From Reichenbachiella ulvae (GTDB lineage Bacteria > Bacteroidota > Bacteroidia > Cytophagales > Cyclobacteriaceae), in the NCBI RefSeq assembly GCF_025833875.1, contig NZ_JAOYOD010000001.1, positions 1,240,001 through 1,304,000 of the forward strand: a stretch of 64,000 nucleotides of DNA, written 5' to 3'. Below the pieces are notes generated by a model. It ran no database searches. It was not told the DNA's origin and was given only the letters and a program-made list of their open reading frames with translations. Below are positions 1 to 64,000 of the stretch, one piece after another. Position 1 is the stretch's first letter. Each line of letters starts with the position of its first letter. The translations under genes and the position numbers were made by a program.

Positions 1-468
1 ATCTATAAGCGATCCACAGATCAAAAAACACAAGTTTTACTAACACGTCATTGGTAGCCAAGTCGAAACATTAATTTACCTTTCAAAGGTACATTTCCTG
101 GCCGTCCGGCAGGCGGGCGACTAGGCCCAATGTGACAATTTTTTATTAATGGATGTCATGATGGGCTGGAAGAACAAAGCGTAAAACTCAATCAAAGGGC
201 ATAATATACAGTTGCTGGCTAGCCTGCCAATAGAACCATTAATTGACAGCTATGGATGATAGGGTTGGGGTTAATAGTTGTTTTCATTGCCCTTAATTTT
301 CAATCTGTCAGTTGTGAATGATACTTAGCCAGAGAAAAGAAAACCCACCTTCTACAATAGATTGATCGAAATCAAAAAGAAGGAAATATGTAAGACTCAT
401 GGATCAAAGTATAACATAGGCGGCTTTATTCTACGGATCTTAGCTCTAAATATTTAAAACAAGAGATC
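1..468. other. Intergenic stretch, no gene seen
   Basis: No open reading frame in this stretch has convincing coding character. A GC-rich patch around 100-130 (ccgtccggcaggcgggcg) resembles short palindromic elements common between Bacteroidota genes, but only one copy is seen here. The last ~50 bases probably carry the promoter of the small basic protein that starts at 469. Confidence 0.5.
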
Positions 469-585
469 ATGTCGAAAGAAAAAGAAGGTAAGTCCAAAAC
501 CAACAAAACTGCTCCTGCCAAGACACTCAAAGAGAAGCGAGCCGAAAAGAAGGAAAAAAGAAAGACCAAACGAAGTGAAGACTAA
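469..585 (+). CDS. Small lysine-rich basic protein (38 aa), hypothetical
   Basis: A 38-codon frame starts at ATG 469 (MSKEKEGKSKTNKT...) and ends at TAA 583-585. Lys, Arg and Glu dominate and there is no hydrophobic core, so the peptide is probably disordered and could bind nucleic acid. Nine or so purine-rich bases (aaaacaagagatc) precede the ATG. It ends 18 bp before the cupin gene, so the two are probably co-transcribed. Very short basic proteins of this style are common in Cytophagales. No function can be assigned, and the call rests on composition, a clean start and its position. Confidence 0.5.
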   Translation: MSKEKEGKSKTNKTAPAKTLKEKRAEKKEKRKTKRSED

Positions 586-603
586 ACCCGGACCTTTAAA
601 AAC

Positions 604-954
604 GTGAGTAATCAAGAGCAGGAAAAAGGTAAGGACTTTATTATGGTCGAGATCATTCAATACATTCCCAATGCTGTAGTGACCAAAACGATCCTTAGAA
701 AGACAACCGGAAACGTGACCTTGTCATCATTTGACTCTGGTCAGGGTCTGACAGAAAAACACTCTCCTTTTGATACCCTGATCCAGGTCATAGACGGTCA
801 GGCCCAGGTGGTCATAGACGATCAATCTCATCAATTGGACACGGGACAATCTTTGGTGATCCCTGCACATAGTCGAAACAGTATCAAAGCCAATGTATGC
901 TTTAAGATGATATCGACAGTGATCAAGAGTGGGTATGAGGAAGTCAGTATCTAA
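604..954 (+). CDS. Cupin-domain protein
   Basis: A 116-aa single-domain cupin. The jelly-roll hallmarks are visible: a first block around residues 47-73 (KHSPFDTLIQVIDGQAQVVIDD) and a second around 83-100 (SLVIPAHSRNSIKAN). The usual metal-binding histidines are only partly present (H53 and H89), so metal binding is uncertain. The frame opens at GTG 604; an internal ATG at 643 (MVEIIQYIPN) gives a protein closer to the family's usual length of about 105 aa and may be the true start. There is no signal peptide, so it is cytoplasmic. It follows the small basic protein by 18 bp. Small cupins of this type are usually of unknown substrate. Confidence 0.75.
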   Translation: MSNQEQEKGKDFIMVEIIQYIPNAVVTKTILRKTTGNVTLSSFDSGQGLTEKHSPFDTLIQVIDGQAQVVIDDQSHQLDTGQSLVIPAHSRNSIKANVCFKMISTVIKSGYEEVSI

Positions 955-1273
955 TAGCGGGAGACCTAAAGATCCAGCAAGCATGACCTTAGGATCAGCA
1001 CTGAAGTATCATTCTACCTCGTTTGATCAGGGAGCTGAAGGTATCCAGTTAGTAGTCGCAAAAAAAGTGGAGTGAAAGAAATACTCAGAATTGGAAATTG
1101 TAACATTTAATAGATGGTACACCTACAAGGAAGAGATGATTGAGGTTGGGCAGGCTTAGAAAACCTGCCCATCTCGATTAAAGTGGTATTTATGTAACAA
1201 CAGTCCATTTGAGTGCAACGCTTTAGAAGCAAAAAAGCCTCAACTTGAGAAAAGAGTCTTAGACCAAAAAATT
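955..1273. other. Intergenic stretch, no gene seen
   Basis: No frame longer than a few tens of codons looks coding. The stretch presumably holds the end of the cupin transcript and the promoter for the small proteins starting at 1274. No strong hairpin or promoter motif stands out. Confidence 0.4.
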
Positions 1274-1501
1274 ATGAGCAGACAAATCATTAAAGATAAT
1301 AAGTACAAGCCCGGAGATGTGGTATATGCAAAAGTGAACCCATCGTTAGAATTAAAAATCAGGCGATACACAGAGCGGATATACTACTGTCAAGTACTGG
1401 ATAATCCAGCTCTCAAAGAACTGGTGTATTATGAAAGGGAACTGGTGGAAGACCCAGAGTTGCTAGCCAAAAATAGCGCAAGCATGGAGTCAGGAGCTTA
1501 A
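1274..1501 (+). CDS. Conserved hypothetical protein (75 aa)
   Basis: The frame opens with ATG at 1274 (MSRQIIKDNKYKPGDVVYAK). The core YKPGDVVYAKVNP, followed by IRRYTERIYYCQVL and ELVYYERELV, looks like a small beta-rich SH3-like fold. Similar short proteins recur in Bacteroidota beside stress-type genes. No signal peptide or membrane segment is present. It is 17 bp upstream of the next small gene and likely in one transcript with it and the bestrophin-like gene. Function unknown. Confidence 0.7.
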   Translation: MSRQIIKDNKYKPGDVVYAKVNPSLELKIRRYTERIYYCQVLDNPALKELVYYERELVEDPELLAKNSASMESGA

Positions 1502-1518
1502 CCTCAGCATAGCGAGGC

Positions 1519-1737
1519 ATGAGTCAACAGAGTAATATAAAAAGAGAAAGGATGAATATAACAAGAAGCTGGAGAGAGCAAAAAGTAATGCTAAAACAAC
1601 GATTTTCCATTCTGTCAGATGCAGATTTTGCGTTTGAAGAAGAGGAGCAGGAGGATATGTTGAATCAGCTGGCTGGTAAGTTGAAGAAAACCAGAGCCGA
1701 GTTGAAACTCATCTTTGCCGAACTACAAACCTACTAG
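1519..1737 (+). CDS. Small CsbD-like hypothetical protein (72 aa)
   Basis: A 72-aa acidic, helical protein. After a short N-terminus, the stretch WREQKVMLKQRFSILSDADF followed by an acidic patch (EEEEQEDML) and GKLKKTRAELK resembles the CsbD-like general-stress family of Bacteroidota (W...LKQ.F..L.D.D....G....L...L..K.....E). An internal ATG at codon 12 (MNITRSWREQ, 1552) is an alternative start that matches the family length better. It sits between another small protein and the bestrophin gene with short gaps, suggesting co-transcription. Function is probably stress-related, by analogy only. Confidence 0.65.
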   Translation: MSQQSNIKRERMNITRSWREQKVMLKQRFSILSDADFAFEEEEQEDMLNQLAGKLKKTRAELKLIFAELQTY

Positions 1738-1755
1738 TGGAATCAATCCCAAACT

Positions 1756-2655
1756 ATGATTATAAAAAGTCGCATTCCAGTATCCTATCTTTTCAATGAA
1801 CTTAAGATCCCTTTACTCTACGTCTGTTTAATTGCTAGTATTTCGGGGTTGTTACCATTCTTTTTTCAGTCCTTTTTATCCGACATTCCGATCAGCATAG
1901 CTACGACCTTGGGTATAGCTATTTCTATTTTGCTGTCCTATATGATGAACCAATCCTACGAGAGATGGTGGGAAGCCAGGAAGATCTGGGGAGAAATAGT
2001 AAATGATTCACGAACCCTGGTCATTCAGTTGAAAATGTATCTGAATGCAAATACGGCTAATATTGAAGCGCTTAGTTATCGGCAAATCGCCTGGAATCAT
2101 TGTTTAGGTCGGCATTTAAGAAAGACTCGTTCGATTGAGGATCTACAAAAGTGGTTTTCTGAAGAAGAATATAAGGACATAAAAGAAAAAGGCAATATAC
2201 CATTGGCCATCCTATCCTTACAATCAAGCACCATAGCCAAACTGTATCACAATAACGAACTAGACAAATTTTCGCAAATCCAGATTGAAGAGACCATTGC
2301 CAGATTAACCGCCTCGATGGGTAAATGTGAAAGGATCAAAAACACCATATTCCCTCCGATATACAGGTATGGGCTTCACAGTAGCATTTACTTATTTGTA
2401 ATTTTTCTTTCCCTATCTGTAGCTTTCAAATTGCAGCACTTTGCGCTGGAATTCAGCATTTTGGTGATTGTATCCATTGTATTTTTCTTCTTAGAAAAAG
2501 CGGCCTTTAGAATGCAGGACCCTTTCGAAAATATCCCCACCGACACACCCGTCACATTCATAGCAGAAAAAATCGAATCTGATATTCTAGAGATGCTCGG
2601 CAAAGAAAACAATGCTTCACCTCAAACATCCTCGCGCCAATTTTATGTGCTCTAG
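1756..2655 (+). CDS. Bestrophin-family membrane protein
   Basis: A 299-aa integral membrane protein of the bacterial bestrophin family (UPF0187), homologues of eukaryotic chloride channels; bacterial members form pentameric ion channels in the inner membrane. Two N-terminal membrane segments lie at about residues 20-40 and 45-65 and two more near 208-245. The family signature region SYERWWEARKIWGEIVNDSR follows the second segment. The C-terminal FENIPTDTPV matches the family's conserved D.PFE..P.D.P motif. Length is typical. It follows two small proteins with an 18-bp gap. The ion carried cannot be told from sequence. Confidence 0.9.
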   Translation: MIIKSRIPVSYLFNELKIPLLYVCLIASISGLLPFFFQSFLSDIPISIATTLGIAISILLSYMMNQSYERWWEARKIWGEIVNDSRTLVIQLKMYLNANTANIEALSYRQIAWNHCLGRHLRKTRSIEDLQKWFSEEEYKDIKEKGNIPLAILSLQSSTIAKLYHNNELDKFSQIQIEETIARLTASMGKCERIKNTIFPPIYRYGLHSSIYLFVIFLSLSVAFKLQHFALEFSILVIVSIVFFFLEKAAFRMQDPFENIPTDTPVTFIAEKIESDILEMLGKENNASPQTSSRQFYVL

Positions 2656-2999
2656 TCTATTTATAGTAATGTTCTCATCTCATTGAAGACCACAATAATC
2701 TAAAAGCGTCGAAATGACTTAAAGAAAAAGTGTAAACTGCATTTTAGGAATAGTTGTACAATGCAACAAGCGTATTTTTTCCTCTAAGTATTGAGTCACA
2801 TGATACCTGCATACTAAATACACAAAATCTTCACATACCCTTTGAATGGTAACTATAACTATTAAGATTATCAGGTCTTTAATTGTTTAATTTCATCTAT
2901 CAAATAAGATATTGAATTATAACCAGAATTTTTCCCAGACAACGTTATTATGCTCTAAGTAGTTTCTATTGTTAAATAGATGTAGGTATTTTAATCAGC
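2656..2999. other. Intergenic, AT-rich leader of two-component operon
   Basis: About 340 bp of AT-rich DNA without a plausible gene. It must contain the promoter of the LytS/LytTR pair starting at 3000. No clear -33/-7 pair (TTTG/TAnnTTTG) or operator was recognised by eye. Confidence 0.4.
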
Positions 3000-3974
3000 G
3001 TGAAATTATCTACCAACTGCTCCTTCAAATTTCAAACTTACCTTCGAACCATAATCGATAGGTTTTCAAGACCAAAGGTACCTTTTTGGACACATCAGTA
3101 CAGTATCTATGTAGCCATAGGGTTATTTGTAGTTTTCTTTAATAGCAATCGATTGAAAGCTTATGATGGTACTGGTTTAACGGAGGAAGGTACAGAAGAA
3201 CTCGTTGATTATGAAGAGCAAATCAAAGTGATCATTTATTTGGCATTGGCTCCTGTCACTTTGCTTTTCATTTTTGTCTTTTTCTTTTATTATAGAAATA
3301 AACGGGAATCTCAGATAAGAGAGAAGGAACTTGGCCTATTGTATGCCAAAAAAGCCATGGAAATGAAAGCCTTGAAAGCGCAGGTCAACCCACACTTTAT
3401 TTTTAATTGCCTCGGATCTATTCAACATTATATACATCACCACGACAATGAGCTTGCCGAAAGGTATTTGGTTAAATTTTCTCGTTTAATCAGAAAGGTG
3501 CTAGAGGCCTCAGAAGAGGATTTTATTAGTTTAAAAGAAGATTTAGACATACTCAAACTCTATGTGGAATTGGAAAGCATGAGGATACATGGAGGAATTG
3601 ATTTAGAATTTACGATTGATAAAGGCCTTAATGAAAATCAAATTTATGTCCCGCCTTTGCTTCTTCAACCTATTGTTGAAAATGCCATTTGGCATGGTTT
3701 AAGTCATAAAAAAGAAGGGGCAAAAAGAATCCATATGGACTTTGTAAGAAAGCAGAATGAGCTAATCTGCAAGGTGATTGACAATGGGCTGAAGAAAAAT
3801 AACAGTTCTGTTCATAAAAGCCAATCCTTCGGCCTTAATCTGGTCAAAGAAAGAATTGATTTTCACATACAACCCGAACAGGCTGCCACACTGGAGCTCA
3901 ATGAAATCATAGACCCTACAGGTAGTTATCAAGGAATGCAGGTAACACTTATTATCCCCTTTGAAGAAGAATGA
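3000..3974 (+). CDS. LytS/YehU-family sensor histidine kinase
   Basis: A 324-aa membrane histidine kinase of the His_kinase (PF06580) class. Two membrane segments (about residues 34-50 and 76-98) flank a short loop, and a coiled linker follows. The phosphoacceptor box reads QVNPHFIFN (His at about residue 131). The ATPase N-box reads IVENAIWHGL near 225; the G1 box DNGLKKN is degenerate where DNG.G is usual. The C-terminal SFGLNLVKERIDF matches the G2 region. The start is GTG at 3000. The stop overlaps the downstream regulator by 4 bp (ATGA), so the pair is translationally coupled. The loop is small, so the signal may be membrane-borne. Confidence 0.93.
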   Translation: MKLSTNCSFKFQTYLRTIIDRFSRPKVPFWTHQYSIYVAIGLFVVFFNSNRLKAYDGTGLTEEGTEELVDYEEQIKVIIYLALAPVTLLFIFVFFFYYRNKRESQIREKELGLLYAKKAMEMKALKAQVNPHFIFNCLGSIQHYIHHHDNELAERYLVKFSRLIRKVLEASEEDFISLKEDLDILKLYVELESMRIHGGIDLEFTIDKGLNENQIYVPPLLLQPIVENAIWHGLSHKKEGAKRIHMDFVRKQNELICKVIDNGLKKNNSSVHKSQSFGLNLVKERIDFHIQPEQAATLELNEIIDPTGSYQGMQVTLIIPFEEE

Positions 3975-4732
3975 AAGCACTGAATGCCATAATTATTGAA
4001 GATGAAGAAAAGCAATCTTTGCTCCTTCAAAATTTATTGAAGCAAAACTTTCCTGAAATAAAGGTGATGACCACATGTGATTCTGTATTAGCAGGAACAT
4101 CAGCTATTAAACAATATCAACCTGATTTGTTATTTATGGATGTGATGATCAATGGAGGTACTTCCTTTGATATTATTGAAGCTATTCCCCAATTGGACGC
4201 AGAGGTCATTTTTACCACTTCTTTTGAACAGTATGCCATAAGAGCCTTCAGACTTTCTGCTGTGGATTTTCTGCTCAAACCGATAGCAATAGAAGAGTTA
4301 AATGAGGCCATAGAAAAGGCAAGGACCAAAATTCTATCAGAGCGTACAAGTGCACATCTACAACTATTGATCTCGAATTTTAGAAACCCCTCTTTTGAAA
4401 GTGTAAAAATTGCGCTCCCCACCTATAAGGGGTATTCTTTTGTGAAACCAGACGAAATCATCAGATGCGAATCAGACAATACTTATACCACCTTTTTTCT
4501 GACAGATCAGCGTGAAATATTGGTTTCAAAGACTCTGAAGCATTGTGAACAGATGTTGGAGACATACTCCTTTTGCAGGGTGCATAACAGCAGCCTTATC
4601 AATCTGAAATATATAACTGAATACGAACGTGGTGAGGGAGGAATCGTGAAAATGTCAGATGGATCGGAAATAGCTGTCTCCAGAAGAAGAAAGGAACATT
4701 TTTTATATTCATTCAAAAGCCAACTACCATAG
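3971..4732 (+). CDS. LytTR-family response regulator
   Basis: A 253-aa cognate regulator of the upstream LytS-type kinase. The receiver domain (1-120) carries the acidic pair IIEDEE, the phosphorylated Asp in LLFMDVMING, and the K of FLLKPI. The LytTR DNA-binding domain (about 150-250) shows the typical FVKPDEIIRCESDNTYTTFF opening and FCRVHNSSLINLKYI near the end. The start codon overlaps the kinase stop (ATGA). LytTR proteins bind paired 9-10 bp direct repeats; the target here is unknown and could be the adjacent accessory genes. Confidence 0.95.
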   Translation: MKALNAIIIEDEEKQSLLLQNLLKQNFPEIKVMTTCDSVLAGTSAIKQYQPDLLFMDVMINGGTSFDIIEAIPQLDAEVIFTTSFEQYAIRAFRLSAVDFLLKPIAIEELNEAIEKARTKILSERTSAHLQLLISNFRNPSFESVKIALPTYKGYSFVKPDEIIRCESDNTYTTFFLTDQREILVSKTLKHCEQMLETYSFCRVHNSSLINLKYITEYERGEGGIVKMSDGSEIAVSRRRKEHFLYSFKSQLP

Positions 4733-4765
4733 TCTGCACTAATGCTACCGAATTCTAAATAGACC

Positions 4766-5107
4766 TTGCCACTATCCAAAAACATCAAAGTATTGAGTGG
4801 ATGGGTAAGTACTTTAGTAAAAACAACCAACTGGAATATGCTAAAATTAGAGCTGAGCACCTTCGTCGAAAATGGAAAAATAGAAATAAGCCTGAATGGT
4901 GAATTGATACTAGAAGAGGTAGGTGCCAAATATCTTCAGCTACCTATTTTGACTGGAAGGGATTATAAGCTAGGCTGGACGATTAGAGGGCAGGCAGGCT
5001 CGGCTTATAGTATTAGCATTTCATCTCCCGCGTCTGCAGAATTCGAGATGCGCAAGGTGATCCCGAAAGAAGAACACGAAACAAATTATATTCAATTTAA
5101 TACCTAA
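4766..5107 (+). CDS. Hypothetical beta-rich protein
   Basis: A 113-aa frame opening at TTG 4766; an in-frame ATG at 4838 (MLKLELSTFVENGK) gives an 89-aa alternative. Alternating hydrophobic and polar residues (KIEISLNGELILEEVG, YKLGWTIRGQ, SAYSISISS) suggest a beta-sandwich. The family is not recognised. It follows the LytTR regulator by 33 bp on the same strand and precedes another unknown gene by 11 bp, so all may share a transcript. The uncertain start and small size limit confidence. Confidence 0.5.
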   Translation: MPLSKNIKVLSGWVSTLVKTTNWNMLKLELSTFVENGKIEISLNGELILEEVGAKYLQLPILTGRDYKLGWTIRGQAGSAYSISISSPASAEFEMRKVIPKEEHETNYIQFNT

Positions 5108-5118
5108 ACAATACGAAT

Positions 5119-5820
5119 ATGGAATATGCAATAACATTTGAAGATGCTGTTAAATATATTGAGGCATTTGTTAATCATAGGGAGTTAGAAACTGTTGCTA
5201 GAGAAATGGCACTTGGTGGAACCATTCTTCGGCAGGGGATTTATGGAGGAATAGAAACCCTCGTTAAGGATACTGGAAATGCTGGTTGGTATTGTTTAAA
5301 CGATGAAAATTCTGATTTTCCAAAATTATTTCTAAGCTTTGAAGAAAATGATCAATATGAGGAAGACAGAAGACTCGAGAGTCCTGTGAAAGAAAATTTA
5401 CATTGCCCAGTTAAGGCTTCAGTATTCAAGTATTCTGGAGATGGTTCTACTCAGGATATATTCAATTTGCTAAGTACACATACTGATAAAAGAGAGCCAA
5501 TCAGCATGAATATAAACCAATCAGAAGTACTGAGCTTCAAAACAAATTTTTTGAATAACTCAGTATTCAAAAAGTATATGCAAGTTCCATATGGTTTTTT
5601 TGAGAATAGAAATCATCCTGAAGTATTAGAATTATTTGTGAATAATTCTAATATAGTATACATCCGTTACTACTTTGGCTTTGATGAGAACGTAGATAAT
5701 AAAATCAGAATTATTTTGATCGGTGTTGATAAGCAGGGGAAAAACATAGTTCCGGAAATAAAAAGTCAAGTTTTGCTTGATGACGATAAAATTCTTGAAA
5801 ACTCATGGCCTCCTAAATAA
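5119..5820 (+). CDS. Hypothetical protein (233 aa)
   Basis: A 233-aa soluble protein with no signal peptide. No catalytic motif is recognised. The N-terminal half is rich in Glu and Gly (GGTILRQGIYGGIETLV, NAGWYCLNDEN); the C-terminal half has hydrophobic strands (YIRYYFGFDEN, KIRIILIGVDKQGK). It has AT-rich codon usage like its neighbours. It sits 11 bp after the previous frame and 24 bp before a membrane protein, inside an accessory gene run. Function unknown. Confidence 0.65.
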   Translation: MEYAITFEDAVKYIEAFVNHRELETVAREMALGGTILRQGIYGGIETLVKDTGNAGWYCLNDENSDFPKLFLSFEENDQYEEDRRLESPVKENLHCPVKASVFKYSGDGSTQDIFNLLSTHTDKREPISMNINQSEVLSFKTNFLNNSVFKKYMQVPYGFFENRNHPEVLELFVNNSNIVYIRYYFGFDENVDNKIRIILIGVDKQGKNIVPEIKSQVLLDDDKILENSWPPK

Positions 5821-5844
5821 TAAATAATTGAGTTAAATTTAGAT

Positions 5845-6498
5845 GTGGATTATATACTAGCCATAATATCTACATTATTTGTTTTGCTGCCCATTTTTTT
5901 GGGTTGTTGGTCATGCTGGCAAAAAGCCGAAGGTACACTTCGGCTTTTTGTTGTTTTTCTCCTCTTTGGTTTTGCCATAGATGGCATGGGTTGGTATCAG
6001 TACCATCAAAACTTATCCCATGGGTCTATTGATTTTCTTCGCAGATTTTATGCCCTGGTAGAGGCTTTGTTTTTTGCATGGTTTACTTTGCAGCACATTA
6101 AAACTAAAAAACTCTTTTATTCCAAGGCTATTTTCTTTTCTCTTATTCTATTATGGATGTGGCTTGAGATATTTATTCCACATTTAGGGAATGGAGTAGA
6201 GAAATATGCCGGTTTTCAGGCCATTTACCGTGTCCTTATTTCGGTGCTATCCGGTTGGGTCATACTTTCTGTGCTTGAAGAAGGCAAAGCCTATGCCCAA
6301 AATTCCACTCTTTGGTTTCTCTTTGGTGTTTTTTGCTACTCGCTATGCACTTTTATCATGATGATCTTTCAGCGTATTCCTGGACTGGCTGAAGAGCTAT
6401 GGCCTATGCACAATGTGATCAATATCATTTGCTATGTCCTATTTAGCATAGGATTTCTTTTACATCCCAGATCAAAAATTTACTTATCCAGAATCTAA
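5845..6498 (+). CDS. Seven-helix integral membrane protein, hypothetical
   Basis: A 217-aa protein that is mostly membrane helices (about seven, starting with YILAIISTLFVLLPIFLGCW and ending with VINIICYVLFSIGFLLH). The start is GTG at 5845. The pattern of short loops and a Trp/Tyr-rich interface resembles uncharacterised 7-TM proteins of Bacteroidota; no transporter or enzyme motif is recognised. A perfect terminator-like hairpin lies inside the reading frame at 5921-5949 (separate entry), which may limit its expression. Confidence 0.7.
   Translation: MDYILAIISTLFVLLPIFLGCWSCWQKAEGTLRLFVVFLLFGFAIDGMGWYQYHQNLSHGSIDFLRRFYALVEALFFAWFTLQHIKTKKLFYSKAIFFSLILLWMWLEIFIPHLGNGVEKYAGFQAIYRVLISVLSGWVILSVLEEGKAYAQNSTLWFLFGVFCYSLCTFIMMIFQRIPGLAEELWPMHNVINIICYVLFSIGFLLHPRSKIYLSRI
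5921..5949 (+). terminator. Terminator-like hairpin inside a coding region
   Basis: AAAAAGCCGAAG, a GTACA loop and CTTCGGCTTTTT form a perfect 12-bp stem ending in a T run. This is a textbook intrinsic terminator shape, but it lies at codons 26-35 of the 7-TM protein gene. It could attenuate transcription from the upstream operon or mark where an older gene ended. Confidence 0.55.
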
Positions 6499-6664
6499 AT
6501 ATTTCTTCCAGAAACTAGATTTAGGCTACCACTTACTAGTTATTTGTTCCATGAGGGGCATCGATGCTGTAATTTCATTTTCACAATATTAGGGTAAGGC
6601 CTTTGCTCTTAAGAAAGGCCTAATCTACCACCAATTCAATTTCCAATTAATAAACCAAATACTT

Positions 6665-7123
6665 ATGAAAAATAATAGAGTAATAATTGTTATTCTGCTA
6701 CTATCAATTCTAGTCAGTTGTAAACCATATGAGTTATACTATGTTGCCGAAACACCCGAAATTATTGCAAAGGTTGATGCACTCCTTACAAATAAAAGAG
6801 GGAAACTCGCACTATATAGTGAATCTAATTATATCGTTTTTTGTAAAGGTCAAATTGATATTGGCACAGGATTGACCAAAAATGAAAGCAATCTGTCATC
6901 AAGGCTTGAAGTTAACTATAAAAAGGATTTTACAAATGAAACAGAAGTTTCCCCAGTCGTAGTTAAAGAAAGTGGATTCACAATTATGTATGTTCCAAAA
7001 TCAGAAACGTTCCTATGGTTTAATACAATTGATGTATTAAATATGGTTCCTAGTGGGAAAACACCAATTCTTTTAGAGGATAATACTGGCAAATTCGAAT
7101 CAATAATAATGTTTCAAAATTGA
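6665..7123 (+). CDS. Small lipoprotein, hypothetical
   Basis: A 152-aa protein with an N-terminal membrane segment and lipobox (IVILLLSILVSC, Cys19), so it should be a lipid-anchored envelope protein. The mature part (KPYELYYVAETPEIIAK...) shows no known motif. The start is ATG at 6665 after a purine-poor leader. The stop is followed almost at once by the protease gene region, so the two may be functionally linked. Family not recognised. Confidence 0.7.
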   Translation: MKNNRVIIVILLLSILVSCKPYELYYVAETPEIIAKVDALLTNKRGKLALYSESNYIVFCKGQIDIGTGLTKNESNLSSRLEVNYKKDFTNETEVSPVVVKESGFTIMYVPKSETFLWFNTIDVLNMVPSGKTPILLEDNTGKFESIIMFQN

Positions 7124-7179
7124 ATTTGATTTTGAAAATAAATGATATAAAAAAATCTAATCAAAAAAAAACTAAAATC

Positions 7180-8109
7180 ATGAATGACAAAAATCAACAA
7201 TTAGTTAGTAATACTTTATTGGATTTGAAGCCACTAAATTCATCTTTTCAAATCCAATCTGATACCGATTCAGTTTCAATTGTTCCCGAGCAAATAGAAA
7301 AAGTTGAATTGGCAAGCGAAAACCCAATTCCAGTTTCAGGTTATAAAGAGCAGAATGAAAATTATTCTGAAGAACTTGATGAAATAAATAAGTCATTTAA
7401 TTTTTCAAAATACCCTAATGATCAAATTGCAGAAGTAATTATTGGTACTGACGATCGTAAAAGGATTAATCAAACCACCTCTTGGCCATATTTAACGCAT
7501 GGTCATATGGTAATTAAGTTTCCGAATAATAAAGTTTATATCGGTTCCGGTACAATAGTCAATAAACATCATGTAATTACAGCGGGGCATTGTGTGTTCT
7601 CAAAGCGTGATGGTGGTTGGGCTAAATCTGTAATGTTTTATCCGGCTCAGAATGACAACTATCTGCCTTTTGGTGGTATTCCAGTTGTAAAGCTTTGGAG
7701 TGTAAAGGGATGGACTGAGAAAAGCGATACAAATTGGGATTTTGGCATGTTGATTCTTAACGAAGAAATTTATAAAAAAACTGGTCATTTGGGAATAATA
7801 GCTTATCGTGACCATCGTAAATTATTACGTCATAGAGTTAATGTTACAGGATATCCAGGAGATAAAGGTGGTAGACAAATGTGGACCCATGCCGATATTA
7901 TTAAATCAACGTCAAACCAAAGGGTTATTTATGATATAGATACAATGGGTGGACAAAGTGGAAGTGGTGTATGGAGCAAATTCGATAATTACAAACCTTA
8001 TCATGTATGTGCCATACATACTACAGGTGATTATTCTGGTAATGGGGCAACTAGAATAAGTATGGCTCTATTTGATAGTATAGTTAAGATAATGAGTTCG
8101 TCTTTTTAA
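7180..8109 (+). CDS. Trypsin-like (V8/glutamyl endopeptidase-type) serine protease
   Basis: A 309-aa chymotrypsin-fold protease. The catalytic triad is visible: His137 in VITAGHCVF, Asp187 in TNWDFGMLIL and Ser260 in GGQSGSGVW. Residues 1-95 are a polar, probably disordered extension, and the protease domain spans about 95-305. The frame could open at TTG 7120, but ATG 7180 (MNDKNQQLVSN) is preferred. No signal peptide or lipobox is seen with either start, which is unusual for an S1 protease and suggests a cytosolic role or a non-classical export route. It lies just after a lipoprotein gene. A strong hairpin terminator follows at 8163. Confidence 0.85.
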   Translation: MNDKNQQLVSNTLLDLKPLNSSFQIQSDTDSVSIVPEQIEKVELASENPIPVSGYKEQNENYSEELDEINKSFNFSKYPNDQIAEVIIGTDDRKRINQTTSWPYLTHGHMVIKFPNNKVYIGSGTIVNKHHVITAGHCVFSKRDGGWAKSVMFYPAQNDNYLPFGGIPVVKLWSVKGWTEKSDTNWDFGMLILNEEIYKKTGHLGIIAYRDHRKLLRHRVNVTGYPGDKGGRQMWTHADIIKSTSNQRVIYDIDTMGGQSGSGVWSKFDNYKPYHVCAIHTTGDYSGNGATRISMALFDSIVKIMSSSF

Positions 8110-8162
8110 TTGGCAATTTTAGAATACAAAATAAATTCATTATCGAGCACCTTTTGAACAAA

Positions 8163-8203
8163 AAACCACCCCAATTATCAAAATATGAATAACGGGGTGG
8201 TTT
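8163..8203 (+). terminator. Intrinsic terminator after the protease gene
   Basis: AAACCACCCC and GGGGTGGTTT form a 10-bp stem with a 21-base AT-rich loop, 53 bp after the protease stop. The T tail is short (TTT). Confidence 0.7.
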
Positions 8204-8225
8204 CATTAGACAGATCGCAAAATCG

Positions 8226-8345
8226 TGAGTACTAACTCATGACACTGATGAGTACTAACTCAGCGATGTAGTGAGTACTAACTCACGAGAGTCATGAGTA
8301 CTAGCTCAGTGATCTGATGAGTATTCACTCACAACTCTATGAGTA
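8226..8345. repeat. Palindrome array, TGAGTACTAACTCA repeated every 23 bp
   Basis: Five copies of a 14-bp imperfect palindrome start at 8226, 8249, 8272, 8295 and 8318: three exact TGAGTACTAACTCA copies, then TGAGTACTAGCTCA and TGAGTATTCACTCA. A partial sixth (TGAGTA) starts at 8340. The repeat-to-repeat period is exactly 23 bp, and the 9-bp spacers differ from each other (tgacactga, gcgatgtag, cgagagtca, gtgatctga). The array ends at the stop codon of the minus-strand HU-like/DUF4469 gene. Each unit can form a 5-bp hairpin as RNA or bind a dimeric protein as DNA. Confidence 0.9.
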
Positions 8346-8349
8346 ATTG

Positions 8350-9042
8350 TCAGACGGTCAATTCTTCAAGAAGACTGCCTTTGCGTATGGATTTGTTGTT
8401 AGTGAAGATGGTACGAACCTCCAATCTATAGGGTCCGGCTGCCAGGCCCTCTGGTACACCAAGGATCACATTGCTAGGCTTGTTGCGGAAATACTGGGTG
8501 GCACGGGTTTCGGTACCGTCAGCTGCTATAAAGAAGACACCCTGCTGCTGGTCGCTCGCGTCAAATTTGAGGCGGCTGCCTCTGAGCTCACCCACACCCC
8601 CTGCACTCAAAGTCTCATTGATGGTGTCAGAATTGAAGTCTCTGAAGGTTTTAGGGTTAGGCTGTGGAGCCTGGCCTTCTACTTTCACTGGTTTCAAGGT
8701 CTCAGCGATCGGATTGATTCGACCGCCAGCGGTTACATTCAGACGCAGGTAGTGACGAGATCGATCGAAGCTGTCTTGCTGATTGTCAAATACTCCCTGG
8801 ATCGAGGGTGAGATACGAAACAAATCTGTGTTGATGCTGTATCCCGCTTCGAGGGTCCTTTCTACTGCGCCATGAAACTCCTCCAGGACAGATAGCGCCT
8901 CTGCCTTGGTAACTGTACTACCTCTACCGATCATTTCGTCGATCAGGTCTTCGAGGCTCTTGGATTCTTGATTCTGAATGATCCCTATGAAGTCGTCGGC
9001 TTCAGTAAGGTGATTGGAGAACAAACTATACTGTATGCTCAT
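8350..9042 (-). CDS. HU-like DNA-binding protein with C-terminal DUF4469-type domain
   Basis: A 230-aa protein. The N-terminal part (about 1-125) matches the HU/IHF-like domain of Bacteroidota in order and spacing: NHLTEADDFIGIIQNQESKSLEDLIDEMIGRGSTVTKAEALSVL..., then RHYLRLNVTAGGRI. The C-terminal part (about 130-230) looks like the DUF4469 immunoglobulin-like domain (RGSRLKFDASDQQQGVFFI...YRLEVRT). These proteins are thought to bind DNA as nucleoid-type factors. There is no signal peptide. The 23-bp periodic palindrome array lies directly downstream of its stop codon and could be a binding site or a 3' RNA structure; that link is inference. Confidence 0.85.
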   Translation of the reverse strand: MSIQYSLFSNHLTEADDFIGIIQNQESKSLEDLIDEMIGRGSTVTKAEALSVLEEFHGAVERTLEAGYSINTDLFRISPSIQGVFDNQQDSFDRSRHYLRLNVTAGGRINPIAETLKPVKVEGQAPQPNPKTFRDFNSDTINETLSAGGVGELRGSRLKFDASDQQQGVFFIAADGTETRATQYFRNKPSNVILGVPEGLAAGPYRLEVRTIFTNNKSIRKGSLLEELTV

Positions 9043-9298
9043 ATTATTTGTGTATTAAAAGTTAAAAAATCGATTCGATTTTTCTCTGGCTGCTGTGTGT
9101 CGGTAGAGGGCTTTTATTTGCATTACATGCCTATAAATACCCCGTGCTGAAGCAGCTAAGGCGGTGAGCGGGAGGGAAGGGCCGCTAGACAAAAGCCCGA
9201 TGATGGGTCGATGTGTTGTTGAAAAGAGTGAAACTCCGACAGGATGCCGAAGACGGTTGGTTCATGCATAGCTGGTTAATTCGTTTGGTTAGTCTTAC

Positions 9299-9568
9299 AT
9301 GATTCAGGGAGCCTTCCAAAGCTTCCGTCATGAGCATCATTTTAAGACCACAGTAGCTGGCACAGTAATGACCGATCATTTCGACTACACTTCGCCTCTG
9401 GACCTGCTCGGACGACTGGCGGACGTCCTCTTTCTCCAACGCTACATGACACGCCTACTCACCCAGCGCAATCAAGTGATTAAGGAAGTGGCTGAAGAGG
9501 GGAGAGAAAATACCAAGAAATGGGGATGGTTTGAGATTCAGAATTGTAGGAGTTTGCAAAAATATTAA
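9299..9568 (+). pseudogene. 3' fragment of a SRPBCC-family protein gene
   Basis: An 89-aa frame whose sequence (GAFQSFRHEHHF..., VMTDHFDYTSPLDLLGRLAD, RYMTRLLTQRNQVIKEVAE) is the C-terminal half of a well-known SRPBCC/polyketide-cyclase family of about 150-165 aa. The N-terminal half is missing: the same frame has a TAG at 9290, and the upstream 130 bp encode nothing resembling the missing part. The last ~18 residues have also diverged from the family. It is most likely a remnant left by a rearrangement at the left border of the 9.66-17.3 kb operon. Confidence 0.65.
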
Positions 9569-9657
9569 TGACTAGTTATTTACCTTCTGAATAGCACTAT
9601 CTCATTTTATGATATACAATATTTTCTATCTATTTTGGCACCTCATCAAATAAAAGT

Positions 9658-9855
9658 ATGATGAATCGGATAAAAGAAGTGTTATTTGAAAAAGCTGTTA
9701 CTCAAACCTGGCTAGCTGAGAAGCTAAATAAGAGTTACAATATGGTAAACTCATATGTTCAAAATAGAAGGCAACCGAGTCTAGAAGATTTGCATAAAAT
9801 TGCAAATATCTTGGATATTGATGTACGGGAACTTATAACTCCAAATAATATCTAG
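9658..9855 (+). CDS. XRE-family helix-turn-helix regulator
   Basis: A 65-aa single-domain HTH_3 protein (KAVTQTWLAEKLNKSYNMVNSYVQNRRQPSLEDLHKIANIL). The recognition helix is KSYNMVNSYVQ. Size and position, 2 bp before a DNA methyltransferase, match controller (C) proteins of restriction-modification systems, which time expression of the nuclease relative to the methylase. It is probably the first gene of the six-gene operon and likely regulates it. The upstream 90 bp are AT-rich and should hold the promoter and operator; no clear dyad was identified by eye. Confidence 0.85.
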   Translation: MMNRIKEVLFEKAVTQTWLAEKLNKSYNMVNSYVQNRRQPSLEDLHKIANILDIDVRELITPNNI

Positions 9856-9857
9856 CC

Positions 9858-10850
9858 GTGAGTATAGTTTATTCAACGCAGCTAGGTAGAATGGTCAAAG
9901 GTGATGCCGTAAAGCTTCTTCAAAGTGAGGAAGTTGTTGAAAATCTGGAAGGAAAGGTAGATTTAATAATAACCTCTCCACCGTTTCCGCTCAATAACAA
10001 AAAGAAGTACGGTAATAAAATAGGAGAAGATTATCGCAATTGGTTTATTGGGCTTGCACCCGTCTTTTCCAAGTTACTATCAGAGAAGGGGTCACTTGTT
10101 ATAGAAATAGGTAATTCTTGGGAACCAGAAAGACCTGTACAATCTCTGCTCCATCTTGAATGCTTATTAGGACTTGTAAATCATCCAACATCAGAATTAA
10201 GATTGATTCAAGAGTTTATATGCTATAACCCGTCAAAACTGCCCTCCCCAGCACAGTGGGTTACGGTCAACAGACTAAGAACTGTAGATAGCTACACCCA
10301 TGTTTGGTGGATTGCAAAATCTGATTTTCCAAAAGCCGATAACAGTAAGGTACTTAGACCTTATAGTAAGAGCATGAAGAAGTTGTTGGAAAAGCAAGAA
10401 TACAACTCGGGAAAAAGACCATCTGAACACGTCATTAGTGGAGATGGATTTTTGAAAGATCATGGAGGTAGCATTTCTCATAATTTTTTCGAATTGGAAT
10501 CATTGGATGAAAAAAGAGATGTACGTTTACCTCATAACGTATTGAGTTATTCCAATACAAATTCCAATGACTATTTTCTCAAGAAATGCCGTGAGAAAAA
10601 TATCACACCGCATCCAGCAAGAATGAATAAGGGTTTAATTGAATTTTTTATTGAGTTTTTAACCGATAAAGGAGATTTGGTACTTGATCCGTTCGGGGGA
10701 AGTAATACTACTGGTTATTGCGCAGAATTAAGTTCAAGAAAATGGATTTCATTTGAAATTGATGATAGCTATATAAAACAGTCTAAAATCAGATTCCAAG
10801 ACCCTAAAATCTCACCACCTAAAAAGGTTCACCGTAATGACAGTAAATGA
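9858..10850 (+). CDS. Beta-class DNA methyltransferase (probably N4-cytosine)
   Basis: A 330-aa site-specific DNA methyltransferase. Catalytic motif IV reads TSPPFPL (residues 39-45), and the SAM-binding motif I, DPFGGSNTTG, comes near the C-terminus (277-286). This order defines the beta class, and a S/T-PP-F/Y motif usually means N4-cytosine (sometimes N6-adenine) methylation. The target recognition region would be about 90-230. The start is GTG 9858, two bases after the XRE gene stop. It overlaps the HerA gene by 14 bp. No classical type II restriction endonuclease is adjacent; the partner is presumably the HerA-NurA-HNH machinery downstream, with methylation marking self DNA (inference). 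Confidence 0.9.
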   Translation: MSIVYSTQLGRMVKGDAVKLLQSEEVVENLEGKVDLIITSPPFPLNNKKKYGNKIGEDYRNWFIGLAPVFSKLLSEKGSLVIEIGNSWEPERPVQSLLHLECLLGLVNHPTSELRLIQEFICYNPSKLPSPAQWVTVNRLRTVDSYTHVWWIAKSDFPKADNSKVLRPYSKSMKKLLEKQEYNSGKRPSEHVISGDGFLKDHGGSISHNFFELESLDEKRDVRLPHNVLSYSNTNSNDYFLKKCREKNITPHPARMNKGLIEFFIEFLTDKGDLVLDPFGGSNTTGYCAELSSRKWISFEIDDSYIKQSKIRFQDPKISPPKKVHRNDSK

Positions 10851-12840
10851 AGAAATAAAAAGAATAGCATCCGTTGACCCTTTAAAAGAGGGTAGAAAGT
10901 CTGAACTGTTCGTTGGCCATCCCTTTCAGTTGGATTATAACAAAGCAAGTGTATTGGTATGCGATGATGATAAACAAAAGGTGAATGGAATAGCTCAGGG
11001 CACATTCTTGTTGGCATTTTATGATAATGAAGATGAAGTGGAAGAAGCAATTTTATTGAGAGCTTTGAACCCAGCGAGACTTCCTACTGATAGTGCGGTT
11101 GTAGGTTCAATGATTGAGTATTATAAAGACAACCTGCCAACATCAGGCAAGAATTCGAAACTCGATGATTTTACAAGATATGAGTTTAGCTTCTCAGGTT
11201 TAGAATGTAGAGTGCTAGGAACATTTTATAGATCTGGAGAAAAAGCGATTGAATTTGGGGCTGACTTAGAAAATTTCTATTCTGCACACCATTATAGTGT
11301 TTATAAAGTAAACAATGATGTCTTAGGATACATAGTAAATCAACGTGATTCCCCAGATATTGTACCAGGCAATGAAAATGAATTTCCTCTAGGATCAGTA
11401 AGATACAGTTCAAGCTTAAGATTTCAGAATAAATCAGAACAGGCTAAGGTTTATCTTAATCCAGCAGACTTGATTGGTAAAAGAAGCGCCTTGTTTGGGA
11501 TGACAAGAACAGGAAAATCGAACACGGTAAAAAAGGTAATTCAAGCGACGACTGAAATTTCATCTAAAGCTCGATCCTCTCTTGGTGATAAATCCATCAA
11601 GACTGAAGAAAATTTGGAGTCATTTACTGAAAAAGGATCACCAAAATACATGGTCGGTCAAATAATCTTTGATGTCAATGGGGAATACGCAAATGCCAAT
11701 CTTCAGGACGAAGGGACAGCCATTTTTGAAATGTATGCCAGTGATGTAACCAGATATAGTGTGCTGGATAAACCTGGATTTACAGTAATGAAGGTGAATT
11801 TTTATAAGCAAATCCAAGCAGGATTCGAATTGATCAAAAGTTACCTTGCTGATGACTCAGCTGACTTTGTAAAAAGTCTTTTGGCTGTCAATCTGGAGAA
11901 GCCTAGTGATGATTTGGATGAAAGTGCTAAATGTAGGTGGGAAAGAAAAATAGCCGCTTATTTATGTTGCTTAAAGAAAGCAAATTTCCCGTTACCTAGT
12001 GATATGAAAACTCTTAAATTCTCAGGTAATGCTGATTTGAATAATCTAGTTAAACCTGACGGTAGCCTGGACCCTAAAAGAGGTATTTCTTTTGATCAGG
12101 CTATTAATTGGTTTGAAACAATCTGGGATAATTATGGCAATGATTTCTTTAAGAATTATCGAGCTAAAAGGGATAAAGAGTGGGCTGATGAAGACTTACA
12201 AGCTATATTAGTTTTCCTTACGAGAAAGAGAAAACCAGGTAAATCAGTAGATAATAATGGTTATTTGAGATTAAGAGGTATTATCGAACAACATACTCCG
12301 ACAGGTGATGAAGCTTTTACATCAGATATAGTAAAGCTTCTACGACAAGGGAAGATTGTGATTGTAGATATTTCTCAAGGTAATCCTGGCATACAAAAAA
12401 TGTATTCTGAAATGCTATGTAAGAGCATTTTTAATGATTCAATGAACCGGTTTATAGCCAATTCACCTAATAATTTCATCCAATTTTATTTCGAAGAAGC
12501 TCATAACTTATTTCCCCAAAAAGAGGATAAAGATTTGAATAAGATATACAATAGAATAGCGAAAGAAGGAGCCAAACTTAATTTAGGAATGATGTACGCT
12601 ACCCAAGAAGTATCATCAATCAGTTCCAACATTCTTAAGAACACACAAAACTGGTTTATAGCACATCTCAATAACGAAGATGAAATCAGAGAATTGAGGA
12701 AATACTATGACTTTAGTGATTTTACGGACTCATTAATTCGATTCAGTGCGAAAAATGATAAGGGTTTTGTTAGAATGAAAACTTATTCAAATCCATTTGT
12801 GGTCCCTGTTCAGATTGACAAGTTCTCAACTTCACAATAA
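10837..12840 (+). CDS. HerA-like ATPase (FtsK-HerA superfamily, DUF87-type)
   Basis: A 667-aa hexameric-type DNA translocase. The Walker A loop is GMTRTGKS (221-228) after the HAS-barrel-like N-terminus (ADLIGKRSALF). The Walker B motif is FYFEEAHN (550-557), and a downstream QEVSSIS (about 589-595) with NWFIAHLNNEDE matches the HerA C-terminal sensor region. HerA works with NurA to resect DNA ends in archaea, and bacterial HerA-nuclease pairs act in phage defence. A long insertion (about 255-480) between the Walker motifs is larger than in archaeal HerA. It overlaps the methyltransferase by 14 bp and is followed 13 bp later by the nurA-like gene. Confidence 0.92.
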   Translation: MTVNEEIKRIASVDPLKEGRKSELFVGHPFQLDYNKASVLVCDDDKQKVNGIAQGTFLLAFYDNEDEVEEAILLRALNPARLPTDSAVVGSMIEYYKDNLPTSGKNSKLDDFTRYEFSFSGLECRVLGTFYRSGEKAIEFGADLENFYSAHHYSVYKVNNDVLGYIVNQRDSPDIVPGNENEFPLGSVRYSSSLRFQNKSEQAKVYLNPADLIGKRSALFGMTRTGKSNTVKKVIQATTEISSKARSSLGDKSIKTEENLESFTEKGSPKYMVGQIIFDVNGEYANANLQDEGTAIFEMYASDVTRYSVLDKPGFTVMKVNFYKQIQAGFELIKSYLADDSADFVKSLLAVNLEKPSDDLDESAKCRWERKIAAYLCCLKKANFPLPSDMKTLKFSGNADLNNLVKPDGSLDPKRGISFDQAINWFETIWDNYGNDFFKNYRAKRDKEWADEDLQAILVFLTRKRKPGKSVDNNGYLRLRGIIEQHTPTGDEAFTSDIVKLLRQGKIVIVDISQGNPGIQKMYSEMLCKSIFNDSMNRFIANSPNNFIQFYFEEAHNLFPQKEDKDLNKIYNRIAKEGAKLNLGMMYATQEVSSISSNILKNTQNWFIAHLNNEDEIRELRKYYDFSDFTDSLIRFSAKNDKGFVRMKTYSNPFVVPVQIDKFSTSQ

Positions 12841-12853
12841 CCTAAAAATAAGG

Positions 12854-14191
12854 ATGTCATATTCAAGTAGATATGGGAAAAGACCTCAAGAGTTGGCAAG
12901 TATGTCATCTCATTCAAATATTATTAATGATTCTGACGTTCGAGAATTCCTTGAAAATTGTGAATATCCAAAAGGAAAAGAAGAAATATCAATTAATGAT
13001 ACACTAATCATTGATGTTAACTTTCCGAATTCAAATCATGTAAAACACATAATTGCTGTCGATGGCGGTTATTCGACAGTCCCGGTAAAAAAGACTTTTC
13101 CTTCCTCGCTACTCACATTTTTTCAATTCGGAACGCTGTTACTAAGTACAAATGACCTTGATCATATTTCTGAGCAACCTTTTATTTCTAGGGAAGCAAT
13201 GACGAAGCTGAAGGATTTGGAAAGAGATAAGCTGGTTTTGCCCACTAAAAATGTTGCATATAATAAGTCTAACTCATTAGTCGAATCTGTAAGGCAGAGC
13301 ATCTACCGCTTTTTTCAAAGAAAGGATGACGGAACGACTCTTTTAGAAACATTGCATTGGTTCTTATATGAAGAGTATAATCAACCAATTGATTCGTATC
13401 AGTTAGCTAGTTGTCCTCATTGCCACGAAACTAGAATAGACCTCTATAGAACAAAATTCCATCCGGACTTTTCTCAAGATTGCGAGAATTGTGGAAGGTC
13501 AATATTGATTACCGATATTTTTCGATTCCATGAAGTAGTGGACAATGAAACAGGTGCTGGAGGTATTTTGGGTTATTTGACCAATCTCATTGAGCATTTC
13601 AACTTAATACATCAAATAAAAAATGTAAGGGCCTCAAAGCCAGAACTTCTCCAATCATTCATGTTCATAAAAGACGGTCCTTTGGCTTTCTTTGGTCAAA
13701 CTGCTGGTTTACATAAGCCCATGAGAAGACTCTGCAACTTCTTGTTTCAAACTAATAATTTGTTTTTTGCAGGGCTTGAAAAATCAGGAGCATTCGTAGA
13801 GCATGCAGATGAAATAAAGGATTTGATAAAACCAGGCCAGGCCTTAATTCTTGACAATAAGCATATATATCAAAACATTCTTCCAGGTGATCCTGATACA
13901 CCGGATCCATATGGAAGTACATCTTACTATAGTTCCAAACTGATTTTCAAATCAAGAGATGAACGTATGCATGTTGTTACGTTACCTGTTGATAGTGAAT
14001 CAATTGTACTTAATCCGCAACGAAAAGATTTCAACAATCTTGATATGATTCTGTGGAATATCGAAAAACTTAGATGTGACATGTATGATAATGCCATAAT
14101 ACCTGTTGCCCTTGCCAATAAGCTGATATCATTATCTAATCACCCAAGTTCTGTTATTCTTGAAAAGTTTGCCACAAAGACCGTAAAATGA
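12854..14191 (+). CDS. NurA-domain nuclease with zinc ribbon
   Basis: A 445-aa NurA-family nuclease. The signature near the N-terminus, HIIAVDGGYSTVPV, holds the metal-binding Asp70. A four-cysteine zinc ribbon is inserted at C187-x2-C190 and C210-x2-C213 (CPHCHETRID...CENCG). A later acidic/His segment (GQALILDNKHIYQNIL) is likely the second part of the active site. ATG 12854 is preferred over the frame-opening 12797 because AAGG lies just upstream and the earlier start would overlap herA. It overlaps the next gene by 4 bp. NurA has 5'-3' exonuclease and endonuclease activity when driven by HerA. Confidence 0.85.
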   Translation: MSYSSRYGKRPQELASMSSHSNIINDSDVREFLENCEYPKGKEEISINDTLIIDVNFPNSNHVKHIIAVDGGYSTVPVKKTFPSSLLTFFQFGTLLLSTNDLDHISEQPFISREAMTKLKDLERDKLVLPTKNVAYNKSNSLVESVRQSIYRFFQRKDDGTTLLETLHWFLYEEYNQPIDSYQLASCPHCHETRIDLYRTKFHPDFSQDCENCGRSILITDIFRFHEVVDNETGAGGILGYLTNLIEHFNLIHQIKNVRASKPELLQSFMFIKDGPLAFFGQTAGLHKPMRRLCNFLFQTNNLFFAGLEKSGAFVEHADEIKDLIKPGQALILDNKHIYQNILPGDPDTPDPYGSTSYYSSKLIFKSRDERMHVVTLPVDSESIVLNPQRKDFNNLDMILWNIEKLRCDMYDNAIIPVALANKLISLSNHPSSVILEKFATKTVK

Positions 14192-16425
14192 TTTTCGTTG
14201 ATAGAAATATTGTCAGTATTCCAGAGGTGTTTTCCACTAAAGAAATGGAAATTGCTAATGATAGATTAAAAGAATTTTACAATCAACCAAGTAAATCCAG
14301 AAGTCAAAAGCGATACTCAAGGCCTTTTGAATTTGATCTTAGAGAACCCATTAAAATTTCATTGCACAGTTTATTTAGAAGCAAATGTGCATACTGTGAA
14401 TCAATTGTTAAGAAAGGATCAAAAACAGAATATGATCACTTTAGACCAAAATTTGGTGCAAGAGGTGACGAGAAGGAGTTTTCTCAAGATCATTATTGGT
14501 GGTTAACCTACAATTGGAACAATTTCTATTTGGCGTGCTCAGAATGTAATCGATATAAGGCAACTTGGTTTCCGGTAGTTGGTAAAAGGGCGAAACCTGA
14601 AAGCAATTATGAAGATATCCTCAAAAAGGAGAAACCTTTATTTATAGATCCCTGTAAGGATATGCCATCTGACCATTTCAGTTTTAATAATTCTGGAGAA
14701 ATTGAATATTTATCTGAAAGAGGAAAAGTAACAATCGAATTGCTTAATCTAAACAGAAGTAAGCTTGTAGGGCTCAGGAAAAATGAAATTCAAAATACTT
14801 TCGGAGAATGGGAAGAACTGTCAAAGCTTTGGCGAAAGAAAGAAAACAATTGGTCTAGAATTAATGAAATAGTAGCAGCGTGGCGCGAAATAATTTCTGA
14901 GAAAAGTAGTCGACCATATGTCGCAGCTACAAAGACACTAATCCTTGATAGAATTCAAACCATTTCAGAAATTGAGGAACATATTTTAGACAAGACTTCT
15001 CAAAGTGACCTTCAAAAAATCAAAACTAAAGATCCGATTAAGAAAAAGGTTGTTCCCAAACCCAAAACAACCCCAAAAGAGAATGTAGTAAAAATACCCA
15101 CAAAGACTTCTGATTTATCAATCTCAGCACACACGCCAACTATTAAAACCAATCAAGTTTTTCTGGAGAGACTTGAATTGAAAAACTACAAGTGTTTTGA
15201 TTATATAAACCTCAATTTATCGCAAACAAGGCTAGATAATAGTGAAAGTGGTGAACCCTGGCATTTGATTCTTGGTGAAAATGGTGTAGGTAAAAGCTCA
15301 ATACTTAAAGCAATTAGTATTGCATTACTTAATAAATCATCTATAGCAAAGCTGTCACATGAGATCAATTCAAAAAAATTACTTAAGAATGGAAAACAAT
15401 CAGGTCACATTAAGCTGACATATAATCAAGGTCAAGAAGTCATTGTCAATTTTTCCAAGAAGGATAACTCAATCAAAACAAGTGTTGAAGAACCCCTAAC
15501 AAACATAATTGCATATGGCTCAGTAAGATTATTACCAAAGGGTGATATAAGATCTGAGCAAAGTGAATTTAACAATATCAGAGTTGGTAACCTCTTTGAT
15601 TATTCTATCGCTCTTAGAGATGCCAATGAATGGTTGTTATCAAGAAGTCGAGGTGAATTTGATAGAGAAGCAACCACTCTGAAGGAGTTAATGCTTCTTA
15701 ATGAAAATTGTGTCCTAAGAAGAATTAATAAAGAGATACAGGTTACTTTCCCTGACCAAAAACCCATTTCTATTGATGAGTTGAGTGATGGATATAAAAT
15801 GGTTTACGCTATGGCCGTTGATATCATGTCAAGCCTTTCATCAGAGAATATTAATTATAACCTGGCACATGGAATTGTACTAATTGATGAGATAGGAACG
15901 CACCTTCATCCCAGATGGAAAATGCAAGTTGTTGAAAGGCTGAGGAGCTCATTTCCAAATCTTCAATTCATTGTTTCAACCCATGAACCACTCTGTTTAC
16001 GGGGCTTGGGGCCAGGTGAAGTTATAGTTCTGGCAAAAAATGATGCTAATGAAATTATTGCAATAGATGATTTGCCTGATCCAAGCGAGCTTAGAATTGA
16101 TCAAATACTAACCTCAGAGTTCTTTGGATTGAAAAGCACATTTGACCCTAAAACCGAACAAATCTTCGAAGAATACTATGGACTATTAGCGAAAGATGAA
16201 GAGGAGAGGGACTTGAAAGAAAAGACGCGACTTGTTGAGTTGAGTCAGCTTATTCCTCGTATCAAGCACCTTGGAGACAATATTCGTGAGAATTTAGTAT
16301 ACCATGTTATTGATGAATTGTTAGCAAGAAAAGTCAAGGATGAAGGAATGAAGATGGAGGATTTAAAAAAAGAGGCTGTTGAAAGAGTGATTTCAATTTG
16401 GGAAAAAATCGAGCAGGAGGGATGA
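14188..16425 (+). CDS. PtuB-PtuA fusion: HNH endonuclease joined to ABC/RecF-like ATPase
   Basis: A 745-aa two-domain protein. Residues 1-290 are a PtuB-like HNH domain (TIGR02646 type) with zinc Cys67/Cys70 (CAYC) and Cys117/Cys120 (CSEC), and the catalytic D83-H84 in EYDHFRPK. A Lys/Pro-rich linker (about 285-330) joins it to an ABC-type ATPase with Walker A GENGVGKS (363-370), signature LSDGYK (around 533), Walker B IVLIDE (563-568) and switch His599 in VSTHEP. In Septu systems, and in retron Ec78-like systems, PtuA (ATPase) and PtuB (HNH) are separate proteins; here they are fused, with HNH first. The gene overlaps nurA by 4 bp and the next HNH gene by 4 bp. Confidence 0.9.
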   Translation: MIFVDRNIVSIPEVFSTKEMEIANDRLKEFYNQPSKSRSQKRYSRPFEFDLREPIKISLHSLFRSKCAYCESIVKKGSKTEYDHFRPKFGARGDEKEFSQDHYWWLTYNWNNFYLACSECNRYKATWFPVVGKRAKPESNYEDILKKEKPLFIDPCKDMPSDHFSFNNSGEIEYLSERGKVTIELLNLNRSKLVGLRKNEIQNTFGEWEELSKLWRKKENNWSRINEIVAAWREIISEKSSRPYVAATKTLILDRIQTISEIEEHILDKTSQSDLQKIKTKDPIKKKVVPKPKTTPKENVVKIPTKTSDLSISAHTPTIKTNQVFLERLELKNYKCFDYINLNLSQTRLDNSESGEPWHLILGENGVGKSSILKAISIALLNKSSIAKLSHEINSKKLLKNGKQSGHIKLTYNQGQEVIVNFSKKDNSIKTSVEEPLTNIIAYGSVRLLPKGDIRSEQSEFNNIRVGNLFDYSIALRDANEWLLSRSRGEFDREATTLKELMLLNENCVLRRINKEIQVTFPDQKPISIDELSDGYKMVYAMAVDIMSSLSSENINYNLAHGIVLIDEIGTHLHPRWKMQVVERLRSSFPNLQFIVSTHEPLCLRGLGPGEVIVLAKNDANEIIAIDDLPDPSELRIDQILTSEFFGLKSTFDPKTEQIFEEYYGLLAKDEEERDLKEKTRLVELSQLIPRIKHLGDNIRENLVYHVIDELLARKVKDEGMKMEDLKKEAVERVISIWEKIEQEG

Positions 16426-17306
16426 TAGAAATCGATAGGAATACTATACCAAAACCTAAGGTTCTTGATGGTACAAATTCGAAAGGCGGAAAGGAAACTG
16501 CTAAAGCTATAGCTTATTACTCAAATCCATTCAATACTAAGCCTTATAAGAAATTTTCAGTATACAGAGATAAAGAAGTTAAGGAAGCCCTTATTAAGCT
16601 TTTCAAAAAGAAATGTGCCTATTGCGAAAGTACTTTTCTTCATGTCTACTCTGGGGATATTGAACATTTTAGACCTAAAGGTGAAATTGATGAAGCAAAT
16701 CCGTCAAAACCTGGGTACTACTGGCTCGCAGCAGACTGGGATAATTTACTTCTATCGTGCAGGAATTGTAATCAAAAGCTTACTCATCAGATTCATGGTG
16801 AGGCCAATGCTAAAACAATGGGCAAAATGAATCAATTTCCTTTGATTGATCCACAAAAGTATGTCAGATCACATAGCAATCCAAATGGCATAAATAATGA
16901 AGAGTCATATAGATTGTTACTTAATCCTTGCGAGGAAAATCCTGAAATCCACCTTGAATATGACATCAATAGTGGTGTCATAAAACCTAAAAAAATAGAT
17001 GGTATTCCAAGCGAAAAAGGTAAAAAATCAATAGAAGTATATGTATTGCAAAGAGTTCCTTTGGTACAAGCAAGAGAAAAGGTGTTAATAGAAATTCTAG
17101 CACAAATCCAAAGAGTAAAAGAAGGTGTGAAAAATGTAAATGATAGTCTCACTAAAGAGACTGCAATGCAGATCTATTTCAACGATATTCTTAAAAGGGA
17201 ATTAACAATATTGAAGAAGTACATGAAGCCAACAGAACCGTATTCCGCTATGGCAAAACAAGTTATTGGTGAATTTATGAAAAGTAATTTCTCAGTAAAT
17301 GTGTAA
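16422..17306 (+). CDS. Second PtuB-like HNH endonuclease
   Basis: A 294-aa HNH protein of the PtuB/TIGR02646 type. Zinc cysteines C65/C68 (CAYC) and C113/C116 (CRNC) frame the catalytic EH in GDIEHFRPKG (E81-H82), followed by YYWLAADWDNLLLSC. ATG 16422 is chosen because AGGAGGG lies immediately upstream and the ATGA overlap with the preceding stop is typical of this operon; the frame also extends to a TTG at 16398. It is the last gene of the operon. It resembles the N-terminal domain of the upstream fusion protein, so the system carries two different HNH modules. Confidence 0.88.
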   Translation: MIEIDRNTIPKPKVLDGTNSKGGKETAKAIAYYSNPFNTKPYKKFSVYRDKEVKEALIKLFKKKCAYCESTFLHVYSGDIEHFRPKGEIDEANPSKPGYYWLAADWDNLLLSCRNCNQKLTHQIHGEANAKTMGKMNQFPLIDPQKYVRSHSNPNGINNEESYRLLLNPCEENPEIHLEYDINSGVIKPKKIDGIPSEKGKKSIEVYVLQRVPLVQAREKVLIEILAQIQRVKEGVKNVNDSLTKETAMQIYFNDILKRELTILKKYMKPTEPYSAMAKQVIGEFMKSNFSVNV

Positions 17307-17885
17307 TATGTGAACTGGGTCGGATACGAGAAAAATCTTCCAGTATAGCAATATTATGTTAAGTAAGAATTGAGCGATGGCCTGCCAAAATACCTGGGCG
17401 TGGGTAGGTCAGTGGACTAATAGGTAATTATTTTGTCGAAACGTCGAACCGCTAGTTTTTTGCATACTTTTTATCACAGCATCGGCTGCCGATAAAAAAG
17501 GATGAGCCCAACGGCTTGAGAGATTAAGCGAACATTGTTGAAAGTAAGCCAGTCTTTGAAACTGCCTGCAAGGCTCAAGGAGATTCTCACGTCATCATTC
17601 AGCTTATCAGCTGACTGATTCCTCAGAATGACGCTCTTAATATGGCTTGTGATATTATTAATTATATAGGCAAGGATGTGTTTTGCCTTAATCTATAAGC
17701 GGAATCGTTATTGAACTTGATCGCGAAGGACTCATCAGGATCGATAACTGATTTTATCGGTGCGACGGACGCTTAAATATCCGCTGCGCAGCTATTCCGG
17801 CAAATCCATATTAATGTTATATAATTAATATTATGTTAAATATAACTATAGACAATCCAGTCTTATGACCTTTATTGCCTAATTT
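17307..17885. other. Intergenic stretch after the defence operon, with a large hairpin
   Basis: About 580 bp without a convincing gene. At 17463-17504 an imperfect inverted repeat, CATACTTTTTATC against GATAAAAAAGGATG, encloses a GC-rich centre (AGCATCGGCTGCC). The adjoining text (gagcccaacggcttgagag) looks like non-coding repeat or end-of-gene debris. It may mark the right border of the inserted 9.66-17.3 kb segment and may supply the operon terminator. Confidence 0.45.
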
Positions 17886-19298
17886 TTACATTTTTATAAA
17901 CTGTATGGAATCCTGGAAATCATTCCCCTTCAACTTCAATATGAATATTCCCCTTTCGATACTTTCGATGTTGACAGGCTGAGAGAATACCTTGGAGTTT
18001 TTGATCCAGCTACCCTCGGTCACTAATGCTCCGGAAAGATTTACAATCTGGTAATCCAATTGACCTTTGTATGCGTTATCCAAATCCAAAATTAGACTGT
18101 GCGTCCCAACCTTTACTGGATTCGGGTATAAAGAAATACCTCCAGGATAATCATTAGCGTCTGCACTGAGAATTCCGTCTACAGAGATTACCAATGGAAC
18201 TTCATAAGATCCTTCGCTGTTTGAAAGCCCGACACGTACCTGGTAGCTGCTTTGATCGATAAATCTTGTCGCTTCTTCAATCACCAATTCATTGGAACTA
18301 TTGATTGAGAATTTATCATTGTCAGCATCACCCTCGCCAGACACCAGCAGATATTTTCTAGGATACGAACCATTTCCAGACAACTGACCGACTATTGTAC
18401 CAGCCGCTTCTTCATCTTCCAATTCAGTGTTCGAGATTTTCAATCTGCTTGGCGCATGGGTTTTGGTGTGTAATGTCAGCCATTCGTACCAGGTATCATC
18501 TTCTGCTGTCCAGTTGTAATATTCTGTACCTGAAATGGTGCCTTCTAGCTGCTCCTTGCCTTGACCAGTGTTGTCATAGACTTCTTCCCAGGCACTATGT
18601 CCCATGCCTTTGTAGGCAGTTAGTCTTGATCTTTTGGGATCTAAGCTCTGTACTGCATTGTGGAAGTTCTCTACAGCCCCTATTGCATTGGGTGAAGAAT
18701 CATTGGTCCCGTGATGAATCCATACATATTGGTCATTGTTGATGATCCTTTGTGCATAATTGTTGGCATTATTCAAATTGGTTGACATGGGGGTCAGCGT
18801 GGCAAACATCTTATACAAGTCGTCATTTTCGACAATAAATTCTCTAATACCATAGCCCCCAGCTGATAGTCCAGCCAAATGCAATTGATAAAAATCTATG
18901 TTGTCAACGTATTCTTCTGTAGCCCATTGTACGAAACGGGTCAATCGGGATGGATATGCGCCTCCAAAGTATCCATTGTGATCCTGAGGAGCAAATACGA
19001 TAAATGGGATATCATGGGTTTTGAGCCATTCGCAGATTTGATCATTGTATATCTTATTCAAATTGTTCAGGGAGCCATCGCCATCTTTGCCCAGGCCATG
19101 CAGCCAGAAAATGACTGGGTATTTGGTTTCACCAGAATCATCGAAATTCTCGGGTAGATAAATGACAAAGCCTCTGGGGTTCAAGAAGGAAGCTTTATTG
19201 TTTTGTGTTTTAATGGCAACCTTTGATACCGTACCATTTTGTGCTAAGGCCTGCCCTACGATCAACAAGAGTAACAGGTAGATTGGAATGATTTTCAT
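17886..19298 (-). CDS. Secreted alpha/beta-hydrolase (esterase-like) with T9SS sorting domain
   Basis: A 470-aa secreted hydrolase. A signal peptide (MKIIPIYLLLLLIVGQALAQ) is followed by an esterase/polyhydroxybutyrate-depolymerase-like domain (about 40-275). This has an oxyanion-region WLHGLG, the nucleophile Ser in LHLAGLSAGGYG, a likely Asp in HHGTNDSS and the catalytic His in GMGHSAW. A cadherin-like segment (about 290-370) and a type IX C-terminal domain (GISLYPNPV... to the end, FIKM) follow. The T9SS tail means export across the outer membrane to the cell surface or medium. The substrate is probably a polysaccharide ester or similar polymer; this is inference. Confidence 0.87.
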   Translation of the reverse strand: MKIIPIYLLLLLIVGQALAQNGTVSKVAIKTQNNKASFLNPRGFVIYLPENFDDSGETKYPVIFWLHGLGKDGDGSLNNLNKIYNDQICEWLKTHDIPFIVFAPQDHNGYFGGAYPSRLTRFVQWATEEYVDNIDFYQLHLAGLSAGGYGIREFIVENDDLYKMFATLTPMSTNLNNANNYAQRIINNDQYVWIHHGTNDSSPNAIGAVENFHNAVQSLDPKRSRLTAYKGMGHSAWEEVYDNTGQGKEQLEGTISGTEYYNWTAEDDTWYEWLTLHTKTHAPSRLKISNTELEDEEAAGTIVGQLSGNGSYPRKYLLVSGEGDADNDKFSINSSNELVIEEATRFIDQSSYQVRVGLSNSEGSYEVPLVISVDGILSADANDYPGGISLYPNPVKVGTHSLILDLDNAYKGQLDYQIVNLSGALVTEGSWIKNSKVFSQPVNIESIERGIFILKLKGNDFQDSIQFIKM

Positions 19299-19524
19299 TG
19301 GGGTTGAATTCTTTACTGAAAGTTTAAGTTTATGAATTCATAATACATGCTGAGGATAAAGTTATAATAATTATAGAATTAATATAAAATAATCAGGATT
19401 AAAGCAGTGTTATTCTTTTCTGAATTCAGATAGAGGTTGTTAGTTTTAACATTAAAGCCTCATTTAAAACCTTTGAATCATTAATGGTAGTTACTATCGT
19501 AAATAACGTTATTTAACTGGATAC

Positions 19525-20394
19525 CTAGCTTTGCCGGTTTATCACTATTTCAGCCAGTCTCTCCTCTGTGGCGTATACGATTCCACAATGATTGAAAAAT
19601 GTGCTGTGCGAACTATTGAAGTCTAGCACTTGTCCCTGTGCATCGCAGAGCGGCAACTTCATCTCCTGAAACAGACAAGCCGTAGACGCAAAGTCCCAAA
19701 TGCTGCCGCCACCGCGTTTGCGCTTGGGCAATTTGAAATACAGCGCGTGTGGACTGGCTGCTACACGGGTGGCCTGCAGTATAGCACCAGCACCACTGAT
19801 ATATTCGAGCCCAGACAGTCCCATGTATTTAGCTTCTTTCTCTAGCGCCTGTAGCACGCTTTGGTATTCGGCCAGATGTCTGACGCCACCGTCGATCATC
19901 ACGTAGAGCTTGTCAGTTTCAGTTGACCAATGCTGCAGCAGTTCTCCCGATACGTCCAGACCTTTGATCGCTGTGAGACGCTTATTTGTGATCGGCTCGT
20001 GTATCACTCCGATCTGTGGCTCTCCTGAGCGACTCATCAGCGCGATGCTCACAGAATAGCCCGGTCTGCGCTCTGTAAAAGCCAAGGTACCGTCCAGCGG
20101 ATCGATGCACCAAAAATAGTCTTTGTGAAGACGCGACTCGTCATCTTCAGACTCTTCGGTCAGCAGACCCAGGTCATAGCGTTGTATGCTGGCCTGCAGG
20201 TGTTTCAGTATGATGTCCTGACATTTCAGATCCACCCAGGTCACCACAGACGAAGCTTCGCTGCTGCCGTGTTTGGTGTCTACCTTGATCTCCCCGCTGT
20301 TGTGCTGACGGATGAAAGCGGCCGCATCTGCTGCGGCGGTTTCTGCCAGTTGGGCCAATTCGCTGAGCTGTCCAGTATTTAATATCATAGGCAA
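19525..20394 (-). CDS. Inositol-monophosphatase-family phosphatase (CysQ-like)
   Basis: A 289-aa Mg-dependent phosphatase of the IMPase fold. Metal-binding motifs are present in order: E in LLTEESEDDE, then WCIDPLDGTLAF (the DPLDGT signature), and the C-terminal SIWDFAST. The length and the EES...DPLDGT spacing fit 3'(2'),5'-bisphosphate nucleotidases (CysQ) as well as inositol monophosphatases, so the substrate (PAP or inositol phosphate) is undecided. There is no signal peptide. A second Met at codon 3 is an equally good start. It is transcribed alone, with about 95 bp to the efflux operon downstream. Confidence 0.85.
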   Translation of the reverse strand: MPMILNTGQLSELAQLAETAAADAAAFIRQHNSGEIKVDTKHGSSEASSVVTWVDLKCQDIILKHLQASIQRYDLGLLTEESEDDESRLHKDYFWCIDPLDGTLAFTERRPGYSVSIALMSRSGEPQIGVIHEPITNKRLTAIKGLDVSGELLQHWSTETDKLYVMIDGGVRHLAEYQSVLQALEKEAKYMGLSGLEYISGAGAILQATRVAASPHALYFKLPKRKRGGGSIWDFASTACLFQEMKLPLCDAQGQVLDFNSSHSTFFNHCGIVYATEERLAEIVINRQS

Positions 20395-20488
20395 TTTTTG
20401 TAATCTGAATCTAAGATCAGATTCAATCTAGCCCTAAGTGATCAGACAGACAAATCAGGCGTAAATCAATTTGTTATCTCTTTGTTAA

Positions 20489-21172
20489 CTATTTCCTGTC
20501 TTCTCGCTCGATCTGCCCATCTCTCATTCTCACGATCCTCTTGGCATATTCGGCTATGTCTTCTTCGTGCGTCACCATGATGATGGTGTTGCCCGCTTCG
20601 TTGAGCTCGTCGAATAGCTGCATGATTTCATAAGAAGTCTTGGTGTCCAGTGCACCTGTGGGCTCATCCGCCAGTATCAAACTCGGATTGTTGACCAGAG
20701 CTCTGGCTATGGCCACTCTTTGTCGCTGACCCCCTGACATTTCGTTGGGTTTGTGTTCGTAGCGTTCGCCCAATCCTACCCGCTCCAGAGCGGCCATGGC
20801 ACGTTCTTTTCGTTCTTCTTCGCCGATACCTGCATAGACCAGCGGCAAGCCTACATTGTCCAGCGCCGACTGTCTGGGCAGCAGATTAAAGTTCTGGAAT
20901 ACAAAACCGATTTGGGCATTTCGGATGCTAGCCAGGTCATCGTCTTTCATGTCAGAGACCAGTGAATCGTTGAGCCAAAACTCCCCTGCCGTAGGTGTAT
21001 CCAGACAGCCGATGATGTTCATTAATGTGGTTTTACCCGATCCCGAAGGGCCCATAAAGGCCACATACTCCCCTTTTTGGATTTCTATATCCACTCCATG
21101 CAGGGCTTTGACCAGGTTGTCTCCCATGGCATAGTGGCGACTCAGTTCGTTTGTTTTGATCAGTGCTTCCAT
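20489..21172 (-). CDS. ABC transporter ATP-binding protein (LolD/MacB-type)
   Basis: A 227-aa ATPase. Walker A is GPSGSGKT (41-48), the signature is [15 protein letters not shown] and Walker B is [12 protein letters not shown], followed by the switch VTHEEDIA. These features place it in the LolD/MacB/FtsE subgroup that powers mechanotransmission-type exporters. It is the last gene of a four-gene minus-strand operon (membrane-fusion protein, permease, outer-membrane factor, ATPase), starting 3 bp after the TolC-like gene. Confidence 0.95.
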
Positions 21173-21175
21173 GGT

Positions 21176-22705
21176 TTACAGGCTTTGGTTGTTGACGAAA
21201 TCGTACAGAGTGAGGTAGCGCAGCTGGTAGTAGGCCATCCAATATTCTCTCAACGCGCGTAGATAGGCCTCCTTGGCCTGGTCTTTGGCCTGAAGTGCCA
21301 GGTTCAGATCCGTAACGGTGATATTGGCGACCAGGTAGCGTTCTTGCGAGATGTCGTAGCGACGGTTGGCGATTTCATCTCCGCGCTTCGTAGACAATAC
21401 CCGAGCTCTGAGTGTCGGCATTTGCTTCACCAGGGTGATGATTTCTGCCTCGAACAATTGCTCTTCCTGCTCGATGGTGTTTTCTACCAGATGCTGATTG
21501 GCCAGGGCTGTTTTGTAACTGGATTTTCTTCTGTTCCAGTCCAGAATCGGCACATTCACACCCACCGCATAGCGCTGCGTATTTTGGGCATTGCCATATA
21601 CATCTCTATAGGATTCTCCCTGATCAGTCAGCCCTATTCTTGCTCTCAGGTTGATATTGAGCGTGTTTTCACTCTTGGCCTGGGCCACCTGACTTTCCGC
21701 TTCCAGCAGTCTTCTTTTGAAACTCACATATTGCTGTCGGTTCAGTTTGGCCTGCGATAGCGCTTTGTCCAGATCAATGTCAAACTCTGGCACTTCGTCA
21801 GGTATCAACAGATTGTATGTATCGTTCTTGTCACTACCGATGAAGGTATTGAGGCTGAGACGATTGGTTTCTACCTGCAGTTTGGCATTGGCCATGTCTC
21901 GCTCGGCGTTGAGCTGGTTCAGTTCCAGTTCGAGCAATTCGTTTTCAGCGATCTTGCCAAGGTTGAAGCGCCCCTGTCCTATTTTGTAGTTGATGTCGCT
22001 GTTTTCCTTGTTCTTTTGGGCGATTCTTAATCGAATCTGAGCCAATAGCAGGTCAAAAAACAGTTCGGTAGTTTGGTGTGCGATGCGCACATTTTCTTCC
22101 TTGTATCGCTTCACGGATTCTTCGTATCTCAGTGGGTCGATCTTGCGGTTCCACTTCCAGGGATTGTAGGCAAAGAGCGGTTGGTCGATCCCTACTACCA
22201 GCGGTTGACTGGCATAAGATGTGCCTTCATTGGCACCCAGCAGTACATCGTTTCGTTCCAGACTGCTAAAAAGGGAGACGCTCCCTCCTGTCCATAATAT
22301 ATTTTGATCCAGGCTCAGCCTCACATCCGAATAGAGGTTTTGTACATCTTTGAACTGCTGCGAACCATCTGGCTGAATCACGGGAATGATACTTTTCTGA
22401 TAGTCGGGCAAATTACCCTGTAGACTCAGACTGGGTTTGATCATCGAGCGCGAACGCTGATAGGCCCAGTAGCTGTTTTCTTTTCTGTTTTCGGCCTTTT
22501 CAGCTTCCAGAGACTGCATCTGTGCATAGTCTATGACACTGGTCAAACTCATGGAGCGAAGCAGTAAATCTTCGGATGCCTGTTGAGCGACCGGAGAAGA
22601 AAGTGTATCGCTGATTTGTGCTTGTGTCACCAGTCCTAAGAACAGCAGTGGCAGGAGGCAAAGTAATTGCTGTGGCATGTGGGTTGGGATTAAAATTCTA
22701 TTCAT
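21176..22705 (-). CDS. TolC-family outer-membrane efflux protein
   Basis: A protein of about 509 aa with a signal sequence (PQQLLCLLPLLFLGLVTQAQ) and two OEP repeats of long amphipathic helices rich in Ala, Glu and Gln (KRYKEENVRIAHQTTELFFDLLLAQIRL..., LNQLNAERDMANAKLQVETN). It would form the trimeric outer-membrane channel of the tripartite pump encoded by its neighbours. The frame extends upstream to 22762 inside the permease gene. MNRIL at 22705, overlapping the permease stop by 8 bp, or MPQQL at 22678 is more likely the start. Confidence 0.9.
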   Translation of the reverse strand: MNRILIPTHMPQQLLCLLPLLFLGLVTQAQISDTLSSPVAQQASEDLLLRSMSLTSVIDYAQMQSLEAEKAENRKENSYWAYQRSRSMIKPSLSLQGNLPDYQKSIIPVIQPDGSQQFKDVQNLYSDVRLSLDQNILWTGGSVSLFSSLERNDVLLGANEGTSYASQPLVVGIDQPLFAYNPWKWNRKIDPLRYEESVKRYKEENVRIAHQTTELFFDLLLAQIRLRIAQKNKENSDINYKIGQGRFNLGKIAENELLELELNQLNAERDMANAKLQVETNRLSLNTFIGSDKNDTYNLLIPDEVPEFDIDLDKALSQAKLNRQQYVSFKRRLLEAESQVAQAKSENTLNINLRARIGLTDQGESYRDVYGNAQNTQRYAVGVNVPILDWNRRKSSYKTALANQHLVENTIEQEEQLFEAEIITLVKQMPTLRARVLSTKRGDEIANRRYDISQERYLVANITVTDLNLALQAKDQAKEAYLRALREYWMAYYQLRYLTLYDFVNNQSL

Positions 22706-24044
22706 AACGCAAGGATTCGATTGGATTTTGAGAGGCGGCTCTTTTGGCTGGCATATAGCCAAATAGTACGCCTACAGAGGCAGAGACACCAAAGGATAAA
22801 AGGATAGATTCGAAGGATATGACCGTAGGGATGTCTGCAAATTGACTAACTGTAATCGAAAAGCCAATGCCCAGAATGATTCCCAATAGTCCACCAAACA
22901 CACTGATGAGAATGGATTCCATGAGGAACTGTAGGATGATGTCCTTCTTTTTGGCGCCCAGAGCGATCCGAAGACCGATCTCTTTGATGCGCTCCATCAC
23001 AGAGGCAAGCATGATATTCATGATGCCGATCCCCCCGACGAGCAATGAAATACCGGCAATGGCCCCCAGTACGATATTGAAGATGTCATTGGTGCGCTGC
23101 TGCTGTTTCAGTAGCAACTCTGGGATGGTGATTTCGAAATCTACCACTCCGTTGTGCCTACGGGTGAGCATGCGTCTAATGACACTGGAGGTAGTAGTCA
23201 GGTCTTCTGTCTTGTCTACTTGTACCACGAGTTTGTCCAGCTGGTGATAATTAGTCGCAGTGGTTTTGCTTTCCTGATTATTATCGTTTTGCTGACTCTC
23301 CATTCTAAATTGATCGATGGAATGACGCGTGACCCGAGATCGGTCTTTGAAGCGAATCAGCATAGTCTGCAGGGGGATATATACATCCAGATTGGCATTG
23401 CGAATCCCTAGTGACTCGAGATTGGTATCCGTAAAGTGACGTTCGTCTAGCACTCCCACGATGGTCAACCAGTTTCCCCCACATTTGATTTGCTTACCTA
23501 TGGGGTCCTCCTGACTAAAAAAGCGCGTTTCGATGGCTTTGCCTATGACACAGACCGGATCACCATTTTCCAGATTGACCGAAGAAAAAGGTAGCCCCTT
23601 ATAAAACTCAAAGTCATAGACCTTGAAGTAGCTGGTGTCCACGCCTATGATCTTGGCAGAGCGACGGACGCCTCCATGTACCACATAGGACTCTAGTTCT
23701 ATCTCAGGACTCATGTCAGTGATACCAGGGATCACTTCCTTCATGTTCTCCACATCCTGCATGTGCAGTCCAGGCGAAAATTTGTTATTGCCATTGGACT
23801 TCTTCTCACCATCGAGTTGTTCTTCTTTTTGCTCGACGATCGGTTGGATCACGATGTTATTTACCCCGATCAGCTTCATTTGCTTGATGATTTCTTGTTG
23901 GGCGCCATTGCCTATGGCCAGCATGGCGATCACTGCACTCACCCCAAATATGATTCCCAGAGCGGTTAACAAAGAACGCACCCTGTTCGCTAAAATGGCC
24001 TCTAAGGCAATCTTAAACGAAAAGATGATTTTATCCGGTAGCAC
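22698..24044 (-). CDS. MacB/FtsX-type ABC transporter permease
   Basis: A 448-aa permease. One membrane segment near residues 20-42 (LLTALGIIFGVSAVIAMLAIGNGAQ) is followed by a large periplasmic MacB_PCD domain (about 45-290). Three C-terminal segments of the FtsX domain follow (about 320-345, 370-395, 415-435), with the typical GIMNIMLASVMERIKEIGLRIALGAKK motif. It overlaps the adaptor gene by 1 bp (stop/start at 24044) and the TolC-like gene by 8 bp. Unlike E. coli MacB, the ATPase is a separate protein. It exports macrolides, peptides or lipids in related systems; the cargo here is unknown. Confidence 0.94.
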   Translation of the reverse strand: MLPDKIIFSFKIALEAILANRVRSLLTALGIIFGVSAVIAMLAIGNGAQQEIIKQMKLIGVNNIVIQPIVEQKEEQLDGEKKSNGNNKFSPGLHMQDVENMKEVIPGITDMSPEIELESYVVHGGVRRSAKIIGVDTSYFKVYDFEFYKGLPFSSVNLENGDPVCVIGKAIETRFFSQEDPIGKQIKCGGNWLTIVGVLDERHFTDTNLESLGIRNANLDVYIPLQTMLIRFKDRSRVTRHSIDQFRMESQQNDNNQESKTTATNYHQLDKLVVQVDKTEDLTTTSSVIRRMLTRRHNGVVDFEITIPELLLKQQQRTNDIFNIVLGAIAGISLLVGGIGIMNIMLASVMERIKEIGLRIALGAKKKDIILQFLMESILISVFGGLLGIILGIGFSITVSQFADIPTVISFESILLSFGVSASVGVLFGYMPAKRAASQNPIESLRYE

Positions 24045-25294
24045 TATTGGAGCAGGTCGATGGGTTGGTCAGCAACTTTTGGACTTTCGTTGAGAGCGAT
24101 CTTCGTCCCCTCTTTGATTCCGTCTGTGATAACGGCAAATTGATCATTGGTATCTCCTACGTTTACCTCTTTCTTCTTGTAGCCAAAGCCTTCACTCACG
24201 ATCAGATAGTTGATCGAATCGCCCTGACTATGGATGGCCTCCAGCGGCACATAGACACAGTCTTCCAAAGATTTGATCAAGATCTGGTTGGAGGTGGTCA
24301 TAGAGGGCCTCAGTATGCTGTCATATTCATGGATCAAAACGGAAACCTCAAACACCTTGCTATCTGAGTTGGGCTTTTGCTCTCCCACATTGGCCACTTT
24401 GATTACTTCGCCATTCAGTTCCTTATCTGGAAATGCATCCAAACCTATTTTTACAGATTGTCCTTTTTTGATGTTACGGATATCTACTTCATTGACATAG
24501 GTGCGAGAGATCATTTTGGATAGATCCGGTAGAGTAGCCACGATTGGACGGTAAGACATGATCTGGTCGCCCGACTTGATCTTGGCCCCTCTCCAGTCTT
24601 TGGAATAAATGACCATGCCATCTTCCGGAGCAAAAATGGTAAAGCTGGATTTTAGGTCGTTCATCATTTGAACCTTTCTCCTGATCGTTTCACGATTGGC
24701 TGCTGCTACGGTCATCTTAGCGTCCATTTGGGCCTTCTTGATCTTATAGTTTTCGGTAGCCTGCTGCAGTTCACGTTCGGCTTTCTCTAGTTCCATTTTG
24801 GCTTGCTTGATGGTAGCGGGAGGCTCAAAAGCAGATTGCTCTACTTTGATCTTCTTCTCCTCTACTACAAATTTCATGTTGAGCAACTTGTCTCTTTGCT
24901 CACGCATCGTCAGCGTCGTATCCAGTTTGGTAGAAGTGTATTCGGACTCTACTCGGGTCAGTTCGTCCATACTGTTTTTGATTTTGTCTTCCAATGAAGA
25001 GCCGTCCAGACGAGCCACATAATCTCCTTTCTTCACAACGGTTCCTTCTTCTACGATGTGATCCATCCGGGTGTCCCAAATACCCGCTGCTTGCATGCCA
25101 TCTCCTGGCCCCATGATTTTAACTGATTTCTGGGCTTCTAGTTCGCCGGTGGTGGTCACTTGAATGGCCAGGTCTCCTTTGACGGCTTCTGAAATTAATA
25201 CAGATTCTGCCTCCCCTGAGGAAGTGAGTAGCCAAGTGGGAATGATTGCAATTAGGACAACCGCAACAATGATTAAGTTTCGTTTGGACTTCAT
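24044..25294 (-). CDS. Periplasmic adaptor (MacA/HlyD-type membrane fusion protein)
   Basis: A 416-aa membrane-fusion protein. An N-terminal signal anchor (NLIIVAVVLIAIIPTWLL) is followed by a barrel-sandwich hybrid or lipoyl half (TTGELEAQKSVKIMGPG, IVEEGTVVKKGDYVARLDG). A long coiled-coil hairpin follows (about 90-210), then the second lipoyl half (SFTIFAPEDGMVIYSKD) and beta-barrel. It is the first gene of the efflux operon, bridging the inner-membrane permease and the TolC-like channel. Translation is coupled to the permease (1-bp overlap). Confidence 0.92.
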   Translation of the reverse strand: MKSKRNLIIVAVVLIAIIPTWLLTSSGEAESVLISEAVKGDLAIQVTTTGELEAQKSVKIMGPGDGMQAAGIWDTRMDHIVEEGTVVKKGDYVARLDGSSLEDKIKNSMDELTRVESEYTSTKLDTTLTMREQRDKLLNMKFVVEEKKIKVEQSAFEPPATIKQAKMELEKAERELQQATENYKIKKAQMDAKMTVAAANRETIRRKVQMMNDLKSSFTIFAPEDGMVIYSKDWRGAKIKSGDQIMSYRPIVATLPDLSKMISRTYVNEVDIRNIKKGQSVKIGLDAFPDKELNGEVIKVANVGEQKPNSDSKVFEVSVLIHEYDSILRPSMTTSNQILIKSLEDCVYVPLEAIHSQGDSINYLIVSEGFGYKKKEVNVGDTNDQFAVITDGIKEGTKIALNESPKVADQPIDLLQ

Positions 25295-25455
25295 GTCTTA
25301 GTTCGTTGGTTATTAAATGTTAGTGTGATAGTTGGTGCCTTTACCTCATCAACTAAAAATATAGTTCTAAATAAGCGTGTATTTTACACTTATCAAAATT
25401 TTCAAAACAAAACAAGCAAGGATCAGGCCATTAAGACCAAAACCTATTGCTTTTT

Positions 25456-26433
25456 TCAGATATGCAGGAGATTCATTGCTTTTCGACTCAGCTTTTCGCT
25501 ATAACCATGCATTTTCCAATGACCCGGGCTCCAACCATCCAGGAAGCGATAAAAATCCGCCCAAGCGAATGGGTACAATGCCCTCCATTCTGCTATGACC
25601 GCATCGCTATCTACTTTTTGATTGTAATGCTTACATGCATCAGATAGTTGCCCGAAGTAGTGATTGAGCAATTCGTCCTCCAGGGCTTCACAGTCTTCCT
25701 CATCGAGACAGCTGCTGATAAAGTAGGCCACATCTTTCATGCCACAGCCCCGACCGATGTATTGGAAATCCACCGCTGCTACCTCTGCAGTATCCTTGCT
25801 GAAACAGAAGTTGGCCAGCTTAGCATCTCCATGTACCAGTGTGTGAAATTGGGCCTGATTGAGGCGCTGATCGATCGCTTTGGCTGCCTTTTTCAAGGCC
25901 TGGTTTTGCATGGCCTGCCATTCGTCTGGTCGGGTATCCATATGCCAATAGGTACCGATTCCCCAAAGTCCATCACCCCCATGATTCAGGTGTTTCGCAT
26001 GAAAGTAGGCCAGCCAGCTGAGGCAGGATTTGATCTGTGTGAGATCGATGTGATGGTGTCTAAGTGAAAAACCTGCTTCGTTGAGGTCTTCGAGAATCAT
26101 GAGCATCTCCCCTTCTTGTTGCCAACTGTAGATGCCTAGCGGGATGCGGCAGTGTGGATCGATCGCTTCGGTTTGACTAGCATACCAGTTCATTTCTACC
26201 TGATAGGATTTGAGCTTTCGCTGATGTCCGATGTCCGTATTCCAGCCCCTCGGGTGTTGGCTTTGGTCTGGCAGTTGCACATGCTTGACCACCACTGCGG
26301 CTCGCTCTCCTCCTTCCAGCTGACATCTCGAGATCTCCCCATAGCCACTCCATAGACTCTGGATTCTTTGCGTGTGGATGATGAATTGACTCCCGGTGTG
26401 TAGGAGGATTTGCTCTTTGATTTGTTCGGTCAT
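25456..26433 (-). CDS. Aminoglycoside-phosphotransferase-fold kinase (EcKinase/choline-kinase-like)
   Basis: A 325-aa kinase-like protein. The catalytic loop reads [14 protein letters not shown] (Brenner motif HGD.K..N), and the metal-binding segment is [11 protein letters not shown] followed by [17 protein letters not shown]. This pattern, with YIGRG rather than WE, fits the ecdysteroid-kinase/DUF1679-like branch rather than classical antibiotic kinases. The N-terminal nucleotide-binding lobe includes [11 protein letters not shown], the ATP-binding Lys region. It is transcribed alone; the phosphorylated metabolite is unknown. Confidence 0.82.
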
Positions 26434-26718
26434 TCAAGACTAAGTTAAAAGTGCAAAGTTAAAAGTGTAAAGCCTGCCCGACGAGAGTTGGGTTAAAAGT
26501 TTTTCGTACCCACGCCTAAGCGAATATGCAAGCTATTTGACTAAATAGATTTTCTTTATAATGGTGTTTTTCCGGGATGGTGTGCTAAGAGTTTTATAAT
26601 TTCATAACTATTTGATATATTGTGTTTTATGATTTGTTGCGTAAAGTATGATTTGAGGTGTGGAACAGTGGGTTTGGGTGGGTTTGCGTTTCGAATCCCC
26701 CTTACCCCCTTTTGGAAA

Positions 26719-27874
26719 GCAGGGCTGTTGCATTCTAATTGATTAGTTTGTTTAGAGTCTCAATATCATTGGCTACCAGTCTGGTGGCCTTTGCTATTTG
26801 ATTCATGCCTTGTTTTCTAAATATATTCATTGCACCATTTTTAAGCGTGGATATAATTGATGGAGCGTTGCCTAATCTGATTTTAGAGGCATCTTCTTTC
26901 ATCGTTACATCTTTGGTCCAGTGTAGACTGTTTTCAATGTGCCAATGATTCCTTATCCCATAGTTGTATAATAATGCACTTCCATTCTTTATGCTGCTTA
27001 AATAATACGCGTTTTCTTCCCTGTAGCGTCCATTGACTTTTACTTCTCTTCTAATTTTGATGCCGTGTTGTGCACCAGTCCATTGTTTTTTTATTTCCTC
27101 TGGCAAATTGAACACTGTTACATCTCTATTTTCTATTCTTCCTTTGTTTCTCTCTAGCTGAGAATAATAACCTATAGGCTTTTCTTGGGCACACTTTTCG
27201 ATGCTCTGGTAGAGTGTCTTTTGATTTTTCTTCACTCCAATTACATAATTATTTCCACTAGCTATAATCACTTCTACCGTTTTTTTTGACAATGAAGAGC
27301 ATCCATAGTAAAGACCACATCTTTGAGATCCAGCATCTCTATTAATTGACGAACTACAGGTATTTCACTCTCTTTTGAGTTAATGACTTCTCCATTGGCT
27401 AATACCATTTTCTGTCTGGAAACGAATACGGTCACTAGATTGATGAAATTCTGATACGACTTTGAATAATCACTCATTGTACCACCGATGGCCTTGCCAT
27501 CTACACTAAGCTATTCTCCAGACTCTATCGAAACATAGGCTTTACTCCACTGATAGAATTGATGAGAAAAGGAATCAAAATCCAATCCCATCAACACTCT
27601 TCGAATAGTATAAAAAGTCGGTAATCTGTCTTGTTTGGGCTGAAAAGTAGACAATAAGTTCTCTCTATTTCTTTCTATAAAATCTCCAATAGCACGATAA
27701 CCATAGTAGCCGCTCATTACCGACATCAGCACGATGACCAGTACCAATTCCAGAGAATGTCGCTGACCCGCACCACGCCTGTGATCCTTCACTTTTCCTA
27801 AATACCAAATGATACTTTCTGATGCCATTTTTAATTTTCAAGTTAATCCATTTTTTAGAATGCAACAGCCCTGC
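26719..27874 (-). mobile_element. ISAs1-family insertion sequence (inactive)
   Basis: A 1,156-bp element bounded by perfect 20-bp terminal inverted repeats: GCAGGGCTGTTGCATTCTAA at 26719-26738 and its complement at 27855-27874. It carries one transposase gene on the minus strand, broken by a stop codon and a frameshift. Flanking bases TTTGGAAAG on the left and TTTGGCAAAG on the right resemble a decayed target duplication. The flanks are two halves of a C-rich/G-rich dispersed repeat (ccccctta... and ...aaaggggga), so the element inserted into that repeat. Confidence 0.9.
26735..27828 (-). pseudogene. ISAs1-family transposase, disrupted by TAG and a frameshift
   Basis: The N-terminal piece (27511-27828) has DHRRGAGQRHSLELVLVIVL. 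A TAG at 27511-27513 interrupts the same frame just before SVDGKAIGGT, which holds the first catalytic Asp. The middle piece (to about 27274) carries FTMDALHCQKK. An A8 run (27280-27287) then shifts the frame by -1, and the C-terminal piece (26735-27292) continues TVEVIIASGNNYVIGVKKNQ and ends with RNHWHIENSLHWTKDV...ED, the DDE-type Glu region. Repairing TAG to TGG and adding one A restores a full-length transposase of about 364 aa. The A8 run could allow slippage, but the stop codon makes the gene inactive. Confidence 0.9.
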
Positions 27875-28153
27875 TTTGGCAAAGGGGGATTTATATCTAT
27901 CAGGCTACAGTGGAATACTAATCACCTTAAATGCCTTTCAAACATATATTCAAAGCATCCACTGATGACCGGGGAATCAATTCCCCATTTCGTAAAGAGG
28001 CGAATAGCTTCATCAATCGATAGTTGAGTACTTATAGCCAGGAATCATTATTAAAGACCTGAGAAGATGGTCTGATTTCGCAAGGACCTGCAGTATTAAT
28101 TCCCCCTTTCGTAAAGGGGGCTTAGGGGGATTTGTGCGACACAACACAAGTCC
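27875..28153. repeat. Dispersed intergenic repeat, copy A (split by the insertion sequence)
   Basis: Non-coding DNA with motifs that recur elsewhere in the window: aaagggggattta next to the insertion sequence, a block near 27972-28000 (ggggaatcaattccccatttcg), and ttccccctttcgtaaaggg followed by cttagggggatttgtgc at about 28101-28136. Related blocks occur at 35.9-36.1 kb and 42.2-42.6 kb. No gene is seen. Confidence 0.65.
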
Positions 28154-31075
28154 CTAAAGCCCATACTCTGACTTATCGATTGGCTTGAAGCGGCCTTTGT
28201 TTTTGTTTAAAGATTCATCTTTGTCGAGCATCTGTTGGATGTCGAGTAGGACTTTGTCCAGCTTTTCTGATTGACCTCTGAGTAGTTCTATCAGTTCCTC
28301 TATCTCTTCCCTTGATTTGTTCTGACTAAATAGCTGAATGATCCCTTTAATATTGGCCACTGGTACGCGCAGGTTGTGCGCATTGATAAAGGCGTATTCA
28401 GCGAGCTTTTCATTCTTGTGGCGCAGTTCTTTGGTTCTGGCCTTGACTGTTTCTTCCAGGGTTTCATTAAGGGCATTCAGGGATTCGTTATACATCTTCA
28501 GCTCATCGGCTTGTTCCTTTACCTTGTTGTTTTGATGCTCTAATTGAGAGGTCCTTTCATCAACTAGTAGTTGTAGACGTTTCTTTTGGTCGTTGATATA
28601 GGAAGTGCGCAATCGAACGATCATCAATATGATCAAGGCTCCTGCTATTATCATTATGCTGTAGGCCCACCAGGACTTCCACCAGGGAGGTAAAATGATG
28701 ATACGAAGTGTAGCACCCTTCTCATTCCAAATGCCGTCGTTGTTGGTTGCCTTTACCCGAAGCGTATACTCTCCAGGATTCAAATTAGAATAGGTGGCCT
28801 TGTGATCGGTACCCACATAGTTCCACTGGTCCTCCAGCCCCTCTAGCATAAAGGCGTATTGATTGTTCTCGCTACGGGTGAAATTGACCGCAGCAAACTC
28901 CAGACTAAATACCGATTGCTCATGGGTAAGTGTGATTTCGTCAAGGGTAGAGATATGTGCATTGAGTGGAGATTCTTCTCCTCCTATTTTGACTTCCTGA
29001 TTAAATATTTTGAAACTGGTGAAGTAGACTGGAGGCAAATTAGGATTCTTGAAAACACTGTCTGGATGAAAAATATTGAAACCATTCATCCCCCCAAATA
29101 TCAATTCCCCTGTACTCAATCGGGTAGCCGCATATCGTGAGAATTCATTGCCCTGCAAACCATCGCTGATGTCATAGGTTTCTATTTCCTCATTGTCAGG
29201 ATCAAAGCAAATCAAGCCACTGGTAGTTCCTAACCAAAGCTTGTGATTGTCGTCCTCGGCGATGGATACTATAGTTTTACTGGGCCATTCATCGTTTTCA
29301 CCATAGGTTTTTATTTCACCTGTTTGTCTTTCTATCCGATCGAGTCCCTGATCAGTCCCTACCCATATATATCCTTGGTGGCCTTCCAGAATTTGATAAA
29401 TGATCTTCTTTTTCTCAGAGAGGATAGTGAATTCTGGCTTTTCATTTTCCTTGTTCATCAGCCGCACTACGCCTGCATTTTCGGTACCGATCCATAGGTC
29501 TCCCTGACTATCTTCTATCAAGGTAGTGAATCGATTGAAAGGAAAGAAACTGTCAGGCCCTGGTTCTCCATATAGCATCCTGAAGGTCTTTTCCTCCCAA
29601 TTGTACTGCATCAAACCTGTGCCAAAATTAGCTGCCCAGAGATTCCCTTTTTGATCCCGGATGATATCAAAGAAATGGTTCATAGGAAAGGAGTTCCTGA
29701 AACCTTTGTCACGATAATGAGCAAAGGTCATTTGATCCCGATTGGTGAGCACATTGATACCTGCAGACCATCCTGTCACCCAAAGTTTTCCTGAGGGGTC
29801 TTCTGCCAGACCTAATATTGCATCGGAATTGAGCGTCGTTTTATCGTCTGGATCGTGCATGTAATAATCAAAGGTATTCTCACTTCGATCCCAATAGTTG
29901 AGTCCACCCCCATCAGTGGCAATCCAAATGTTACCATTCTCTTCTTCATAAAAATCCCGAACCAGATTATTATTTAAACCCTTTTTGCCTCCCTCCATGT
30001 GCTCGTAGTGAGTGAATTTGGTGTAATAGGGATCGAAAACATCCAGACCTCTAAAGGCTGTGCCTACCCAAAGTCTGTCTTGAGAGTCGGTATAAACACA
30101 TCGCACTGAATTTTGGGCCAAACTGCGGGGGTCATTTTCTCTATGCTCATATCTTGTGAACTGCTCTTTGCTTCGGTCAAACAAATGCAGTCCTCCGTTT
30201 TCATTCCCCACCCATAGTCTTCCTTTCTGATCAATGTGCAACGTATACACTTCATTGTTCGACAAGGTGTTAGGATCATCAGGGTCATTGACAAATCGCC
30301 TGGTCATGACGCTGTCTTGCCTGAGCTCCAGGTGATACAGACCCGTTCCTTTGGTGCCCATCCATACAGTACCATCCCGGTCGGCCTCCAATGTCCAACA
30401 GAAATACACCCACTCCTCCTGGCCCTCTCTGGTATATAGTTTTTTATGGTTAGTGGCATGGAGGGTTTCGGTGTCTATGATATAAAGCCCATCATCAAAG
30501 GTGGCTACCCACAATCTACCATCCTTATCAAGTGTCATTCCCCCAGTACGTCGAGAATTGATTTGACCTGGAGCACTGCCAGTAGGGAAATGAACAAAGT
30601 GGTCTTCTTCCCAATAGAATAACCCGCGAGATTCGCTGGTAATCCATAGTCTGCCAGTATTATCTTCCAATATGCCTCTAATCCAATTGTCGTTGAGCAT
30701 ATCGTCCTTTTTAGTACCTACATTCGGTAAGTGTTCAAAACGATTCAGCTTCCTGTCGAACCGGGCTACTCCTTCATTGGTACCTACCCATAGTTGTTCA
30801 TTTTGATCCTCATATATTGACAATATATAATTGGCTGGCAAGCCTTCTGCATCTGTAAATAGTTCGAAATTGGTGCCATCTGACTTGTGAAGACCTCCAT
30901 CCGTCCCTATCCACATGTAACCATAGGAGTCCTGGCAAACCGTCTCGACGAGGTTTTTCACCAAAGGTTTCTGAATGTGTTGAAATTGAAGTCTTAAGGG
31001 GTGTTGGGAATGAGCAGCAAAGCCATAGATTAGCCCAAAAGCTATTAAAACTCCGATCCTAATCCTTTCTCTCAT
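28154..31075 (-). CDS. Propeller/Y_Y_Y sensor with coiled coil and HisKA-like segment, no ATPase domain
   Basis: A 973-aa sensor. A signal sequence (about 1-24) is followed by some 12-14 two-component-regulator propeller repeats (about 45-660, e.g. GYMWIGTDGGLHKSDG, GRLWVGNENGGLHLFDR). A Y_Y_Y domain (about 700-775) follows, then one membrane helix (WWAYSIMIIAGALIILMIV), a coiled coil (about 805-880) and a HisKA-like helix with His in AFINAHNLRVPVANIKG. The protein stops about 60 residues later with no HATPase domain (no N, G1 or G2 boxes). It may signal through a partner kinase or be a truncated hybrid sensor. In Bacteroidota such propellers usually sense glycans. No response regulator is adjacent. 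Confidence 0.88.
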   Translation of the reverse strand: MRERIRIGVLIAFGLIYGFAAHSQHPLRLQFQHIQKPLVKNLVETVCQDSYGYMWIGTDGGLHKSDGTNFELFTDAEGLPANYILSIYEDQNEQLWVGTNEGVARFDRKLNRFEHLPNVGTKKDDMLNDNWIRGILEDNTGRLWITSESRGLFYWEEDHFVHFPTGSAPGQINSRRTGGMTLDKDGRLWVATFDDGLYIIDTETLHATNHKKLYTREGQEEWVYFCWTLEADRDGTVWMGTKGTGLYHLELRQDSVMTRRFVNDPDDPNTLSNNEVYTLHIDQKGRLWVGNENGGLHLFDRSKEQFTRYEHRENDPRSLAQNSVRCVYTDSQDRLWVGTAFRGLDVFDPYYTKFTHYEHMEGGKKGLNNNLVRDFYEEENGNIWIATDGGGLNYWDRSENTFDYYMHDPDDKTTLNSDAILGLAEDPSGKLWVTGWSAGINVLTNRDQMTFAHYRDKGFRNSFPMNHFFDIIRDQKGNLWAANFGTGLMQYNWEEKTFRMLYGEPGPDSFFPFNRFTTLIEDSQGDLWIGTENAGVVRLMNKENEKPEFTILSEKKKIIYQILEGHQGYIWVGTDQGLDRIERQTGEIKTYGENDEWPSKTIVSIAEDDNHKLWLGTTSGLICFDPDNEEIETYDISDGLQGNEFSRYAATRLSTGELIFGGMNGFNIFHPDSVFKNPNLPPVYFTSFKIFNQEVKIGGEESPLNAHISTLDEITLTHEQSVFSLEFAAVNFTRSENNQYAFMLEGLEDQWNYVGTDHKATYSNLNPGEYTLRVKATNNDGIWNEKGATLRIIILPPWWKSWWAYSIMIIAGALIILMIVRLRTSYINDQKKRLQLLVDERTSQLEHQNNKVKEQADELKMYNESLNALNETLEETVKARTKELRHKNEKLAEYAFINAHNLRVPVANIKGIIQLFSQNKSREEIEELIELLRGQSEKLDKVLLDIQQMLDKDESLNKNKGRFKPIDKSEYGL

Positions 31076-31184
31076 GCTGTGCCCGATGTTGTCTAATCTA
31101 ATATAATCTTAATTAGAGATTAAAAAAACAACTTGAGTTGATTTGTACTTGATTGATAATCAAATAACTCCTTCAGATTTGAAA

Positions 31185-31790
31185 TTACCGATTGGTAGCC
31201 AAATACTCTTTCCAATCATCCAGGGTGTCAATATCTGTTTCTCCTTCTGGAAATGGAAGCGTGAAAAGTTCGGATTGGATTTGCTTTAAGAGGAACAAAG
31301 CCCCGCGCTCATCGGGCAATTCTTCTAGCTGTGACTGCCAGCTTTTAGGAAACCAAACCGGCACTCCAAAGTTATCTGGATCGTATTGGGATGCGACTGG
31401 AGCCTGACACTTTTCTCCCTCCTGAATCAATTGATCGATAATCTTAGTTCTCAGATGCGGCTGATCACAAACTGAAATCAACACGCCTCCCCAATCTGAG
31501 ATCTCTTTATCGATGCATTTGACTCCAGCCTTGATAGAACTGCCCATGCCCTTTTGCCATTGATCGTTCTGTATGATGTGCAATTGGTCTTTCCATTGAT
31601 CCAGCATTTGATCATGTTCTCCTGCATTGGAGCCTAACACTACTACTATATCATCGGCCAGACTATCCATAGCCACCTGTACGGTATGTTGTAGTAAGTT
31701 GGCCTCATCCGAAAGAGGCAACATCTGCTTGGGTTGACCCAGGCGTGAAGAATTACCAGCAGCTAATATCAGTATTACCTGCTTAGGCAT
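31185..31790 (-). CDS. MobA-like NTP transferase (molybdenum cofactor cytidylyl/guanylyltransferase type)
   Basis: A 201-aa nucleotidyltransferase. The N-terminal signature LILAAGNSSRLGQPKQMLPL is the NTP_transf_3 P-loop-like motif, and ISVCDQPHLRTKIIDQLI is the metal-binding segment. MocA-type enzymes attach CMP to molybdopterin for xanthine-dehydrogenase-family enzymes. The gene overlaps xdhC by 8 bp and is the last of the molybdenum hydroxylase operon, so a cofactor-maturation role is well supported by context. Confidence 0.87.
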   Translation of the reverse strand: MPKQVILILAAGNSSRLGQPKQMLPLSDEANLLQHTVQVAMDSLADDIVVVLGSNAGEHDQMLDQWKDQLHIIQNDQWQKGMGSSIKAGVKCIDKEISDWGGVLISVCDQPHLRTKIIDQLIQEGEKCQAPVASQYDPDNFGVPVWFPKSWQSQLEELPDERGALFLLKQIQSELFTLPFPEGETDIDTLDDWKEYLATNR

Positions 31791-32955
31791 TTTTCGCGGG
31801 ACGTACAGATTTGTGGATATACACCTGTTTGAACACCTCTCCTGATTTGGGATCTTTGTGATGGATCGGGCCTGTTTTATATTTCAGGAATCCAGAAGAT
31901 CTACCGCTGAACTTGGCCTTGATCTCGGCCAGGATAGACAAGGCGATTTCTTCCGGGGTGTCCGCTCCTATGTCTATACCGATGGGATAGTGCACACGAT
32001 GCGTTGTATCTTCATTCCACTCCACTCCTTTCTCTATCAGCTCAGCTTTGATCTTGTCTCCCTTCTTTTTCGGACCCAAAAGACCAATGTAGCGTATATC
32101 TGTATCCAGTAGTTGCTGCATGACTTCCATATCGTAGTAGTAATTGTGAGAGATCAATACTGCTGCCGAATAAGGCTTGGGTGCGGCATGATCGCTGACC
32201 TTGCTGCGATGACAACTGGTCAGCTGCGCTTCGGGAAAATTGACTGGAATCAAGTGGGCTGCACACTCGTCTATCACATTCACTTCCCATCCCAATCCCT
32301 TGGCCATGGCCACCAGAGGTTGTGCATCATAGCCCCCTCCAAATACCATCAGATGAATCGGAGGCTCGATCACTTCAAGGAATACTTTATAGCGACCAAT
32401 AGTGTTTTCTACTGTCTGGATACCGGACCTGCGATGTTCAATGGATTGATGAAGGAGTTGCTGTATTTCTTTCTCTATATCAGTGAGTTGAGATTTTTTT
32501 GTCAGATTAGAAAACACCCATTTGTTCGCTACTTGCACCTGCTTGTTTTCTGATTCATAGACCGTAGCTAGTGCATCTATATCTTCCTGCTCATATAGCT
32601 TGAGCATGAAAGCCATCGGGTCGTTTTGCTCCTCGATAGGCTCTAGCAAGACATGAATGATCCCATTGCAGCCCAGGCTTACACCTAAGGTGGGATTTTC
32701 ATCATCCATGGTATCATAGGTGACCATACGCGGCACTCCAGTCTGCATGACTTCACGAGCCTTGCGTAGGGCGTCTCCCTCCAGGCAGCCCCCGCTGATG
32801 CTGCCATACCATCGGCCATCATCGGTGATATACATACGCGCCCCGGGACTTCTGTACGAAGACCCCGTAACGCTGATCACAGTTGCTAAAGCAGCCTTGC
32901 GCTGACTGAAATCAGTGGCCTGATAGGCATGCACGATTTTCTTCAATTCATTCAT
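31783..32955 (-). CDS. XdhC-family molybdenum hydroxylase maturation factor
   Basis: A 390-aa XdhC/CoxI family protein. The N-terminal XdhC_CoxI domain shows TVISVTGSSYRSPGARMYI and ISGGCLEGDALRKA. The C-terminal Rossmann domain (about 200-350) has MVFGGGYDAQPLVAMAKGLGW, VLISHNYYYDMEVM, YIGLLGPKKKGDKI and HYPIGIDIGADTPEEIALSILAEI. XdhC proteins bind and sulfurate the molybdenum cofactor before insertion into xanthine-dehydrogenase-type subunits. It overlaps its upstream neighbour at base 32955 and the MobA-like gene by 8 bp. Confidence 0.94.
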   Translation of the reverse strand: MNELKKIVHAYQATDFSQRKAALATVISVTGSSYRSPGARMYITDDGRWYGSISGGCLEGDALRKAREVMQTGVPRMVTYDTMDDENPTLGVSLGCNGIIHVLLEPIEEQNDPMAFMLKLYEQEDIDALATVYESENKQVQVANKWVFSNLTKKSQLTDIEKEIQQLLHQSIEHRRSGIQTVENTIGRYKVFLEVIEPPIHLMVFGGGYDAQPLVAMAKGLGWEVNVIDECAAHLIPVNFPEAQLTSCHRSKVSDHAAPKPYSAAVLISHNYYYDMEVMQQLLDTDIRYIGLLGPKKKGDKIKAELIEKGVEWNEDTTHRVHYPIGIDIGADTPEEIALSILAEIKAKFSGRSSGFLKYKTGPIHHKDPKSGEVFKQVYIHKSVRPAKNA

Positions 32956-35132
32956 CAGGACACCAGGAAGGGTTGATCATAGTATCTTTTGCCGGTAGCC
33001 TGGTAGAGTGCATTGGCCAATGCGCCGATCACTGGCGGTAATGGCGGCTCTCCCAAACCAGTCGGGTCGATGTTGTTCTCTACGAAGAATGTCTCTATCT
33101 CGAGCGGAGCTTGCTCCTGTCTGATCAATTGATAATTGTGGAAGTTGCTTTGGTCGGGCTTTCCGTCCTTGAAGGTCATTTGACTGAACATCGCATGACC
33201 CAATCCATCCACGATTCCACCTTCCATCATATTGACGGCACCTTCTCGGTTCACCACGATTCCACAATCTACGGCACACCAAACTTTCTTCACTCTCCAT
33301 TCTCCATCCAATTCAGCGAGATCCACTACTTGCGCCACATAGGAGTTGTGGCAGTAGTAGGCAGCCATGCCTCGCTTGATGCCTGGGGTTTCAACTCCCC
33401 AATTGGATCTTTCCTTCACCAGCTTGATCACACCTGCATATCGCTCTGCATCATAGTCATTTTTCTCTCCCACAGGATTAGCCATGGCTTTGTCGAAAAG
33501 CTCTAACCTAAAGTCTATCGGGTCTTTTCCTACTTTCTCGGCCACCTCATCCAAAAATGCTTGTTCTGCCCCAGCAATAAAATTGGACCTTGGGGCTCTC
33601 CAGGCGGCTGTTGTGATGTTAGAATCTACTTTTACCTCGGTCGCTTTGTAATGTGCGAGGGTGCCAGCTGGATATCTGTTGGCGAACAATGGCGGATCAT
33701 CCACTCCTGCAGCTTTCACTTCAAATGCCGTCATGTTCTTATCCGCATCCAAAGCAGCTCGATACTTCACTCGATAGGCGGGTCGGTAGGCTCCTTGTGT
33801 CATGTCGTCTTCTCGGGTATAGATCAGCTTGATAGGTGCCTTCATCAGTTGCGAGATCACAGCGGCTTCATTGGCAAAGTTGCCATAGAGTCGGCGGCCA
33901 AATCCCCCACCCATACGGGTCATCTTGATGTCGATTTGTTCGTGGCTCATACCCAGGAGGCTGGCCAGAGAATGCTCCAGATATTCTGGCGTTTGGATCG
34001 GACCCACTAGCTCAGCTTTGGTGTCGGTCACATGAGCGAAGAAGTTCATGGGCTCCATCGTGTTGTGTGCCAGGAAGGGAGCCGTAAAGCTGCTTTCAAT
34101 AATTTCATCAGCTTCAGCAAAGGCCTTGTCTGGATCTCCATCCACACGAGCGACATTGCCCTGATCGCTCTCGACGGCTTTTTTCAGTCTCTCGATATGA
34201 TCAGCGGTGCTTTCCAGGGCAGTATCTACCTCCCACTCGACTTTAACTGCTTTTTTGGCTTTCAACACTTGCCAGGTAGTATCACCAACTACCGCTATCA
34301 ATTCCCTAAAGGCACTGAGGTCGGACCATTGAGGCTCGTCTGGCCAGGTATTCACAGTGATTACATCTTTGATTCCCGGCATGGCCTTGGCCTCTGTGGC
34401 ATCAAAGGATTTGATTTTCATCCCAAAGGCGGGCGCATGTATGATCATGGCGATCAACATCCCTTCTCTTTGGTAATCCAGTCCAAACAAAGGCTGACCT
34501 GTCACGATCTTTTGACCATCGACATTCTTGACTTTGGTACCAATCAGTTTAAAATCTTTGTTGTCCTTCAACTCGACTTCTTCCGGTACTTCCATAGTAG
34601 CTGCCAAGGAGGCGACTTCACCATAGCTTAGCGATTTGCCACTGGCCTGATGAGAAATAACTCCCTGGCTCACTGTCAATTCACTCACCGGGACGGATAG
34701 CTTTTGAGCGGCGGCTTCCATGAGCATGCGCTTGCCCGTAGCTCCAGCCATACGCAGGGCCTTCCATCCATGTCGGATCGACTGACTACCTCCTGCTATT
34801 TGTCTTTGGAAAATATCGGTATTCAAAGGCGCCTGTTCGACGACCACATTTTTCCAATCCACGTCGAGCTCCTCTGCTACGATCAGCGGCATGGAGGTTT
34901 TTACATTTTGTCCAATCTCTGGATTGGGAGAGAAAATGGTGACCAGTCCGGTATCACCAATTTTGATGAACCCATTGATCTCAAACCATTCGTTTGGGAT
35001 GGAGGCTATCCCTGATTCGCCGGCTGGCATGCAGCCATTTAACCAACTGAATCCGAGGAGTAATCCCCCTCCTGCTGCGCCACTCACTTTAAGAAATGAC
35101 CGGCGGTTGTATTTTGTTTTGATAAGTGTCAT
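32955..35132 (-). CDS. Molybdopterin-binding subunit of an isoquinoline-oxidoreductase-type dehydrogenase
   Basis: A protein of about 725 aa of the aldehyde-oxidase/xanthine-dehydrogenase superfamily, single-subunit IorB type. A twin-arginine signal (NRRSFLKVSGAAGGGLLLGF) is followed by a lipobox-like WLNGCM, so it is exported folded and may be anchored. Molybdopterin-binding motifs include GGGFGRRLYGNFANEAA and the C-terminal GGIVDGLGHAMFSQM and GLGEPPLPPVIGALANALYQATG, with the active-site Glu in GLGEPP. ATG 35132 is chosen because it leaves the Tat signal at the N-terminus; the frame extends to 35228. It partners with the upstream 2Fe-2S subunit. The substrate, an aldehyde or N-heterocycle, is unknown. 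Confidence 0.92.
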   Translation of the reverse strand: MTLIKTKYNRRSFLKVSGAAGGGLLLGFSWLNGCMPAGESGIASIPNEWFEINGFIKIGDTGLVTIFSPNPEIGQNVKTSMPLIVAEELDVDWKNVVVEQAPLNTDIFQRQIAGGSQSIRHGWKALRMAGATGKRMLMEAAAQKLSVPVSELTVSQGVISHQASGKSLSYGEVASLAATMEVPEEVELKDNKDFKLIGTKVKNVDGQKIVTGQPLFGLDYQREGMLIAMIIHAPAFGMKIKSFDATEAKAMPGIKDVITVNTWPDEPQWSDLSAFRELIAVVGDTTWQVLKAKKAVKVEWEVDTALESTADHIERLKKAVESDQGNVARVDGDPDKAFAEADEIIESSFTAPFLAHNTMEPMNFFAHVTDTKAELVGPIQTPEYLEHSLASLLGMSHEQIDIKMTRMGGGFGRRLYGNFANEAAVISQLMKAPIKLIYTREDDMTQGAYRPAYRVKYRAALDADKNMTAFEVKAAGVDDPPLFANRYPAGTLAHYKATEVKVDSNITTAAWRAPRSNFIAGAEQAFLDEVAEKVGKDPIDFRLELFDKAMANPVGEKNDYDAERYAGVIKLVKERSNWGVETPGIKRGMAAYYCHNSYVAQVVDLAELDGEWRVKKVWCAVDCGIVVNREGAVNMMEGGIVDGLGHAMFSQMTFKDGKPDQSNFHNYQLIRQEQAPLEIETFFVENNIDPTGLGEPPLPPVIGALANALYQATGKRYYDQPFLVS

Positions 35133-35154
35133 GTGAAGTAATGCTTTAGGTGAA

Positions 35155-35613
35155 TCAGGCGCTTTGTGCTGCTTGTTTGATGGCTTCCTTGATGCGTAAG
35201 TAAGTGCCGCATCGACAGATGTTGCCATTCATGGAGGCTTCTATTTGTTCGTCTGTCGGGTTGGGGATTTTACGAAGCAGAGAGGCTGCATTCATGATCT
35301 GACCTGCCTGACAATAGCCGCACTGGGGCACGTCGACCTCCTGCCATGCTAGCTGCAAAGGGTGATCTCCTTTTTCGGACAGTCCCTCTATCGTAGTGAT
35401 GGCTTGTCCCTCTACGGATGAGATAGGCATGCTACAAGAGCGGACGGCAGTATCGCCTAACAAGACGGTGCAGGCACCGCACATGGCCATACCACAGCCA
35501 AATTTGGTTCCTACGAGTTGCAAATGATCGCGCAGCACCCAGAGTATCGGGGTGTCTTCTGCTACATCGACCTTAAATTCCTGATTGTTAACCTTTAGGG
35601 TGTATTGGGCCAT
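35155..35613 (-). CDS. 2Fe-2S subunit of the molybdenum hydroxylase (IorA-type)
   Basis: A 152-aa electron-transfer subunit with two 2Fe-2S sites. The plant-type ferredoxin cluster is bound by CGMAMCGACTVLLGD and an upstream or downstream Cys (SCSMP). The four-helix cluster uses CGYCQAGQIM and GNICRCGTYLRI. The N-terminus (MAQYTLKVNNQEFKVDVAEDTP) is the beta-grasp domain. There is no signal peptide; it is probably co-exported with its Tat partner. It is the first gene of the four-gene operon, 22 bp upstream of the molybdopterin subunit. Confidence 0.95.
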   Translation of the reverse strand: MAQYTLKVNNQEFKVDVAEDTPILWVLRDHLQLVGTKFGCGMAMCGACTVLLGDTAVRSCSMPISSVEGQAITTIEGLSEKGDHPLQLAWQEVDVPQCGYCQAGQIMNAASLLRKIPNPTDEQIEASMNGNICRCGTYLRIKEAIKQAAQSA

Positions 35614-36272
35614 GATATTAGTTATGTGTTGAAGTTTAGCAGTTTCAATATAATAAGAATATTGTCAATCTGATTAGTCTACGAATGGGCAAATCTGCTA
35701 ATGGCCGAAGACCGACAGACGACAATTTACCCTTGCTTAAATCAACTTTACTATTGATGAAAGGTCGGTTTTTTGGGTCGAATATGTGTTTATCCCTATT
35801 GTCCGCACCACGGATTAAGGGGATTGATGGATGGCACGGATGCTGGGATATATAAGTGGGGTGAATAAAGCATGGTACCTTATGAGACATGTGCATGTAA
35901 CTAATCCACCTTAGCCCTCGATGCGTCGAACCGCTTTCCGAAAGGGGGAATTAATCCTGCATAGGATTGTTGTATCTAAAGCGGTTACTATGCTACATTC
36001 AGTAACGTAATTCGAAATGCAGTTCAATTAATAAAACCTACCTAGTCTTCTACTAAAGACCGATTATTGGATTCCCCCTTTTCATAAAGGGGGCTAGGGG
36101 GATTTGTACGTAGCTACAAACCTGCTAGTAAGTATGTGCCTCGCCTAGTTATACCGATCCCAAAAAGTCCGTGCAATCCTAAAATCTGTATCATCCGTGT
36201 TTCCAAGTAAGAAAGAAGGCCGCCCCATCGTGTAGTGAAGCGGCTTTTCTCCTTTCATTCTTTTCATCCATC
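35614..36272. repeat. Dispersed intergenic repeats, copy B
   Basis: 660 bp with no gene. A unit at about 35788-35850 (ttgtccgcaccacggatta and ggcacggatgctggg) recurs at 38230 and, more diverged, at 42299. A ~230-bp block at 35901-36130 (tgttgtatctaaagcggtta, cctagtcttctac, aagggggctaggggga) is clearly homologous to 42401-42620. A tail at 36165-36205 (tatcatccgtgtttcc) matches 38330-38370 and 42655-42700. These are non-coding repeats with embedded hairpins. Confidence 0.75.
36215..36248 (-). terminator. Probable terminator of the M56-M23 gene
   Basis: AAAAGCCGC and GCGGCCTT pair on the minus strand around a ~15-base loop and are followed by CTTTCTT, 25 bp beyond the stop of the M56-M23 gene. 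The stem is short, so moderate confidence. Confidence 0.5.
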
Positions 36273-37673
36273 CTACATATAGTCTTTTGGGTCTACAGGT
36301 TTCCCGTCTTTACGAACTTCATAATGGAGATGAAATGCTGTTGACCTTCCGGTGGTTCCTACATATCCGATTACATCTCCACGTTGCACCTGATCCCCTT
36401 GCTCTACAGCAAAACCACTTAAATGCGCGTACCTCGTTTCAAATCCACCGCCATGATCAATTACCACAAGTCTCCCATAACCACCTTCTTGAAATTCAAT
36501 TTTGCTTGCCACCCCATTGGCTGTCACTATTACCTTGGTTCCTTTCTTTGCACTAAAGTCTAAGCCGCCATGAAATTGTCTAACCTTATCTATAGGGTGT
36601 ATTCGCATACCATAACCAGAAGGTGGGAAGTCATAATCCCCATCCTTGATAGGCGAGATACTAGGGATATCTTCATCTGATTTTTCTGACACTGAAAACG
36701 GAATGTTCATCATTTCTAGCTCAGGAAAACCTTCAGTAAGATATTCAGGTCCTGAGAATGGAAAGTTCATCTCTGTAAATTCATTCGCTAACTTCTCTGG
36801 GGCCGAAAAGGACATGGTCATCGTCACCAAAACCGGAATAATCAGTAAATAGTTCAATAGCTGCCATTTGGTACTCTTATCTTTAGAAATCATCTTGATA
36901 CGTTTTTTCATTGTTAAACCATTAAAATAATTGTAGATCCCTATTCTTCTGTGTGAATCAATGAGCTGGTTGAGCATCAATTGCAAGTACTTGGATTTTT
37001 TAATGTCCCTTTGCAAAATAGCTGCATCCACCTGATATTCATGTACAGTTTTAAGGTCTCTCCGAAAGAGGTAGACAAATGGGTTGAACCATAGTACTGA
37101 AGCAAATAACTCTGTAGAAATTAAATCCAATGTATGCCAGGCCTTCCCGTGCCATTTTTCATGGTCGATGATCAGACGATCAATGGTATTCTTACTGTCG
37201 GCAGGTATGAAAATCCACTTGAAATAAGAAAAAACCAAGCGCCCCTTGTATTGAATGATAGTAAATGCACCATCTGTTTGGACAGAGGACTGTTGCTTGA
37301 TTTTAAACACTTTCAATAGGTTAAAAGTAAATTTGATCAAACTAACTATCACCCCCAAAACATAGACAAGTGCCAGCAAACTATTCCAATCCGAATGGGA
37401 CTGCTCGATTGCCTCGATAGGCTGGATTCTGTCATCAATCGACCCAAAATCCTCAAACAATACTGGTATCGTTTCAGTGGGCAAGGTATAACTGGATGTT
37501 AATTCTATATCTATCAAAGGTATGATCAGAGACACAGGTATCATAGCCAACAAATACACTCGGTTGATATGATGAAATGAAGACCTACTGAGTAATAGAT
37601 GATAAAACGAGTAAAGAACAATAAATACTCCGCTTACCTTAAGCAGGTAAAATATAGTATCAGTTACCATCAT
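36273..37673 (-). CDS. BlaR1-type M56 metallopeptidase fused to an M23 peptidase domain
   Basis: A 466-aa membrane protein. Three to four membrane segments (about 8-28, 40-55, 98-118 and 278-295) enclose an M56 zinc-protease domain with HEKWH (171-175, the HExxH motif) and LWFNPFVYLFRRDLKTVHEYQVD. After the last membrane segment the periplasmic part ends in an M23 (LytM-like) domain with GYGMRIHP, HGGLDF, YAHLSG and HLHYEVRKDG, all zinc ligands and catalytic residues being present. BlaR1-type proteins cleave BlaI-type repressors on sensing wall stress. Here an M23 endopeptidase module replaces the usual penicillin-binding sensor. It overlaps blaI by 14 bp. Confidence 0.92.
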   Translation of the reverse strand: MMVTDTIFYLLKVSGVFIVLYSFYHLLLSRSSFHHINRVYLLAMIPVSLIIPLIDIELTSSYTLPTETIPVLFEDFGSIDDRIQPIEAIEQSHSDWNSLLALVYVLGVIVSLIKFTFNLLKVFKIKQQSSVQTDGAFTIIQYKGRLVFSYFKWIFIPADSKNTIDRLIIDHEKWHGKAWHTLDLISTELFASVLWFNPFVYLFRRDLKTVHEYQVDAAILQRDIKKSKYLQLMLNQLIDSHRRIGIYNYFNGLTMKKRIKMISKDKSTKWQLLNYLLIIPVLVTMTMSFSAPEKLANEFTEMNFPFSGPEYLTEGFPELEMMNIPFSVSEKSDEDIPSISPIKDGDYDFPPSGYGMRIHPIDKVRQFHGGLDFSAKKGTKVIVTANGVASKIEFQEGGYGRLVVIDHGGGFETRYAHLSGFAVEQGDQVQRGDVIGYVGTTGRSTAFHLHYEVRKDGKPVDPKDYM

Positions 37674-38043
37674 CTTTCAAATTTTTGATCTTCGTTTCTA
37701 TTAACTGTCTCATTTGCTCTAATTCGGTAATACTTAACTCTTTGTCGTCAGTAAAAAACGAGGCGAATTTGCTTACAGAGCCATTAAAGAAGTTATTAAC
37801 CACTCCTTTGAAATGGACTCTGAAATAATCGCCTTTGGACACCAATGGATAGTACTGATTGGTTTTCCCAAAAGTCTCATAGCCGATAAATTTCTTCTTC
37901 GTCAAAACCCTTACAACAGTTTGCACGGTTGTATAGGCAGGTCTTGGCTCGGGAAACTTCTCCACTATATCTTTAAGAAAAGCCTTTTCAAGCTCCCATA
38001 GATACTGCATTACCTGTTCTTCCGCCTTTGTCAACTCTTTCAT
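37660..38043 (-). CDS. BlaI/MecI/CopY-family repressor
   Basis: A 127-aa winged-helix repressor (LTKAEEQVMQYLWELEKAFLKDIVEKFPEPRPAYTTVQTVVRVLTKKKFIGYE...). The wing and dimer helices are typical, and the helix KKKFI is near the site where BlaR1-type proteases cut family members. Its stop overlaps the M56-M23 gene by 14 bp, so sensor and repressor are made together. It probably autoregulates via a dyad upstream (38143-38178). Confidence 0.94.
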   Translation of the reverse strand: MKELTKAEEQVMQYLWELEKAFLKDIVEKFPEPRPAYTTVQTVVRVLTKKKFIGYETFGKTNQYYPLVSKGDYFRVHFKGVVNNFFNGSVSKFASFFTDDKELSITELEQMRQLIETKIKNLKDDGN

Positions 38044-38142
38044 TTCAATACGTATTTAAATTCGTAGCTACGCCCAACCCTCCAAAAACCCATTATTGTG
38101 CACGATAACCGGTCTTCATCAGTTTGAACGTCACAAACATAT

Positions 38143-38178
38143 GACTATAAATATAATTATACAACTATTTATATAGTC
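38143..38178. promoter_or_regulatory. Candidate BlaI operator dyad
   Basis: GACTATAAATA and TATTTATATAGTC form an imperfect inverted repeat about 100 bp upstream of the blaI-like start (CTATA...TATAG ends). BlaI-family operators are inverted repeats with a TACA/TGTA-type core, which this site only partly resembles. A further half-site (GTGACTAGATATGT) follows. Position supports a regulatory role; sequence support is weak. Confidence 0.4.
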
Positions 38179-38214
38179 GTGTGACTAGATATGTAATTAT
38201 AGGGCTGATGAAAT

Positions 38215-38370
38215 GCATAAGAAGCTCCCCTATTGTCCGCACCACCATTGTCTGCATCACGGATTAGAAGGATTGATGGATTGCACGGATGGGGAATCGA
38301 CCACAGAAAATCTGCGCAATCATGAAATCAGTATCATCCGTGTTTCTCCAATGTAACGTTTTGGCAAAAC
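38215..38370. repeat. Dispersed intergenic repeat, copy C
   Basis: Contains ccctattgtccgcaccacc, cggattagaaggattgatgg, gcacggatggggaat and tatcatccgtgtttct. These match the start and end of copy B (35788-35850 and 36165-36205) without its central 300 bp. No gene is seen between 38044 and 38392. Confidence 0.7.
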
Positions 38371-38392
38371 ATTGCCTACTTGAGACCTGAGC

Positions 38393-38923
38393 TTATTTTG
38401 CTTGTTGGATATCATATCCCCATCTTCTCAGTTCCTCGATTATTATCTCACCTTCTTCTGTTTCTATTTGCTTGCCAATCATTTTCTTTTTTCGGCCATA
38501 TTTGAAGTATACATGGACATCCGAAAAACCAAACATTGCAGTTCCAGTGGCCCCATAACTACCAGAAGTGTCAACTAGTTCCACATTTGAAATTTTATCC
38601 TTCTTGTATCGAGAAGAGTGTTTAAAGATTTTAACTCTCTTGGTGATCTTTATTGAGTTGTCTTTAATCTCTACTTCTTCGTCTCCAATCGCTGCCCAAT
38701 AAAAGTTGAAAAAATTGTAATAGAAACCCCAGAAAAAAAGAGCAAAGATCGGAAGAAAGAACATATTAAAATTCCCCATGATTATCCTTTCAATAGTTTG
38801 ATATACCCCACGTAGAAACCCTAGAAGCATCAATGTTAGGAAAATAGCGATTCCATAAGATTTAAAATCAGGGGTAATAAAAAGAGTTGATGAATGAGAT
38901 GTTCGTTCTATGTGAAGATTCAT
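38393..38923 (-). CDS. Hypothetical membrane protein (PH-like)
   Basis: A 176-aa protein with two membrane segments (about 25-42 and 50-72, FFLPIFALFFWGFYYNFFNF). A cytoplasmic beta-rich C-terminal domain (DEEVEIKDNSIKITKRVKIF...) resembles bacterial PH-like domains. The exact family is not recognised. It is transcribed alone between a repeat region and another membrane-protein gene. Confidence 0.65.
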   Translation of the reverse strand: MNLHIERTSHSSTLFITPDFKSYGIAIFLTLMLLGFLRGVYQTIERIIMGNFNMFFLPIFALFFWGFYYNFFNFYWAAIGDEEVEIKDNSIKITKRVKIFKHSSRYKKDKISNVELVDTSGSYGATGTAMFGFSDVHVYFKYGRKKKMIGKQIETEEGEIIIEELRRWGYDIQQAK

Positions 38924-39082
38924 TGTATTGATAAAAATGCTACCTAACCGAGTAAAATCCTAATACTTGTTTTATAACCTATATTCATGATTAAAATTCT
39001 CTCTCTCGAAAATGCTGCGGGAAGCAGGCTGCTAAGCTGCTCGGAAACCAAACTAAAACATCCTGCCGAAACTTCCCAGCTG

Positions 39083-39775
39083 CTAGGTGCGATTCGTTTC
39101 ATTTTGTGGCTGGCTGCTTGCCCCTATTTTCCTCAAAAGGGACTTCCCGAAGGTTCTTAGGATAGTGGGAATCAGGATGGCGAGTAGCAAAAGAGTGAAT
39201 TTGGTGATGGTGATATAACCTAGCATACCGGCTAACGTTTCGTTTTTGGCAGGAAATGTATCGAGTAGATGGTAGATGCTGTAGTTTTCGATCATATCCA
39301 TGACGAACCATATCATGGGAATAAGCAGTAGAGTGATTCGAAATTGCCTCGAGATGGGCCCTCGTTTCGTGACGTAAAGGGACAATAGGATAAGAAATGC
39401 AAGCAGGGTAATGGGGAAGAAAACATCAATGGTATAAGTGAATTCCTTGTAGATAGCCATTCCGTATAGAGGAAACGAGGCGATACGGCTATATACTTCT
39501 TCACTTGAGAAGGAAGGAGCCTTGTCAAATATCTCTAAATCGTTTAGTGCAGTACTGACTGCTTTGGATGACCTGGGTATTTCGAAAAAGTGAGTTCCCA
39601 CGAAAGCGGCCATAAAGATGAGAAATGAACCAAAAAGCGTAGATCCCTTTGGAAATAGGCCGTCTGGCTTCTGATGGCTTTTAGTAGATCTCTCGGCATT
39701 AGAACTGAGCAAAGTACCCACCAGGAGTCCTAGAGAGAATACAATGGGGATATAAAGTAGGTGTGCGGATGTCAT
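39083..39775 (-). CDS. Hypothetical four- to five-helix membrane protein
   Basis: A 230-aa protein with membrane segments near 5-25, 48-66, 118-136, 145-163 and 188-208, and a short polar C-terminus. No enzymatic or transporter motif is recognised. The bases just downstream of its stop (39001-39082) contain a diverged inverted repeat (gaaaatgctgcgggaagcagg) but no gene. Function unknown. Confidence 0.65.
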   Translation of the reverse strand: MTSAHLLYIPIVFSLGLLVGTLLSSNAERSTKSHQKPDGLFPKGSTLFGSFLIFMAAFVGTHFFEIPRSSKAVSTALNDLEIFDKAPSFSSEEVYSRIASFPLYGMAIYKEFTYTIDVFFPITLLAFLILLSLYVTKRGPISRQFRITLLLIPMIWFVMDMIENYSIYHLLDTFPAKNETLAGMLGYITITKFTLLLLAILIPTILRTFGKSLLRKIGASSQPQNETNRT

Positions 39776-39846
39776 GGATAGTAGTATTTTTGTCCATGCA
39801 AATCTTAGTTTTTAATCTTTCGAAATTCTTGGTGAATACCAACATT

Positions 39847-40446
39847 TCAGATTCTAATGCTGTTAAATAGCTTGCTGAAGTTAGTGGCGTCAATTCCTAA
39901 ATACGAGGCAATATACTTGTGAGGCACTTTTTGAAGAAGGTGCGGGCTTCTTTGGCAGAATGCAGTGAATCGCTCTTCTATAGACATGGATCGAAACTCA
40001 ATGTGTAGGTTAAGCAAGCGCACCAATAGCTTCTCATTGATCCGACGAAAAAGGGTCTCAATGTTCGGAAACTGGGCATAAAGGAGCTGCAGATCTTCAA
40101 AGCTCAGGCAATCCACCTCACTTGCGGTCACACTGGTAAAACCATACCTGGACGGGACTTGCTCAGAAAACGAATCCGGAATCGCACATAAATTGGGCGG
40201 ATAAGTAAAGGCAATCACATGCTTTTTATCGTGTTGATCATAATGACACATCTGAACCCCGCTCCTGATTAAAAAGAGCTGTTTTTGCACTTGTCCGGGC
40301 CTGATGAGGCTCTCATTTCTCTTTAGGGTTTTGGATTTAATCTTTTCTTGAATGGCATTAAACTCCTCCTGACTGATGGGATGAAATCGGTTTAAAAATT
40401 CATGACGATCCGCTGTACTAAAGGATTCAGTTCGATTGGTCTGCAT
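39847..40446 (-). CDS. Crp/Fnr-family transcriptional regulator
   Basis: A 199-aa regulator with a cNMP-binding-type domain (about 25-115: FNAIQEKIKSKTLKRNESLIRPGQVQKQLFLIRSGVQM) and a C-terminal helix-turn-helix (VPHKYIASYLGIDATNFSKLFN). There are no Fnr-type cysteines, so it is not an Fe-S sensor. The ligand is unknown; small Bacteroidota members of this type often lack cAMP-contact residues. Its start overlaps the GrpB gene by 20 bp, so they are co-transcribed. Confidence 0.9.
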   Translation of the reverse strand: MQTNRTESFSTADRHEFLNRFHPISQEEFNAIQEKIKSKTLKRNESLIRPGQVQKQLFLIRSGVQMCHYDQHDKKHVIAFTYPPNLCAIPDSFSEQVPSRYGFTSVTASEVDCLSFEDLQLLYAQFPNIETLFRRINEKLLVRLLNLHIEFRSMSIEERFTAFCQRSPHLLQKVPHKYIASYLGIDATNFSKLFNSIRI

Positions 40447-40969
40447 TCGTTTTTTCGCTTTCGATGATCGAGTTTATAAAATCGTTTACATGTAATTCTT
40501 TCAGCTCTGCATAGCGCTTCTTGTCTTGATGGGCCTGTTCGGCTAATTCATATTTCATGTTTTGGTATTTCAATCGAGCCCAATCATTTTTTCTCATAAA
40601 ATCACGGGACAAAATGTGTCTCTCCAGGGCCTGGCTGTCCATAGGGCATACATACAGATGATGCACGATAGCATCTAAAACCTCGTGAGTCAGTTGGCCT
40701 GTACGTTTAAAAACCTCGCGCTGTTCGATTCCCTGGTTGCCATTGTGATAATACCCGATTTCAATCAACCCCGCTTTAATTTTCTCAAATTCCCATTCTT
40801 CCCTGTAGACAATATCAATGTCGATGATGTCTTTCGCATCCAGATTGGCCACAGAGGTACTCCCTACGTGTTCTATTTGACAATCAAGTCCCTCTAGGCC
40901 TTTTTCAATTTCCCCTTTTAGTTTCACGAAGTGGACAGTCCAGTCAGGCGTGTATTTTTTTATTAGCAT
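40427..40969 (-). CDS. GrpB/UPF0157-family nucleotidyltransferase-like protein
   Basis: A 180-aa protein. The motif IEHVGSTSVANLDAKDIIDIDIVY is the GrpB signature (GST..P/L..K.IIDI), an MNT-like nucleotidyltransferase fold with the DID acidic pair. The family's function is not established. It ends inside the start of the Crp-like gene (20-bp overlap), indicating one operon. Confidence 0.9.
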   Translation of the reverse strand: MLIKKYTPDWTVHFVKLKGEIEKGLEGLDCQIEHVGSTSVANLDAKDIIDIDIVYREEWEFEKIKAGLIEIGYYHNGNQGIEQREVFKRTGQLTHEVLDAIVHHLYVCPMDSQALERHILSRDFMRKNDWARLKYQNMKYELAEQAHQDKKRYAELKELHVNDFINSIIESEKTNADQSN

Positions 40970-41012
40970 GGGTATTTCACTTTCCTTTATTGATGATGGT
41001 TATAACTGACTG

Positions 41013-41927
41013 TTAAAAGCGAATGCTGTATTCCAAATTCGCAATAAAGCTTCTTGTCAGTCCGTCTGGTCGGGCTTCTCTCACGATAAATGGCATGCCT
41101 AAATTGAGTTGGATGCTATTCTTACTATTAATTTCATAATCTATGTAAGCATTGCCATTGAGTGTAAGTCCCTGAGATCCGACTATTTCTTCTGTTACAT
41201 TGTTTTCATCTGTGTACTTGTCGTTAGTCAGATGATAGATGGGCAAAATACTTGGTGTCAATTTGAGTTTCGAGGTGATATGGATGGGATAGGAAACACG
41301 GAGTAAAACATCCCCAGCCCTTTCAAATTGATTGGTGGACTGAAAAGATCGTAGATCAGAATCAATTGGATAATCTGAAGCCATAAATTGATTGGCATTT
41401 TGAGTCAACGGTTGTTGAAGGGCTACAACCCATTGTATTTTCTTGATTTCATAACTAACTCCGAATATAAGATCAAAAGTCCCCAAACTCGCCTGATAGT
41501 CCATCGGTAGCGGGAGGTTGTTCAGTTGTTCATTTGCGTCAGACAAAGGGATTTTACTACCCAGCGTTAGATTGATTCTGTCGTTGACTTTAAAGTTGGC
41601 ATTGACAAAAATGTCCGACAGTCCGAATGTAGAAATGCCATTTCCATTTTGAGCAAGTGTTGTCAATTTAATATCAAGTCCCCATTTCTTATTTAATTGT
41701 CTATTGTACTCAAGATAAGTACCATAGGCAGAAATAGAGTGGTCTGCATTCCCCAAAAATGCGCCTACTTTTAATCGATTGTTGACCACTTTAGCACTGT
41801 CGTCACTATTAGGTTTGAAGCTGTTGATGGTACAAAACCCCGCGTCACTACAACCCTGTCCGAATAAATGGTGAGTACCTAAAGCGAAAAAAGCTATGGC
41901 TACTAAAAAGGATTTCAATTTTGTCAT
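41013..41927 (-). CDS. Probable outer-membrane beta-barrel protein, hypothetical
   Basis: A 304-aa protein with a signal sequence (TKLKSFLVAIAFFALGTHHL, cleaved near FGQG). Alternating strands (INLTLGSKIPLS, RAGDVLLRVSYPIHI, NSIQLNLGMPF) and a C-terminal aromatic end (NLEYSIRF) are typical of an outer-membrane barrel. ATG 41927 is preferred over 41966 because it puts the signal at the N-terminus. The substrate is unknown. Confidence 0.75.
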   Translation of the reverse strand: MTKLKSFLVAIAFFALGTHHLFGQGCSDAGFCTINSFKPNSDDSAKVVNNRLKVGAFLGNADHSISAYGTYLEYNRQLNKKWGLDIKLTTLAQNGNGISTFGLSDIFVNANFKVNDRINLTLGSKIPLSDANEQLNNLPLPMDYQASLGTFDLIFGVSYEIKKIQWVVALQQPLTQNANQFMASDYPIDSDLRSFQSTNQFERAGDVLLRVSYPIHITSKLKLTPSILPIYHLTNDKYTDENNVTEEIVGSQGLTLNGNAYIDYEINSKNSIQLNLGMPFIVREARPDGLTRSFIANLEYSIRF

Positions 41928-42720
41928 ATCTCGTTGGTTATAGTCGAGTTCAATAATAGCCACCACCCAGATAAGGCACTGTGCGCTCCGAGCTTTCTAC
42001 AATCCGATAAATTTAGGTGATCTGCCGCTGTATTCAAATTGTTCAGATGGCTCAGTTTTTATATAGAGGTGTGGCTATATAGCGGTAATCAATACCGACT
42101 TAAATATTCTGATTTGATAAGGTAACAATACCAATCAATTAAAATGAAATCATCTCATCTTCTACCAATGACTGATTATTCAATTCCCCCTTTTGGAAGC
42201 GGTTCGACGCATCGAGGGTTAGTGGGATTTGTACATGGCTAGAAGCCAGACTTTGACTTATAGATAGGTTTCAATCGGCTGTTTACAATTGTCAGATTCA
42301 CGGATTGAAGGGACTGAAGTAATTTCATGGATGGTGGGATTTAAGCTGGTTGGGTAAAACACTTGAGGTAGAAATAGTTTTTTAGTGATGTGTGCGTGAT
42401 TAATCCCCCTGCCCCCCTTTAATAAAGTGGGAATATAACTTGCAAAGTATTGTTGTATCTTCAGCGGTTACTCTACTACATTCGGTAGCTGTGATTTGAA
42501 ATAGAATTCAGTCAATTGAACTCATCTAGTCTTCTACCAAAGTATGAATATTCGATTCCGCCTTTCGGAAAGCCGTTCGATGCATCCAGGGCTAGGGGAT
42601 TTGTACGGAGCTACCAACCCGCTAGCTCACATTGCCAAGCCTGCCTATACCGATCCAAAAAATCAGTGAAATCATGAAATCCGTTCCATCCGTGTTTCCC
42701 ACTATATTTTCTATCAACAA
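41928..42720. repeat. Dispersed intergenic repeats, copy D, with a fossil gene tail
   Basis: About 790 bp with no gene. A block at 42160-42240 (ctaccaatgactgattattc, gcggttcgacgcatcgaggg) and a second at 42401-42620 (tattgttgtatcttcagcgg, gtcttctaccaaagtat) match copy B. At 42243-42285 the text (agactttgacttatagatag) matches the end of the propeller-sensor gene at 28165-28200 (atactctgacttatcgattg), including its stop region. A copy of that gene's 3' end has therefore been carried here. Confidence 0.65.
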
Positions 42721-42755
42721 AAAGCGCCCAAACCTATCAGGCCCGGGCGCTTTTT
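42721..42755 (-). terminator. Bidirectional hairpin terminator
   Basis: AAAGCGCCC and GGGCGCTTT pair in a 9-bp stem with A/T tails on both sides, about 120 bp beyond the stop of the NTF2-like gene on the minus strand. Confidence 0.7.
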
Positions 42756-42874
42756 AGTGAGTTAATGAGAAACTGAGTTACTCAGTTAATAGGTTTGGCT
42801 TCTTCCCAATCCTTCCCTTCCTAATAACCAATTAACCCAATAACTTATTAACTATTAACCAATTAACTCAATCC

Positions 42875-43228
42875 CTACTGTTCGTAGTAAAATCTTTCGT
42901 GAACGATCTGGCCGTTTTCCCATTTCTGAACGCCCACTTGCTCCATCTGTACTCTGTTGCCATCCTGGAAAGTCAAATCCATTACCGTCTCATGAATCAC
43001 TACTCCTGCTTCTTCGTCTGATGTGATTGCCTTCACCTCCAAGCCATGGAATTCTTTCACCATACTCAAAAACTCTTCTTCGTGCTTTCTAACTTCAGCC
43101 TTTCCTTCCCAGGTTCCTCTTGGCTCAGTGATTACGATGCTCTCTCCGTAGTACTTATCAAATGCTTCAAGCAATTGACCTTGTCCTATCATGTTGTAGA
43201 TGTCTACTGTTTTTTCTCTTAATGTCAT
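42875..43228 (-). CDS. SnoaL/NTF2-like protein
   Basis: A 117-aa cone-shaped NTF2-like fold (SnoaL type). The typical order of helix DIYNMIGQGQLLEAFDKYY, strand IVITEPRGTWEGKAEVRKHEEEFLSMV and paired strands AITSDEEAGVVIHETVMDLTF is present. Such proteins are small enzymes or binding proteins acting on diverse substrates, so no substrate is assigned. It is a monocistronic gene flanked by clear terminators. Confidence 0.85.
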   Translation of the reverse strand: MTLREKTVDIYNMIGQGQLLEAFDKYYGESIVITEPRGTWEGKAEVRKHEEEFLSMVKEFHGLEVKAITSDEEAGVVIHETVMDLTFQDGNRVQMEQVGVQKWENGQIVHERFYYEQ

Positions 43229-43314
43229 GGTTTCTTGTATTTATGTGTTGGTACATATAAACTGATATTGTAAATATATGTTGCAACAAATTTCAATTAT
43301 TTAAGAAAAAAATA

Positions 43315-43348
43315 AGCCCGGTACAAGTCAAGTGACCTGGACCGGGCT
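43315..43348 (-). terminator. Intrinsic terminator of the cellulase gene
   Basis: AGCCCGGT and ACCGGGCT form an 8-bp GC-rich stem. On the minus strand it is followed by TATTTTTTTC, and it lies 28 bp past the cellulase stop. Confidence 0.85.
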
Positions 43349-43375
43349 ATAACTATAAGAGCATCTGTGTTTTAA

Positions 43376-46009
43376 CTATTCTTTCACCACTCTAAAATTT
43401 TTCCAATTTCCATTTTGATGGACTCTCAGGAGATAAACCCCAGGTTTCAATGAACTTCCGATTTGCATTTCATTCATGATGGAGGTGTTCAAATAGGTCA
43501 ATTGCTTGCCCGACATATCGGTCAATTCAATGGCCGAAACACTTTTAGGATCTTTGATCTGTAAATGAAAACCATTCCTGGACGGATTAGGATAAACAGC
43601 AAAGTCCAAATCCGACTGTCCTTGATCAGCAAGCATTCTCGCTCCATTTTGTTTCACGATCTCAAAATGACCCCATGATACTGAAGATACATAGTGAATG
43701 AAATACTTGCCCTGAATTTTGGAAGGGAGACTATTCGACCAGGTGTTGGTGTAGTCCACTCCATTGATCTCGAGTTGATCCAGACTCCAGGAATTGATAT
43801 AGCCCACATTGCCAGAGACCTCCCAGCAATACTCCCCTGCTCCATCATAGCTAAATGGCATACTGATCGCTGTAGGGTTATCACAAGGATCTCCCCCACC
43901 CGTCGGGATTTCTGAAAAGTTTGCTACTACGGATGTATTCGCATTGATAGTGAAAGAAAGCGGGTTGGCTGAACCCGAAATATCTCCACTCCATCCATCA
44001 AATTGCCAGCCTGAATCAGCTGTTGCCGTTAGACTAATGGTACTGCCTTCATCAAAAACAGAACCAGCAGGATTTACTGCTATAGAACCATTGCCTGAAG
44101 TACCGGTCGTCAAAGTATATTGAACTACCGGATCAGGGTCACTTCCCCCTTCGTAGGGAGACAGATAACTACCATCGATTACAGATTGAGAAATGCCTGG
44201 GCCTGACCAAGCCACAGCGAGGTTGTCTCCACCGCTGCCTTCTTTGTGCAGCACTTCGATATAGTATTTCGCTCCAGCTACCAGATTGACCGTTGCTACT
44301 TGCGAACTGTACTTGTCCCACTGCTGCGGGCTGGTCCATCCATCTACCGATGCGATCAATGAAGCATTCGCAGCATTATCATCAGTACTTAAATACAATT
44401 CCGTATTGTCATCTCCCGATACCCAGAAAGTATAGCTACCGCTAGTAGGTGCATGTACATAGCCTCTGACTCTTGTACCATAGTTGTCAGCCCAATTCGT
44501 TGGCGCCTCGAAACTGGTCATTTGAGTGCTTCCACTTGGACTACTGGGATAATTGCTATTTCCCGTCAAGGCAGATATTGACGAGCCACTGATACCCGTC
44601 CAATATTCTCTTAAGATACTGCCCGTACCCGATCCTCCTGTGTTCTCTTCTACAAAAACTGCTGTGATGTTTTTGTCGCTGTTCATGCTGACGGTCGCCG
44701 GATTGGTATTGCCACTCAAATCCCCAGTCCACCCACTGAAGACCCAACCTGCATCAGGACTAGCCGTCAGCGTAACTGTACCGCCTGATGGATAAGTCCC
44801 TGATGAAGGTGATACACTACCCGATCCGCTGGTGGTCACTGATAGGTTATAATCTGTCGGTCCCGGATCTGTACCTACTCCGGCCATCAAGGCATCGATG
44901 GCACCCTGGTCCACTACCGCTCCACTACTTCTATCAAATAGCGCAAAACCCATGTCTCCATTGTGACCATTGTCCCAATAGACCGAAAGTATCCCTCTTT
45001 GTTTCGCTGCATTGACGATGTACTCGAGATAGTACTCTCTAGCTGCTATGTGATCGGTATAGGCAGTTCCTGATAGTGAGGTTCGCTTCACTACACCAAA
45101 CTCACCAATCACTACTGGCACACCTTGATCTACCCATTTGGTCTTCACCTGATTGAACAAATCATCTGTGTAGGCTTCCTGACCCCATGTGCAGACATCT
45201 CCACCTGCAAAAGGAGCACCCCAGGTAGTACATGCCTGACCATTGTTGGTATTGAGTGTGAAATCGTAAGGATCGTAATGGTGGATCTCCACAAATAGGC
45301 GATCCGAAGCTGAATCATTTGGGAGGGAAAAGTAATCCAAACCAAACCAGGCATTGGTATTATAGGTCTGTACGATCAGCACCCTGCTGGCATTGTTGCC
45401 ACCAGTAGCACGCACGGCATTCACAAAAGTCTGGTTGAAAGATTCTTGTACTTCGATGTTTTCAGCTGTTGGGATGCTATAGTTCTCCCTTACCTCATTG
45501 GTTCCGGCAAAGAGCAAATGCTCGTCATAGCTATTGAAATAATTCGCTATTTGCGTCCAATAGGCGTCTTGCTTCACATTGATGGCAGCCTGCATGGAAT
45601 AGATGGGATGCTCCTCTAACCAGCCACCGTCCCAGTGACTGTTCAGTATCACATACATATCATTGGCATAGCAGTAATCGACCACCTCCTTGACACGGGC
45701 TAACCAGGCGGGATCAATTTCATAGGTGCTCTGGTTGGCATAGCTGTCCCAGGCACATGGGATACGAACGGTGTTGAATCCGGCGGCTTTTACTGCATCG
45801 ATCAGTTGTTGGGTGGTGGCAGGGTTTCCCCAACCTGTTTCATTGCCGGGTACTTCCAGGGAGTTACCGATGTTCCAGCCGATGGTCATTTGGCTGGCAA
45901 GCTCTGTGGCTGTCGGGCCTTGAGCTTTGGTGTCGAAATGTAGCCCTAGAGCTACGAGCATAGCAAGTATGCTACTCCGCAAAACGGAGCTTAGTTTTAG
46001 TCGTTTCAT
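43376..46009 (-). CDS. GH5 cellulase with PA14 and InlB-like repeats and T9SS sorting domain
   Basis: An 877-aa secreted endoglucanase-type enzyme. A signal peptide (about 1-30) is followed by a GH5 catalytic domain (31-385) with acid/base Glu172 in AGTNEVREN and nucleophile Glu303 in VVIGEFGVV. A bacterial InlB-like repeat follows (about 395-450, GSVSPSSGTYPSGG, AGWVFSGWTGDLSG), then a PA14 domain (about 460-630) and a second InlB-like repeat (about 637-705). A carbohydrate-binding-like segment (about 715-790) and a type IX C-terminal domain (FAVYPNPSRNG... to the end) complete it. It is surface-displayed or secreted and probably cleaves beta-1,4-glucans, with the middle domains aiding binding to plant or algal polymers. 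Confidence 0.93.
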   Translation of the reverse strand: MKRLKLSSVLRSSILAMLVALGLHFDTKAQGPTATELASQMTIGWNIGNSLEVPGNETGWGNPATTQQLIDAVKAAGFNTVRIPCAWDSYANQSTYEIDPAWLARVKEVVDYCYANDMYVILNSHWDGGWLEEHPIYSMQAAINVKQDAYWTQIANYFNSYDEHLLFAGTNEVRENYSIPTAENIEVQESFNQTFVNAVRATGGNNASRVLIVQTYNTNAWFGLDYFSLPNDSASDRLFVEIHHYDPYDFTLNTNNGQACTTWGAPFAGGDVCTWGQEAYTDDLFNQVKTKWVDQGVPVVIGEFGVVKRTSLSGTAYTDHIAAREYYLEYIVNAAKQRGILSVYWDNGHNGDMGFALFDRSSGAVVDQGAIDALMAGVGTDPGPTDYNLSVTTSGSGSVSPSSGTYPSGGTVTLTASPDAGWVFSGWTGDLSGNTNPATVSMNSDKNITAVFVEENTGGSGTGSILREYWTGISGSSISALTGNSNYPSSPSGSTQMTSFEAPTNWADNYGTRVRGYVHAPTSGSYTFWVSGDDNTELYLSTDDNAANASLIASVDGWTSPQQWDKYSSQVATVNLVAGAKYYIEVLHKEGSGGDNLAVAWSGPGISQSVIDGSYLSPYEGGSDPDPVVQYTLTTGTSGNGSIAVNPAGSVFDEGSTISLTATADSGWQFDGWSGDISGSANPLSFTINANTSVVANFSEIPTGGGDPCDNPTAISMPFSYDGAGEYCWEVSGNVGYINSWSLDQLEINGVDYTNTWSNSLPSKIQGKYFIHYVSSVSWGHFEIVKQNGARMLADQGQSDLDFAVYPNPSRNGFHLQIKDPKSVSAIELTDMSGKQLTYLNTSIMNEMQIGSSLKPGVYLLRVHQNGNWKNFRVVKE

Positions 46010-46308
46010 AATTATGCTTATTAGTTATAAAAATTCAATACAAGCTAGAAAACAAGAGCCGGATACTGGGGTGAGATTGGTTAACAATTGGGTGGTTAAA
46101 TGTTTGATAGTGAACGGATAGAACAATCAAAGAACAGCACTATCCAAATAGGTTTTTTATCAAAATTCTACTCTCATTTCTTATAATGAGTGTTATAAAC
46201 AACTGTTTGACCTTTCTGTTCACACTTGTATGTTTAATAAATGACATCATCATTGATTCTTCTTTGGTATTTGAGTAAATTAAGTACTTGACCCAAACAT
46301 CGAACATC
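46010..46308. other. Intergenic stretch between divergent genes
   Basis: About 300 bp of AT-rich DNA between the divergent cellulase and TPR-lipoprotein genes. It must contain both promoters. No strong hairpin or repeat is seen; the cellulase leader has an imperfect ATAATTATGCTTATTAG stretch just before its start. Confidence 0.4.
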
Positions 46309-47931
46309 ATGTCTACCTCTACCCTCTCAAAACTACTCGTAGTAATGGTGTTGCTGTCTGCCTGTCAGGCACCCAAGCAACAGGAAAGTTTTCAACTAGG
46401 CCAGCTCAATCATCAGTTCAAAATCAATAAGAGTGCGCAGGAACCTTTCGAAAGAGGATTGTTGTTGCTTCATAGTTTTGAATATGATGATGCGCGAGAG
46501 GCCTTTATCGAAGCACGCACCAACGACCCATCAGAACTGATGGCCTATTGGGGTGAAGCCATGTCTCATTACAAGGCCCTTTGGGGATTACAAAATGAAG
46601 ATTCAGGCAAAGCAGTCATCCAGCGAGCAGGGATGACTCAGGATAACCGATATAAGTTAGCCAGTGGACCTTTAGAGCTGGACTTCTGGAAGGGAATTGA
46701 AATACTCTATGGTGAGGGGAGTTTAGACGCCAGAAATCAAGCCTATGCAGATCACATGGCGGATTTGTATGAGCGTTATCCGGACAATCAAGAGGTGGCG
46801 GCCTTTTATGCGCTGGCACTGATGTGGACCGAATCTGATGGCAGAACCCAGGAAGCATCAGGTTTGTCCGCCCAGATTGCCAAAGGTATTCTGGAGGAAA
46901 ATCCTTTACATCCCGGTGCCTTGCACTACCTGATTCATGCCAATGATGATCCAGACTATGCGGCGCTTTCCATCGCAGCTGCCAATGAATATGCCGATGT
47001 AGCACCAGATGCGACCCATGCTTTACATATGCCCTCACACATCTATCTGGCCATGGGTATGTGGAATGAAATGGTTCATTCGAATGAAAATTCTTATGCG
47101 GCCAGTGTGAACCGTATGGAACGTAAAGGCCTGGGCGATGAAGCCAGAGGCTACCACAGCTATGCCTGGCTACACTATGGCTATTTGCAACAAGGCCGGT
47201 TCGACAAGGCAGAGAAGTTGCTCCGAGACATGCATCATTATGTAAACAGCGTGCCAGTGAGGTACACCAGACGCTATCTGATCAGTATGCAAAATGCCCA
47301 GTTGGTAGAATCAGGTCAATGGATAGAGGGGCTGGAACCTATGATTGTAAACATTGAGGATCTGAGCTTAACCAGTCAGGCGGGGCAACTTTTCTTTCAA
47401 TCCATGCTGGCCTACGAAAAGGGAGATTCGATCTCCATAGCCGCCCATACTGATTCATTAGAAAACAAAATAGCAGCCGCAGAACTTATCGTAATTGAGA
47501 AGACCATAAGTGTATGTGGTACCGGACCTACCAGATATGCACCAGACAAATCAGACATCCTGCGTGCACAAGTGATGGTCAATCAAATGAATGCCTTTAT
47601 CAGCATCTTGGCCAAGGATACAGAACTTACGGAGCTTTATCTGATGGCAGCTACTAACCTGGAGGAAGAGGCAGAATATTCTTACGGCCCTCCAGACATC
47701 CCCTATCCATCTTTCGAACAATATGGAGAGTGGTTGCTGACTCAAGATCGACCTAAGGAGGCTTTAGAAATGTTTGAAAAAAGCCTGGCAGTGGCAAAAA
47801 ATAGAACCAGAGCCCTGGATGGAAAGATCAATGCACTCAATTTGCTCGGACAACCTGCTGCGATTGATTCTGTAAGGATGATCATAAAGGAGTTTTGGGT
47901 TGGAATCGACAGTACTGATGTGACGATATAA
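46309..47931 (+). CDS. TPR-repeat lipoprotein
   Basis: A 540-aa protein with a lipoprotein signal (KLLVVMVLLSAC, Cys in LLSAC). The mature part is a helical solenoid of tetratricopeptide-like repeats (FERGLLLLHSFEYDDAREAFIEA..., ALEMFEKSLAVAKNRTRALDGKINALN). Two conserved blocks, AYWGEAMSHYKALWG and HALHMPSHIYLAMGMWNEMV, are typical of a family of periplasmic TPR proteins. The frame can open at TTG 46288, but ATG 46309 places the signal correctly. The family's role is not established. Confidence 0.85.
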   Translation: MSTSTLSKLLVVMVLLSACQAPKQQESFQLGQLNHQFKINKSAQEPFERGLLLLHSFEYDDAREAFIEARTNDPSELMAYWGEAMSHYKALWGLQNEDSGKAVIQRAGMTQDNRYKLASGPLELDFWKGIEILYGEGSLDARNQAYADHMADLYERYPDNQEVAAFYALALMWTESDGRTQEASGLSAQIAKGILEENPLHPGALHYLIHANDDPDYAALSIAAANEYADVAPDATHALHMPSHIYLAMGMWNEMVHSNENSYAASVNRMERKGLGDEARGYHSYAWLHYGYLQQGRFDKAEKLLRDMHHYVNSVPVRYTRRYLISMQNAQLVESGQWIEGLEPMIVNIEDLSLTSQAGQLFFQSMLAYEKGDSISIAAHTDSLENKIAAAELIVIEKTISVCGTGPTRYAPDKSDILRAQVMVNQMNAFISILAKDTELTELYLMAATNLEEEAEYSYGPPDIPYPSFEQYGEWLLTQDRPKEALEMFEKSLAVAKNRTRALDGKINALNLLGQPAAIDSVRMIIKEFWVGIDSTDVTI

Positions 47932-47935
47932 AAAA

Positions 47936-47966
47936 AGCACTCTACTATCTGGGATAGAAGAGTGCT
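47936..47966 (-). terminator. Terminator of the frameshifted GPAAKN gene
   Basis: AGCACTCT-A-CTATC and GATAG-A-AGAGTGCT form a 13-bp stem with one mismatch. On the minus strand it is followed by a T7 run. It lies between the convergent TPR-lipoprotein and GPAAKN-repeat genes. Confidence 0.85.
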
Positions 47967-48020
47967 AAACTATTGGATAACTCCTATTACGCTATATACA
48001 GTTCCGTCTGAACTGGTTTC

Positions 48021-48375
48021 TTATTTAGTTTTAGATGACTTGTTGTTTTTAACCAACACACTGTTTTCATGTGTATCATTCATCCAAACTTTATGATTTT
48101 TGGCTGCAGGTCCTTTCAACGCAGGTCTATCAGATATGACAGCTACCTCTGAGAAAATCTCCTGATTTTCAGTTGACCAAACCTTGCTGTTTTTAGCAGC
48201 AGGTCCTTGCAGTTTATTCACTTCAGACTTCATTACTATAGTCTGCTCTGTTTTTGTTTCATTATTCCAGGGCTTATGATTTTTAGCAGCAGGTCCTTTG
48301 AGAACCATTGTTCCCTTGCGCCTGAGCGAATATGGCTGCTGTAGAAAATGCAATTGCGATGATGACCGTTTTCAT
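48021..48375 (-). pseudogene. GPAAKN-repeat secreted protein, frameshifted copy
   Basis: ATG 48375 begins a clear signal peptide (MKTVIIAIAFSTAAIFAQAQ), but that frame ends within ten codons after GNN (TAA). The repeats continue in another frame (48021-48353): LKGPAAKNHKPW, LQGPAAKNSKVW, LKGPAAKNHKVW. A one-base change near 48300-48310 separates signal and repeats. The intact paralogue lies next door at 48622-48978. Either this copy is a pseudogene or it is made by slippage; no long homopolymer is at the break, which favours a pseudogene. Confidence 0.8.
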
Positions 48376-48537
48376 AACTATTTATATTTCGTGTTAGACA
48401 TTTGATTAACTCTTCAGTACAATTTTACGAGGATTAATAGCCGAGATTTGTATAAGAAAAATGGTAATTTTTAGTGTAGGTTTTTCAGGATAATAGGCAT
48501 CCGTATTTATACAGAGGTCAAGACTGAACATAAAAAA

Positions 48538-48569
48538 AGCACTCTGCTACAGTTAGATAGCAGAGTGCT
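48538..48569 (-). terminator. Terminator of the intact GPAAKN gene
   Basis: AGCACTCTGCT and AGCAGAGTGCT form a perfect 11-bp stem with a 10-base loop, followed on the minus strand by T7. It is clearly related to the terminator at 47936, showing that the gene and its terminator were duplicated together. Confidence 0.9.
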
Positions 48570-48621
48570 CTATATGAGATCAACTCTAATTCAACCTTTT
48601 GGTTCTGATCTATTGTCTTAC

Positions 48622-48978
48622 TTATTTGGTTCGCTTTATGGTATCCTTTTTGACTAATGTTGAATTATCCGTATCCGCCTTCATCCACACCTTGTGGTTT
48701 TTAGCAGCAGGACCTTTCAATGCTGGTCTATCAGATACCACAGCGATTTCAGTAAAGTCTTCCTTGTTCTCCTCAGCCCAAACTTTATTATTCTTAGCCG
48801 CTGGGCCTTGTAGTTTTTTGGCATTGTCAGACTTCATTACTATAGTCTGCTCTGTTTTTACATCATCCTTCCAAGGCTTGTAGTTTTTAGCTGCAGGACC
48901 TTTCAAATTATTTCTTCCTTGTGCGCCAGCAAAAGTAGCTGCCGTCAAAAACAAAATAGCAATTATTACCTTTTTCAT
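48622..48978 (-). CDS. Small secreted GPAAKN-repeat protein
   Basis: A 118-aa protein with a signal peptide (KKVIIAILFLTAATFAGAQG). The mature 98 residues are built from three repeats with the consensus L(K/Q)GPAAKN.K.W (LKGPAAKNYKPW, LQGPAAKNNKVW, LKGPAAKNHKVW), separated by ~20-residue linkers rich in acidic and Val residues. The family is not recognised. The invariant Trp and Asn in short repeats suggest a structural or ligand-binding surface motif. A frameshifted paralogue with matching terminator lies just downstream. The NarL-type two-component genes adjacent on the same strand could regulate it. Confidence 0.8.
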   Translation of the reverse strand: MKKVIIAILFLTAATFAGAQGRNNLKGPAAKNYKPWKDDVKTEQTIVMKSDNAKKLQGPAAKNNKVWAEENKEDFTEIAVVSDRPALKGPAAKNHKVWMKADTDNSTLVKKDTIKRTK

Positions 48979-49122
48979 AGCTCTGTGTATTTAGTGATTC
49001 AATCCGTTTTATTCATCTATACAATTATACGTGCTATAGAGGCCGGATTTACTCTAAGAAAAATGGTAAATAATAGTGGTAATAAATCCTGAGGACAGGC
49101 ATCCGTATTTATACGGATACTC

Positions 49123-49755
49123 TTAAATCAAACTCAGTTTTGTTGCTTTTTTGATCAATTCAGCGGTGTTTTTGACGTCCAGCTTCTTCATCATATTTAC
49201 GCGATGAGTCTCAACTGTACGCGTACTTATGATCAATTTATCGGCAATTTCCTTTGTGGTGAGACCATCAGAGATCATTTCTAGTATCTCCATTTCTTTG
49301 GCCGAAAGCTTCTTGGGCTGGTTGCCTTCCATGGCCATGATGTTGATCATTCGCTCGGATATGGTCGGATTGAAATACTTCTGTCCTTTGTATACCGTAT
49401 TGATGGCCTGAACCAGCTCTTCCTCATCCGTATTTTTCAACAGGTAGCTATAGGCCCCACTCCTGACGCACTTCACGATGTAGTTGCCATCATCATGCAT
49501 CGAGATGGCTATGGTTTTGATTTTTGGATATTCTTTTTTCAACTTGGTCAATGCCTCAAAACCATTCATCTCAGGCATGGTCAGGTCCAGTAAAAGCACA
49601 TGCGGAAGGTCTCCCTTTTCTAAAAACTTAAACAGTTCCACTCCATTGCTAAGGCCGGCTAATACTTCAAATTCATCATTTCCAGCTAATAGGGCACTCA
49701 TGCCGTCTCTGAATAACTGGTGATCATCTACAATGGCTATTTTAATCTTTGTCAT
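49123..49755 (-). CDS. NarL/LuxR-family response regulator
   Basis: A 210-aa regulator with receiver motifs IAIVDDHQLFRDGM, VLLLDLTMPEMNGF and a C-terminal LuxR helix-turn-helix (LSAKEMEILEMISDGLTTKEIADKLIISTRTVETHRVNMMKKLDVKN). It overlaps the upstream kinase by 14 bp, so they form a pair. The target operon is unknown. Confidence 0.95.
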   Translation of the reverse strand: MTKIKIAIVDDHQLFRDGMSALLAGNDEFEVLAGLSNGVELFKFLEKGDLPHVLLLDLTMPEMNGFEALTKLKKEYPKIKTIAISMHDDGNYIVKCVRSGAYSYLLKNTDEEELVQAINTVYKGQKYFNPTISERMINIMAMEGNQPKKLSAKEMEILEMISDGLTTKEIADKLIISTRTVETHRVNMMKKLDVKNTAELIKKATKLSLI

Positions 49756-51469
49756 TTTTCTTTGGGATTTCTACTTCCACTTCTGTTCCTGTTTGATCCG
49801 AATGGATCATAAAGAGTCCATTAAATACTTCTATTCGCTCCCGAATGTTGCGCAAACCTGATCCTGGTTGAGATTCGTTTACCTTAAAACCCTTACCATC
49901 ATCCTGATAAAACAAACTGAATCGATCTTCAAATTCTGTCAATGACAGCTTGATACTTTGAGCTTCTGCATGCTTGAGCGTGTTATTGATCAGTTCCTGA
50001 CAGACTCTGAATATGCATATATTAATTTCTGGATTCAGTTCAGTATCCTCATCAAATGATGAGTTGATATAGCGGATGTCCATATCAGAGGACTTTCTGA
50101 CCAACTCTACAAAATTTTCCAGCGCCTTCCCTACTCCAAAGTCAATCAAGGCCTGGGGCATCAGGTTATAAGACATCTGCCGGATGGCGGTAATGGTATC
50201 ATCCACCATTCTTTTCATCTTCAACTTGTCGTCCTCGTCCATGTCTGCCGACTGAACCGCCAGCTTGAGCGTAGTTAACAATGGACCTAATCCATCATGC
50301 AACTCTCTAGACAGCCTTTTTCTTTCATTTTCCTGTCCCGTGATAAGCGATTGCTTGGAAAGCAAACGGTTTTGATCTTCCTTCTTTTTGAATTCAATCA
50401 GCTGCTTCTGCATTTGCATCAGGGATTTGCCCAATACATCACTTTCGCCGAGGGGCTTATGGCTAGAGTCCAAATTCATACTACCCAACTCATGCGAAAA
50501 CTGGATCGCTCCACTGATACTCTTTTTCAATTCATCCAGCGCATTGAACATTTGGTTGATCTCCTGAGCAGGGTAATGCTTAGTGAAGCTGATATTATAT
50601 TTTCCTACAGACATACTGGTCAGTAGATCCCGCATTTTTAATAAGGGCTTGGAAAAAAGATCCATCAGAAAGAAAGACAGTGCAATGGAAACGACTAATA
50701 CCAACAGTGCAATAAGCAATAGCTTGGCACGCATTTCCTGTAGCGGTATGTTGACTTCTTCTACATCTATTTCGGACAAAATGCCCCAGTTGAGGTTGGG
50801 TACATTGATGCGCTGATAGGCACTGAACACTTCCACTCCCCGATAATCTGCAAACATGCCGGTGCTGTCCTTTCCTGCTAGGGATTTGTCTACTCCCTGG
50901 GTATGCGCTTCAATATTTGATGGGATTTTGGAAGGGAAAAACCGAGAAACTGAACGCAATGAATAGTCTACTCCAACCAGATAGGTCTCTCCACTCTGGC
51001 CCATTCCGGTTCGCTCCAGCAGGATCTCCTGAATGCGTGGCAATCGTTTTACATTCATCAAGTACCTGCCACTATCCAAAACTTCAATGAAGGCTAATTT
51101 GATTTTACCCTGTTCATCGCACTTGCTCACGTCATAGATGCCTGAGGTAATCACTCCATCAAAAGAGAAATCGGAACATAGGTGCTCGGTAGGATCGGTA
51201 GTATAATAAATGTTATTCTCCAGATTATCTCTAGACTGGAGAATAACATTCTCATGAAACTCCCCCCATTCTGATTCTAAATAGTGCTCGATCTGAACAC
51301 ATTTTAGATTTTTAATAGAGGCCAAATGAAGCAGTACCCGTTCGTTGAGTGCCTGCTGGAATTGCTGATAAAAGAATATGGACAAAGACGCAATGGTCAA
51401 TATGATTAGCATATTGATCATAAGTGTCGTCCAAAGCCTGATACTGATACTGTTCATTTGTTTAGCCAT
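49742..51469 (-). CDS. Membrane sensor histidine kinase (HisKA_3/NarX type)
   Basis: A 575-aa sensor with two membrane helices (about 12-32 and 248-268) enclosing a ~215-residue periplasmic domain, possibly Cache-like. A HAMP-like linker (FSKPLLKMRDLLTSMSVGKYN) and a coiled segment follow. The HisKA_3 box is ERKRLSRELHDGLGPLLTTLKLAV, and the ATPase has RVCQELINNTLKHAEAQS, YQDDGKGF and GSGLRNIRERIE. It is divergent from amt with a 220-bp gap, and its regulator overlaps it by 14 bp. The signal is unknown. Confidence 0.93.
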   Translation of the reverse strand: MAKQMNSISIRLWTTLMINMLIILTIASLSIFFYQQFQQALNERVLLHLASIKNLKCVQIEHYLESEWGEFHENVILQSRDNLENNIYYTTDPTEHLCSDFSFDGVITSGIYDVSKCDEQGKIKLAFIEVLDSGRYLMNVKRLPRIQEILLERTGMGQSGETYLVGVDYSLRSVSRFFPSKIPSNIEAHTQGVDKSLAGKDSTGMFADYRGVEVFSAYQRINVPNLNWGILSEIDVEEVNIPLQEMRAKLLLIALLVLVVSIALSFFLMDLFSKPLLKMRDLLTSMSVGKYNISFTKHYPAQEINQMFNALDELKKSISGAIQFSHELGSMNLDSSHKPLGESDVLGKSLMQMQKQLIEFKKKEDQNRLLSKQSLITGQENERKRLSRELHDGLGPLLTTLKLAVQSADMDEDDKLKMKRMVDDTITAIRQMSYNLMPQALIDFGVGKALENFVELVRKSSDMDIRYINSSFDEDTELNPEINICIFRVCQELINNTLKHAEAQSIKLSLTEFEDRFSLFYQDDGKGFKVNESQPGSGLRNIRERIEVFNGLFMIHSDQTGTEVEVEIPKKNDKD

Positions 51470-51692
51470 GATTCAGCAACGTCCAATTTAGACAAACAAA
51501 TGATGAATAAAAACGGTAACACAGATCAGACTGCAATAATAATCAATACAGGTGTTATTCTGTTTCAAATCATGTTTTTTTCTGTGTGTATCTTAAATTT
51601 TATTATCCTTGCGGTTGGTTTTGACAACAAGCCCCCAAAGCTGATAAAAAACTGGATAACGCTTTATTATTGGATACATCAAATTCATTTTT

Positions 51693-53006
51693 ATGAACAA
51701 AAAATCTATTTCGCTATTGATTATGGCATTTGCTATGCCTTTGATCAGCTGGGGACAAGACAGCAGTCTGGATACAGGAGATACGGCCTGGATGCTCGTA
51801 TCGACCGCACTCGTGATGCTGATGACCCCCGCAGGTCTAACCTTGTTTTATGGAGGACTTACCCGAAGAAAGAGTGTACTCAATACCATCGGTATGAGCT
51901 ACACAGCTTTTTGTACCGCCACCATTGTATGGGTAGTGATCGGATACAGTTTGGCCTTCAGTGAGGGCAATGGTTTTATTGGAGGATTCGACTACTTTAT
52001 GCTTCGAGGCATTAAAATCGACGACATCTCCGGCACGATACCTCACCTACTCTTTGTCATGTTTCAGGGCACTTTCGCAGCTATAGCCGTCGCATTGGTG
52101 AGTGGTTCTATCATCGAGCGTGTAAAATATTCTACCTGGTTTATTTTCTCCATTCTTTGGGTAATGTTCATCTACTCTCCTATTGCTCATATGGTATGGG
52201 GCGGTGGCATCCTAAGTGATCACGGAGAGCTTGACTTTGCTGGCGGTACCGTCATTCATATCAATGCAGGAATCTCAGGTTTGGTTCTCGTGTATCTCGT
52301 AGGTAATAGAAAAGGACACAAAGGGCTGGAGCACCGTCCTTCATCCACCAAACTAATGCTGCTGGGTAGTGCATTGTTGTGGTTTGGATGGTTTGGTTTC
52401 AACGGAGGTAGTGAGTTAGCTGCTGACTTTATTGCAGCCAATGCACTGTTGGTGACTAATGTCGCTGCTGCAGCAGGTGGATTGGCATGGCTCACCATCG
52501 AGTGGATGACTAGCCACAAGAAACCGACTTTGCTAGGATCTGCCTCTGGTGTCGTATCTGGTCTGGTGGGAATCACCCCAGCATCTGGATATGTTGATGT
52601 GAGTGGAGCTATCCTGATTGGTCTGATTTCTGGTGCCATTGGATATTTTGGTGTGGTTAAACTCAAGGTGCTATTAGGGTATGACGATACGCTGGATGTA
52701 TTTGGCATTCATGGTTTAGTGGGAATATTCGGAGCAATAGCTACCGGGTTTCTGGCCAACCCAGATATCAATGGAGAAACTGGCCTACTCTATGGAAATC
52801 CAGGTCAAGTAGTTCCTCAGCTGGTGGCGGTTGGTGCCACGATTGTTTATTCTGGAATCGGATCGATCCTACTTTTTAAAATCACCACTTTGGTGACAGG
52901 TGGTGGGCGTGTAGAAGATGCACTAGAAGACCAGGGTATGGATCTGGGCTATCATGGAGAAGAGAGTTTTGATACTGAAGATTATATAGAACCAACCAAA
53001 GCATAA
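51693..53006 (+). CDS. amt: Ammonium transporter
   Basis: A 437-aa Amt/Rh-family channel. A probable signal peptide (KKSISLLIMAFAMPLISWGQ) precedes eleven membrane helices, typical of Amt. Conserved segments are TPAGLTLFYGGL, YSPIAHMVWGGGIL, FAGGTVIHINAGISGLV (first pore His) and FGIHGLVGIFGAIATGFLA (second pore His). The C-terminal tail (VEDALEDQGMDLGYHGEESF) is the regulatory domain contacted by GlnK in other bacteria; no glnK gene is adjacent here. A strong terminator follows at 53029. Confidence 0.97.
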   Translation: MNKKSISLLIMAFAMPLISWGQDSSLDTGDTAWMLVSTALVMLMTPAGLTLFYGGLTRRKSVLNTIGMSYTAFCTATIVWVVIGYSLAFSEGNGFIGGFDYFMLRGIKIDDISGTIPHLLFVMFQGTFAAIAVALVSGSIIERVKYSTWFIFSILWVMFIYSPIAHMVWGGGILSDHGELDFAGGTVIHINAGISGLVLVYLVGNRKGHKGLEHRPSSTKLMLLGSALLWFGWFGFNGGSELAADFIAANALLVTNVAAAAGGLAWLTIEWMTSHKKPTLLGSASGVVSGLVGITPASGYVDVSGAILIGLISGAIGYFGVVKLKVLLGYDDTLDVFGIHGLVGIFGAIATGFLANPDINGETGLLYGNPGQVVPQLVAVGATIVYSGIGSILLFKITTLVTGGGRVEDALEDQGMDLGYHGEESFDTEDYIEPTKA

Positions 53007-53028
53007 GATAGACTAATTACTAAATAAC

Positions 53029-53060
53029 AAAGGCCTTTGAATCAATTCAAAGGCCTTTTT
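53029..53060 (+). terminator. Bidirectional terminator between amt and the antiporter gene
   Basis: AAAGGCCTTTGAAT and ATTCAAAGGCCTTT form a 14-bp stem with a short loop (CA) and T/A tails on both sides. It lies between the convergent amt and antiporter genes. Confidence 0.9.
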
Positions 53061-53146
53061 AATATAAATTTAAATGTAGTAGATAAGCCCCTTCTGAGCA
53101 AACCTTAACTGATTTCTAACCGCCAAATTAGAATTATAAATACTTT

Positions 53147-54439
53147 TTAATCTCCTTGAATTTTAGGTTTCTTCGATAGCCTGGACCTTTCCAGGAATCG
53201 CTCCTTCATCATAATAGGTAAGGTAAATCCCTGAAACAATATAGAACAAACCACTACCACATAAGTCATGGTTATCATCAATTCTTTGCCAGGAAAATGA
53301 CTTAGTGCCAATATCAATGCGATGGGCAAACCTCCCCTGAAGGTTCCCCAGCTCATCACCGATACGGTGTTTTTGTCAAAGGCCACATGAGAAGACATCA
53401 TCTTAACCGGCACAAAAACACTGAGCCATCTACCGAACAAGACTATATTGACTGCTATGAAGCCCACTGCGAAGTAGTCCATTCTTAGCTCTATCACCAG
53501 CATTTCCAGTCCCATGAGGACAAATAAGAGTACGGCCATCGTCTGCTCCATCAAGTTCCAAAATTTATAAACATAGTTGTTGACCACACCTTTTTCACTA
53601 GGATCCTTCTGATCGACACGTCCCAAATTACCAATCATCAGTCCCATTATCAGAGCCACCAGCTTTGAGTAAATATTAAAGTACTCTGAAATGAAGGCAC
53701 CCACCATCACCAGGGCGATCGTGATCAATACCTCAATGTGCATTTCCTCATTGTCGATGTAATTGAGAATGAGATACCCTACATAGCCCATACCGATTCC
53801 AATGGCTACACCGCCAATGATCTCAAGACTCACCACACGAGCTACTTCTACAAAAATCATTTCGTGTCCTTCAGAGACTTGCATCACATGATAAAGGACA
53901 AATGCCAATACGACCGAAAAGGCTCCATTAAAAAGAGACTCGCCTTCTATTTTTACAGTTAGTTTTTTGGGCAGAGAAAACCTGCCTGTGATATTCATCG
54001 CTGAGATGGGATCTGTAGAAGAAATCACAGCACCAAACAGCAAACTGAACATATACGATACCTCCAGATTGATCAAATGCAATACACCATATAGGATACT
54101 TCCTATCGCTATGGTGGATATTAATGCACTGAGGATAGACAGCATGATCACCGTAAACTTCAGATCTCCCAGTCGTTTTAGGTTCATTTTAAGCCCTCCT
54201 GCAAAAAGAATCACACTGATTACTACTTGATTGAGTACGGGGCTAAAATCAAATTCCTTGACATGAGCTGCTACATTGAGGGAAGGAAACATTCTACCCA
54301 CTATAAGTACTGTAAAGGACAGTAAGAGGGTGAGTATCATCAAGCCAACCGAAGAAGGAAGCTTCAGATAAAATGTATTGATAAATATGAACAGGCCGGA
54401 CAGGAAAATAAGGAAAGCGACTACATCAAATAAGTGCAT
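53147..54439 (-). CDS. Na+/H+ antiporter of the CPA1/NhaP type
   Basis: A 430-aa membrane transporter with about twelve helices. Motifs include LFGAVISSTDPISAMNITGRF (helix with the TDP motif), IEGESLFNGAFSVVLAFVLY (the E-S-L-F-N segment) and VMSWGTFRGGLPIALILALS (R-GG near the active site). These match the CPA1 family of sodium/proton exchangers acting in the inner membrane. It is transcribed alone, convergent with amt. Confidence 0.93.
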   Translation of the reverse strand: MHLFDVVAFLIFLSGLFIFINTFYLKLPSSVGLMILTLLLSFTVLIVGRMFPSLNVAAHVKEFDFSPVLNQVVISVILFAGGLKMNLKRLGDLKFTVIMLSILSALISTIAIGSILYGVLHLINLEVSYMFSLLFGAVISSTDPISAMNITGRFSLPKKLTVKIEGESLFNGAFSVVLAFVLYHVMQVSEGHEMIFVEVARVVSLEIIGGVAIGIGMGYVGYLILNYIDNEEMHIEVLITIALVMVGAFISEYFNIYSKLVALIMGLMIGNLGRVDQKDPSEKGVVNNYVYKFWNLMEQTMAVLLFVLMGLEMLVIELRMDYFAVGFIAVNIVLFGRWLSVFVPVKMMSSHVAFDKNTVSVMSWGTFRGGLPIALILALSHFPGKELMITMTYVVVVCSILFQGFTLPIMMKERFLERSRLSKKPKIQGD

Positions 54440-54539
54440 AACATTTCATGGTTTTGTTCTTTACAATGTTAGAACAAGGGGTCACAAAATGTAATCTCAG
54501 AAATTTTGTAAATCTATTTCCGTATTAATACGGAGTGCC

Positions 54540-55304
54540 TTACTCCTCCGTGTCCCTTGGGGGCTCCAAGCTCTTTAAAAAAGCCACAACAGCTTCCCAG
54601 TATTCTTTATGGTCCGTTTGTCTGACCCACAGCGCACTGGATCCATGGTTGCCCAAAGTCTCGCTTGGAGTGAAATTCATTTTGCCTGATGCTGAAATCG
54701 CATCATATATCGCTTGCCAATTGGCTATTTCATTCCTTGCTGAGGCAATGAAAACTGGACAGTTGATGTTAACAGTACTTTGCTTGATCCAGTCTCCAGG
54801 TTTGCCTTGAGATCTAAAATATTCTCCTGGTGAAAATGAAAGTACAGCCTGTGCCTTACCGGGGTTGTCACCAGCATATTTGATCACCAATGCTGAAGAG
54901 TAGCTACTTCCCCACAAGATCAATTTGTTACTGGTCATGGCGCGACTGTATTCTACCGCTGCAGCGATATCTTGATAGGCGTCCACATATTGTGTTTCAC
55001 GCATCAGTGCCCTTGCGTTCTTGTTGGTCTCATTGCGAACACCATTGACCAGATTGCCAGAGCGTAAATCCACCGCCAGGCAATTGTACCCTAATCGATT
55101 CAAGGTAGGTGCAATCTCTAAGTATTCCCCTCGACTCCATCCCGCTTGATGAAAAAGCACAATCATAGGAGCGGTTTTAGGGTGTGCCATATGCAGGTCT
55201 GCGACTACTTCCACTCCATCTTCCGCCTTGAAAGTTACCCTTTCAGAAGCCTGGCTATTCAAAGTAAATAGAACAAGGATTATACTTAGAGATTGTTTGA
55301 TCAT
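54540..55304 (-). CDS. Exported alpha/beta-hydrolase
   Basis: A 254-aa protein with a signal peptide (MIKQSLSIILVLFTLNSQAS) and a dienelactone-hydrolase-like fold. Features are APMIVLFHQAGWSRGEY (oxyanion region), nucleophile Ser in LILWGSSYSSALV and catalytic His in GNHGSSALWV. The acid is probably in SARNEIANW. Substrate unknown. It starts 7 bp after dapD ends on the same strand, so may be co-transcribed with it, though no functional link is obvious. Confidence 0.82.
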   Translation of the reverse strand: MIKQSLSIILVLFTLNSQASERVTFKAEDGVEVVADLHMAHPKTAPMIVLFHQAGWSRGEYLEIAPTLNRLGYNCLAVDLRSGNLVNGVRNETNKNARALMRETQYVDAYQDIAAAVEYSRAMTSNKLILWGSSYSSALVIKYAGDNPGKAQAVLSFSPGEYFRSQGKPGDWIKQSTVNINCPVFIASARNEIANWQAIYDAISASGKMNFTPSETLGNHGSSALWVRQTDHKEYWEAVVAFLKSLEPPRDTEE

Positions 55305-55311
55305 AATATGA

Positions 55312-56127
55312 TTATACTGCTACGCTGTTTTCTCTCAACGCGTCGTTCAAAGAAGTTTTCTTATCTGTACTTTCTTTTCTTTGACCAATGATCAAAGCAC
55401 AAGGAACGTTGTATGTACCGGCAGGGAATTCTTTGGCATAGGATCCAGGGATGACAACTGAGCGCTCTGGTACATAACCTTTGTACTCCTTAGGCTCACT
55501 TCCTGTGATATCGATGATTTTAGAACTCATGGTTAGGTTAACACCCGAGCCTAAAACGGCTTCTTTACCTATTCTCACACCTTCTACCACGATACATCTC
55601 GAACCGATGAAAGCATTGTCTTCAATGATTACAGGTGCAGCCTGTACGGGCTCCAACACACCACCGATACCTACTCCACCACTCAGGTGAACGTTTTTAC
55701 CAATCTGTGCACAGCTACCTACAGTTGCCCATGTATCCACCATGGTTCCTTCGTCTACATACGCTCCGATGTTTACATAAGAAGGCATCAAAACAGTACC
55801 AGAAGAAATATACGCTCCATATCTAGAAACAGCATGAGGTACTACTCTAACACCGAGTTTGTCATAGTCTTTTTTCAAGGCCATCTTATCATGGAACTCA
55901 AAAGGACCTACTTCGATTTTCTCCATTTTTCTGAGAGGGAAATAAAGGATAACTGCCTTCTTCACCCAATCGTTCACTTGCCATCCGTCGGCAGTTGGCT
56001 CAGCGGTTCTCAATCGGCCTTTGTCCAATTCCTCGATCACAAATTCTATCGCTTTTACGACCTCTGGTTGGTGCAGCTTTGATCTATCTTCCCAGGTTTC
56101 CTCTACTAGTTTCTTGATGTCCTCCAT
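55312..56127 (-). CDS. dapD: 2,3,4,5-tetrahydropyridine-2,6-dicarboxylate N-succinyltransferase
   Basis: A 271-aa left-handed beta-helix acyltransferase of the lysine/diaminopimelate pathway, succinylating tetrahydrodipicolinate. Hexapeptide repeats (VRVVPHAVSRYGAYI, VNIGAYVDEGTMVDTWATVGSCAQIGKNVHLSGGVGIGGVLEP, AFIGSRCIVVEGVRIGKEAVLGSGVNL) and the family motifs are all present. The length matches the family (about 270). Diaminopimelate is needed for peptidoglycan, so this is a housekeeping gene. Confidence 0.97.
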   Translation of the reverse strand: MEDIKKLVEETWEDRSKLHQPEVVKAIEFVIEELDKGRLRTAEPTADGWQVNDWVKKAVILYFPLRKMEKIEVGPFEFHDKMALKKDYDKLGVRVVPHAVSRYGAYISSGTVLMPSYVNIGAYVDEGTMVDTWATVGSCAQIGKNVHLSGGVGIGGVLEPVQAAPVIIEDNAFIGSRCIVVEGVRIGKEAVLGSGVNLTMSSKIIDITGSEPKEYKGYVPERSVVIPGSYAKEFPAGTYNVPCALIIGQRKESTDKKTSLNDALRENSVAV

Positions 56128-56210
56128 CTTATCTCTTGGTATTAAATTTTAAAATTTACTCAGTATCATTTGAGGGTAAAATCTGCGCAATATTAAATAG
56201 ATTTGGTCTC

Positions 56211-57323
56211 ATGCCGAAGGAAAACATAGCATTCGTCTCCTTGCTCAAACCTGTGGATGACATTCGCAGTTACCACAAGCTAGCCCTTAGTCTTTCCAAA
56301 CATACTGAGGCAGATATTCATTTGTTTGGGTATCCCACTCAATCAAAGCTAAAACCCACCGACCGAATTCATTTTCATCCCTCAAAACCATTTCCAAGAA
56401 TCAGTTTTCAGCGCCTGATTGTTCCCTATTCCATTTTCAAAAGATTGCTTCAACTAAAACCCAAGATTGTAGTAGTTAACTCTCCTGAATTACTGTGGGT
56501 TACGATTTACTGCAAAATATTATTTGGCACTAAAATCATCTATGACATACAGGAAAACTACTTTAAAAACCTGTGGTTTCAGAATGTCTACCCTCCATTG
56601 ATCAAGCATGTTCTTGCTCTGACGCTAAGGCTAAAAGAGGTACTAACGGCCCCAGTATTTGATCATTTTTTGTTTGCAGAAAAGTGCTATTCATCTGAAT
56701 TAAAGTTTATCAACAACAGATATACTGTCCTGGAAAACAAGGCTTTGTCTGCGGTCAAAAGAATTAGGAATGAAAACCATCCCAGGCCCCAAATTCTGTT
56801 TAGCGGTACCATCACTGAAAACACTGGTATTTATGAAGCCCTTTCATTGGTCAATGAATTGTCCAGGCATATTAACCTGACGCTTAGGATAGTAGGTCAT
56901 TGTCCGGAAGCCAAGATCTATCGATGGCTTAAAGAACAAGAAGGTGAAACCTTGAGTTTGCATATCGATCAGCGGCCCATTCCCTATTCCGAAATCGAAG
57001 AAGCCATCAAACATGCCGATGCAGGCCTGGTTTGTTATAGAACCAACCCCAGCAATCAGCACTGTATGCCTACTAAGGTATTCGAATATGCAGCTAGTGG
57101 ATTACCCATTATGTACGAAGAAGGAAGCCATTGGCAATCTTTCATCAAGAAATACACCAAAGGACTTCCGTTTGATTTCAATCAAATAGATCAGAAAAAA
57201 GCAGAAGACTTTCTCCATGCCTCTATGGATAGAAGTCAGGAACTTTCGACGTTAAAGGCCTTGTGGGAAGAAGAAGAAATCAAATGGATAGACTGCTTGA
57301 AAAAGCTCAAGATATTGGATTAG
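56211..57323 (+). CDS. Glycosyltransferase family 4-like (GT-B fold)
   Basis: A 370-aa GT-B glycosyltransferase. The acceptor half starts MPKENIAFVSLLKPVDDIRSY; the donor-binding half has ILFSGTITENTGIYEALSLV, LRIVGHCPEAKIYRWL and ADAGLVCYRTNPSNQHCMPTKVFEYAASGLPIMYEE (EX7E-like region). ATG 56211 is preferred over 56136 because the extra N-terminus is not family-like. It is divergent from dapD, transcribed alone, and likely acts on a cell-envelope polysaccharide. Donor and acceptor unknown. Confidence 0.83.
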   Translation: MPKENIAFVSLLKPVDDIRSYHKLALSLSKHTEADIHLFGYPTQSKLKPTDRIHFHPSKPFPRISFQRLIVPYSIFKRLLQLKPKIVVVNSPELLWVTIYCKILFGTKIIYDIQENYFKNLWFQNVYPPLIKHVLALTLRLKEVLTAPVFDHFLFAEKCYSSELKFINNRYTVLENKALSAVKRIRNENHPRPQILFSGTITENTGIYEALSLVNELSRHINLTLRIVGHCPEAKIYRWLKEQEGETLSLHIDQRPIPYSEIEEAIKHADAGLVCYRTNPSNQHCMPTKVFEYAASGLPIMYEEGSHWQSFIKKYTKGLPFDFNQIDQKKAEDFLHASMDRSQELSTLKALWEEEEIKWIDCLKKLKILD

Positions 57324-57337
57324 CTAAAAATAAAAAG

Positions 57338-58240
57338 CTATTCTTTTACCCTAAAAAAATCCAAATTGGTACCATTCTCCGAAATAGAAAAATGATTGGT
57401 GCCATGTAGGGTGATTCGGAAATTACCTTCTTCGTTTTCCAGATAAATCTGATCTTCAGATTTGACTAAAAGGTTCAACCTTTCGCGCTGTCCTCGGTTG
57501 ATGGTCCATTGATAGAATTGATTATTGACCTCATCGAACCCAATCAATCCTTCTCTAATGTAATTAACACCATTCATATGCTCTATTTCGTAAGCATTCT
57601 CTGCAATAAGTGTGAAAGAAATTCGGCTGTCATCATTGCCTTTGAAGCTCCCGTGAAACATCTCCATGATGGTATTCGCATTGGCGCGTTCATTCTCGTC
57701 TGGTTTGATTTTAGAGGATAGCTCTATGGCCAAAGCCAGCTTGGTCTTGATAGAATCTGCGGTCAGGCGCAGACTATCGTAGGTATGCGGAACAGGTATT
57801 TGTAGAAAAAATTCTGCAAAAGAGGGCCTGTCATTTTTGGTTCTTTGGATTAGCTTTTGATTGCCAATGGTGTTCACCTGTACTACCTGACCATAAACGA
57901 TTCTACCCTGATCTTCATTCACGTCATGTACTTTGATACTACTGGCATCCAGATTCGAAAGCAATACCTTTCTATCATAATAGGTGTTTCGAGTAATGAA
58001 AGAAGGACCATCCGATGAGGTATTCTTAATATTAATCATCCCGGTCTCATCATTGTAGAAAAATCGGTTGCTCCACCATTCCTGGGTTTGCGCATTGTAG
58101 TAGCTAATGTTGATCTTTTTCTCTAACCAATCGATGGTTTCAGCAAGGACTTCTTGATCGTTTTGAGCACTCAATTGCACATTGATCCCAAGTGCCATGA
58201 TGATTAAAACACAGAATCGTAGAATAAGCGGATTTTTCAT
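57338..58240 (-). CDS. Hypothetical secreted protein
   Basis: A 300-aa protein with a signal peptide (NPLILRFCVLIIMALGINVQLSA). The mature part is beta-rich with no recognised motif. ATG 58240 is chosen for the signal; the frame extends to 58273 inside the next gene. It sits 5 bp downstream of the MBL-fold hydrolase gene and is probably co-transcribed. Confidence 0.7.
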   Translation of the reverse strand: MKNPLILRFCVLIIMALGINVQLSAQNDQEVLAETIDWLEKKINISYYNAQTQEWWSNRFFYNDETGMINIKNTSSDGPSFITRNTYYDRKVLLSNLDASSIKVHDVNEDQGRIVYGQVVQVNTIGNQKLIQRTKNDRPSFAEFFLQIPVPHTYDSLRLTADSIKTKLALAIELSSKIKPDENERANANTIMEMFHGSFKGNDDSRISFTLIAENAYEIEHMNGVNYIREGLIGFDEVNNQFYQWTINRGQRERLNLLVKSEDQIYLENEEGNFRITLHGTNHFSISENGTNLDFFRVKE

Positions 58241-58245
58241 TGTCG

Positions 58246-59406
58246 CTAATTTACGACATTCGGCTGTTCCCACCAGCGCGGAAATTTATTATTTAGCTCA
58301 TCCATGGTAAATGCCTCTCCAATCTTTGGAGTAATGATAGGGATTCCCAATTCCTCGGCTTTAGATGTAGCTCTTTCGACTGGATCGCGCCAATCGTGAA
58401 AGGCCAAAACAAAAGTACCCCAGTGTATGGGCATAATGGCCCTAGCCCCTACATCCTGCCCTGCTTGTACACTTTCTTCAGGCATCATATGGATTTGACT
58501 CCAACGTTCATCGTATTGGCCACATTCCACCATAGCAAAATCAAAGGGTCCATACTTCTCTCCGATTTCCTTGAAATGTGGTCCGTATCCTCCATCCCCA
58601 CTAAAATAGATTTTGTCTTCGTTACCCTTGAATATCCACGAGCCCCAAAGTGTGGCATTGCTGTCACCTATCCCACGACCTGAAAAATGACGCGAGGGTG
58701 CAAATGCCATTTTGATTCCCTTTAGTTCAGTTTCATCCCACCAGTTCAAAGACTCAATTTTGGATGGATCCACTCCCCACGCTTCCAAATGGGCATCGAC
58801 TCCCAATGGAACAAAAAAACGACCTACTTTGTCTTTCAATTTTTGGATAGAACCATAATCCAAATGGTCGTAATGATCATGAGAAATTACCACTGCATCG
58901 AGATAAGGTAATTTCTCAATAGCTATGGGAAGTTCTTTTACAAATCGGGCCTTCCCCAACATAGGATGTGGGGCAGGAACATCTCCCAACATAGGATCAA
59001 TCAGAATCTTGCTACCATCCAATTCCAGCAAAATAGTGGAGTGACCAAACCAGGTAATTCTGGTTTTAAGGTTGTTTACAATCTCTAAGGAATCAAGCTT
59101 TTCAGGCATCAATTTCTTTTCAGGAGCCCTTTGCTCCTTATTGGTGAATTGCTCCTTGAAAAAACCATAGATATTCTTAGCATTAACTTCCATGGTATAG
59201 GTAGGTATCAAGTTGACAAATCCTCCATCCTGATAGTGATCCAGTTTGGCATATTGCAGTTTGTCTGCTTCTGATTGTTTTCCTCCAAATTCTGGATTGA
59301 AACGAATAAACAGAAAAACCGCAAGTACTAATATTATGATAAATGTTGCAATACTAACTAGAAGCATAATGAAGATGCGTTTGAACCTGCTTGATGTTAT
59401 TTTCAT
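58246..59406 (-). CDS. MBL-fold metallo-hydrolase (UlaG/NAPE-PLD-like), membrane-anchored
   Basis: A 386-aa protein with an N-terminal membrane segment (RIFIMLLVSIATFIIILVLAVFLFI) and a metallo-beta-lactamase fold. Zinc ligands are HDHYDHLD in VVISHDHYDHLDYG, then D in YFSGDGGYGPHF and H in IMPIHWGTFVLAFHDW. The family includes NAPE-hydrolysing phospholipases and lactonases. The substrate is unknown. The anchored position suggests it acts on envelope or extracellular compounds. Confidence 0.88.
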   Translation of the reverse strand: MKITSSRFKRIFIMLLVSIATFIIILVLAVFLFIRFNPEFGGKQSEADKLQYAKLDHYQDGGFVNLIPTYTMEVNAKNIYGFFKEQFTNKEQRAPEKKLMPEKLDSLEIVNNLKTRITWFGHSTILLELDGSKILIDPMLGDVPAPHPMLGKARFVKELPIAIEKLPYLDAVVISHDHYDHLDYGSIQKLKDKVGRFFVPLGVDAHLEAWGVDPSKIESLNWWDETELKGIKMAFAPSRHFSGRGIGDSNATLWGSWIFKGNEDKIYFSGDGGYGPHFKEIGEKYGPFDFAMVECGQYDERWSQIHMMPEESVQAGQDVGARAIMPIHWGTFVLAFHDWRDPVERATSKAEELGIPIITPKIGEAFTMDELNNKFPRWWEQPNVVN

Positions 59407-59537
59407 TAATTAAAAGGCACTCAAGGTGCATTTTCTAAAGCCAATGAATGTAGGTACGTGGAGTTGGGTATTATGTTTATAATATCAAAAAGAAAAGGAT
59501 TCCCCGAATACCGGAAAACCCTAATAGAGTGTAAGAG

Positions 59538-60947
<1,410 letters not shown>

Positions 60948-61009
60948 TTAATTCAGATTGAGCAAAAGATTATTAAAACAGTGTATCAACAAGAAGCACT
61001 GTCCACTAA

Positions 61010-62110
61010 TTATTTATTTGGCGAGAAAATTCCTCTCAACTGATCTACAATTTGACCATTTCCCGAAACTGTTATCTCACCAATTTTATCGGCAATCTTC
61101 TCTACATATTCCATCTCTTTCAGTTTAAACAACATCTCATTTTCAGACAATAGTTTAGCCGTGTTCAAAAGACTTCTAGTTGAGGCAGTTTCCTCTCGCC
61201 TAGTAATCACATTGGCTTGTGCTTGTTTTTGAGCTATCAAAACCTGATTCATGATCTCTTTCATTTCACCTGGTAATATGATATCTCGAACACCACAACC
61301 CATTATTTCTACCCCTAGCTGAAGAGATTTCGTTTTTAGAGAACTCATGACATAATCACCTACTTCCTCCTTGTTTTCTAACAACTGATCAAACGTCAAA
61401 CTGCCCACATATTCTCGTAGAGCTAATTGCAAGAAGATATACAGCTGTCTTTCGTAATCCTTATTATCCACAATGGCTTTTTCAATATCTATTACTCTAA
61501 ATTGAGCAAAGAAATTGAGTCGAAGCGCAGCTTTATCCTTAGTCAATATTTCCTGACCAGAAACTTCCAATTGCTGTTGTCTTAAATCAATTCTTGATAC
61601 AGCAACCTCTTGTGCATTCTTCCAAAAGTAGTATTCACCAGGATCGAGTATTCGATCCATTTTGTTATCTACAAACAACACACCCTTCTCAAAAGAGTCC
61701 ACTTTGCAAATTCGAACATAAGGCACCAATTCCTTTCTTTTCAAAGCTAAGAGCTCAACGGCCTCTGTGATTTCAATTTTACTTAAATCAACACGAGTAA
61801 ACCTATAATCCACCAAGCCTTTCCAATAAGTAAATCTACCCGGTCCTAGAATTCCACTAAAGTTTCCGTTTCGATAGAGTAATACCATTTCATTATCTCC
61901 AACTTCAATCAGATGTAACAATGCGGCTATCTTTTCATCCTTCAGGAGCACATTTATTTCGATAGAAGGATAAAATGGCTGAGCCATATCGTAGCTGAGG
62001 AATGTCTCAAATGGACCGATCCAATGCAATCCTGCTGTGAGCACTCTTTTGTAATCACCATTTTTAAAAACCAAACCGACATTGCCAGCACTAATTCTTA
62101 TCCTTTTCAT
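61010..62110 (-). CDS. Slipin/Band-7 (SPFH) family protein
   Basis: A 366-aa SPFH-domain protein with no membrane helix. The Band-7 core includes VDLRQQQLEVSGQEILTKDKAALRLNFFAQFRV and YERQLYIFLQLALREYVGSLTFDQLLENKEEVGDYVMSSLKTKSLQLGVEIMGCGVRDIILP. A C-terminal coiled coil (QVLIAQKQAQANVITRREETA) probably mediates oligomers. The N-terminal ~100 residues are unlike membrane slipins. Slipins of this type recur next to rtcB in diverse bacteria, and their role there is unsettled. Its 5' leader holds the tRNA-like array. Confidence 0.9.
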   Translation of the reverse strand: MKRIRISAGNVGLVFKNGDYKRVLTAGLHWIGPFETFLSYDMAQPFYPSIEINVLLKDEKIAALLHLIEVGDNEMVLLYRNGNFSGILGPGRFTYWKGLVDYRFTRVDLSKIEITEAVELLALKRKELVPYVRICKVDSFEKGVLFVDNKMDRILDPGEYYFWKNAQEVAVSRIDLRQQQLEVSGQEILTKDKAALRLNFFAQFRVIDIEKAIVDNKDYERQLYIFLQLALREYVGSLTFDQLLENKEEVGDYVMSSLKTKSLQLGVEIMGCGVRDIILPGEMKEIMNQVLIAQKQAQANVITRREETASTRSLLNTAKLLSENEMLFKLKEMEYVEKIADKIGEITVSGNGQIVDQLRGIFSPNK

Positions 62111-62402
62111 CGTTATTATAATTATTAGTTAAAATTCATTTTTAAGAAAGTAGAAGAGATCGCCATCCTTCCAATGTGGAATGTTGATTGAGTCTGATTC
62201 AATAATTTTCAGTTCTCGTTCAAGGCATACCCTTATTCAATAAAAGAGCACGTGTTGAAGTTGAAGTAAAGACCACCAAATCGGACGGTATCCACACCAT
62301 TCAAGACAATGTCCAGACTGCTATTAAACCCTATTAATAGCGGGCTAAACCTAATCTGCTTTCTGATAGTCATTTTTAAAAGTTGACCTTCTTTTGAAGT
62401 AA
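62111..62402. other. Leader between tRNA-like array and slipin gene, with a possible gene fossil
   Basis: About 290 bp between the slipin start and the tRNA-like array. On the plus strand 62206-62337 reads as an open frame with coding character (VQGIPLFNKRARVEVEVKTT, then DGIHTIQDNVQTAIKPY and a stop). It has no start codon and a TAA just upstream, so it is at most a remnant of an unknown gene. Otherwise nothing is recognised. Confidence 0.35.
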
Positions 62403-62451
62403 CAATGGGCATCTACCCACCTACTGTTCTACCAATTGAACTATCCCATTG
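62403..62451 (-). ncRNA. tRNA-like element 4: acceptor helix and D-arm only
   Basis: On the minus strand a perfect 7-bp helix, CAATGGG with CCCATTG, encloses 35 bases. These start with ATA and a tRNA D-arm-like hairpin (GTTC AATTGGTA GAAC), then AGTAGGTGGGTAGATG. No anticodon or T-arm is present, so this is a miniature tRNA-like fold (49 nt). It directly abuts element 3. Confidence 0.55.
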
Positions 62452-62517
62452 CAGGGAGTGGGGCTCGAACCCACAACTAATAGGGCTTGTTGTTCTAACC
62501 GCTGAACTATCACATAT
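62450..62517 (-). ncRNA. tRNA-like element 3: D-arm, short anticodon-like arm and T-arm
   Basis: The minus strand shows a D-arm-like GTTCAGCGGTTAGAAC, an anticodon-arm-like CAAC...GTTG enclosing AAGCCCTATTA, and a strong T-arm GTGGG TTCGAGC CCCAC. The presumed acceptor 3' strand TCCCTGCA has no complementary 5' strand, and there is no separate variable loop. It therefore looks like a degenerate tRNA or a tRNA mimic rather than a functional tRNA. Confidence 0.55.
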
Positions 62518-62634
62518 GGACTGTGAGAGGGAGTCGAACCCTCGCTTGCAAGCAGAGAAAATCACGTCCGGATGGAGCAGCATATTCTTAGGGAATACTG
62601 CGGAGCTATACAGAAACTCTCACCAGGTCTCCGA
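62518..62634 (-). ncRNA. tRNA-like element 2 with extended anticodon-arm-like helix
   Basis: On the minus strand CTG(G)TGA near the 5' end can pair with TCACAG at the 3' end as an acceptor-like stem. A D-arm-like GAGTTTCTGTATAGCTC follows. A long hairpin, GCAGTATTC CCTAA GAATATGCTGC, sits where an anticodon arm would be. A classic T-arm GAGGG TTCGACT CCCTC closes the fold. At about 110 nt it is larger than a tRNA. It is reminiscent of tRNA-mimic RNAs such as bacterial Y RNAs, which in Salmonella are encoded beside rtcBA. Confidence 0.55.
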
Positions 62635-62655
62635 TTCCTTTCGCACTTTCACGCT

Positions 62656-62697
62656 TCCTATTTCAGGAAGATCATTGTCAACCCTTTGGGTTGAAAG
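62656..62697 (-). ncRNA. Two adjacent short hairpins between tRNA-like elements 1 and 2
   Basis: On the minus strand TCAACCC AAA GGGTTGA (7-bp stem) is followed by CTTCCT GAAAT AGGAAG (6-bp stem). They lie between the tRNA-like units and are probably part of the same structured transcript or mark processing sites. Neither has a clean T tail. Confidence 0.4.
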
Positions 62698-62726
62698 CAT
62701 TTTTTAATTATTCAAAGAACAAAATG

Positions 62727-62810
62727 TGGGAATGATAGGGTTCGAACCTACTCAGCCACATAGCACCAGATTTACAGTCTGGCCCAACTCTCCATCGTTG
62801 GCGCATTCCC
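62727..62810 (-). tRNA. tRNA-Tyr(GTA)-like gene, possibly a mimic
   Basis: The minus strand folds as a cloverleaf. It has acceptor GGGAATG/CATTCCC (7 perfect pairs, discriminator A), D-stem CCAAC/GTTGG, anticodon arm CCAGA CTGTAAA TCTGG (anticodon GTA, Tyr), a ~14-nt variable arm and T-arm GTAGG TTCGAAC CCTAT. The size (84 nt) fits a class II tRNA-Tyr. However, position 8 reads C instead of the near-invariant U, CCA is not encoded, and it is the first of four tRNA-like units in the rtcB-slipin leader. It may be a decoy or sensor RNA rather than a working tRNA. Confidence 0.6.
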
Positions 62811-62823
62811 ATTTTTTTCAATA

Positions 62824-62846
62824 CCTCTCCGCCATATGCGGAGAGG
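62824..62846. promoter_or_regulatory. Perfect hairpin upstream of the tRNA-like array
   Basis: CCTCTCCGC CATAT GCGGAGAGG forms a 9-bp perfect stem in the divergent region between the WYL gene and the tRNA-like array. A second one, CTGCGCA...TGCGCAG, lies at 62902-62922. Either could be an operator for the WYL regulator or an RNA structure. Confidence 0.5.
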
Positions 62847-62959
62847 GTGGTAAGTCTCATTGACTATTGATTTTCAATGATGTTTCAAAGTTGAAGCGCT
62901 GCTGCGCAGTCTTTTTGCGCAGATGAATTATCTTTCATTTTTTTATAAAAAAATTGAAT

Positions 62960-64000
62960 ATGCCTGTTAATAGGAATGCATTGATCCGTTATAAAACCAT
63001 TGACAACTGTCTGAGAAACCGATTTCGAAAATGGACATTGGAGGATCTGATCGAAGCTTGTTCGGAGGCACTTTACGATTACGAGGGAATAGACAAGGGT
63101 GTAAGTCGACGGACTATTCAAATGGATATTCAAATGATGCGTAGTGACAAACTAGGTTACCACGCACCTATCATAGTGGAAGAAAAAAAATACTACACCT
63201 ATTCTGATCCCGAATACTCTATTACCAATATCCCACTTACCGATCAGGATTTGGATAAATTATCTGAGGTGGTTGATATCCTTAAGCAATTCAAGGGGTT
63301 TACGCACTTTCAGGATTTGAGTGGAATGGTTCAAAAACTCGAGGATAAAATTCATGTCAGCAAAACAAATCAAAGACCTATCATAGACATTGAGAAAAAT
63401 GAAAACCTAAAGGGACTCGAATTTATTGATCCTATTTTTAGAGCTATTTCTAGCCAAAAGAAACTAATTATCACTTATCAGTCATTCAAAGCTAGAAGCA
63501 GTAGTCTATTTGAATTCCATCCTGCATTGCTCAAAGAATGGCGTAATCGCTGGTTTGTGCTAGGTAAAAAAAGACCTTCAGACAACTTTATGATGTTGGC
63601 GCTCGATCGAATAGAAAAGCTTGAAGTGTTAGAAGAATCAGTAATGGACTACAGCCAGTATGATTTGTCTAATCACTTTAAAGATGTAATTGGAGCTACA
63701 GTCAATGTAGGCCAAGAGCCACAAGAGGTCAAAATTCTTGTATATGGTAAACATGTACCCTATGTTCTGACTAAACCCATGCATCACAGCCAAAAGGTCG
63801 TAGAAAAAACTAAAGAAGGCGTGATCATATCTTTGAGAGTACAGCACAATTTTGAGTTGGAAAAGGAAATCCTATCCTTTGGCGAGTTTATGAAAGTAAT
63901 TGCTCCGGCACGTCTTAGATCTAAAATAAAAGAACGCCTATCCCATTCCGTAGATATATATCAAACGGACCTGATGCAAAGCCAAATCAAACACTATCCA
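62960..64000 (+). CDS. WYL-domain transcriptional regulator (runs off the window)
   Basis: A frame of 347 codons open to the window edge, beginning ATG CCT GTT AAT (MPVNRNALIRYKTIDNCL). It has an N-terminal winged helix (about 1-75, WTLEDLIEACSEALYDYEG...VSRRTIQMDIQMMR) and a WYL domain (about 150-215: KKLIITYQSF, FHPALLKEWRNRWFVLGKKR, MMLALDRIEKLEVLEE). A WCX C-terminal extension (about 240 onward) contains IAPARLRSKIKERL. WYL proteins often sense nucleic-acid or nucleotide ligands and regulate defence and repair loci. It is divergent from the tRNA-like/slipin/rtcB unit and probably controls it. Confidence 0.9.
   Translation, partial: MPVNRNALIRYKTIDNCLRNRFRKWTLEDLIEACSEALYDYEGIDKGVSRRTIQMDIQMMRSDKLGYHAPIIVEEKKYYTYSDPEYSITNIPLTDQDLDKLSEVVDILKQFKGFTHFQDLSGMVQKLEDKIHVSKTNQRPIIDIEKNENLKGLEFIDPIFRAISSQKKLIITYQSFKARSSSLFEFHPALLKEWRNRWFVLGKKRPSDNFMMLALDRIEKLEVLEESVMDYSQYDLSNHFKDVIGATVNVGQEPQEVKILVYGKHVPYVLTKPMHHSQKVVEKTKEGVIISLRVQHNFELEKEILSFGEFMKVIAPARLRSKIKERLSHSVDIYQTDLMQSQIKHYP

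Follow-up and report, generated by a model that had tools for sequence, protein, structure and literature searches.

In Reichenbachiella ulvae, a tightly packed operon on one strand probably encodes a two-layer anti-invader system, in which a core of DNA methyltransferase (MTase), HerA pump and NurA-like nuclease has captured a Septu-type module. These genes probably use methylation to label the DNA of their own cell, and a ring-shaped pump with a nuclease to shred invading DNA that lacks the label. The operon comprises six same-strand open reading frames (ORFs) at 9658..17306 of the window, that is, of the whole 64,000-nucleotide stretch of DNA analysed, with the following genes and motifs:

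9658..9855, + strand: small XRE/HTH_3 regulator (Pfam HTH_3, 1.5e-8)
9858..10850, + strand: MTase gene, after a 2-bp gap from XRE (PF01555 N6_N4_Mtase, 3.7e-29)
9972..9986, + strand: TSPPF catalytic motif of the MTase (conservation of S40, P41 and P42 97% or higher across 52 rows)
10686..10700, + strand: DPFGG AdoMet-binding motif of the MTase (conservation of D277, P278, F279 and G281 97% or higher across 52 rows)
10837..12840, + strand: HerA gene, overlapping the MTase gene by 14 bp (DUF87/HerA, 3.3e-11)
11497..11520, + strand: HerA Walker A, GMTRTGKS, invariant in 22 aligned rows
11812..12396, + strand: HerA helix-bundle insert, residues ~326-520, modelled as helices (pLDDT 85-96 across residues 321-510)
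12484..12504, + strand: HerA Walker B region, FYFEEAH, from sequence alignment
12854..14191, + strand: NurA-like gene from its ATG, 13 bp after HerA
13061..13063, + strand: NurA Asp70, predicted metal ligand, invariant in 41 of 41 aligned rows
14188..16425, + strand: PtuB-PtuA fusion, overlapping the NurA gene by 4 bp (PADLOC PDLC00292, 1.4e-216)
14386..14550, + strand: HNH motif of the fusion (C67...DHFRP...N112...C117xxC120N), from sequence alignment
15274..15300, + strand: PtuA Walker A, GENGVGKSS, invariant in 10 aligned clade members
16422..17306, + strand: second PtuB-like HNH gene, with a 4-bp overlap from its ATG (PADLOC PtuB PDLC00319, 4.1e-105)

Two of the frames extend upstream of these starts, the NurA-like one being already open from a TTG at 12797 and the second PtuB-like one opening at a TTG at 16398. 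An earlier note on this DNA had placed six genes on one strand at these positions, and both the ORF check and the family profiles agree with it; the Pfam scan of the six proteins also gave an HNH family match (2.4e-5). The MTase motifs that it had pointed out are present and conserved at their key residues, and its HerA, with Walker A and B, is confirmed by the DUF87 profile, the invariant Walker A and a best PDB match to TdpA.

The best PDB match of the MTase is M.PvuII (1boo, 6.7e-68, residues 4-322), and the enzyme is predicted to be a beta-class, M.PvuII-like N6/N4 DNA methyltransferase with N4-cytosine as its target. A linked MTase with intact catalytic motifs, as a restriction-modification system would have, is thus in place. 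Type II systems such as PvuII have a comparable MTase, but the six genes include no PvuII-type endonuclease and encode an ATP-driven pump-nuclease instead.

TdpAB of Thermus is a phosphorothioate-gated anti-phage pump-nuclease complex, and its linked modification gene is a phosphorothioation enzyme. Like TdpAB (PDB 8wet, 8wfd, 8y1k), the operon has adjacent genes for a HerA-like hexameric pump and a NurA-fold nuclease. TdpAB is also the best PDB match, ahead of the HerA-NurA repair complexes, for HerA by sequence (7.6e-21, with profile) and fold (5.8e-19; 15% identity in the structural alignment), and for the NurA-like protein by fold only. The window HerA is classed as a TdpA-like hexameric DNA translocase of the HerA family. 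Unlike in TdpAB, the modification gene is an MTase, the only modification family found by Pfam on the six proteins, HerA has 667 rather than 586 aa, and a Septu-type pair is added.

The NurA-like protein matches only a Pfam zinc ribbon below the cut-off (E 0.004), no PADLOC or NCBIfam profile at 0.01, and no PDB sequence significantly, TdpB appearing only at E 2.5. The earlier assignment as NurA with a zinc ribbon is borne out instead by its relatives and its predicted fold: 10 of 41 aligned family members match PF09376 (NurA), and the AF2 model (pLDDT 88.2) matches NurA structures and, best of all, TdpB (8wfd_G, 3.5e-8), this match being moderate (TM 0.52/0.62, 10% identity). A NurA fold with its conserved Asp, as a HerA-NurA repair complex would have, is present.

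The last two genes form the Septu-type pair. The fusion, which combines an HNH nuclease with an ABC-type ATPase, matches PDLC00292 over residues 1-720 of 726 and also matches solved PtuA chains. Its HNH His is kept in 9 of 10 aligned clade members (Arg in L126) and that of the second PtuB in 11 of 11, so that the PADLOC matches and the conserved HNH and Walker motifs uphold the earlier reading of a PtuB-PtuA fusion followed by a PtuB-like HNH protein. Both the PtuA-type ATPase with Walker motifs and the PtuB HNH motif that characterize Septu were found. The NCBIfam equivalog cut-offs are not reached (PtuA, 119 against 500 bits; PtuB, 60 and 67 against 150 bits); these models represent the retron Ec78 form. 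Septu and retron PtuA-PtuB systems share the two components, the fused form being already among the PADLOC models (726-773 residues), but here a fusion and a second PtuB stand behind an MTase-HerA-NurA core.

Comparison with other curated systems gave no further membership. HerA-DUF4297 and HerA-Sir2 (Nezha) also couple a HerA pump to an effector enzyme and appear as lower-ranking HerA matches, but in our operon a NurA-fold nuclease takes the place of the effector and an MTase is linked, and Pfam found no DUF4297 or Sir2 family on the six proteins. Core genes are PglZ/BrxC in BREX, DrmAB in DISARM and mad1-8 in MADS; these are absent from the six proteins (Pfam, and PADLOC among the matches listed), with only partial, shared-domain matches of mad8 to HerA (1.1e-9) and of MADS3 to the ATPase (1.8e-9). 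Of the curated models proposed earlier for comparison, then, Septu agrees in its motifs, and membership in HerA-Sir2, HerA-DUF4297, BREX and DISARM is rejected because their partner genes are missing here. No MTase-HerA-NurA defence system, and no system with this exact gene set, was described in the protein libraries searched or, among the matches listed, in titles and abstracts, in keeping with the earlier note.

To follow the core across genomes, we used the NurA-like nuclease alone as the query, with the MTase absent from it, and kept the best 80 of 97 confirmed NurA relatives. Of the 80 loci, 75 have HerA next to NurA (75 of 76 when at least 300 bp of upstream sequence is required). Of the 72 loci in which an MTase could be looked for, 63 (raw count) have one no more than 1.1 kb upstream of HerA, the spacing being 50 bp or less in 56 of these 63. 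Loci cut at contig ends were left out (L035, L061, L063 and L064 for HerA; L020, L024 and L025 for the MTase), and L118, L119 and L120 were not counted apart from L005, L011 and L040. Seventeen named phylum labels, archaea included, occur among the 80 loci. The conserved unit is thus MTase-HerA-NurA; the gene order described in the window is widespread for these three genes, the Septu-type pair being joined to them in one clade and the XRE gene not conserved.

The MTase of the 63 linked loci is a beta PF01555 enzyme in 51 and a permuted PF01555 enzyme in 12 (by profile, two checked in Pfam). Permuted MTases also accompany HerA-NurA on Deferribacter and Halorarius plasmids, D12/Dam-like MTases occur at L127-L129 and beside a phage-borne HerA-NurA pair, and type I hsdRMS adjoins L130. 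One MTase class change falls within a clade (L038 beside L019, SH-aLRT 87), in a tree built without the near-duplicates L051 and L052 and without NurA rows shorter than 400 aa. MTases of different classes thus play the same part next to a constant HerA-NurA couple, which is what a restriction-modification-like system would lead one to expect. The 9 of 72 loci with no MTase in the slot are all cyanobacterial: in two an MTase follows NurA, three are preceded by mod-res-like genes, and in four no MTase was recognised. Two cyanobacterial plasmids with the pair also have no adjacent MTase. In Mantel comparisons of 49 rows, MTase and HerA-core distances correlate weakly (r 0.26; 66 of 2000 permutations as high), and NurA correlates with the MTase and the HerA core at 0.55 and 0.57 (0 of 2000 permutations).

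The distribution is sporadic. Within the genus, the operon occurs in its own genome and is absent from 7 of 7 others (1 of 8 in total), and it was found in 4 of 98 relatives, its own genome included. This is not the vertical distribution of a housekeeping complex, and on this ground we rejected housekeeping repair as the main reading. That the operon holds an end-resection HerA-NurA pair beside an unrelated orphan methylase is extremely improbable. The Deinococcus pair has indeed been studied as an end-resection complex (PMC9960219), and the complexes of Sulfolobus, Deinococcus and Thermococcus share both folds and neighbouring genes with ours, but they are structurally weaker matches than TdpAB, and the frequent MTase linkage has no counterpart in the excerpts of the repair papers, which mention no MTase partner. 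An archaeal HerA-NurA, moreover, is reported to degrade both strands, its authors suggesting antiviral defence (PMC12977600).

NurA matches on mobile elements fall in 5 plasmid records and 2 from Vibrio phages, and in one phage an integrase adjoins the HerA-NurA pair; 5 of these 7 matches and 4 of 8 distant NurA genomes were examined. Neighbours at selected other loci include type III-like restriction-modification, Fic/SoFic and UvrD-nuclease genes. Among viral contigs, 412 pattern matches yielded no relative, one distant DNA search with L041 gave no match in E. coli, and an empty site was sought in sister genomes with none established. The ten proteins flanking the window operon match no Pfam family of defence or mobility, so that it sits in no visible defence island here, and this slightly lowers our confidence in the two-layer anti-invader reading. 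The same flanks, with no relaxase or conjugation family, argue against a DNA-transfer machine in which HerA-NurA would prepare and pump DNA for donation and the MTase would protect or mark it, as does the presence of the core beside a phage integrase and in very diverse hosts. We regard such a role as very unlikely. It is suggested by the tdtA operon of Thermus ICEth1, which by its description resembles the core in bringing together a NurA-like protein, a HerA/FtsK ATPase and an N4/N6 methylase, and differs in containing the type IIG enzyme Tth111II and in serving DNA donation, transjugation being reported as reduced by 4-5 orders of magnitude in nurA-like mutants and as absent in tdtA mutants (PMC5365140).

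The Septu-type pair is joined to the core in 8 of the 80 loci, in the window and in two more genomes, giving 11 loci on one side of one branch in one Bacteroidota clade. All five genes other than XRE are present in 11 of 11 (L010 carries breaks), a count with some circularity in it, the pair itself having served to recognise the clade. A stretch of 7,469 bp, from the MTase to the second PtuB, is common at 89.2% DNA identity to the Weeksellaceae locus L008 and the Cyclobacteriaceae locus L009, which show no other alignment of at least 150 bp; it starts inside the MTase gene. The five genes therefore move as a block between two families. XRE relatives amount to two weak phmmer matches (20-21 bits) in 84 loci, and the L008/L009 block has no XRE. 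We therefore rejected a six-gene unit, and the XRE gene is likely a regulator of the operon that is not conserved with the unit. The earlier note had proposed one six-gene system, to be abandoned if the genes were not conserved together; this applies to XRE and not to the other five, which two families have in common as a ~7.5-kb block, although these five genes consist of two modules also found apart.

This last point raises the possibility of two independent systems, a restriction-like MTase-HerA-NurA and a Septu variant, that share one promoter and travel together without cooperating. As far as the stretches reach, 72 of 80 NurA loci have no Septu-type pair, and the pair occurs without HerA or NurA, in the stretches seen, at L121-L124 and on one Klebsiella and one Rhizobium plasmid (2 of 5 plasmid fusion matches examined). 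Against independence, all 11 joined loci keep both Septu genes, overlapping or nearly touching, and share them as a block; mere linkage within an operon would fit this retention as well, and gain and loss are not distinguishable on the tree. We judge independence unlikely.

In the two-layer reading that we prefer, the M.PvuII-like MTase would mark host DNA, and a HerA hexamer would feed DNA to the NurA nuclease, which would degrade it. The mark would directly or indirectly restrain the pump-nuclease from the chromosome, a methylation gating modelled on the phosphorothioate logic of TdpAB. In the Bacteroidota variant, the Septu-type module would be a back-up effector whose target is nucleic acid, perhaps tRNA. 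We infer from this arrangement an anti-phage activity of the operon, and the two layers would cooperate. The anti-invader role, the methylation self mark and the HerA-NurA attack machine proposed earlier thus gain support by inference, and the attack of the HNH modules on DNA need not hold: another Septu PtuAB is reported to cleave tRNA-Tyr (2026; PMC13096335).

The helix bundle of HerA is hypervariable and mosaic between lineages. HerA backbones that are 96-98% identical carry divergent bundles, the identity collapse being accompanied by phylogenetic conflict in an AU test whose tree group was picked after viewing the alignment; with L006 and L007 added, the conflict test did not reject (p 0.10). 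The NurA tree groups L008, L009 and L011 (with L010 and L125; SH-aLRT 100), and the HerA core tree alone leaves these three unresolved. In HerA relatives, the helix-bundle domain is the putative DNA entrance. We looked for swapping of MTase target domains in step with the HerA variation and found none: among L008, L009 and L011 the MTase is 83-90% identical (61-75% in its N-terminal 80 residues) and has no drop comparable to that of the HerA middle (34-65%). The bundle may serve in sensing, or may be where HerA evades phage inhibitors. Between L008 and L011, residues ~190-325 of the PtuB-PtuA fusion also fall to 11-52% identity within flanks mostly above 90%; this part may be a weakly constrained linker. 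The NurA zinc-ribbon part varies too in more distant pairs; the HerA pattern is therefore less unique, and we give the sensor reading less weight. Only tentatively, and with more doubt than belief, do we suggest a prokaryote-wide restriction-modification class in which restriction falls to a ring pump acting with an RNase H-like nuclease, the modification enzyme is exchangeable, and a recombination-swapped helix bundle at the HerA mouth, not a sequence-specific, MTase-matched target domain, sets invader recognition, so that the methylation pattern would be kept while the sensor diversifies.

An archaeal study tentatively shifts HerA-NurA from repair to antiviral defence (PMC12977600). If our reading is right, a widespread cassette joins the defence systems and ties together restriction-modification, TdpAB logic and HerA-NurA biology. 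The operon is also an example of a Septu-type module that has become attached to a different system and is shared together with it as a block.

The six open reading frames (9658..17306, + strand) that the earlier note had described as a tight array lie on a single strand, with 2-14 bp of overlap or spacing between neighbours. Profile matches confirmed an XRE regulator, an N6/N4 DNA methyltransferase (MTase), a DUF87/HerA ATPase, an HNH/PtuB-type protein fused to a PtuA-type ATPase and a second protein of HNH/PtuB type. The NurA identity proposed for the fourth protein was also upheld, through Pfam matches of its family members and through its predicted fold. The window protein itself gave a sub-threshold zinc-ribbon match in Pfam and nothing else, no match to PADLOC 2.0.0 / NCBIfam 20.0 models at E 0.01 and no significant match to the PDB by sequence; Pfam NurA was matched by 10 of 41 aligned family members. 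The top fold match of its predicted structure (mean pLDDT 88.2) is TdpB (8wfd_G; E 3.5e-8, TM 0.62 on target, 10% identity), followed by NurA of Deinococcus, Thermococcus, the 3tai/3taz entries and Sulfolobus. The best solved relative of HerA is TdpA, both by sequence (7.6e-21 by profile, runner-up 1.6e-11) and by fold. M.PvuII (1boo; 6.7e-68, almost full length) is the nearest PDB relative of the MTase, from which N4-cytosine methylation is predicted.

The query of our GTDB genome scan was an alignment of a single protein, the NurA-like one; the MTase was absent from it, and HerA and MTase were counted with profiles built on other operon proteins. In the best 80 of 97 relatives (17 named phylum labels, with seven loci unlabelled and three of the 80 archaeal), HerA adjoins NurA at 75 loci. 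Four of the five loci without HerA end at a contig edge, and L036 has none despite 10 kb of upstream sequence. Among the 72 HerA loci with a judgeable upstream gene, 63 have an MTase at most 1.1 kb ahead of HerA, which is same-stranded in 62 and no more than 50 bp away in 56. Given this linkage in a NurA-only scan, the conserved core is MTase-HerA-NurA. The nine loci without an MTase in this slot are all cyanobacterial: two have one directly behind NurA, three (L056, L059, L060) have HerA-NurA preceded by a helicase-Mod-Res-like run, and four have no recognisable MTase. The same-strand run in those three comprises UvrD/PDDEXK helicase-nuclease, methylase-like and Res-like genes, then HerA-NurA, with the UvrD/PDDEXK family checked in L059. 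At L021 an HTH regulator precedes HerA, and at L037 a 122-aa HNH protein (9626-9994) sits between HerA and NurA.

At 51 loci the MTase in the slot is a beta-class PF01555 enzyme, and at 12 it is a PF01555 enzyme of permuted order (assigned by profile, with a Pfam check on two). Among four more distant pairs (NurA ~25% identical), three have a D12/Dam-like gene before HerA, and in the fourth (L130, 6441-15271) HerA-NurA lies 40 bp upstream of type I hsdR-hsdM-hsdS. Permuted MTases also occur on a Deferribacter plasmid, in the order MTase-HerA-NurA, and on a plasmid of the archaeon Halorarius, in the order HerA-NurA-MTase. The Deferribacter megaplasmid HerA gene is apparently split by an IS200/IS605 TnpA-TnpB element (L133:4129-7927). 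Vibrio phage PQ189371.1 (L135, 1-6000) carries integrase-HerA-NurA and then a convergent D12 MTase; the annotation of this stretch also names Shedu and Gabija components. On two cyanobacterial plasmids the order is HTH-HerA-NurA, and neither has an annotated MTase adjoining it. Because different methylases surround one pump-nuclease pair, they are best explained as sharing one job, the marking of self DNA.

The Septu-type pair, the PtuB-PtuA fusion and the second PtuB (PtuB2), stands behind NurA at eight of the 80 scan loci, in the window operon and in another two genomes, and all 11 pair-linked NurA rows fall on the same side of a single branch (SH-aLRT 86; 98 for ten). Two of these loci from different families, L008 (Chryseobacterium) and L009 (Belliella), have 7,469 bp in common at 89.2% identity, from just within the MTase gene to slightly beyond PtuB2, with no further alignment of at least 150 bp; the five genes from MTase to PtuB2 thus move as a block. 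Further downstream sequence is common to L008, L011 and L125, with two extra genes behind PtuB2 in the first two of these loci; L125 has the first of these genes at least. They encode an HNH_2 protein and a ~576-aa protein (L008:14442-16973; counterparts in L011), the latter unmatched in both Pfam and PADLOC at the limits applied. Since the pair also stands without HerA or NurA at L121-L124 (stretches of ~19 kb each) and, per annotation, on one Klebsiella and one Rhizobium plasmid, and since the fused form is already in PADLOC, the pair is a captured module. Nine of 10 fusions and all 11 second PtuBs retain the HNH histidines. One Septu PtuAB is described as cleaving tRNA-Tyr (PMC13096335), and a review gives DNA as the target of both Septu and retron-Septu (PMC12948488).

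HerA is mosaic among these loci. The backbones of L008, L009 and L011 are 96-98% identical and their middles just 35-65%; the middle of L008 is 75% identical to that of the window, that of L009 87% to L006 and that of L011 92% to L125. Between L008 and L009, the core has a synonymous divergence of 0.29 and the middle one of 2.97. Nucleotide identity drops from 90-98% to 60-77% across residues about 221-550 and then recovers to 93-95%. In the predicted structure (mean pLDDT 76.3; 85-96 in the bundle part), residues 326-503 are helical save for bridges of 1-2 residues and lie between two core strands; they are the helix bundle, the putative DNA entrance. The exchanged stretch, residues about 221-550, is wider than the bundle. 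In the published description of HerA-NurA, NurA sits on the HAS-barrel face of HerA, and the putative DNA entrance is formed by a helix bundle that interrupts the ATPase core (PMC9960219). For the middle, a tree uniting L008, L009, L011 and L125, a group picked after the alignment was seen, was rejected (p-AU 1.5e-41); for the core, grouping L009 with L006 was rejected (p 0.003). The pattern recurs in L042/L043 (core 85%, middle 36%) and L042/L041 (84% and 68%), with little or no middle drop in other close pairs (L055/L057, 96% and 98%). The MTases of the same loci have no comparable drop, their first 80 residues being less alike; the PtuB-PtuA linker drops similarly between L008 and L011. Recombination of a DNA-entrance domain next to a methylase that hardly changes suggests that the bundle may be an invader-sensing element or an escape from phage inhibitors.

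Of the eight genomes of the genus one has the operon NurA, as do 4 of 98 relatives, and no empty site was found in sister genomes. A candidate defence setting rests on other loci rather than on the window flanks. Selected neighbours elsewhere include type III-like R-M, Fic/SoFic and UvrD-nuclease genes; the ten flanking proteins of the window gave no defence or mobility family in Pfam, three being without a family and the rest covering bestrophin, a histidine kinase and LytTR regulator pair, trypsin-like, HU/DUF4469, esterase and inositol phosphatase. Two flank genes, one of them upstream (compared as protein) and the other downstream (DNA comparison only), had no match in the other seven genomes of the genus. 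The operon sits in a low-GC stretch (4000-18000), where most 2-kb windows have 34-39% GC; the neighbouring DNA at 18-36 kb has 43-50%.

In the anti-phage complex TdpAB, phosphorothioate on self DNA restrains the pump. Because the window HerA resembles TdpA by sequence and fold, and its NurA resembles TdpB by fold, the simplest reading is that the operon would encode the same machine, gated by methylation. One archaeal HerA-NurA is described as degrading both strands of duplex DNA, with a defence role suggested by the authors (PMC12977600). We infer an anti-phage function for the operon.

PADLOC 2.0.0 and NCBIfam 20.0 hold protein models and say nothing about a definition of the three-gene set in other resources. 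Literature titles and abstracts gave no MTase-HerA-NurA defence system among the matches listed, the nearest operon among them being Thermus tdtA (NurA-like protein, HerA/FtsK ATPase and N4/N6 methylase), described as working in DNA donation (PMC5365140). The 'HerA/FtsK capture systems' are a related idea, in a paper whose main text lacks the word NurA (PMC10853773). We do not claim a first description of the set. The genes of the six-gene system proposed in the earlier note are real, but the unit is a widespread MTase-pump-nuclease cassette with a Septu-type module captured in one clade, and its interest, unlike the reason given there, is that its methylase is exchangeable and its pump mosaic.
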